In this document: one piece after another, positions 1 to 47,500 of the stretch | How the letters are laid out: each line of letters begins with the position of its first letter | Position numbering within the stretch: the stretch's first letter is position 1 | Translations under genes and position numbers: made by a program | The notes under the pieces: generated by a model | Seen by the model: the letters and a program-made list of their open reading frames with translations, nothing else | What the model was told of the DNA's origin: nothing | The model's database searches: none | NCBI GenBank assembly: GCA_002005505.1 | Contig: KV908355.1 | Coordinates: 653,237-700,736, forward strand | Length of the DNA stretch: 47,500 nt | From: Botryococcus braunii | Lineage: Eukaryota; Chlorophyta; Trebouxiophyceae | Direction: 5' to 3'

Positions 1-640
1 GATATATGTTACCACTGAATGTATTCAACATGTTCAATGTACTGCTGGACATGCCACTATCCTTTACTACTTTGTCACAGGATATGTGTTACCACTGAGT
101 TTGTTCAACATGTTCAACGTACTGCTGAATATGTCATAATCTTTTAGTACTTCACCAGGGGATATGAATTACCACCGAATATGCTCAGCATGCCCAACGT
201 ACCGCTGAACATGTCACCATCCTCGAGTAGCTCACCACACAGTTATGTCACTATTGAAATTGTTCAACGGGTTCAACGTACTGCTGAACATGTCACCATC
301 CTTAAATAGAGCACTACAGGGTTTGTTACTACCGAACATGTCCCCATCCTTAAATAGATCAATACAGGGTTTGTTACTACCGAACATGTCACCATCCTTA
401 AATAGATCACTACAGGGTTTGTTTCTACTGAACATGTTCGACATGCTCAAGATACCTCTGAGCATGTCACCATCCTTTTCTCGTTCACACCAGAGTATGC
501 CACAACAGAACATATCATGCTCAAAGGACCGCTGAACATGTCGTCTATCTTTCACGAGTTTACCACAGCACGTGTTCAACATGCTCAACGTACTGTTGTG
601 CGTGTTCGCTTCTGAGTGACCAATGGCCATTGCAACGCTG
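1..640. repeat. Degenerate minisatellite, ~80-bp and ~49-bp units
   Basis: Repeated blocks share 'ttcaac(a/g)tgttcaa(t/c)gtactgctg' and 'aacatgtcaccatcctt'. Positions 1-240 hold about three divergent ~80-bp units. Positions 285-440 hold near-identical ~49-bp units containing 'ccttaaataga' and 'acagggtttgtt'. Both strands stay open for about 100-130 codons only because the unit lacks stops. No gene is supported. Confidence 0.75.
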
Positions 641-1753
<1,113 letters not shown>

Positions 1754-1754
1754 G

Positions 1755-2639
1755 GGGGGGGTATGAGTGCGTGTAAATTGAGCACAGCATGAACACATCG
1801 ACCTATTAATCTATCAATCAAAAGGATGGCCAATTCTTCATTGCCTTTGGAACCGTCTGTCAGATGGCCATTGGCAAGCATCGCTGCACGCAAAATGCCT
1901 TAGCTTAAAAGACATCACATCCGATATTTTTTTTGAAAATCGTGCCATTTATGCTCTAGTTAAGATATGTGTTCGGTACCTCAGTGCATTTTGCATCGAT
2001 GCATCTGAACCGATGTCCGGAGCTTGAGGGCACGCAGGGCTTTCTTGAATCCACAGCTGCCCTACAGTAAATTGTAAGTACTATTGTATGAGATGTTCTT
2101 ACTTGAAGACTTAGATACTCGCCAGAGTATCTGCAGGGTCTCACTCAGCCTTTTGCGACTCGCCCTGCGTGCACCTCGTATGATTGCACGAAGACAGCGA
2201 TCGCCAAGCCAATTAGTTTCCATATGAAGTATTTAAGGAGTTTGAAGCACATAAAATGATGTGGATTGCGATGTCATTGTCGCGCTGGCATGTCATGGAG
2301 TACAGAATCCTGAATGGTTAGTCCGTACATGATTCGCTTGTCGATCGAGAGGAACCGCCGGTGCTTTCCCGCGGCCCAACGAGTACCGCAGGGACTGTCT
2401 GGGACGGGCCCATTGGGGCCTCCGACGCTGAATTTTGCTGAAGTTTCTGAACTCATGGTGTCTGTCCCGGTACCCCTGGGATAGGTACCCACATTTTTTT
2501 CATGTCTGGGCCCACTGAGTGTTTGGGATAAACACCCAAACTTTTTCCGCTGTCTAAGCGGAACGGGGACCTGGGCCGGGGTCCCCAAAGGAACCTTTCC
2601 CACCCCCTTCTTTCTTTTTCCAGCTTCAGCCCAATGCCA
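1755..2639. other. No gene seen
   Basis: Unique-looking DNA with short frames on both strands and no recognisable protein. No splice-linked coding series could be assembled. Confidence 0.45.
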
Positions 2640-2790
2640 TTTGAGCCGTGGCCGTGGCCGTGGCAGACTCCCATGGCCCATGGGAGTCCGCCCATGGGTC
2701 ATGGGTGCCCAGTGCCATGGGCCATGGGTGCCCTGGGTCATGGGCCATGGGTGCCCTGGGTCATGGGCCATGGGTGCCCAGTGCCGTTGG
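2640..2790. repeat. GC-rich minisatellite (CATGGGCCATGGGTGCC-like)
   Basis: About 20-bp units built from 'gtcatgggccatgggtgccc' recur between 2690 and 2785, preceded by 'cgtggccgtggccgtgg'. The repeat explains the Gly/Pro/Trp-rich open frames on both strands. Confidence 0.75.
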
Positions 2791-2964
2791 ACCCATAGAC
2801 TTCCTCAGGTCCCAAGTGCCATTGGCCCAATTCACTGGACCCGTGGGGTCTCCGCCTCTAGTGCTTCACCAGCAACAGTGGGACGGGTCAAGCCCTTTTC
2901 ACACAGTTTAACAGTGCGACCGACGGGAAAATTTGGTGTGCCCCACCGCCGTATGAGGGATTAG

Positions 2965-3075
2965 CTCCCCACCCACCCCCCCCCCCCACCCCGGGGGAGC
3001 GGTAGGGACCATCGGGCTGGAGACAGCCCCCCACGGGAGGGGTGGATGGGGGGGAGGGGGGGGGGAGAGCAAAAA
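2965..3075. repeat. Poly-C / poly-G rich segment
   Basis: A C-rich run at 2970-2990 is followed within 80 bp by G-rich runs at 3045-3065. The two arms could pair, or form a G-quadruplex on one strand. No gene is present. Confidence 0.6.
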
Positions 3076-3218
3076 AAGTCCTGCAGGATTTTGCAACGCT
3101 CATCCCTGATTTACCACATGATGCATGTGATAAACACACAAATCTGACGACCATGATTTGCCTGCCTTGCCACGTAAGGGCATTGCCTTGGGTTTCCATT
3201 CTTAACCTGTTGTATTGC

Positions 3219-3319
3219 AATTGCTGTTACATCGATATTCTCGGTCTTGGTACAGTGATTGCTGTACGTTAAAAACAGCAATTGCTGTTACATTGATATT
3301 CTCGGTCTTGGTACAGTGT
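3219..3319. repeat. ~40-bp direct duplication
   Basis: A segment starting 'caattgctgttacat' and ending 'cggtcttggtacagtg' occurs at about 3219-3259 and 3279-3319 with one mismatch, separated by a 20-bp spacer. Confidence 0.8.
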
Positions 3320-3541
3320 AGCCTTACGGCTTAGAAGTGCTTGTGAAACCCTTCGGGGGGCGGCTGGTCTGTGCTGTACCGCACTGGGCCGTGGAACGTC
3401 ATGAGGCTCTTTCACAATTTGTCCTCTATGGGCTCTGAAGGCTTTTCGGGCCCTAATTCTTTACTCCCATATGGGCTCAATGTCAATCTCTGCCGATATT
3501 ATTCCATACAATCAAATTCATGATATGTGCAAACCCAGGCT

Positions 3542-3542
3542 T

Positions 3543-3623
<81 letters not shown>
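3542..3623. repeat. (CA)n microsatellite
   Basis: Uninterrupted CA tract of about 80 bp, then a short C run. Confidence 0.95.
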
Positions 3624-3624
<1 letters not shown>

Positions 3625-3910
3625 CCCTTCCCCTACCTCGAATAAAAATAGCTCAGTTGGGGACCAGGACGGGAATTGGGGCGCCGCGGTGCCAGTTTGT
3701 TGGGCCCATCCCTTTCACCATCACTGCGCCATCGATCAGTGTTACAGAACATAGTAACAGTTACTAACACTCCTTCCCGATTGAAATCCCACCGCATCCA
3801 CTGCTTGTCCTATTCTCAACTTTTCAAACTGATTTATCCCCCTGGGGAGGGGGCGGGGCGGAGACGATTCCTGGTAGTGGTTGGCTTCAGACCCCATGGA
3901 ACGAACTCAA

Positions 3911-3915
3911 TTACA
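3911..3915 (-). terminator. Candidate poly(A) signal UGUAA of the GT61-like gene
   Basis: The minus strand reads TGTAA about 72 nt downstream of the proposed stop codon at 3987. TGTAA is the usual poly(A) signal of Chlamydomonas and many other chlorophyte algae. Distance and orientation fit; transcript support is lacking. Confidence 0.45.
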
Positions 3916-3986
3916 TAAATATGTACGGATGTACTGGGCTCAACTAGAACTCTCAAGTACATAATCATACTCGGATGTACAAGGCT

Positions 3987-12149
<8,163 letters not shown>

Positions 12150-12577
12150 GCCCCCACATGGCCTTACTAATAGATGTTTCCTCCCCATGCTCCTTCTCCA
12201 TTGCCTTCTTTGGAGACACCCCCTCAAATTGGCTTTACGACCAACCGACAAACTCATAGCTTGCGTTACATTTTGCAGTCGACAAAGACCGGATTCAAAG
12301 TTTGTTTCGCTATTCCCCACTGGATTGGCAGCTTCAAACCCATCCTTGCCCTACCCTAACTGTAGCCTAACTACATGGAAGACGGGGGCCCACGCGGTGC
12401 CCACCTGTAATGTCGACGTCCCAATAGAGAGGTATCAAACCTTTGTCACGCCTTAAGTTAGCTTCTTTTGCTTGGACTTGTCCGTTGACTGCACAAGAAC
12501 CAGCCACCTCACCAGTCTCTGTGGCGGATTTTAAGGTACGCCCCAACCCCCCCCCCCCCACACACACACTCACTCAC

Positions 12578-12723
<146 letters not shown>

Positions 12724-12851
12724 CCTCTCTCTCCCCTTCCGCTTTGTCTTTGGTGAGGTTGCCTGTTGTGCGCTGCTAAGCTCTCAGAGATGCTGATGCG
12801 ATCCCCGTTTTGGAGGCAACCAGGCTCCCAGACCTTGCGCCCTGCAGTCTG

Positions 12852-13040
12852 TCAGAAGAGTTGCAAAGGCAAGGCTGTAGCAGCTTGAATTCTTTTTGCT
12901 GTCGCAAGGCTGCAACAGGGTCCAAGATTCTGTGCGACCTCCCGGCTCATCGTTAAGTCTGGGTCAAAGTTTGGCAACGGCGGACCTCCGCTCTTCCACA
13001 GCAGGTCATCTTTCACTTTCTTCTGACCCTTTTCCATCAA
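12852..13040 (-). other. Possible exon, unrecognised
   Basis: The frame has non-repetitive composition (VKDDLLWKSGGPPLPNFDPD). No family was recognised. It could be an exon of a gene upstream of the GT61-like gene or chance; no partner exon was established. Confidence 0.2.
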
Positions 13041-13089
13041 GCTTAGATTACAATCCTATCAAAAATCACAGGCGCATGGAATATTTGAC

Positions 13090-13213
<124 letters not shown>

Positions 13214-13321
13214 ATTATGCATGCGTGAGTGTTCTGGGGAAATGAAACACACCCGTAGCAAAAAAGTTGTTTTTCTAGTTCCAATGGCATCACAGACCCA
13301 ATGATTCTAGCACTTGAGCTT

Positions 13322-13768
13322 TCAGTTCTCCTCCAAGTCAACTCTTATGGCCCACATGGAACGTGCTTGAAGACTCTCTAGCTCTTCAAAAGTACCCACT
13401 AAAATGTATACAAGGAATGCCGGTGTGATATTCACACTTGGTGCTGCTCTCAGTCGGCGACCGCACCGCCTGATTCTCTTGGCAATTAACATGACATGGC
13501 TACCTACGAGAACTCGAAGCACCGACATCTGCTGTGTTGTGCCTTTGACTAATGTTAGAGACTAATCTAATTCCATAATGTGTGCTCCAGCTCCAGCCGT
13601 GGCACTTTTTCGCACACTGAATATACACTTGGGTTGAAAAATCTCACATACATGGTCAGGACTCATTAGTTTTAGGTGTGATGTACCACGAGATCTCTGT
13701 TTCAACCAATGTGAGTGGGGAAAAAGAGGGCCGTTCCACCAGCACCGGGAACGTACCGAAACCTGCAA
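13322..13768 (-). other. Possible exon fragments, unrecognised
   Basis: Two adjacent minus frames (13768-13562 and 13528-13322; TFEELESLQARSMWAIRVDL in the second) have protein-like composition but no known domain. No splice pairing could be fixed. The stretch 13769-14110 shows nothing. Confidence 0.2.
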
Positions 13769-14114
13769 TTTAAAACCTCAGGACTGCCAGTCAAAGGCAT
13801 TGAAGTTAAATATATCGGTAGTAATTTAAGGAATTTGTCATCTTAGCTGCCTTGGACTGGCCGCGATTGCGACGTGACGACATCTTGCAGCGAGGACCGT
13901 GCTGCATTAGGGGTGCCGGTTAGAAGCCGCAGCAGTACCTGACTTTATGGAGTAAAATTAAAACTTTGATGACTTGTCTGCAACTTTGTAGCAGCGTAGC
14001 AAACCGACTAGCTCACGATCGCCTGTCAAGTGATCGGAGTGTCAGCTGAGGTGACATCTGACTGAGACCGGCGTTCGCTCGGCTAGCCGTACATGTGTCT
14101 GCCGATACAGCGCA

Positions 14115-14656
14115 CATCGAGAGTACTATCGTGTTATTTCCCTTGCCATAGGCCTTACGGAGTACCCGAAGGTGTCAGCATACCCCTCTAGGTAAGTGGC
14201 CCTGGCCCAGGACATCTGCAGGGTTGACGCGCAGTGTGCTGGCGGGCAGGGATTACGCGCTCTTCCCTACAAATCTCCCAGGGCGGGTGGGCGGGTCAAC
14301 AAATAAGTTTGCCAACCAACCCGGAGGTATGCTATCCTCCTTCAAATATTCAATGAAGGCTTTCAGCAATTTTTCTTTGTGTGCGAGCCTTCATTTCCTC
14401 GCCCTTGCTTGGCGCCGCAGTTCTAGAAGCTTACTGTCTACCCTATCACGTGACCGTTCGTAGTGCCTTTACCCTGACGGTGCCGATGGGCTAGCATCGA
14501 GAGTACTATCGTGTTCCCTTGCCATAGGCCTTACGGAGTACCCGAAGGTGTCAGCATACCCCTCTAGGTAATTGGCCCTGGCCCAGGACATCTGCAGGGT
14601 TGACGTGCAGTGTGCTGGCGGGCAGGGATTACGCGCTCTTCCCTACAAATCTCCCA
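14115..14656. repeat. 166-bp direct repeat flanking a 201-bp inserted block
   Basis: 14115-14280 and 14495-14656 are near-identical (the second lacks 4 bp and changes GTAAGT to GTAATT). They flank a block, 14296-14496, that is identical to 23172-23372. The block looks inserted or captured together with a duplication of the recipient sequence at the 5' side of the recombinase gene. Confidence 0.8.
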
Positions 14657-16630
14657 AACATCCCAGGGACCCCAGTCTACTGGGCCATCTGCAAGATGGG
14701 TGCCCCACAGGGGCGCACCAAGCAGTTGTTCGGGACGCCCTGTGCAGCGTGGCCGGGTTCCCTTATGTGCAGCGTGCCCTACGTCAGAGCTTCATTAAAC
14801 CCAGCTTGCCCCAGCGTCCCACTCCTCAGACAGCAGAGAAGAGACTGCAGAATCTCGTGGGTGCATTGGCCACCTGTTCCGCAGCTACCTGTGATGAGAC
14901 GAGGAAGAAGCGGGATGCCACTTACAACCTGTTCATCGACTATCTAAATGGCATGAATGCAGAACCAGCGACTGCCAGTGATGCCCACTGCATTGCATTT
15001 TTGGATGCCTATAGCCACCGTGGCACGTTCCTTGTGAATGGCCAACCTCGGTCCTCCCCAGAGAGCATGCACAATCAGATTGGCTACCTCCGCAAAGCCA
15101 TTGAACTTTATGATGGCAGAGGTGGGCCCTTCTGCCCAATAACCCTGCAAGGTATGCACGCGACCCAGGCATGCAAACCTCGCTTGCTATACGCCCCATG
15201 GACCTAGGCCCCTGACACCAAGGCTGGGTATGCAGGGAACCCCTTCAACTCCACGAGTGTGGCCGACTGGCAAGCAGGGTACCGGAAAACCATGTATAAA
15301 GCAGGGTTCCGTTCCCAGAGCGCCAATCCCTGGAAGGTGGACGACTACCACAAAGTTCTTGCCCACGTGCAAGGGAAGCTGGCTGTTGCCACGGGCATCG
15401 AACGGGTGGTCCTTGCACGGGACGCCTTTGCTATGAGCATAGGCTGGCACTTGTTCACCCGGGGCAAGACTGTGTTGGATTGGCACCTCCAACACTTCGA
15501 GACCGAAGACGGTGAGTGCTCTCTCTACATGCGAGCCGGCCTGTAACAAATGGGCGCCACTTGTGCCAAAAGACTGTATTCTCATATGTTACCATTGACA
15601 TGACCCCTTTCTCATTCAATTGGCTTCCCCTGAAGTAGCTTGCATAGGTACGCGAATCGCTCCCTGATTCGACATATCCTTCGATGGTAGGCCCGCTCGA
15701 ACCGCTGAATGTCTCGAATGCTTAAACGACTCGAATCTTTTACTCACTACCGATGTGACGCGCGGATTGATTTCCAGGGTCCGCCGATCAGGATTCCGAC
15801 GACGGCGAAGGTCCCGGCTGAGTTCCACCGAACAAACTTCTCACGACCGCGACGATCCGATCCCAGTATACCATGCCTCCCTGACAGTCTCGGACTGTCT
15901 AGAAACACTTGCGTAACAGTCCTTACACATGCATCCCAGCTATCCATTTATAGAGACGGGCGAATATGTCTAGAAGGCCCAGCAGCATCCGTCGTTGCTA
16001 AGCTGAGACCCACACACATGCACTCACTTTCTTATCAGACAATCCCCGCCCTGGTACCCTATTTATTGGAAGGTCTACCTATGTGTGTGCCCCTGATTCC
16101 CCCCAACTGACAGCATGGCTGGGGCAGGGATACCTGTGGCTAGCTTTTTACAGCAAGGAACCCTGGCGTCCGGTTTGGCCTTCCTCTGCCGCGCTGTGAG
16201 TTTGAAGCACGACTTGGCCCCTGAGCCCTTCGTCCTCGAAATGGTGGAGCAGCCCAGCAATCCCTTGTGGCTCCTCCGGCAGTATTGGCAAGTCAGCAAC
16301 GAGGAGGGGCATCCCTTGCGGGGCCTCCTGTTCCGGCCACTAGCGCCCAACCACAAGTCCTTCTTGGAGAAAGCCGTCGGGAATGGCACTTACCGCAAGC
16401 GCCTGGAAGTGCACTTTCAAGCCGTCGGGGTAGCATACCCCGCCACGTCTCATGGCAGCCGCAGGGGAGCAGTGCAGAATGCCCGAGCCAACGGGGCCCC
16501 TGCCGAAGAAGTGGGGAAGCTCGCTAGGATAGTAACCCCTGAGATCCGAGAGCTCTATGAGGACCGCTTCAAGCATCTGCCTTGCAAGCTTAAGCGGGTG
16601 AAGAGGGATTTGCAAGGGTGGGGCCTATAA
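14572..16630 (+). CDS. Tyrosine-recombinase-like protein, copy 1 (three exons)
   Basis: Proposed exons: up to 15151, 15236-15511 and 16128-16630, both introns phase 1 (CAAG|GTATGC...TGCAG; ACG|GTGAGT...GGCAG). Exon 1 contains a helical region (RKKRDATYNLFIDYLNGM) like the core-binding domain of tyrosine recombinases. Exon 2 carries a box-I-like Arg (LFTRGKTVLDWHLQHF). Exon 3 carries the H-x-x-R block SHGSRRGAVQNARANG and a candidate nucleophile Tyr in RELYEDRF, then a basic tail. These enzymes cut and rejoin DNA. No reverse transcriptase is adjacent, so a Crypton-like element or a domesticated recombinase is more likely than DIRS. The start codon is uncertain: the frame is open from 14572 and the 5' region is duplicated. 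Confidence 0.65.
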
Positions 16631-17661
16631 CGGATCCGGGTTAAGTGACTACGTTGGGTCCCTTGCATGCATCCTCGCGGGCCTGCCTGGGGTTTAGTCG
16701 ATAGGCTGCAACTGCATGTGCGGTTTCGCTCGAAACACTTGGAGCGCAAGGGGAGGAGGGGAGTCTCGCGGGTGTGACGGATCCCTCGCCAACAAGTCAT
16801 GTAGGTAGGCGTAGACGGGGCAGAGACTAGACACTCGTAGCTGCCATATTACACATGATGGCCTAACCCCTTAGCTAGCGTCACGGCTGAGGGTGTAGGT
16901 CCTGCAGCTGACCCTCCCCAGGGAGGTAGTATTTCTTGCACCAAGAAGCAAAATCACACCCGACAATTAGGTCAGCCCAGGTGTCCAGCATATCTGACCA
17001 GAAAGCAATCAAGCCTACATGTGAAGGGCGGCTCCTTCATGGCTGGGGGGAGAGTAGACCCCAACTCGAACATCCCCGCATGTGGCAAGATAACATGGAT
17101 ATATCTGCCACTGGTACGGCTCGCAGTAACTCCCTTAACATGGGGTTGAGCGATGGCAATAACAAGATGCAATTACATCTCTGTGCCTTGACCTTTAACA
17201 AGGCCTCCCTTATGAGCCATACCGAAGGGAAGACCCAGATGAGTTCCCCTAGCACCGCCCAATCCCATTTCATCGCATCCCATCACAGCCCCACATGGCA
17301 AGGTGTGGCCGTGAAAAATTTGGGTGCCTTATGCGAATGAGCCCACGGCCCTGCAAAAGCATCTCCTGTGGGGGTGCCCCACTTTTGCATTAGTTGAGCA
17401 GCCTGCTTATAGCACAATAGGGTACCCTCAGCCTGCTTATAGCAACCAAGGTACACTCAGTCAAGCTAATTGAAACACCGCTCCTGTCTCTCCAGTTTGA
17501 ATCTACTACCCTTGACCAAGCTTGATAGCCTTATGAGCTCGTTCCCCCGTTGCTTCCCCTGAAATATCGCAGATGATTCATCCGTGATCTTGAGTCACGT
17601 GCTTGTTCCTCCTTAGTCACCCCTCCTGAGGGGTTTACTAGCCCTCCCGTGGCAATGGTAT
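16631..17661. other. Spacer between recombinase copies, no gene seen
   Basis: Short frames only. A ~17-bp motif, 'cagcctgcttatagca', is duplicated at about 17398-17414 and 17429-17444. Confidence 0.45.
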
Positions 17662-19502
17662 TTGCTACGAAGTTTTGTCTGCCAATCCGGAGTCCCCAAT
17701 CGGGTTTACAATAGGTTGACTAAGCCTTTTGAGGTGGCCTTAGGGCTTGGAGACCCTACGCTAGTGGGTAATTTTCCACCAGACCATCCACCTCCCCAGT
17801 ATCCCAACTGGCAGCCTGCTGACACGCTGGCTGTCCTGCAGCGTGCAGGATCCCCTTTGGCAGCCATCATAGAGTCCCCCAGACTCTTGGGCATGGCTGA
17901 CACCATGTTATTGGGCCGCCAGATTCCTTGCCCGCCTGGCCCTCCCCTCAGCGCAGCAATAGCGGACCAATATTTCCAATGGCTCACCAGGGCCAATACC
18001 ATCCAGCTGCTAGCCGTAAAGGGGGCTACCATGCAGAAGAAGCTAAGCGCCTTTGACAGGTTTGTGAATTCATGCGTGACACTGGCCGCCATGCCTTCAG
18101 GCGACCCCCCAAGACATCAAAGTCCACATGACCATGTGGGCTACTTCCAGTGGCAGATACAAAGCATCAAGGCTTGGACCTTGTCGCTCCCATCAGCATG
18201 CGATGCTTACTGTCCTTCTTGGCCACCGAGTTTGACCGCTACGCCACCACCCATGGCAACTGGGATCCTCTCCACGGCCGAGGTACCTCCTCCATTGAGC
18301 TACCTTTGAACCCATGCATTGCCACTTGCCTTGCTCCACCGTACTCGTGTTTTGAATAAACGTGTAACCAATTTGAAAGCGTGTTTGACCGCTACGCCAC
18401 CACCCATGGCAATTGGGATCCTCTCCATACCTCCTCCACTGCCTGGCTCTTGCCCCCATGCATTGCAGCTTGCCTCGCTCCATAGCATACGTGTTTGAAT
18501 AAACGTGTAACCAATTTGAGGACGTGTAAGTGAAGAACAAACCGCCTCCTGCCGTAGGAAACCCCGTGCGCTCCCTTGATGTGGCAGAGTGGGCCACTGG
18601 CTACACTCGCTGGCTGGCCCACCTGGGCTACAATCCACAGTCCGCACATCCCTGGAGTTTGGACGACCTACAAAGAGTTCTGGAGCATTTGGATTCTCGC
18701 ATCGCCAGTACCATTGGTGTACCCTTGCTACGCCATCACCATGACCATACTGTGGGAGACTTGTTCCAGGGGGGCTACTGCAATCTCTTGGTGTCTGGAT
18801 GACCTGTTGTTGGCCTCGGGTGTGTCCCCAGTCCCTCTCCCCCTTGCCAGTTACACCCCCCTTGGCCCTGGCCCTCACTTAGCCCCTTGCCAGGCTCCTC
18901 TGGGCTTCCACCGCCAAATGTTCATGCTTCCTTCGTTGCCCCATCCCTTCTCGTTCCCTTCATGACTATGCTTATGTGTGCTTGCGGCTACAGGGGTCCC
19001 TGCCGCCCCCTACCATTACCCCACCCTGCAACTTCCGCTGGGCGCGGCCGTCTTTTTCAAAGCCATAGAGCTCAAGCACAACTTGCATCCCGAGGTGATG
19101 ATCGTCACTCGCAGAGACGGCCCCCTGTGCCCAAATCAGCGCCTCCATACATTGCCCGCCCAATCTGGTGCCCTGGGTCACCCCGTCACCCAGTTCTTGT
19201 GTCGCCCCTTGTCTGCCAACCAGGACCAATTCCTCGAGCGCAGCCTCAGTGTGGCTGCCTTTGAAGACGATATCGACACCCATTTTATAGCTGGCAACAT
19301 CCCCTGTCATGCTACCCTCCATGGCAGCAGGCGCGGCGCTCTCCAGCACCATGACCAGCAAGGCCAGTCTCTGGAAGCTCTCGGCCTCCTTGCCCAAATC
19401 AAGACACCCAGAGTGACCAAACGCTACATCGACCCTACCCGTCACCTGCCCCCAAAGCTGCCCAAGGGCAAACGCCCTAACAAGCGAGTTCGCGTTGCTT
19501 AA
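17662..19502 (+). pseudogene. Tyrosine-recombinase-like protein, copy 2 (decayed)
   Basis: A diverged paralogue of the upstream gene with the same two intron positions and phase: exon 1 from about 17662, exon 2 18558-18819, exon 3 18994-19502. Matching landmarks are a GNP start of exon 2, QSAHPWSLDDLQRVLEH (copy 1: QSANPWKVDDYHKVLAH), LHGSRRGALQHHD and a terminal Tyr (TKRYIDPTRH). Exon 2 needs a frame change near 18715-18725 to reach the CSRGATAISW box-I region. Exon 1 changes frame after about 18090 and holds a 153-bp tandem duplication. It is therefore probably inactive, though the last exon is intact. Confidence 0.6.
18231..18527. repeat. 153-bp tandem duplication with TGTAA
   Basis: Two copies (18231-18383 and 18384-18527) begin 'tttgaccgctacgccaccac' and end with 'aataaacgtgtaaccaattt'. 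Each copy holds AATAAA and TGTAA, so it may duplicate a 3'-end signal. Confidence 0.85.
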
Positions 19503-20034
19503 CCCCTGCTCAGGCTTTACATGGGCTTTCCTTTCTCCTGCTGGTTGCTTTCCACCAGCCCCTCCTCTCCCCAAGAAGATCCAGTCTACTTAGCACGCCC
19601 AACTGCCCCACCCTGGCAGCACCACCTATTGTAATATGAGTGTACCTTATTGACATTGTACCTTATGCCAGTCGCCTTGCCCTGGCCCCTTGACCATGGC
19701 TCCTTGGCATGCCCCTGGCCTTGGCCCCTGCCTCTGGCCTGCCCCTGGCCCCCTGGCCTGCCCATCCCCTGCCCGTTTTACCGTGCGTGATGCCCTCTGG
19801 CTTTCAGCCGCCTTCAGAGCAAATTCATATTCCCACTACAATGCCTAGGCTTCCCTACCTTCCAGTGGATGCAGCCAAGCCTTCCACTTGGCTGGCATGT
19901 TGCAGACCCCATGGATGCAACCCAAAAATTCATCCCCCTCCTTTCCTGAATATGCAGCCTGGAGGAGGGTGCAGTAGCTGCGCCCAAGTAAGCAGACCGG
20001 TGCCACCCAAGGGTCAGCCACCTCACTTCTCCTA
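19503..20034. other. Spacer, C-rich, no gene seen
   Basis: 19660-19780 is rich in 'cctggcccc' words. 19960-20030 holds a degenerate unit of the satellite that follows. No coding support. Confidence 0.45.
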
Positions 20035-20455
20035 TATGACCATCAGCATCACCATTACCATCACCCTCAATCTTACCATCACCATAAATATCGGCATCAA
20101 CAGTGGGGCCACACATATTACCATCATTAGCAGCACAACAACCATATCACCATGAACATCACCATCCCCACACCATGAATATCACCACCGACCTCCCTAT
20201 CACCAGTACCATGAATATCCCATGCACCAAAATATTCCCATCACCTTCACCATGACCTTCACCATCAATATCACCATCACCATCAATGTCAATATCCCCC
20301 TGAATTTGTATACTCCCATGAATATCACCATCACCAGTACTTTCAGCACATCCATTGATCTCAATGTCACCATCACCACCACAATCAATATCCATAACAC
20401 CATCCACATCCCCATCAATAACAATATTCCCATCACTATCCACCATCCACCCTAA
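20035..20455. repeat. Degenerate (ATCACC)n / CATCA-rich repeat
   Basis: Continuous 'atcaccatcacc', 'aatatcacc' and 'catccccatc' words. Codes for Ile/Thr or Met/Val-Asp-Gly runs in all frames; not a gene. Confidence 0.85.
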
Positions 20456-22240
20456 TTTGCCAATTGGGGAAGGGAGCAACAACTGGGCCCAGTATGCAGA
20501 CCGGTGCAACCCGGGACCATCCACCTCCCTCCCCAATATGCTAATTGGGAAGGGAGCAACAATTGGGCCCAGCATGCTGACTGGTGCCACCCAGGACCAT
20601 CCACCTCCCTTCCCCAATATGCCAATTGGGCAAGGGAGCAACAACTGGGCCCAGTATGCAGACTGGTGCAACCCAGGACCCTCCACCTCCTTCCCCAATA
20701 TGCCACTTGGGAACGGGAGCAACAACTGGGCCCAGTATGCCGACTGGTGCAACCCAGGACCAACTTCTTCCCTCCCCAATATGCCACTTAGGGAAGGGAG
20801 CAAGAACTGGGCCCAGTATGCATACTGGTGCAACCCAGGACCATCCACCTCCCTTCCCCAATATGCCAATTGGGGAAGGGAGCAACAACATCTGGGCCCA
20901 GTATGCAGACTGGTGCCACCCAGGACCATCCCCCTCCCTGCACAATATGCCAATTGGTGAAGGGAGCAACAACATCTGGGCCCAGTATGCAGACTGATGC
21001 AACCCAGGACCATCCACTTCCCCAACTGGCATATTGGGGAAGGGAGCAACAACCAGGCCTTGTATGCAGACTGGTGCAACCCAGGACCAACTACCTCCCT
21101 CCCTAATATGCCACTTGGGGAAGGGAGCACGAACTGGGCCCAGTATGCATACTGGTGCAACCCAGGACCATCCACCTCCCTTCCCCAATATGCCAATTGG
21201 GGAAGGGAGCAACAACATCTATGCCCAGTATGCAGACTGGTGCAACCCAGGACCATCCACTTCCCTGCCCAATATGCCAATTGAGGAGGGGAGCAACAAC
21301 ATGTGGGCCCAGTATGCAGACTGGTGCAACCCAGAACCATCCACCTCCCTTCCCCAATATGCCAATTGGGGAAGGGAGCAACAACATCTGGGCCCAGCAT
21401 GCAGACTGGTGCAACCCAGGACCATCCACTTCCCTGCCCAATATGCCAATTGGGGAGGGGAGCAACAACATGTGGGCCCAGTGTGCAGACTGGTGCAACC
21501 CAGGACCATCCACCTCCCTTCCCCAATATGCCAATTGGGGAAGGGAGCAACAACTGGGCCCAGTATGCAGACTGGTGCAACCCAGGGCCATCCACCTTCC
21601 TTCCCCAATATGCCAATTGGGGAAGGGAGCAACAACTGGGCCCAGTATGCAGACTGGTGCAACCCAAGATCATCCACCTCCCTGCCCAATATGCCAATTG
21701 GGGAAGGGAGCAACAACAACTAGGCCCAGTATGCAGACTGGTGCAACCCAAGATCATCCACCTCCATGCCCAATATGCCAATTGGGGAAGGGAGCAACAA
21801 CTGGGCCCAGTATGCAGACTGGTGCAACCCAAGATCATCCACCTCCCTGCCCAATATGCCAATTGGGGAAGGGAGCAACAACAACTGGGCCCAGTATGCA
21901 GACTGGTGCAACCCAAGATCATCCACCTCCCTGCCCAATATGCCAATTGGGGAAGGGAGCAACAACTGGGCCTAGTATGCAGACTGGTGCAACCCAAGAT
22001 CATCCACCTCCCTGCCCAATATGCCAATTGGGGAAGGGAGCAACAACATCTGGGCCCATTATGCAGACTGGTGCAACCCAGGACCGTCCACCTTCCTTCC
22101 CCAATAAGCTAATTAAGGAAGGGAGCAACAACTAGGCCAAGTATGCAGACTGGTGCAACCCAGGACCCTCCACCTCATGTCCCCCTTTGGCCATTGAGGA
22201 AGGGAGCAACAATTGAGACAAGTATCTAGACTGGTGCAAC
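20456..22240. repeat. 82/85-bp satellite array, ~21 units
   Basis: Unit 'gccaattggggaagggagca' + 'acaactgggcccagtatgc' + 'agactggtgcaacccagga' + 'ccatccacctcccttcccca', 82 bp, or 85 bp with an extra ACA-type triplet ('acaacatctgg', 'acaacaactgg'). Units are about 90% alike. Both lengths are 1 modulo 3, so the reading frame rotates at every unit; a 622-codon minus frame and several long plus frames are by-products. Confidence 0.9.
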
Positions 22241-22254
22241 CCATGATCCCCAGC

Positions 22255-22287
22255 CGACACACACATACAATCCCACACACACACAGA

Positions 22288-22322
<35 letters not shown>

Positions 22323-22395
22323 TGACACCCATACCCACACACACTCACACACCTACCCACACAGCCACACACCCCCACACATAAGCACACCATCC
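22255..22395. repeat. CA-rich microsatellite
   Basis: Imperfect CA tract with 'caccc' interruptions immediately after the satellite array. Confidence 0.9.
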
Positions 22396-22396
22396 C

Positions 22397-23339
22397 TCAC
22401 CCATTGGGACATGACATTCCCATTATATCTCCTTGAATGTATGCCTCAAATTTTCTTACTTGAAGGGCACCACAAAACATCACCCATAAGTACCATACCT
22501 TGGAGCTTAGGGGCGCAGGCGAAGTAACTTCTGTAGAGCCTTCCCGTTGCCCTCTCCCTCCTGAAGAATGTTTAGATAGGTCTACCACTTCCATGGCAAG
22601 AGGCTTGGGTGGGGGCCCTACCCCTGAAGGACCCCCGAAGCTGTAGGCGGTACCCGTGCATCCCAGCTCAGCAGTACCACAAGGACATTCCCCGTGCCAT
22701 AACTCCTGAAAACCTTCATTTCTTGCAAAGAAACAAGGCGAGGCAGGAATTTGCCCAATTCGTTGTGATTTAAAAAATTCCACGACATCGCCTTCCAGCA
22801 AGCTGTGTTGGTTGCGCAAGATTCCGCCAAACATGACTGTTTCATGGGAAAACTGCCTTGTGACTAGCACGCCTTCCCTGTCTAAAGCGAGCAACTCGAC
22901 CAAAGGCACTCCCTCGTCATCTTCGAACTCACACTGAAAACCTGGCAAGTTCTCCGTGACAATAAGTGTTCTGCCGGACGGAGAGATGGAGAACAACGAG
23001 TATCTGCCCGCTGTGGAGTTTGGCGCTGCCATCGAGAAAGGTACCAATTTTTGTAGTGCTTGTTGCAAAAAAACATTAAACCTGTCATTTGTAATGGTGT
23101 GATATTGCGGGCCAGGGTTATCTCGAGTAGGAGTGCCTTGCGCGCCAGCACCTACTTCTGCCATTGCGAACTCAACAAATAAGTTTGCCAACCAACCCGG
23201 AGGTATGCTATCCTCCTTCAAATATTCAATGAAGGCTTTCAGCAATTTTTCTTTGTGTGCGAGCCTTCATTTCCTCGCCCTTGCTTGGCGCCGCAGTTCT
23301 AGAAGCTTACTGTCTACCCTATCACGTGACCGTTCGTAG
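22397..23339 (-). pseudogene. Unrecognised gene or gene fragment with in-frame TGA
   Basis: A 280-codon frame of natural composition (minus) begins near 23266, e.g. KLLKAFIEYLKEDSIPPGW and LVPFSMAAPNSTAGRYSLF, with an aspartate/glutamate-rich middle. No family recognised. Upstream, after one TGA (23267-23269), the same frame continues as basic coiled-coil-like sequence (SKLLELRRQARARK) to at least 23339. The frame's last ~60 codons (below about 22560) look non-coding, so a splice donor probably lies before them. Either the TGA is a mutation or an intron boundary is missed. The first part lies in a 201-bp block also present at 14296-14496, with the same TGA. Confidence 0.4.
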
Positions 23340-23372
23340 TGCCTTTACCCTGACGGTGCCGATGGGCTAGCA
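23172..23372. repeat. 201-bp block, second copy of 14296-14496
   Basis: Identical to 14296-14496 by eye from 'tcaacaaataag' to 'gatgggctagca', in the same orientation, 8.9 kb apart. Confidence 0.9.
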
Positions 23373-24044
23373 CACACACCGAGGTCACAGCACCCAGTTT
23401 GGCTGCCGAGCACTGACATGGGCCTCCCCGGGGGGATTATGGGTGCCCGAAGTAACCGCGTCAATGGCCCACGCGTTCACAAGGTCCCTTCCTTCTGAGC
23501 AAGATCCCCCCCCCTCCTTCTCTTCACATCAGCCACGCACTTCACTCCACCGCATCTGTGATGTAGTTTCTAGGCAAATTGTGTTGTGTTGGAACGGCTT
23601 CCTCGGACCCAAGAAAGGAGAGGATAAGCGAAACACCAGGTAAATTTGTTGTAAAATGTTAAGGCACCAAACAGCTGCAAGGTCTGCTGCCAGAGAAGCA
23701 GTCTCGATTAAAAAGAAACAGCCTAGATGAACGAGTGGAAGAGGCAAAGAAGTTTCAGAGTATACCCAGACTCCGAACTCACAAGCTTGGTCAGTCAAAG
23801 AGCGACTTCTTTTAAGACTTGCATCAAATGGTGCCGACAGTTGCTGAAAGTATCCTAGCCACTAACGTCAAGTAGTCGACTACCGTGCAGCTACTCACTG
23901 GCACTACATTTGCTCAAATGGCTTACTGAAGCTAATAGGAAGTTCTTTCGAAGTACCGCGGCTGAGCTAACTTTATAAATGTTCTCCTACAGTACAGGCT
24001 TCACTCTTAATTATAAATGTTCTCCTACAGTACCATGTGCACGG
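23373..24044. other. Spacer, no gene seen
   Basis: Left flank of element A. A 22-bp word ('tataaatgttctcctacag') is duplicated at about 23974 and 24012. No coding support. Confidence 0.5.
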
Positions 24045-24049
24045 CTGAG
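24045..24049. other. Target-site duplication of element A (left)
   Basis: CTGAG here and at 45988-45992 flank the LTR pair. Confidence 0.85.
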
Positions 24050-24492
24050 TGTTGGGTTTTGTACTTCATTATGTCATGTTAATTAACGTGCCTGCGTGCG
24101 TGCGTGCGCACGTGCGTGCGTGCGTGCGCACGTGCGTGCGTGCGTGCGTGTGTGAAGGTACAATCACATGTAATAATTAGCTGTAAGTTAACCAAGCAGT
24201 TAACTCAAGGTAAAGACATCTTGACAATGGCTATGAACGATCAATCTATGAGTATTAATGCATTGAGAGATATGTATTCTATGGCTGTAAATACCTTCCA
24301 GCCTTTAGTGGCTGGAAGACATGCATCTAGAGTTAATAAATGTGTTACTGTAGGATAAGGGTCCAAATTCTGTGGATAGGAACCCTGAGCATGTCCTAAT
24401 GTTCGTGAAAAAGGCCAGTAGCAGTGCTGGACAGCGCGTTTCCCACGCGCTGATCTGAGTACAGATAGCCAGAGAACCCGGACCACCAGGCA

Positions 24493-24907
24493 GTCATTCG
24501 ATCTCTTTGGCTTGTTAAGCCGACTCCTGAATGGACTCATGTGAATTGCTTTCTTTCTCTCTCACTTGTTGTGAGTAACTTCTGTGGAAGCAATTGCTAT
24601 ACGTGGTAAGTCGGGGCTCTGCCGGTCATGTTTTTCATCACGGCCATAAGTGCCGTTTTGTTGATCAGAGACTAATATGGGTATGTGAATGTTGCAGAAT
24701 TGTTCATCAGTTTGACGCTGTCGACTATGTATGTCTTGGTCAAACTGATTAAGTACATGGTAAGTCAGCTATGTGACGGCTGAGGGCTGCTTATAGATAA
24801 GGTTCATCATATGCAATGAACTAAAGGTGTTAGTGTGTTCACAGGATGATATACTTGTGAGTATAGTCATCATTTATGATTAATATAACACCTTTGGATC
24901 TTTGCAG
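24493..24907 (+). repeat. LTR A leader copy 1 (unspliced form)
   Basis: Three exon-like blocks, 24493-24605 (113), 24698-24759 (62) and 24845-24907 (63), are separated by introns 24606-24697 (GTAAGTCGG...GTTGCAG) and 24760-24844 (GTAAGTCAG...TTCACAG). A third donor, CAG|GTAAGA, follows at 24908. Confidence 0.9.
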
Positions 24908-24951
24908 GTAAGACTAGTTACTGTGTGTGTTCGTCCGACAGTAGTTTGTAA
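24908..24951 (+). promoter_or_regulatory. LTR A splice donor and UGUAA poly(A) signal
   Basis: Starts GTAAGACTAG and ends TTTGTAA immediately before leader copy 2. In the 5' LTR this would lie in an intron (donor 24908, acceptor 25183-25189); in the 3' LTR (45700-45743) it can serve as the poly(A) signal. Confidence 0.65.
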
Positions 24952-25189
24952 GTCATTCGATCTCTTTGGCTTGTTAAGCCGACTCCTGAATGGACTCATG
25001 TGAATTGCTTTCTTTCTCTCTCACTTGTTGTGAGTAACTTCTGTGGAAGCAATTGCTATACGTGAATTGTTCATCAGTTTGACACTGTCGACTATGTATG
25101 TCTTGGTCAAACTGATTAAGTACATGGATGATATACTTGTGAGTATAGTCATCATTTATGATTAATATAACACCTTTGGATCTTTGCAG
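24952..25189 (+). repeat. LTR A leader copy 2 (spliced form)
   Basis: 238 bp, equal to the three exon blocks of copy 1 joined without their introns, with one substitution (GACGCTG to GACACTG). Ends TTTGCAG, which can itself act as a 3' splice site. Confidence 0.92.
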
Positions 25190-25197
25190 ATCACTAT

Positions 25198-25216
25198 GGT
25201 ACTGGGCCCACATCCA
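25198..25216 (+). promoter_or_regulatory. Primer-binding site of element A (weak)
   Basis: 'gtactgggcccac' just after the 5' LTR shares TGGGCCCAC with the better sites of elements B and C, matching the anticodon arm of initiator tRNA-Met. The first bases do not match, so this is tentative. Confidence 0.4.
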
Positions 25217-25675
25217 TGGGGTCTCGACGCTTAGAGGCGCAGCGAGCGAACGCCACCCTCTTTGACGTTGAACATCTCCGCAGAGGATGCTTCTGCTGTG
25301 ACGCGTGCGAAAAGTATTTTGTTTGGAAATCCCGTTAGTGCAAGTTGCATCGGCCATCGATCGTGCATGTTATCTATTTGAACGATATTGTGACATTGGA
25401 CTTGCCTGGAAAGAAACACAAACAAACGTACGCATTGGAAGTGAAGTAAAGTATCCCTATCGACCGTTTAGGGAGCCGTTGGTTGACTAAGCTTGAAAGT
25501 CCTAGGAATTGAATTTTGTACAGCACAGGTATTGGGTTGGTTCACTGCATAAAGAAGTTGAAGAGCTGTCAAACTCTGGCATTGAACGTCCCTTGAATAC
25601 ATCGCTGTATCGCTTGTTAATTGTAATTGAGATCCTGAAGTCATTAGCTGCTGAATTTGATCACAGATTGCCTTC

Positions 25676-26750
25676 ATGAGTGGGTCAGCTGGTGCATCTG
25701 CTCCTGGTGGAGCAACTGGTACAGGTGTTACTGCAGCTGTTGTATCAGGCAGCACAGGAGACCCACTAAACCCAGTTTATAACACACAGAAGTTGGCCCA
25801 ATCACTTGATGTGTTATGCATAAATGGTTTCAGATGGATGAAGGATGTAGAGAATGTTGCTACTAGCAAGAAAATCAAGGTGTGTTTGGACGAGGAACAT
25901 CCTGACACACCAGGTGATGCTTTGGCTAAGAGCCTAGTTACTGAAAAAATTCCAGATGAGTGGGTTGATGCAGCTCTGGACAAGCCTTCAGCCAAGGAGG
26001 CGTATGACTGGCTGAAAGGCAAGTTCACAGGCGGAAAGAACCAGAAGCTCATGTCAAAATGGGCCTTTCTGCTTGACTCCGGTAAAATTGAGGATGCCCA
26101 GACTTACATGGCATTTGTGGCCATGAAGTACAAGCTGGCTAGAGGTTTGAGGGCTAACAAACACCCTGTTGATGAGGAGCGCCTTGCCATGGGTATAGTT
26201 AGCTGTCTTCCCAAGGCCTTTACCCACAGTCAGTCTCATTTGTATGATTCATGTGTGGGGAAAGATGAGGATGAGGTTGTATCTCGTATCAGTGCATGTG
26301 CCAAGTTTCTGGGCATTGATCAGGAGAAAGCTCCCTCTGCTTCTGCAAATCTTGTTCCCTCTGGTCCCCCAAGACCAAAGAATGCACCTGGGTTTGATGG
26401 CAATAGACCCAGGGGCATGCCCCATGACTTGCCTACCAACTTTCATGGGTGCTGGTTCTGCTTAGAGGAGGGTCACATCAGGCTGAATTGTCAGAAGTAC
26501 AAAGATGATTGCGCCAGAAGGGCTGCAATCCTGGCTGGCAGAGGGCGACCTCAAAATCCTGTAGGAGGAATGGCAACTACATACTTTTCCTCTGACTCGG
26601 GTGAATTGTCCTCACAGTGGGTGATAGATTCTGGGGCCTCCACACATGTGTGTAATGATGTACGTCTGATGCATAATGTTCACTGGTATCCAATTCCAAA
26701 GGGTTTAAATCTAGCCACTGGCGAACACGTGGCGCAGCGTAAGGCATGTG
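25676..26750 (+). CDS. Element A Gag and start of protease, split by element B
   Basis: Starts MSGSAGASAPGGATGTG. Gag is about residues 1-300, with the zinc knuckle CWFCLEEGHIRLNC (CX2CX4HX4C) near 26450-26492. It is followed by the aspartic protease motif WVIDSGASTHVC near 26617-26655. The frame runs into the LTR of element B at 26751 and stops at 26833. Across the excised insertion it continues in frame at 41312. Between the LTR and this start (25217-25675) no homologue of the pre-gag ORF of B and C is seen. Confidence 0.85.
26746..26750. other. Target-site duplication of element B (left)
   Basis: ATGTG here and at 41307-41311 flank element B inside the protease region of A. Confidence 0.95.
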
Positions 26751-26888
26751 TGTTGTATTGGATGAGTTATTTATGCCTTTCCCTCAGTGGAGTAATAGTG
26801 GCTTTTCCGTCAGTGACAATAATAAATGACTAATATGGGCGAAACTGCAAAGACTTCGCAGTTAGGAACAATTCGAATGTAGATAGAG

Positions 26889-26911
26889 ATAACGCAAGTT
26901 ACAGACACGTT
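26889..26911 (+). promoter_or_regulatory. U3 motif conserved between elements B and C
   Basis: 'aacgcaagttacagacacgt' is identical in the LTRs of C (minus strand, 32471-32493 and 38920-38942), while surrounding U3 has diverged. It lies about 45-65 bp upstream of leader copy 1 and is a candidate promoter or enhancer element. No TATA box was seen. Confidence 0.5.
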
Positions 26912-26952
26912 TAGTGCAGGAAGGTAGTGGTGCTAGCACGGAGTGGCAAGGC

Positions 26953-27094
26953 ACTTGTTTGGGACTACACAAGCACTCCGGGTGTTTCCTTAAAGTTGCC
27001 CAATCAGTCCTTGATTGTTCATGTTCTTGACTCTACTCTTCGTCACACAGTAGAGCGAACTTTGACTCACACCCTCCGTGCCGCCACTGCACAG
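26953..27094 (+). repeat. LTR B leader copy 1, ends at splice donor
   Basis: 142 bp from 'acttgtttggg' to CTGCACAG, followed by GTAACG. The start may mark the transcription start. Confidence 0.85.
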
Positions 27095-27274
27095 GTAACG
27101 TGATTGTGAATAGAATGGGAGATTTGAGGCTTTGTTGACCTTAGTATTTCATGTTATGTGTATGTGCTTGGCTATCTTATCATCGGACAATGAGATTGAT
27201 CCTTTCTGAGTACGTACCAGTTAGGGTAGTTTGAATTCCGTTGTTAAGAGAGAGCAAGTGAGCAATTGTAATAG
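27095..27274 (+). promoter_or_regulatory. LTR B intron-like segment with UGUAA
   Basis: 180 bp from the donor GTAACG to just before leader copy 2. TGTAA lies at 27267-27271, three bases before copy 2. Confidence 0.6.
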
Positions 27275-27416
27275 ACTTGTTTGGGACTACACAAGCACTC
27301 CGGGTGTTTCCTTAAAGTTGCCCAATCAGTCCTTGATTATTCATGTTCTTGACTCTACTCTTCGTCACACAGTAGAGCGAACTTTGACTCACACCCTCCG
27401 TGCCGCCACTGCACAG
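27275..27416 (+). repeat. LTR B leader copy 2
   Basis: 142 bp, one difference from copy 1 in this LTR (GATTATTC for GATTGTTC). Ends CTGCACAG, joined to GAATACGCC rather than to a donor. Confidence 0.92.
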
Positions 27417-27442
27417 GAATACGCCAAGCCCATAACCTAACA

Positions 27443-27460
27443 GGTTATGGGCCCACCACT
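27443..27460 (+). promoter_or_regulatory. Primer-binding site of element B, half-tRNA-iMet type
   Basis: 'ggttatgggcccaccac' directly abuts the LTR. It is complementary to the anticodon stem-loop (GUGGUGGGCCCAUAACC) of plant initiator tRNA-Met, not to a tRNA 3' end. This is the type of primer used by Drosophila copia and yeast Ty5. Confidence 0.8.
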
Positions 27461-27508
27461 CTCCCGTTGAGTGTGGGTGGCTCTGAAGACGGAGGAAGAC
27501 AACCGTGA

Positions 27509-27995
27509 ATGGCTAAGAAACGCCGCACGAAGCAGACGGCAAGAAAAAACTACCTGTGTCAACGTTCCTGCGCACCTAAGGACTGGACCTCCCTCGTACA
27601 ACGATCGAATCAAGGCTGGGGGACCTCGAGGAGAACGTACACCGGACGAGCGAGCACTCATCATCAAAAACTACGTTCTTCATCTGTACGCTGGACGCCC
27701 GCTTCCTCTGCCATCGTGGTTTGCGGAAAGATTTCCTGTGTATCCAGCTTATAAGTTCACCCCGTGGGAGATTTCGTTTGTGAATCTTGAGCCTGGGTTC
27801 ATCACGAAGGCTAAGTTCCTGAAGTATTGGCGTACCATTGTTTGGCTGAACAGAGAGCAGGAAACAGCCGAAATTGCAGCGTACAACTCAGTGGAGTTAG
27901 CATTGTCCACTATCCCGGTAGCTGTTTTCAAAGACACCCTGTCTCTGAGTGTTCGATGTGAAGCTGACTGGGAGACGGAGTCAGACAGTGATTAG
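27509..27995 (+). pseudogene. Element B pre-gag ORF with histone H3-tail-like N terminus
   Basis: Begins MAKKRRTKQTARK. After an A run (27542-27547) the related coding continues in another frame (NVPAHLRTGPPSYNDRIKAGG...) to the stop at 27993-27995, ending in acidic SDSD. Compared with C (MAKKRTKQTARK, then NVPARLRSGPPSYNELIREGG in the same frame), B has a frameshift, unless it is programmed. The downstream frame alone is 174 codons from 27471. RTKQTARK is the H3 residue 2-9 sequence. No domain recognised in the rest. About 110 residues of the C-terminal part are absent from C. Confidence 0.6.
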
Positions 27996-28053
27996 TCCGG
28001 TGGTTGAGATGACTGTCTGAATGTTTCCTTGATAATCGTAAAGAGTGCAGACA

Positions 28054-31000
28054 ATGACATCGAAGAAGAAGGGGCAGTCAACGAGTGGGGCGTCAACCTC
28101 AAGCAGCGAGACCACCACCTCTACACCTGTTCGAGAACCCTGCACCCCAAGTACATCAAGGGGGGAAGGTGATGTATTGCCAAAAGTTATTCCCACTCAG
28201 GTTAAAGTACACATCAAACTGAGGGACAAGGGACATAATATTCTGATATGAAAGAGTGCTTATTTGGCAGCCAATGAGGCAAAGGGGTCCCTTCCTGCAG
28301 TGCTGGAGGCCATGCCTGGCACGTTGCATGATGCAGCAGCTCTGTTACTGTTGTATGAATCTGTGCCTGAGGAGTGGCAGGGAGAACTGGCAGAACTGGG
28401 ATCTGCATATGATGCATATGAGTACATATGCAGGAAATTCATTGGTGGACATAATCTTCAGGCAAACATGGACTGGTTGCAAGAAATGGGTCAAGGGATG
28501 AGACACGATGAAACAATTTCCCAATACGTGAATCGCATGCTCAATCTCAAAGCCTGCCTCCACAGAAATAATCATCATCTGATGGATGGCTTTGTAGCGA
28601 CCCAAATAGTGCAGGGTCTCCCTGAGGCAGCTAAGGAGCCTGGCAGCCTGTCCACAGCCGTCGCATCTCCACTCAACAAACTGGCTGAATTACTACGTAC
28701 CACTGCAGCGGCCCTGGGCTTTGATGAGACAGCTCCCCGCCAGCCCAGAGTCCTGGCCATCACCCCAAGCACTAGTGGAGCCAGCAACCCGCCAGCAGCA
28801 AGTGCAGCAACTGCTCAGCAGTCTTCAAGTGCATCTGATCCCAAGGGAGTTTGCAACTACTGCAATAAAAAGGGCCATTATTGGAGAGACTGCAGAAAGA
28901 GGCGCAGGGACGAGGAGACCCAGAGGAACGTGGTGGCAGCAGTCCAGCAACTGCAAGGCATGTGGCCTCAGGGCCAGCCACCTGTGGGTGGACACCATCC
29001 TCCAGTAGCCCAACTGGCCCATCATGGTGCAGATGCCTTCCCTGCTTGGTTCCAGCCTCCTGCTCCACCTCCACCTCCTCCTGAAGGTATGCTGTACACA
29101 ATATCCCACAATGTCCTGGACAGTACGATCAGTAAACCCTTACAGCACTCCTGGCTGGTTGACAGTGGGGCATCGGTCCACCTAGTAAATGACGTGGCAT
29201 TGCTGCATAATCCTATCATCCATGCCAAACCAATTCCCCTGCACTTGGCTACCTCTGATGCCACTTGTTGTATTATTGCATCTGGGTCAGTCTGTATTTT
29301 GAGCCCGCAACGCTTTTCCTTCTGGATCCATCATGTGCAGTGTGTCCCCTCAGCTACCACCAACATCCTGTCAGTATCTGCTGCCCTTAGGGATGGTGCA
29401 GTATTCCAAACAGACAATGTGGGTGCCTTTTCGTATGTCAGTGGACCAAACCACTGGAGAGCTCAGGTCACTGCAGAGATGGGACTGTACTACATTCATA
29501 GTGTAGTTGCAGTGAGAGGGACCAGCACATCGAAGCATGCAGCCAGTGCAACCAAACAGTCAAAATCCAGTATCTTGTCGCACAGCTGTGCCAAACGTTA
29601 CTTATGGCATAGCAGAATGGGACACCCTGGAGAAACGTGGATGCAGCGTCTTGCTAAGGAGAACCTGGTGACTGGGATTGACACCTCCCTCTCTCCCTGC
29701 ACTGATTGCCCGGTACACTGTGAAGCATGTATTGAAGGAAAGACTGCCAGACCCTCTTTCGGAACCAGTACCAGACCTGCCTTGGAACCTCTGGACCGAG
29801 TACACATAGACACTGTGGGTCCCATTACACCCGCAGCCATTACTGGTGAACGTTTGTGGGTTACTATACTAGATGAAGCCTCTCAGTGGAAAGCAGTTAT
29901 CCCAGTAAAGTCCAAAGACACCATCAGTGCAGCTGTCAGGGACTTACTTGTTTACTGGCAGACGCAACGAAAAACCACTGTGAAGTGTGTCAGATGTGAC
30001 AGAGGAACTGAATTTATTAATGCTCGGTTCAAGGAGTTCTGTGCCTCCCAGGGGACTAAGCTGGAGACCTCTGCCCCCTACACCCCACAGCAGAATGGAG
30101 TGGCTGAACGAGCCAACCGAACCCTGAAGGAAACAACCCGGACTATCCTGGCCTTTGCTGCTGCCAGTCCCACCCTCTGGAAAGAAGCCCTGGAGACAGC
30201 ATGCACCTTGCTCAACATGGGCCCAAGTACAGGCAGGGACCTTACCCCCTTTGAATTATTCTGGGGATATAAGCCTGATGTCTCACTTCTGCGCACATGG
30301 GGCTGCCTTGCATATGTGCATATCCCAGATGTCCAGAGGCCAGTCTTTGCACCAAAAACTGTGCCAGGAATGCTCACCGGTTATTCAGCCTCCTCCAAAG
30401 CCTATAATATATACATGGGTGGGGGTATATGGCGAGAAAGCAGAGATGTCATCTTTGTGGAGCACCTCAGAGGGGCCTCTCGTATTGGTCTCAGTGTGAC
30501 TCCCGCTCAGTCTGAGGAATTTCTGTGCCCTGTTCCCTCTGGAACCAGCACTTCCAAACAGCACCCAGAGCCAGTTACTGTATCCTGTGAAGACGACAGT
30601 GAGGCAGAGATCCAGGACTCGTCCGTTGAGACATTGCACCCTCACATTTCCCAGAAAGACGCAGACTCAGAATGTCCAGGACCCTCTGGGAAGGCTGAGC
30701 CCAAGCCTGACCCCCAGAGATCCACTGCTCCCGTGGAGATCCGAAGGACCATCGAAGCAACTCTGGACCTGGCCCGCGGCGCTCATTCGGACTCGGGCCT
30801 ACAGCAACAAATGATGCGAGCTCAAGAGACTCTCAGGCCAACCAGCCTGGAGAATTCCAATTTGGCTGCTGATGGGCTGACAAGAGCTCAGAGGCATGAG
30901 CAACGAACACTTGCAAGAGAACTCCTGCTGTCACAGGAGATGGGAGTGAGCAGAGACAAAGTGGGGCTAACAGAAAGTGACACACAGTCACCGGGACCAG

Positions 31001-31942
31001 GGGAAGTGCAGGTAGATGGGTGCCAGTCTGAGAGCTCTGATTTTCATGTTAGTGATGAGAGGGGGGCAGCCACAATCATGACTGCAAATGGTCCCAGGGA
31101 GCTGAGTTGCACGGGTGGGTCCTGTCCAGTGAATGAGCTTCATGTCAGCGGTGAGACTTGTGTGGAAACGTCTGGCTCTCCCCATCAGTGGCGTGGACTG
31201 GTAGGGGAAGGTGGTGACAGCCACAGTCCTGAGGAGAGACATTCCACTCTCTCGGAAACAGCCAGAAATGTCTGTGAGAGCAGTACTGGGTCTGCATCCC
31301 AGTACTTGTGTGAGAGCCGAGAAGAGGAGGTGAATCAGGTGCACAGACAGTGTGTGGTACCACCAAATTACAAGTGCAGCCTGAGAGGTACCTGTGTATG
31401 GGAGAAGGATGTAAGGGATGAGAGGTCACAGACTCTTGTGACACAACGTGGAAGTCAGAGACAAACAAGTCAAGAAAGGGAGGGGAAGCAAAGGGGCGAC
31501 CAGAGCCTACCTCCCCCTGCCTGTGAGAGCCCTCAAGAGCCTGAGCTTGAGAGGATGTGTAAGCGTGTGGATGTGGAGGTGAACCGGAAGCTCAGACAAT
31601 GTGAGAAACATCCTGACTATGGATGCTTCCCGGGAGGTACCTGTGTCTGGGAGGAAGATGTGAGCGTGCAAGACAACAAGTTGAGCAGTGCGAAGTGTGA
31701 ATCCAAGAGAGAGAGAAGCATGAGAGAAAGCTCTGATACCACTGAGAGAAAACTAGCTGTAGTGCGGCGAGTGTCAGTGGAAGAGTAGTGGGTTCTGAGG
31801 GTGCAACCAACGATTCTCCCAAGGGTAAGGGAGAGGAGGGGAAGCACACTGGTGTTAGATTTGGTAAAATCCATGTTCCTCTAATTTAAGAGAAGCTCAG
31901 ATGTCTCCTCAGTGGGAATACTGGAAGGCTGCGATGCAAGAA
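28054..31942 (+). CDS. Element B Gag-protease-integrase, interrupted
   Basis: Starts MTSKKKGQSTSG. In-frame TGA at 28249-28251 replaces a Trp present in C; the long frame reopens to 31788 (1174 codons from 28264). Gag has knuckle CNYCNKKGHYWRDC (about 28852-28893), protease WLVDSGASVHLVND (about 29152-29193), GAG-pre-integrase LWHSRMGHPGETWMQRL (29604) with CEACIEGK, and integrase D-D-E motifs VHIDTVGPI (29803), DRGTEFINARF (29998) and QNGVAERANRTL (30091). The linker carries two Cys-rich repeats (31325-31410, 31570-31665). Frame breaks near 31785 and 31890 precede the C insertion at 31942. Confidence 0.88.
31938..31942. other. Target-site duplication of element C (left)
   Basis: AAGAA here and at 39083-39087 flank element C inside the gag-pol of B. 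Confidence 0.95.
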
Positions 31943-32633
31943 TGAAATATTCTGGGCTTGGCGTATCCTGCATGGTGGCGGCACGGAGGGTGTTAGACGA
32001 TGTCCTCCTACTTGTGCGTTGTTAAGTAGGCACGGACATATACAAGTCAAGGACTGGTTAGCAACTGATTGATAGACACCCGGAGTGCCACTATAGTTCC
32101 AACCAAGTGTTACAATATCTCTCATCTCTCCTAACAAGGTGACGCAGTTCAAACACGCCTAACCTGCTCTCACCCAGGTCGTGTTCATTACTTTGTCCGA
32201 TGAGCTAAACTCAACTCTATATGTCTAACATGTTCTAACAATGTTCATCTGAGTGCTAAATCCAGGAATACAATAAGGATTAAGTCACCTGCATGGTGGC
32301 GGCACGGAGGGTGTTAGACGATGTCCTCCTACTTGTGCGTTGTTAAGTAGGCACGGACATATACAAGTCAAGGACTGGTTAGCAACTGATTGATAGACAC
32401 CCGGAGTGCCACTATAGTTCCAACCAAGTGCCTTCCCTATCCGTGCTTGCCCCATATGCCTCCTTTCTACAAACGTGTCTGTAACTTGCGTTATGATAGT
32501 CTTCGTTCAAATGCATGTATTGCCTGGCAGAACTCAGGGTTCTGCCTCTCTTTCCTAATTGGTATTGTCTTCATACGGAGACTTGCCATTATTACTCCTC
32601 TGAGGGAAAGGCATAAAATTAATTAACACAACA
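31943..32633 (-). repeat. 3' LTR of element C
   Basis: On the element strand: leader copy 1 32429-32289, 180-bp segment 32288-32109 ending in TGTAAC (signal at 32114-32110), leader copy 2 32108-31968, terminal 25 bp. Confidence 0.95.
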
Positions 32634-32651
32634 CTTCCCCTTGCCTTTACC
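32634..32651 (-). promoter_or_regulatory. Polypurine tract of element C
   Basis: Minus strand 'ggtaaaggcaaggggaag' directly before the 3' LTR. Confidence 0.85.
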
Positions 32652-35600
32652 TCACAGAAACTTGGCCAGTCCCAGTGAGTTACGATGTCCCAGAAACACT
32701 TGTCTAACTAGTGGTTTGGTAAAAATGTCAGCCACATTTCTAGCAGATTGAATGTACTTGAATTCAACCTGCCCCTTTGCAATAGCTTCACGTGCGAAAT
32801 GACAGCTAATTGCAATATGCTTTGTGTGTTTGGAGTACACCGGATTCCTCAGGTGGTTTATACACCCTTGGTTGTCACAATGAATCTTCACTATCCACGG
32901 TAACACTCCAATTTCCTCCAGGAAACCTCTCAGCCAATTTGCTTCCTTCACAACAGCACTTGCTGCCATGAATTCAGCCTCCACTGTTGAAGTGGCAACA
33001 GCAGATTGCTTTTTACTTCCCCACACTACTGCTCCTCCAAACACAGTGAGGACAAAGCCAGTGGTAGAGAAGCGATGATCCTGATCACCTCCATAGTCGG
33101 CATCCACATAGCCTTCTAGCTCTATCTCCCCCCCTCCGAGAGTTAGAACCAAATCTCGGGTTCCTTTCAGATACTTCAACACACGGATGGCTTCATTCCA
33201 ATGTGCTGTGGTGGGAGATATGCGATAACGAGACAATACACCTACTGCCTGAGCTATATCGGGACGTGTGGTGTTGGCTATATACAGAAGAGACCCTACT
33301 AACTCACAGTAACGGTGACCTGGAGGTAGTGGACTGCCAGCACCAATGCTGTCGCTCCCATCTCTCGGTGCAGGCCTTTGGGACATTACGAAATCTTTTG
33401 TCATGGGAGTATCAGGTCCCACTGACTCAAGATCCAAGCCAAATTTCTCTACAAGTGCATCGATTTTAGGGATGCAACTCAGGGTGATCAGCCCTTTATC
33501 TCTATCTCTCATCACTTGACATCCCAAGAAATCCTTCACTTCCCCAAGATCATGGATGGTGAATTCTTTCTTGAGAAGTCCCTTCACTCTCTCGATTTCT
33601 GACATGCCCTTGGAAACTATCAGAAGATCATCAACATAGATCAGCACATAGGACTTTCCTCCATCAGTAGAGCATCTCACATACACTCCCGCATCACTCT
33701 TGCACACCTCATACCCCATGACTTCAAGTTTGTCATTCAGGGTTTTGTGCCAGGCACGTGGAGCCTGCTTCAGGCCATACAACGCCTTTCTCAATCGGCA
33801 CACAATATTCTTATCACCATTCTCAAAGCCAGGAGGTTGCGTTACATATACTTCCTCCTCGAGCTCACCATTCAGAAAGGCGGTCTTAACGTCCACCTGA
33901 TGAATTTCACAGCCCTCTCTTGCAGCAACAGCAAGCAGAGCTCTTCTAGCTCCATAGCTACTAGTAGGAGCAAAGACCTCCATCACATCCACTCCAGGGA
34001 TTTGTCTGCATCCCTGTGCCACTAATCTGGCCTTGAATCTCACAACATTGCCATGTGCATCCATTTTCACTGAAAATATCCAGTGAACTGGAATAACCTT
34101 ATGTCCACGAGGTCTCGGAACATACTCCATGACCTCATGAGTATCTAGAGAATTTTGCTCTTCCTGCATAGCTGCCTTCCAGTATTCCCACTGGGGAGAC
34201 ATCTGTGCTTCTCTCAAATTAGAGGGAACGTGAATTTTCCCAAATCTGACACCTGTGTGCTTTTCCTCTGAATTGCCTGATTTTCTCTCACTTTGTCCAG
34301 AACCCACTACTCTTCCACTGACACTCGCTGAGTTACACATCACAGGCTCTCCAGTAGAAGTAGAATGCTCTCTCATAGCACGCTCTCGCTTGGACTCACA
34401 CTTGGCTTTGCACAAGTTACTCTGCTCATCCCTCACATCATCCTCCCATGCACAGGTACCTCTCGGACAGTCTTTGTAATTTGGAATCCCTTCACATTGT
34501 CCAGACTTCCGATTCACCTCCTCAGACACACTCTGACATGCCTGCAAGAGTTCAGACTCTTCAGGTCTCTCACAAGCAACATCGGGATATGGCAGAGTGT
34601 CTGCATACTTCCCCTGATTTATGTGATCCACATGCCTCTCAGACCGACTGCATGTCACTGTTGGGAGTGACCTCACATCTCTGACATCACTCTCCCAGGC
34701 ACAGGTACCTCTCAGTGAGCACTTGTAATTTGGTCTGTCTCCACAATGTCTGTGCTCCTGATTCACCTCCTCCTCTCGTCCCTTACATGGAGTCAAGGAT
34801 GCAGATCCTGTCTCCCGCTCACAATCATGTTTGGCTGGTGCAGAGAAAGCATATGATGCTTCCTCTGACCGGTGGCTGCCACCACAGTCCCGTCCAGGAG
34901 TGCTCTGACTGGACGGGTTGCCAGAAGAACTCTGCATGGTCACATCTCTTACATTTCTCTCAGTCACTGAACAAGACCCACCCATACTGCTCAGCTCCCC
35001 GGGACCATTTGCAGCTTTGCATGTAGCTGCCCCCCTCACTGCACTCACATGCAATTCATGCCCCTCATGTGAATCACCCTCTAGCTGCACTTCCCCTGGT
35101 CCCTGTGACAGAGAGTCACATTCAGTCAACCCCTCTCGCTCTCTGCTCTCTCCCTTCTCCTGTGGCAGCAGGAGGTCTTTGGCGGCAGTGCGTTGTTCGT
35201 GTCGTTGAGCCCGGGTCAGGCCATCCAATTGGTGGTTGCGGCAATCAGACCTAGTTGGTCTGAGGACCTCCTGGGCTCGCTCCATCTGCGGTCGAAGGTG
35301 GGAGTCCTGTCTCACTCCTCTGGCTAAGTCCTGTACTGCCTCCAGGGTTTGATCCATCTCCACTGGGTCACACAGTCTTCTGGATTCAGGCTCGGGCTCA
35401 GCCTCACTGGGGGGTCCTGTGACAGGCTGTGTGGGGAGGTTGCTGGAGGCTGGCAGGTACTCAGGCTCACTGTGTGGGTCATCAAGATCTGTCTCAAGGC
35501 TGATGTTGGTTGTGCCAGGGGAGGTGCCGGGAAAGACTGGGGGAGTGTCACTTGCAGAGGGCTCAGGACACAGAAACTCTGTAGACTGTGTTGAGGAAAC

Positions 35601-38054
35601 GCTCATGCCAACCCGAGAGGCTCCCCTGAGGTGCTCCACGAAAACCACATCTCTGCTCTCCTTCCAGATACCCCCTCCCACATAGATCCGATAGGCTTTG
35701 GAGGAGGCTGAGTAACCAGTAAGCATCCCTGGCACAGTTTTAGGGGAAAACACAGAGCGCTGGACATCAGGAATGTGCACAAAGGCCAAGCAACCCCAGG
35801 TACGCAGTGGGGTTACATTTGGTTTGTAGCCAAAAAATAATTCTGATGGCGTGCGGTCCCTCCCGGTACTGGGACCCATGTTCAGTAGGGTGCATGCAGT
35901 TTCCAGGGCCTCCTTCCACAACGTTGGACTGGCAGCTGCAAAAGCCAGAAGAGTCCTGGTACGTTCCTTGAGGGTGCGATTGGCTCTTTCAGCCGCTCCA
36001 TTCTGTTGCGGGGTGTAAGGAGCTGAGGTCTCCAATTTAGTCCCCTGGGATGCACAAAATTCTTTGAACGTGGCATTCAGAAATTCAGTTCCACGGTCAC
36101 ACCGGACACACTTCACTTTGGTTTTCTTCTGGGTCTGCCAGTATAGAATGAGGTCCCTCACAGCAGCACTGATGGCATCTTTGGACTTCACAGGCAGGAC
36201 CGCCTTTAACTGAGATGACTCATCCAAAGCAGTCACCCAGTAACGTTCACCAGTTACTGCAGCAGGAAAAATGGGGCCCACAGTGTCAATATGTACTCTG
36301 TCAAGTGGTTCAACAGCTGGTCTACTGCTTATTCCAAATGGAGGCCGAGACGTCTTTCCCTCAATACATGCTTCACAGTAGACTGGACAATTGGAGCAGG
36401 GACATAGGGATGTATCAAGTCCCGAGACCAGGTCCTCATTGGTTAGGCGCTGCATCCATGTTTCACCTGGATGTCCCATTCTGCTATGCCAGAGGTATCG
36501 TCTGGCACAGTTGTGTGAGTTTTGGGTGGGGGTTTTGGACTTCACAGCAGCTGAAATTCTTCTGTGGTTAACACTGGGACTCAGAGCTACAACTTGATGA
36601 ATATAAAATAGCCCTTTCTCTGCACTGATCCGAGACCTCCAGCTGTTTGGACCACAGACTTCAGTGAACGCTCCAACATCATCTGTGCGAAAGACTGCCC
36701 CATCCCGCAATGCTGCAGATACTGACAGTATGTTTGAGGTTGCAGAAGGAACACACTGAACATGATGTATCCACAGGGGAACTCCCACTCGACTGAGGAT
36801 GCAGACAGAGCCTGATGCTACAATTCCTCCAGTGGCATCTGAAGTGGCCAGATGTAATGGGATGGGTTTGGCATGCACAGTTGGATTATGTAGTAGGGTC
36901 ACATCATTCACCAGATGTACAGATGCTCCACTGTCCACCAGCCAGGATTGCAGAGACGAATTTCTGACAGGAGTCTTCAGGATGTTGAGGGAAATTATGT
37001 ATGGCATACCTCCAGGTGGTGGAGGTGGGGGAGCTGGGGGTTGGAACCATGCCGGAAAGGCATCCAGTCCAGGGTGCGCCAGCTGGGCTGCAGGAGGGTG
37101 TGGGCCACCCATATGTGGAGGTCCCTGTGGCCACATTCCCTGCAATTGTTGGACCGCTGCCACTACGTTCCGTTGGGTCTCCTCGTCCCGCTTCCTCTTT
37201 CGACAGTCCCTCCAGTAATGCCCCTTCTTATTGCAGTAGTTGCAGATGCCCTTAGTCTCGGACTTGGCCTCAGAGACAGTTGGTTGGGCCTGCTGATGGA
37301 CTGCACTGGCAGCTGGTGGGGTATTGGCTCCACTGGAGCCTTGTCCAAGAGCCAAAACCCTTGGTTGGCGAGGAGCATATTCATCAAAACCCACTGCAGC
37401 TGCTGTGTTGCGCAGAAGTCCAGCCAGCTTCTCCAGGGGTTGTGCTGCAGCAGTTGTGATCATTCCTGGCTCTTTAGCTGCATCAGGCAAGCCCTGCACA
37501 ATCTGGGTTGCAACGTGTGCATCCAGTAGAGCATGGTTGTTCCTGTCAAGGCATGCCTTCAGGTTGATCATTCTGTTGACATATTGCGAAATCGTCTCGT
37601 CATGTTTCATTCCCTGGCTCATTTCTTGGAGCCAATCTGCATTGGCCTCGATATTATATCCACCAATAAACTTTCTGCAGATGAACTCATATGCATCATA
37701 AGCAGAGGGCAGATTAGACAGAGGTCCCAGCCATTCCTCTGGGACTGACTCATAAATCAGTAACATTGCGGCTGCGTCATGTGCTGTACCAGGCATAGCC
37801 TCCAGGATGGCAGGCAAAGACCCTTTTGACTCATTTGCTGCCAAAAATGCATTCTTCCAAACAATAATATTTGTCCCCCGTTCCTTCAGTTTTATGTGTA
37901 CCTTGACATTTGTTGGGATAATCTTGGGCAGCTCATCTCCGCTGCCTCTTGAGGTGCTGGGAGTACACGGTTCTCTGATGGGTGTGGATGAGGCTGGTTC
38001 ACTGCTTGACGTTGATGCTCCACTAGCTGATGATCCTTTCTTCTTGGAAGTCAT
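32652..38054 (-). CDS. Element C Gag-Pol polyprotein (1800 aa)
   Basis: One open frame from ATG 38054. Approximate residues: Gag 1-290 with knuckle CNYCNKKGHYWRDC (~270); aspartic protease WLVDSGASVHLVND (~371); GAG-pre-integrase YLWHSRMGHPGETW (~515) and CEACIEGK; integrase triad VHIDTVGPI (~591), DRGTEFLNATF (~653), NGAAERANRTL (~685); a ~480-residue linker with two Cys-rich repeats (34440-34530, 34680-34770); RT from ~1315 with LIYVDDLLIVSK (~1473); RNase H GYVDADYGGDQDHRFSTTGF (~1650) to ADIFTKPLV (~1778). Gag and Pol are in one frame, as usual for copia. All catalytic residues are present. Confidence 0.95.
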   Translation of the reverse strand: MTSKKKGSSASGASTSSSEPASSTPIREPCTPSTSRGSGDELPKIIPTNVKVHIKLKERGTNIIVWKNAFLAANESKGSLPAILEAMPGTAHDAAAMLLIYESVPEEWLGPLSNLPSAYDAYEFICRKFIGGYNIEANADWLQEMSQGMKHDETISQYVNRMINLKACLDRNNHALLDAHVATQIVQGLPDAAKEPGMITTAAAQPLEKLAGLLRNTAAAVGFDEYAPRQPRVLALGQGSSGANTPPAASAVHQQAQPTVSEAKSETKGICNYCNKKGHYWRDCRKRKRDEETQRNVVAAVQQLQGMWPQGPPHMGGPHPPAAQLAHPGLDAFPAWFQPPAPPPPPPGGMPYIISLNILKTPVRNSSLQSWLVDSGASVHLVNDVTLLHNPTVHAKPIPLHLATSDATGGIVASGSVCILSRVGVPLWIHHVQCVPSATSNILSVSAALRDGAVFRTDDVGAFTEVCGPNSWRSRISAEKGLFYIHQVVALSPSVNHRRISAAVKSKTPTQNSHNCARRYLWHSRMGHPGETWMQRLTNEDLVSGLDTSLCPCSNCPVYCEACIEGKTSRPPFGISSRPAVEPLDRVHIDTVGPIFPAAVTGERYWVTALDESSQLKAVLPVKSKDAISAAVRDLILYWQTQKKTKVKCVRCDRGTEFLNATFKEFCASQGTKLETSAPYTPQQNGAAERANRTLKERTRTLLAFAAASPTLWKEALETACTLLNMGPSTGRDRTPSELFFGYKPNVTPLRTWGCLAFVHIPDVQRSVFSPKTVPGMLTGYSASSKAYRIYVGGGIWKESRDVVFVEHLRGASRVGMSVSSTQSTEFLCPEPSASDTPPVFPGTSPGTTNISLETDLDDPHSEPEYLPASSNLPTQPVTGPPSEAEPEPESRRLCDPVEMDQTLEAVQDLARGVRQDSHLRPQMERAQEVLRPTRSDCRNHQLDGLTRAQRHEQRTAAKDLLLPQEKGESREREGLTECDSLSQGPGEVQLEGDSHEGHELHVSAVRGAATCKAANGPGELSSMGGSCSVTERNVRDVTMQSSSGNPSSQSTPGRDCGGSHRSEEASYAFSAPAKHDCERETGSASLTPCKGREEEVNQEHRHCGDRPNYKCSLRGTCAWESDVRDVRSLPTVTCSRSERHVDHINQGKYADTLPYPDVACERPEESELLQACQSVSEEVNRKSGQCEGIPNYKDCPRGTCAWEDDVRDEQSNLCKAKCESKRERAMREHSTSTGEPVMCNSASVSGRVVGSGQSERKSGNSEEKHTGVRFGKIHVPSNLREAQMSPQWEYWKAAMQEEQNSLDTHEVMEYVPRPRGHKVIPVHWIFSVKMDAHGNVVRFKARLVAQGCRQIPGVDVMEVFAPTSSYGARRALLAVAAREGCEIHQVDVKTAFLNGELEEEVYVTQPPGFENGDKNIVCRLRKALYGLKQAPRAWHKTLNDKLEVMGYEVCKSDAGVYVRCSTDGGKSYVLIYVDDLLIVSKGMSEIERVKGLLKKEFTIHDLGEVKDFLGCQVMRDRDKGLITLSCIPKIDALVEKFGLDLESVGPDTPMTKDFVMSQRPAPRDGSDSIGAGSPLPPGHRYCELVGSLLYIANTTRPDIAQAVGVLSRYRISPTTAHWNEAIRVLKYLKGTRDLVLTLGGGEIELEGYVDADYGGDQDHRFSTTGFVLTVFGGAVVWGSKKQSAVATSTVEAEFMAASAVVKEANWLRGFLEEIGVLPWIVKIHCDNQGCINHLRNPVYSKHTKHIAISCHFAREAIAKGQVEFKYIQSARNVADIFTKPLVRQVFLGHRNSLGLAKFL

Positions 38055-38323
38055 AATTCCCCAGTTGTCTTATAACTCCAGTACTCGCAAGGTAGCAGCA
38101 AGATCTTACTTCTGAACCAGGTGGGTTGAGCTAACGGACAGCCAACGTGAAGGTGAAAGATGTAGTCTTTGACGATAAAGGCTCTCTCGTCAGGATTGCG
38201 GTCTCCACGTTGTCCTCCTTCTCTGATTAGTTCGTTGTATGACGGAGGTCCTGATCTCAAGCGCGCTGGAACGTTGAGGTTGGTGGTCTTCCTGGCTGTT
38301 TGCTTTGTCCGCTTCTTCGCCAT
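38051..38323 (-). CDS. Element C pre-gag ORF with histone H3-tail-like N terminus
   Basis: 90 residues starting MAKKRTKQTARKTT; RTKQTARK is identical to histone H3 residues 2-9, and the next two (TT for ST) are conservative. It is followed by NVPARLRSGPPSYNELIREG and DERAFIVKDYIFHLHV, shared with B. No known domain. It lies between PBS and gag, and its stop overlaps the gag ATG (ATGA), which suggests re-initiation or coupled translation. Compared with B the last ~110 residues are missing, replaced by a short different tail containing a GTAAGA donor-like site. Role inferred only: a chromatin-binding or histone-mimic accessory peptide. Confidence 0.6.
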   Translation of the reverse strand: MAKKRTKQTARKTTNLNVPARLRSGPPSYNELIREGGQRGDRNPDERAFIVKDYIFHLHVGCPLAQPTWFRSKILLLPCEYWSYKTTGEL

Positions 38324-38373
38324 TCACAGTCTAGTGAGCTCCGATTTAGGCGCCACCCACTCTCAGCATCCGA

Positions 38374-38391
38374 GCCCGTGGGCCCATAACC
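38374..38391 (-). promoter_or_regulatory. Primer-binding site of element C, half-tRNA-iMet type
   Basis: Minus strand reads 'ggttatgggcccacggg' immediately after the 5' LTR, sharing GGTTATGGGCCCAC with element B. Confidence 0.78.
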
Positions 38392-39082
38392 TGAAATATT
38401 CTGGGCTTGGCGTATCCTGCATGGTGGCGGCACGGAGGGTGTTAGACGATGTCCTCCTACTTGTGCGTTGTTAAGTAGGCACGGACATATACAAGTCAAG
38501 GACTGGTTAGCAACTGATTGATAGACACCCGGAGTGCCACTATAGTTCCAACCAAGTGTTACAATATCTCTCATCTCTCCTAACAAGGTGACGCAGTTCA
38601 AACACGCCTAACCTGCTCTCACCCAGGTCGTGTTCATTACTTTGTCCGATGAGCTAAACTCAACTCTATATGTCTAACATGTTCTAACAATGTTCATCTG
38701 AGTGCTAAATCCAGGAATACAATAAGGATTAAGTCACCTGCATGGTGGCGGCACGGAGGGTGTTAGACGATGTCCTCCTACTTGTGCGTTGTTAAGTAGG
38801 CACGGACATATACAAGTCAAGGACTGGTTAGCAACTGATTGATAGACACCCGGAGTGCCACTATAGTTCCAACCAAGTGCCTTCCCTATCCGTGCTTGCC
38901 CCATATGCCTCCTTTCTACAAACGTGTCTGTAACTTGCGTTATGATAGTCTTCGTTCAAATGCATGTATTGCCTGGCAGAACTCAGGGTTCTGCCTCTCT
39001 TTCCTAATTGGTATTGTCTTCATACGGAGACTTGCCATTATTACTCCTCTGAGGGAAAGGCATAAAATTAATTAACACAACA
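38392..39082 (-). repeat. 5' LTR of element C
   Basis: On the element strand: TGTTGTGTT at 39082, leader copy 1 38878-38738 (ends CATGCAG|GTGACT), 180-bp segment 38737-38558, leader copy 2 38557-38417, then GATACGCC to TTTCA at 38392. Confidence 0.95.
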
Positions 39083-39087
39083 AAGAA

Positions 39088-40596
39088 GAGCAGAATTCAT
39101 TAGACACCCATGAGGTTATGGAATATGTTCCTAGACCTCATGGACATAAGGTAATACCAGTTCACTGGATTTTCTCAGTGAAAATGGATGCACATGGCAA
39201 TGTGTTGAGATTCAAGGCAAGACTGGTTGCTCAGGGGTGTCGACAAATTCCTGGAGTAGATGTCATGGAGGTCTTTGCACCAACCAGCAGCTATGGAGCT
39301 AGGAGAACCTTGCTAGCTGTGGCTGCTAGGGAAGGTTACGAGATTCACCAGGTAGATGTTAAGACAGCCTTTCTCAATGGTGAGCTGGAGGAAGAAGTGT
39401 ATGTAACACAACCTCCAAGATTTGAGAATGGTGATCGCAATACCGTGTGTCGACTCAAAAAGGCACTGTATGGCCTAAAGCAGGCCCCACGTGCCTGGCA
39501 CAAGACCCTTAATGACAAACTTGAAGTCATGGGGTATGAGGTGTGCAAGAGTGATGCTGGAGTTTATGTGAGATGCTCTGAAGATGGGGGTAAATCCTAC
39601 GTGCTAATTTATGTAGATGATCTCCTGATTGTATCCAAGGGCATGTCAGAGGTGGAGAGAGTGAAAGAGCTTCTCAAGAAAGAATTCACCATCCACGATC
39701 TGGGGGAGGTGAAGGATTTCTTAGGTTGTCAAGTCATGAGAGATAGAGAGAAGGGGTTAATCTCCCTGAGTTGCATTCCTAAGATAGATGCACTTGTGGA
39801 GAAGTTTGGTCTTGATCTTGAGTCAGTTGGGCCCGATACCCCAATGACAAAAGATTTTGTAATGTCTCAGATGCCTGCACCAAAGGATGGGAGTGATAGT
39901 ATTGGTGCTGGGAGTGTTCTGCCTCCTGGTCATCGATACTGTGAGTTAGTTGGGTCTCTGCTCTACATAGCTAACACTACTCGTCCTGATATATCCCAGG
40001 CTGTAGGAGTTCTGTCGAGGTACAGGATGTCACCCACAACAGCACACTGGAATGAGGCCATCCGTGTGTTGAAATATCTTAAGGGAACCCGAGACCTGGT
40101 TCTGATCCTTGGTGGAAAAGAAACAGAGTTGGAGGGATATGTTGATGCTGATTACGGTGGAGATCAAGACCACCGTTTCTCCACCACCGGCTTCGTCCTC
40201 ACTGTGTTTGGAGGAGCAGTTGTGTGGGGAAGTAAAAAGCAATCTGCTGTGGCTACTTCCACAGTAGAAGCAGAATTCATGGCAGCAAGTGCTGTTGTGA
40301 AGGAAACTAATTGGCTGAGGGGATTCCTAGAGGAAATTGGCGTGTTACCCTGGATAGTGAAGATACATTGTGATAACCAAGGGTGCATCAATCACCTCAG
40401 GAATCCAGTGTATTCTAAACATACCAAGCACATTGCAATCAGCTGTCACTTTGCACGTGAAGCTATTGCAAAGGGGCAGGTTGACTTCAAATACATTCAG
40501 TCTGCCAGGAATGTGGCTGACATCTTCACTAAACCACTAGTAAGATTAGTGTTTCAGGGTCATAGAAACTCACTGGGTCTTGCCAAGTTCTGGTGA
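39088..40596 (+). CDS. Element B reverse transcriptase and RNase H
   Basis: Resumes gag-pol after element C; the reading frame is continuous across the AAGAA duplication. RT motifs: KVIPVHWIFSVKMDAHGN, RLVAQGCRQIPGVDVMEVF, VDVKTAFLNGELEEEVYV, LYGLKQAPRAWH and catalytic LIYVDDLLIVSK (about 39606-39641). RNase H: GYVDADYGGDQDHRFSTTGF, KKQSAVATSTVEAEFMAAS and ADIFTKPLV. The stop at 40594-40596 lies just before the polypurine tract. This part is intact. Confidence 0.92.
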   Translation, partial: EQNSLDTHEVMEYVPRPHGHKVIPVHWIFSVKMDAHGNVLRFKARLVAQGCRQIPGVDVMEVFAPTSSYGARRTLLAVAAREGYEIHQVDVKTAFLNGELEEEVYVTQPPRFENGDRNTVCRLKKALYGLKQAPRAWHKTLNDKLEVMGYEVCKSDAGVYVRCSEDGGKSYVLIYVDDLLIVSKGMSEVERVKELLKKEFTIHDLGEVKDFLGCQVMRDREKGLISLSCIPKIDALVEKFGLDLESVGPDTPMTKDFVMSQMPAPKDGSDSIGAGSVLPPGHRYCELVGSLLYIANTTRPDISQAVGVLSRYRMSPTTAHWNEAIRVLKYLKGTRDLVLILGGKETELEGYVDADYGGDQDHRFSTTGFVLTVFGGAVVWGSKKQSAVATSTVEAEFMAASAVVKETNWLRGFLEEIGVLPWIVKIHCDNQGCINHLRNPVYSKHTKHIAISCHFAREAIAKGQVDFKYIQSARNVADIFTKPLVRLVFQGHRNSLGLAKFW

Positions 40597-40614
40597 GGAA
40601 AAGGCAAGGGGAAG
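40597..40614 (+). promoter_or_regulatory. Polypurine tract of element B
   Basis: 'ggaaaaggcaaggggaag' directly before the 3' LTR. Confidence 0.85.
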
Positions 40615-41306
40615 TGTTGTATTGGATGAGTTATTTATGCCTTTCCCTCAGTGGAGTAATAGTGGCTTTTCCGTCAGTGACAATAATAAATGACTAACAT
40701 GGGCGAAACTGCAAAGACTTCGCAGTTAGGAACAATTCGAATGTAGATAGAGATAACGCAAGTTACAGACACGTTTAGTGCAGGAAGGTAGTGGTGCTAG
40801 CACGGAGTGGCAAGGCACTTGTTTGGGACTACACAAGCACTCCGGGTGTTTCCTTAAAGTTGCCCAATCAGTCCTTGATTGTTCATGTTCTTGACTCTAC
40901 TCTTCGTCACACAGTAGAGCGAACTTTGACTCACACCCTCCGTGCCGCCACTGCACAGGTAACGTGATTGTGAATAGAATGGGAGATTTGAGGCTTTGTT
41001 GACCTTAGTATTTCATGTTATGTGTATGTGCTTGGCTATCTTATCATCGGACAATGAGATTGATCCTTTCTGAGTACGTACCAGTTAGGGTAGTTTGAAT
41101 TCCGTTGTTAAGAGAGAGCAAGTGAGCAATTGTAATAGACTTGTTTGGGACTACACAAGCACTCCGGGTGTTTCCTTAAAGTTGCCCAATCAGTCCTTGA
41201 TTGTTCATGTTCTTGACTCTACTCTTCGTCACACAGTAGAGCGAACTTTGACTCACACCCTCCGTGCCGCCACTGCACAGGAATACGCCAAGCCCATAAC
41301 CTAACA
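40615..41306 (+). repeat. 3' LTR of element B
   Basis: Same structure as the 5' LTR: leader copy 1 40817-40958, segment 40959-41138 with TGTAA at 41131-41135, copy 2 41139-41280. Confidence 0.95.
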
Positions 41307-41311
41307 ATGTG

Positions 41312-42882
41312 GGACTGTGTGCTTGGTGGATCAGCAGGGAAATACATGCATATTGAGAGATGTTGAATTTGTTCCAACTGCATTGGAAAATTTAATGTCA
41401 GTGTCTGCTGGAGTTGTTGATGGTTTAAATTTTTCAACAAATCCACTAGGAGAAGTCACACATGTTTGCTGTCAGAAGTCATCGTTTCAAGTAGAAGTGA
41501 CAAAAGAAAGAGGACTATACTTCTGCTCAGTGATATGTCAGTCAGTAAAGTTGCCCCATGTTGCTGGCATTGCACACAAGTGTTCAGAGTACGACTTATG
41601 GCATGCAAGACTAGGACACCCTAGCAGTAAAAACATGGAACGCTTGCAAACCGAAGATATGGTGAAAGGCATTGAGACGTCATTATCACCTTGCAATCAT
41701 GGTCACTCACATTGTGAGGTTTGTGTTCTGGGGAAGCAGACTAGAGAGAGCTACCCACGCTCTCCGGCAACGGCTACAGAGCGATTAGAGATTGTCCACA
41801 TGGATATTGTGGGTGAACTGCCTGTACCGGGTGCTGAAGGAGAGAGGTACATGCTCACCATGCTGGATGATTTCTCAAAGGCGGGTGTTGCAAGGGCATT
41901 GGTCCTGAAGTCTCAGGTGGGTGATGCTGTTAGAGCAATTCTCCTGTACTTAGAAAATCAGACTGGCCATACTGTAAAGGTTGTCAGGACTGATAGAGGG
42001 ACTGAGTTTGTAAACTCAGATTTGCGTGAGTTCTTTCATTCGAAGGGGATAAGACACGAGACGTCTGCCCCTTATACCCCGCAACAAAATGGCCGGGCGG
42101 AACGCTTTAACCGTTCCTTGAAAGAGAAGGTTAGAATGTTGCTGCTACAGGCTAAGGCTCCACAAAGCTTGTGGACCGAAGCGCTGCCTACTGCTGTTAG
42201 GTTACTAAACCTCAAGGCAATTAAGGGGAAGACTGCTACCCCTTATGAGCTATTATTTGGCAGGAAGCCTGCTGTTCATTACTTGAGGGTATTTGGCTGT
42301 CTTGCATACATCAAAACGCCTGACAAGGATCTGTCTGCCTTTTCTCCTAGATCAGAGGCAGGAATGTTTGTCGGGTACGAACCAGCATCTAAGGCATATA
42401 GAGTGCTGGTTGGGGATAAGATCAAGGTGTCAAAAAATGTGAAATTTTTTGAAGACAAATTGGGTATCCACACTCTCTCTACTGATACCCAACTGCCCCC
42501 TGATTTCCCACGTGATGTAAACTGTGATCAGGTGCCAAGCTCTGCAGACGAAGAGGACTGGGATTTTGTCCCAGTTGACATTGCTGAGGCAGTGGACATG
42601 AACAGGGAAGCTGGAAGGGGAGAAGACCAAATCCTACCAGCTAACCTAGAAGTGTTGCAGAGACTCAATGAAGTACTAAGGCAACAAGCTCAGGCGGAAG
42701 AGAGTGGGAACAGGGATACACATGGTCCAGGCGTCTCAGGGGAAGAGTCAATGGGCCCTGGGGATGAGCAGGAACAACCAGGAGATGGTGAAAATGATCC
42801 CGGTAGTGACTCGGATCAGGACCGCTCATCACGGGAGTCTGACAGTGGGGATGAGGCGCAGGACAGGGTAAGAGGTGGATGA
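41312..42882 (+). CDS. Element A protease end, GAG-pre-integrase and integrase
   Basis: Continues the protease after the ATGTG duplication. The GAG-pre-integrase domain has DLWHARLGHPSSKNMERL and HSHCEVCVLGK. The integrase catalytic triad is seen as VHMDIVGE (41797), DRGTEFVNSD (about 41992) and QQNGRAERFNRSL (about 42085). After a Ser/Asp/Glu-rich linker it stops at 42882, overlapped by the next frame at ATGA, so a frame change is needed to reach RT. Confidence 0.88.
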
Positions 42883-43520
42883 GTAGGTATGATCTTAGAG
42901 AGACACTTGCTCAACCTGATAAGTATATACCTGGATCTTACTTTGTCAAAGACGATGCGATAGCAGGAGCAACAAGGGTCACATCACCTAACCAAAATGG
43001 TGCAAAGGAGAAGGAGGTCCTATCCTCTAGGAATGTAAAAATCCCTAACGATTGGTTTGAGGCGAGGAATTCACCTCAATGGGTATACTGGAAGGAGGCT
43101 ATGAATGAGGAAATGGACTCAATTGAGTCTCATGAGACATTTGAATACTGTCACAAGCCTTCCCATGCCAAGGTGATCCCACTGAAGTGGGTTTATGCAA
43201 TTAAAACTGATGGTTTTGGGGATGTAATCAAGTTCAAGGCGAGGCTTGTGGCACAAGGATGCAAACAAAGACCAGGGGTGGATTATTTTGAGACTTTTGC
43301 TCTTGTCAGTACACACTCATCCAGGCGTGTGCTTCTGAATCTGGCAAACGCTAAGGGATGGAAGGTACATCAGGTAGACATTAAAACTGCCTTTCTTAAT
43401 GGGTCCTTAGAGGAGGAAGTTTATGTAACTCAACCCCCCTGTTTCTCTAATGGTGATTCGAGTAGAGTATGTAAGCTTCTGAAATCATTGTATGGCCTGA
43501 AGCAGGCCCCACGCGCGTGA
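42879..43520 (+). CDS. Element A reverse transcriptase, N-terminal part
   Basis: Starts at ATG 42879, overlapping the previous stop. Contains copia RT motifs: SPQWVYWKEAMNEEMDSIES, KVIPLKWVYAIKTDGFG, RLVAQGCKQRPGVDYFETF, VHQVDIKTAFLNGSLEEEVY, LYGLKQAPRA. It ends at TGA 43518-43520 where copia RTs have Trp, a nonsense mutation. Confidence 0.88.
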   Translation: MSRYDLRETLAQPDKYIPGSYFVKDDAIAGATRVTSPNQNGAKEKEVLSSRNVKIPNDWFEARNSPQWVYWKEAMNEEMDSIESHETFEYCHKPSHAKVIPLKWVYAIKTDGFGDVIKFKARLVAQGCKQRPGVDYFETFALVSTHSSRRVLLNLANAKGWKVHQVDIKTAFLNGSLEEEVYVTQPPCFSNGDSSRVCKLLKSLYGLKQAPRA

Positions 43521-44232
43521 CATAAGCGCCTTGTTGAAGAGCTTAGCAAGTTTGGCTTTACTGCCTGCAAAAGCGATTCATCACTGTTTGTCAACAAGGA
43601 ATCCTATGAGTCACATGTTTACTTGCTGACTTATGTTGATGACTTGTTGATTGTATGCAAGGAAGGGGAAACCATTGAGCAAGTCAAATCTAAGCTCACT
43701 TGTAGTTTCTCTATTCATGATCTTGGTGAGATCATTTCTGGGATGTGAAATCACCAAAGATGAGACCACTGGGAGCCTCAAGATGACTAACGTATTAAAA
43801 ATTGAGAGGCTGGTGGAGGAGTATGGACTTCCTGCACAAGGCATGGATGTTGATACTCCAATGGCGCATGGGTTTGTCACTTCACAAAATCCAGAGCCAC
43901 CCTTGGGGGCTGGTGGTGAGCAGGTAGGAGCAGGCACACCATTGCCAGAGGGTCACAGGTATCTGGAGCTCGTGGGATCACTACAATACCTAGCTACCAC
44001 AACTAGGCCTGACATAGCTCAGGCTGTGGGGGTTTTGAGTCGGTTCAGGGGGCAACCTACGACAGCGCATTGGAATGGTGCTATAAGAGTACTGAGGTAC
44101 TTAAATTGCACTAAGGAAATGGGCATAACGTACACTAACTCTGGTGACAATGAGTTGGTGGGATACGTGGATGCAGATTTTGCTGGTGACTTGGATGGAA
44201 GAAAATCAACCACAGGGTTTGTTCTTCTTCTT
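43521..44232 (+). pseudogene. Element A RT end and truncated RNase H
   Basis: After the nonsense codon RT continues with the catalytic YVDD box (LTYVDDLLIV, about 43627-43656). A frameshift near 43737-43745 moves the coding to another frame (FLGCEITKDE...RYLELVGSLQYLA). RNase H begins GYVDADFAGDLDGRKSTTGF and stops matching copia at about 44232; the rest of the domain is missing. Confidence 0.82.
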
Positions 44233-44843
44233 ATCCGTCTCCCCCCGGCCGACCCCGGGAGCCGCCCGCCCGCGGCTCCCGGATCGTACCGCCTCGTACC
44301 GGCAATTCTGGGACTCCCCGAGGACGGTCCCAGGTTGCCCCCCCCCCCCACCCAACAACCAACCAACCAACCAACACCAACAAAAAGCAAAACGAGACGA
44401 GGAGACCAACCAAAAACTGGACAAGAAACACACAGAGCTGGGAAACCCCCCCCACCCCTTGTTGCCTGTCCCCCGTGATTTTCCGTGTTTCGGTGGATAA
44501 TCCTCGAGCTCCGACCCTCTCCTGGGTCCGGGAGCCGGACCACAGACACCCCTAAAGGACCTGAAAAGCTCCAAAAATAAAAACTGATCTGCCAGCCAGG
44601 GGATTTCTTTCCAGTAGTTTCAGCGTTCCCCTGGATGTTTTCGGATTTCCGAACACCACATTCCGCGAGCCCCCCTAACGAAAAGGGAAACGGTAAAACC
44701 TCTCGAACGCCCCACAAATAATATGGAAAACAAACATACACAATATGACAGCCCATGCACACCCCATAAGAAAAATGATGACCCATGTCCCAGATGCCCC
44801 GAACGCACCATCCTCGCAGGACCTGCTTTTAATTAACTGACAT
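44233..44843. other. Foreign segment replacing the RNase H end of element A
   Basis: GC-rich, non-copia DNA of about 600 bp with a C run (44338-44350) and 'accaaccaacc' repeats, ending before the polypurine tract of A. No protein family recognised on either strand. Confidence 0.6.
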
Positions 44844-44845
44844 GT

Positions 44846-44861
44846 GAAGCAAGGGGAAGAT
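44846..44861 (+). promoter_or_regulatory. Polypurine tract of element A
   Basis: 'gaagcaaggggaaga' directly before the 3' LTR, like 'ggcaaggggaag' in B and C. Expected primer for plus-strand synthesis. Confidence 0.75.
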
Positions 44862-45987
44862 TGTTGGGTTTTGTACTTCATTATGTCATGTTAATTAACG
44901 TGCGTGCGTGCGTGCGTGCGCACGTGCGTGCGTGCGTGCGTGTGTGAAGGTACAATCACATGTAATAATTAGCTGTAAGTTAACCAAGCAGTTAACTCAA
45001 GGTAAAGACATCTTGACAATGGCTATGAACGATCAATCTATGAGTATTAATGCATTGAGAGATATGTATTCTATGGCTGTAAATACCTTCCAGCCTTTAG
45101 TGGCTGGAAGACATGCATCTAGAGTTAATAAATGTGTTACTGTAGGATAAGGGTCCAAATTCTGTGGATAGGAACCCTGAGCATGTCCTAATGTTCGTGA
45201 AAAAGGCCAGTAGCAGTGCTGGACAGCGCGTTTCCCACGCGCTGATCTGAGTACAGATAGCCAGAGAACCCGGACCACCAGGCAGTCATTCGATCTCTTT
45301 GGCTTGTTAAGCCGACTCCTGAATGGACTCATGTGAATTGCTTTCTTTCTCTCTCACTTGTTGTGAGTAACTTCTGTGGAAGCAATTGCTATACGTGGTA
45401 AGTCGGGGCTCTGCCGGTCATGTTTTTCATCACGGCCATAAGTGCCGTTTTGTTGATCAGAGACTAATATGGGTATGTGAATGTTGCAGAATTGTTCATC
45501 AGTTTGACGCTGTCGACTATGTATGTCTTGGTCAAACTGATTAAGTACATGGTAAGTCAGCTATGTGACGGCTGAGGGCTGCTTATAGATAAGGTTCATC
45601 ATATGCAATGAACTAAAGGTGTTAGTGTGTTCACAGGATGATATACTTGTGAGTATAGTCATCATTTATGATTAATATAACACCTTTGGATCTTTGCAGG
45701 TAAGACTAGTTACTGTGTGTGTTCGTCCGACAGTAGTTTGTAAGTCATTCGATCTCTTTGGCTTGTTAAGCCGACTCCTGAATGGACTCATGTGAATTGC
45801 TTTCTTTCTCTCTCACTTGTTGTGAGTAACTTCTGTGGAAGCAATTGCTATACGTGAATTGTTCATCAGTTTGACGCTGTCGACTATGTATGTCTTGGTC
45901 AAACTGATTAAGTACATGGATGATATACTTGTGAGTATAGTCATCATTTATGATTAATATGACACCTTTGGATCTTTGCAGATCACA
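44862..45987 (+). repeat. 3' LTR of element A
   Basis: Leader copy 1 at 45285-45699 (with both introns), segment 45700-45743 with TGTAA, copy 2 at 45744-45981 lacking the introns. Ends CAGATCACA, followed by the CTGAG duplication. Confidence 0.9.
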
Positions 45988-46100
45988 CTGAGCATGAATG
46001 TTACTGCATGACAAAGGGCATCCTTAGCTGCTTTGAATACGCATTCTATTTGCTCAAAAGTCCACCAGCACGAAGGTTCCATATGGATCCGGCCCTCCGG
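45988..46100 (-). other. Possible exon interrupted by element A
   Basis: Minus strand reads EPSCWWTFEQIECVFKAAKD then ALCHAVTFML up to the CTGAG target site, continuing in frame for a few codons on the other side of A (24044 downward, RAHGTVGEHL then stop). Protein-like, but no family recognised and no splice partners fixed. Confidence 0.3.
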
Positions 46101-46114
46101 AGGCCCAAATATTG

Positions 46115-46251
<137 letters not shown>

Positions 46252-46932
46252 GCCCCATGCATACAAGTGCGGCGACCATGCTTGAAAGGTACCCCTGTAG
46301 TGTCAGAGTACTGTTACTAGCATGAGTTATGCCTAGGCATTACAGGATTTACGATGTGGCATGAACCAAAATCTAGCTGTCTCACGAGATGCACCCAGTC
46401 AAGATCGAAGGACCTGAAGGTGCGTTCCCTATCTTCTTGAGTTGACTCACGGGAGCTACATAGAGCAACTGTTGACAAGACCGCCACTCATCAAAGGCCA
46501 GACGTCAGGCTGTCATATTGGATCTGGAAAGCATGTATCTGGATTGCCACCCAGGCTGCATACCATCAAAATGCTTGGACCAGCTATGCTAAAGTGTACC
46601 AGTGGGCAGCCCAGGCCAAACATATACCTCTTTCGTAACGATATGCATGTTGAATGGGAGTATAACGTAGTATGACTGCGTTCTATAACTATATAACTGC
46701 GCAGTATAACTCATTCGACCACATGTGAATCATGTGATGCATGTGGAAAAGGATGCATATGAAACACAGTTGGTGCTTTCCCTAAGCATGGATGCAGCGG
46801 AAATAAATAAATAGACGTCTATTTGTTTATGTCAGCTAAGTCCGTGGCCACGGTGAGGAAACCCACCAGGTGTGATGATATGCATGCTAGCTAGAAGAGC
46901 TTCTCCCGCATGTTATTGGGGGAATAATGAAA
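46252..46932. other. Spacer or intron/UTR, no gene seen
   Basis: A 77-codon plus frame (46442-46675) has no recognisable domain. May contain the 3' UTR of the gene at 46933-47246 (minus). Confidence 0.4.
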
Positions 46933-47246
46933 TCATTCGAGGACCTCTGTCAACAGATACGCCATCGTGGTTTTGTTGAGGGCTTGACCTATAGTCTTCA
47001 CAAGCTTTTCACTCCGGCTGTGCTGCTCCCGCACCATTATAAGGATGGTCTCATTGGTCTTGCGGCCATCTTTTATCCGACCTTCCAAAATATCTATTGC
47101 ATGTCCAGTCCTTGCCTCTCCTGTTTTGGCCATGCGGAGCGCCTGGCGAAACATGCCCTCGACCTCAGTCCTGTTCAAGTTGGTCGAGCTATTGGCATTG
47201 CTCAACTCCAACCGACCCTTTTCGAGAAGTTGAAGCGCATGATCCC
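46933..47246 (-). CDS. Terminal coiled-coil exon of a gene extending past the window
   Basis: 314 nt, acceptor CTGCGG/CCGCAG at 47247-47249 (minus), phase 1, ending at a stop at 46933. Contains KTNETILIMVREQHSRSEKL. It matches the last exon of the GT61-like gene (TNESLLASLISQEAKSKELL) in sequence pattern, phase, length (314 versus 317) and GD(N/H)A start. The rest of the gene would lie to the right of the window, so a second GT61-like gene is possible but not shown. Confidence 0.5.
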
Positions 47247-47429
47247 CTGCGGAGAACCCCCAAGCATACTAGTTCTTTACTCTACGCAACATGCATTGTT
47301 TCACTGACCAATGGTAAGATTGGGCAATAACTAAGATCTTCCAATGGATAAGTATCTTATCAGAAAGGTTCATAGACCATTTCCTGATCTCCCTAGAACA
47401 GAGGGAGGGTGTTAAGTATTGTCGGCGGG

Positions 47430-47441
47430 CCCACCGAGAGA

Positions 47442-47500
<59 letters not shown>
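47430..47500. repeat. (GA)n microsatellite at window end
   Basis: GA tract with AGG interruptions running to the last base. Confidence 0.95.

What the first reader, a model, noticed from the sequence alone, without database searches (positions are those of the whole stretch)
24493..25189. LTR A contains its own leader twice: once with introns, once exactly spliced
Copy 1 (24493-24907) consists of blocks of 113, 62 and 63 nt separated by two GT-AG introns of 92 and 85 bp. Copy 2 (24952-25189) is 238 nt, exactly 113+62+63, with junctions precisely at the introns' GT and AG. The same holds in the 3' LTR (45285-45699 and 45744-45981). A DNA copy of a spliced leader inside an LTR must have passed through RNA. 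I know of no described LTR with this architecture.
Basis: seen in the sequence. Interest (0 to 1): 0.96.

Follow-up and report, generated by a model that had tools for sequence, protein, structure and literature searches.

The report
Retrotransposon LTR with pre-spliced leader copy
The ends of this jumping gene carry the start of its own predicted message twice, once with two predicted introns and once exactly without them, and the intron-free copy is likely rewritten from spliced RNA each time the element copies itself, which would let a reverse-transcribed element keep introns in its ends.

Summary
In LTR A, copy 1 has blocks of 113(+1), 62 and 63 nt separated by GT-AG segments of 92 and 85 nt; copy 2 is their exact fusion, and the 3' LTR shows the same.

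Five LTR families in this genome share the layout U3, R1, GT-spacer-R2-AG, tail, primer site (A-C are Ty1/copia by Pfam; D, E by primer site); A and E also have introns in R1 that R2 lacks. Subfamily mutations occur in both copies and private ones in one, with three mixed sites, so R2 is renewed, not a relic.

Best model: R2 is remade each cycle from strong-stop cDNA of the spliced leader; R1 passes through the 3' LTR. Rare LTRs lack intron 3, introns 2+3 or all three, as expected if the cDNA lands on an R1 exon instead, although DNA recombination could also do this.

No RNA was available. Nine paper searches, judged mostly from listings, showed no such LTR.

The parts
24050..25195 (+). 5' LTR of element A (TG...; ends ATCAC[T], ATCACA in sister copies); TSD CTGAG at 24045-24049 and 45988-45992
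24050..24491 (+). U3 of LTR A, ending GGC just before the putative +1 A
24492..24605 (+). R1 exon 1 (114 nt with the shared A at 24492)
24606..24697 (+). intron 1 of R1 (GTAAGT...GCAG, 92 nt), predicted
24698..24759 (+). R1 exon 2 (62 nt)
24760..24844 (+). intron 2 of R1 (GTAAGT...ACAG, 85 nt), predicted
24845..24907 (+). R1 exon 3 (63 nt), ends CTTTGCAG directly before GTAAGA
24908..25189 (+). predicted intron 3 (GTAAGA...TTGCAG, 282 nt): spacer X plus the whole of R2
   Evidence: LTRs lacking exactly this segment:
24947..24951 (+). TGTAA, candidate green-algal poly(A) signal, directly upstream of R2 (its last A is R2's first base)
   Evidence: signal at about -17 in chlorophytes: PMC1868727, passages
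24951..25189 (+). R2: intron-free copy of R1 exons 1-2-3
25190..25195 (+). LTR tail ATCAC[A/T], followed by the likely primer binding site (TGGTACTGGGCCC)
44862..45987 (+). 3' LTR of element A: R1 45284-45397 / 45490-45551 / 45637-45699, introns 45398-45489 and 45552-45636, intron 3 45700-45981, R2 45743-45981
26751..27442 (+). 5' LTR of nested copia element B: R1 26953-27094, predicted intron 27095-27416 (GTAACG...CACAG) containing TGTAA 27267-27271 and R2 27275-27416; 3' LTR 40615-41306
38392..39082 (-). 5' LTR of nested copia element C: R1 38878-38738, predicted intron 38737-38417 containing R2 38557-38417, tail 38416-38392; 3' LTR 32633-31943
41317..43520 (+). element A pol pieces: gag_pre-integrs, rve and SH3 (ORF 41317-42882), then RVT_2 (ORF 42879-43520): Ty1/copia order

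Best explanation
LTR A carries its predicted leader twice, R1 with two GT-AG segments (predicted introns) and R2 as the exact copy without them inside a third GT...AG unit, and R2 is likely rewritten at each replication cycle from cDNA of the spliced 5' leader while R1 with its introns would be inherited through the 3' LTR. Inferred steps: (1) RNA starts at A24492. (2) Introns 1, 2 and 3 are spliced near the cap; intron 3 removes the spacer, the TGTAA signal and R2, so the mature 5' end reads R(239)-ATCACA-PBS. (3) In the 3' LTR the RNA is cut shortly after TGTAA, inside the start of R2, so intron 3 has no acceptor there and R1 stays unspliced in template RNA. (4) Reverse transcription from the PBS copies tail plus spliced R up to the cap. 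(5) This strong-stop DNA lands on the start of R2 at the RNA's 3' end and copies on through X, unspliced R1 and U3. The new LTR is again U3 - R1(introns) - X - R2(spliced) - tail. Landing on an R1 exon instead would give the collapsed LTRs seen. The likely benefit is that the 5' LTR poly(A) signal lies in an intron and is silenced, while introns persist in an element that is reverse transcribed every generation. Shown: the anatomy, its recurrence in five families, the co-variation of R1 and R2, and the collapsed series. Not shown: any RNA.
For: Exact spliced copy in both LTRs. 30 of 30 fetched A LTRs (of 40 scored and 617 candidates, picked by similarity to the full LTR, so biased to complete ones) keep the layout. 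Whole-genome exact patterns: U3 plus R1 with intron 1, 63; R1 with exon 1 joined to exon 2, 3; R2 with intron 1 retained, 0; intron 1 lost with intron 2 kept, 0. Concerted change: in A (23 insertions by my grouping) 3 subfamily sites (7, 4 and 5 insertions) are variant in both R1 and R2 of every carrier, 36 private variants are in one copy only, and R1-R2 differences are 36 against a shuffled mean of 63.7, 0 of 20,000 shuffles as low; in B (18 insertions) 3 of 3 shared sites are in both copies, 7 private ones in one, 5 differences against 20.8, 0 of 20,000. A B copy about 7% diverged has 6 of 8 changed R sites in both copies. The same plan in B, C, D, E with other R sequences, E again with an intron in R1 and not in R2. 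R2 starts at a pyrimidine-A of R1 and lies next to TGTAA (A-D) or TGTAG (E). Collapsed LTRs in TSD-flanked elements: all three introns gone in both LTRs (C332), intron 3 gone in both LTRs (C326); family C: 16 collapsed matches (15 fetched and confirmed) against 417 intron-bearing.
Against: No transcript was available, so TSS, splicing and poly(A) site are all inferred from DNA. Collapsed LTRs could also arise by recombination between the direct exon repeats: in the C44 element the 5' LTR lacks introns 2+3 but the 3' LTR is complete, which points to a DNA-level or recombination event there. Introns 1 and 2 have good-looking splice sites in the 3' LTR too, and why they survive there is not explained. 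Three A sites do not fit the clean both-or-private pattern (24603, 24883, 24885). Some copies have altered splice sites (L003, L007, L017, L018, L019, L027 in A; L043 in B), which may be decay after insertion. The poly(A) position rests on a 5-nt motif and a weakly identified host. Only one genome was seen.
Confidence: 0.76

Rival explanations
1. Same rewriting of R2 from spliced leader cDNA, but the RNA ends at or after the end of R2, so the whole 239 nt is the R region and transfer can occur anywhere in R2.
For: Gives the same LTR product; exon 3 ends ATTAATATAACACCTTTGG, where AATATA could be a weak signal (my reading).
Against: TGTAA or TGTAG sits directly upstream of R2 in 5 of 5 families and not in the bases just upstream of R1; only 6 nt of LTR A follow R2; no R2-only variant is shared by separate insertions except in the mixed site 24885.
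Confidence: 0.2
2. One-time capture: an ancestral element once gained a spliced cDNA copy of its leader and both copies have since been inherited passively.
For: Would explain the exact spliced copy in family A alone.
Against: Subfamily variants occur in both copies of the same LTR; B and C are about 68-79% alike yet each has R1 = R2 at 99-100%; other families share the plan.
Confidence: 0.03
3. DNA-level tandem duplication or gene conversion keeps the two copies alike, and the introns are a by-product of an AG|GT duplication.
For: Direct exon repeats in LTRs do seem to recombine (C44). Duplication of AGGT segments is a recalled route of intron gain.
Against: R2 lacks exactly the introns in A (two) and E (one), which no DNA duplication gives; conversion would carry introns into R2, and 0 such copies were found by exact pattern.
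Confidence: 0.05
4. Ordinary LTR: transcription starts at R2, which is the normal R-U5, and R1 is vestigial U3 sequence.
For: R2 plus tail adjoins the PBS just as a conventional R-U5 does.
Against: It gives no reason for R1 and R2 to change together, for R1 to end in a donor and R2 in an acceptor in every family seen, or for the introns to be missing only from R2.
Confidence: 0.04

Closest known systems
Ty1/copia LTR retrotransposons
   Same: IN-before-RT order, RVT_2, 5-bp TSD, TG...CA LTRs; PBS GGTTATGGGCCC in B-E like the recalled initiator-tRNA half primer of copia
   Different: A conventional copia LTR is U3-R-U5 with one R; here the LTR has two leader copies and one to three predicted introns.
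Foamy virus LTR (PMC3694450, abstract seen)
   Same: Splice donor lies upstream of the poly(A) signal within the LTR; U1 at the donor silences the 5' signal.
   Different: Its abstract mentions no second, pre-spliced leader copy; here the likely signal and the second copy lie inside a short predicted intron contained in the LTR.
HIV-2/SIVmac leader (TAR) intron (recalled; the listing showed no dedicated paper)
   Same: An intron within R-U5 of the 5' LTR.
   Different: No spliced copy is kept in the LTR; recalled, not tested here.
L1 SpIREs (PMC5860796, abstract seen)
   Same: Splicing inside a retroelement's 5' UTR leaves intron-free genomic copies.
   Different: SpIREs generally are dead ends; here spliced and unspliced leader stand side by side and appear to be renewed.
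Ogre and EVADE introns (PMC12786077, passages seen)
   Same: LTR retrotransposons with functional introns.
   Different: The passages describe introns that make subgenomic RNAs by alternative splicing; I saw no introns within the LTR described there.

Membership tests
Ty1/copia superfamily | copia-type reverse transcriptase (RVT_2) | tested here: met
   A 1.6e-40, B 3.5e-65, C 4.6e-67; families D and E not tested
Ty1/copia superfamily | integrase encoded upstream of reverse transcriptase | tested here: met
   A: rve in ORF 41317-42882, RVT_2 in 42879-43520; not shown for B-E
Ty1/copia superfamily | LTRs with TG...CA ends and 5-bp TSD | tested here: met
   A CTGAG, B ATGTG, C332, C326 and five C elements
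Ty1/copia superfamily | primer site for an initiator tRNA half | tested here: inconclusive
   GGTTATGGGCCC in B, C, D, E; A mostly TGGTACTGGGCCC; match to the tRNA is recalled, no tRNA of this genome was compared
Conventional U3-R-U5 LTR | a single R copy per LTR | tested here: not met
   two copies in A, B, C, D, E; rare collapsed LTRs do have one
Foamy-virus-type control of the 5' poly(A) signal | donor upstream of the poly(A) signal in the LTR | tested here: inconclusive
   order GTAAGA 24908 before TGTAA 24947 is there, but that TGTAA is the signal is inferred
Foamy-virus-type control of the 5' poly(A) signal | U1 binding at the donor silences the 5' signal | not testable with these tools
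   needs RNA work

The most novel reading that the evidence does not exclude
A whole group of copia elements replicates with a two-R LTR: introns live permanently in the LTR because reverse transcription writes a fresh spliced leader next to the unspliced one every cycle, and an LTR-contained intron hides the 5' poly(A) signal and the strand-transfer landing site. This would be a new way to solve both the intron-loss and the two-identical-poly(A)-signals problems of retroelements.
Probability: 0.62. Interest if true: 0.93.

Novelty: new variant of a known kind. Interest (0 to 1): 0.9.

Why it matters
Introns should be lost from an element that is copied through its own spliced RNA, and identical LTRs carry identical poly(A) signals that must be off at one end and on at the other. 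This LTR layout would solve both with one device, and it leaves a readable record: each new insertion would write its parent's spliced leader as R2. It gives a natural, genome-readable version of the classic intron-marked retrotransposon experiment, and, if the model holds, the collapsed LTRs count mis-landings of strong-stop DNA (family C: 16 collapsed matches against 417 intron-bearing).

Tried and rejected
Later insertion of introns into copy 1: rejected, all 30 fetched A LTRs have them in R1 and none in R2. Chance GT...AG: of the direct repeats of at least 45 nt lying 60-900 nt apart in the window, only those of the A, B and C LTRs showed the donor/acceptor pair; in the other loci 7 of 42 repeat rows (both strands counted; rows at the usual A and B spacings left out) showed it, belonging to A, C, D, E and, weakly, F. 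Relatives elsewhere: two scans of viral contigs found none; the protein search with A's RT gave as best-scoring hit an unnamed metagenome protein 96% identical over 65% of the query, and mostly unnamed proteins among the 120 listed. Host: one exon had a response-regulator hit below Pfam's cut-off, and the only one of its 14 relatives with an organism code is from Astpho2 (that this is the green alga Asterochloris is recalled), so a green alga is a guess with weak support. Ten ORFs of 1-18.3 kb had no Pfam hit; no Rfam hit at gathering scores. A GalEa copia paper and an LTR-structure paper had no splicing passage (term counts). (0 matches) is void: its gap range was too short; the corrected one search found the two C326 LTRs. 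The pattern for intron 1 kept with intron 2 lost did not complete, so that class is known only from C44. I did not count R2 genome-wide. Family F (57 nt, 91%) is too decayed to lean on.

Full report
Observation. LTR A spans 24050-25195 and 44862-45987, flanked by the 5-bp repeat CTGAG. R1 is identical between the two LTRs.

R1 exon 3 ends ...TTTGCAG and is followed by GTAAGA; R2 ends ...TTTGCAG and is followed by ATCAC[T], ATCACA in sister copies, and the primer site. The stretch 24908-25189, spacer plus all of R2, is therefore a third predicted GT-AG intron of 282 nt. A transcript starting at R1 and spliced three times would read R-ATCACA-PBS, the same letters as R2-ATCACA-PBS. The end of R has to serve both as exon end before a donor and as acceptor, and CAG fits both.

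Not one family. Elements B (inserted in A) and C (inserted in B, opposite strand) have LTRs with the same plan: R1 of about 142 nt, then GT-spacer-R2-AG of 322 and 321 nt, then tail and GGTTATGGGCCC. R1 and R2 are 99-100% alike within each element, although B and C are only 68-79% alike. A scan of the held loci for direct repeats with this donor/acceptor geometry found family D (L052; R1 135 nt, 328 apart, 100%; part of it also in L026) and family E (L045; R1 and R2 97-99% alike), in which R1 has one 86-nt intron (GTAAGC...ACAG) and R2 is exactly spliced. A weak, decayed case, F, is in L015. A, B and C are Ty1/copia by Pfam; D and E were not tested with Pfam and are called copia-like from their primer site.

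R2 is rewritten, not inherited. Among 30 A LTRs (23 insertions by my grouping of LTRs on one contig or duplicated contigs), the three subfamily sites 24576, 24602 and 24880 are variant in both R1 and R2 of every carrier (7, 4 and 5 insertions), while 36 private variants sit in one copy only (17 in R1, 19 in R2); three sites (24603, 24883, 24885) are mixed or split. R1-R2 differences, one LTR per insertion, total 36 against a shuffled mean of 63.7 (minimum 42 in 20,000). In B (30 LTRs, 18 insertions) all three shared sites are in both copies, 7 private ones in one, and the total is 5 against 20.8 (minimum 9) (per-site tables). A B copy about 7% diverged has 6 of 8 changed R sites in both copies; the B LTR beside it 2 of 3. 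This is what is expected if R2 is copied from R1 each cycle.

Collapsed LTRs. By exact pattern, which misses copies mutated in the anchors, 63 A sites have U3 followed by R1 exon 1 and intron 1 (these include both C326 LTRs and the C44 5' LTR below) and 3 have exon 1 joined to exon 2. The latter are both LTRs of one element on C332 (TSD AAATC) and a truncated LTR on C308; there U3-R-tail is contiguous and all three introns, R2 included, are gone. The C326 element (TSD TCCCC) lacks intron 3 in both LTRs but keeps introns 1 and 2. The C44 element (TSD GGTCT) has a 5' LTR without introns 2 and 3 but a complete 3' LTR. C66 and a second C308 site, fetched in the same call, are ordinary. Intron 1 lost with intron 2 kept: 0. 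R2 with intron 1: 0. So the losses seen are 3, 2+3 and 1+2+3: the series expected if strong-stop DNA (spliced R plus tail) lands on R1 exon 3, 2 or 1 instead of R2, or if exon repeats recombine in DNA. C332 and C326 carry the change in both LTRs, so it most simply preceded integration; C44 does not, and warns that DNA recombination also happens. In midpoint-rooted trees C332 and C326 sit inside the family beside ordinary copies (UFBoot 97 and 99), so they look derived. In family C, a shared 5' anchor gives 417 intron-bearing R1 and 16 C-type intron-less LTRs among 19 matches. I fetched 18 of the 19 (15 C-type): all 15 read U3-R-tail at 99-100% identity to ordinary C, including five elements with both LTRs collapsed and matching TSDs (GAGAG, GTTAA, GTTGT, AACTG, CCTGG). 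Of the three others, two B/C-like LTRs (C604, C12) also read as collapsed and one (C342) is an ordinary R2 that matched by its flank. A GGGTGCC variant occurs in both ordinary and collapsed C copies (only the first places of 128 are listed), so at least two collapses are likely.

RNA 3' end. TGTAA (A, B, C, D) or TGTAG (E) lies directly upstream of R2 and not in the bases just upstream of R1. UGUAA is the top signal in the chlorophytes studied except Pyramimonas, peaking about 17 nt before the cut (PMC1868727, passages; for Chlamydomonas also PMC4025486, passages). The host may be a green alga: of 14 relatives of one host frame the only one with an organism code is Astpho2, recalled as Asterochloris, which is weak. 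If so, the RNA would end about 9-14 nt inside R2, and the signal in the 5' LTR lies in intron 3. Foamy viruses also place a donor before the LTR poly(A) signal and use U1 to silence it (PMC3694450, abstract).

Mechanism and limits. Shown by sequence: anatomy, recurrence, co-variation, collapsed series. Inferred: start site, splicing, poly(A) site, landing on R2, benefit. Open: why introns 1 and 2 survive in the 3' LTR of the template RNA; how the layout arose; whether it exists outside this genome.

Novelty. Paper searches showed no LTR with this layout; I judged this from the listings (5-20 papers each, of up to 4,022 matches) and from passages or abstracts of the papers opened. Subscription papers and preprints are mostly outside the library. 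LTR retrotransposon introns named there (Ogre, EVADE) serve subgenomic RNAs (PMC12786077, passages), and spliced L1 copies are generally dead ends (PMC5860796, abstract). I rate it a new LTR architecture within Ty1/copia.

Noticed in passing
26751-41306: Three-level nesting: copia element B sits in element A, and copia element C sits in B on the opposite strand; B carries TSD ATGTG.
   Followed up: partly
31943-39082 and genome-wide: Family C looks very young and abundant: the 41 matches listed (40 of 880 candidates scored) are all given as 100% identical over the full LTR, and 417 R1 sites match an exact pattern.
   Followed up: partly
27428-27452; L052 (reverse complement) 3370-3396: In B and D the LTR tail contains GCCCATAACC, the perfect inverted repeat of the adjoining primer site GGTTATGGGC, so the PBS could fold into a hairpin (read by eye, not folded).
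   Followed up: no
L023 tail: One A copy has primer site ATGGTTATGGGCCC where the other fetched 5' LTRs have ATGGTACTGGGCCC, a possible switch or drift of the primer site within the family.
   Followed up: no
44226-44840: Between A's RNase H region and its 3' LTR lies about 0.6 kb of GC-rich sequence that looks foreign to copia (by eye).
   Followed up: no
20429-22249: Minisatellite with copies at multiples of about 81-84 bp, overlapping an open frame of 622 codons on the minus strand with no Pfam hit.
   Followed up: no
14296-14496 and 23172-23372: A 201-bp perfect direct repeat 8.9 kb apart, origin unknown.
   Followed up: no
L015:2630-2842: Possible sixth family (F): 57-nt repeat, 91% alike, with TACAG|GTAATT and TACAG|GGAATA ends, next to an A LTR.
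   Followed up: partly
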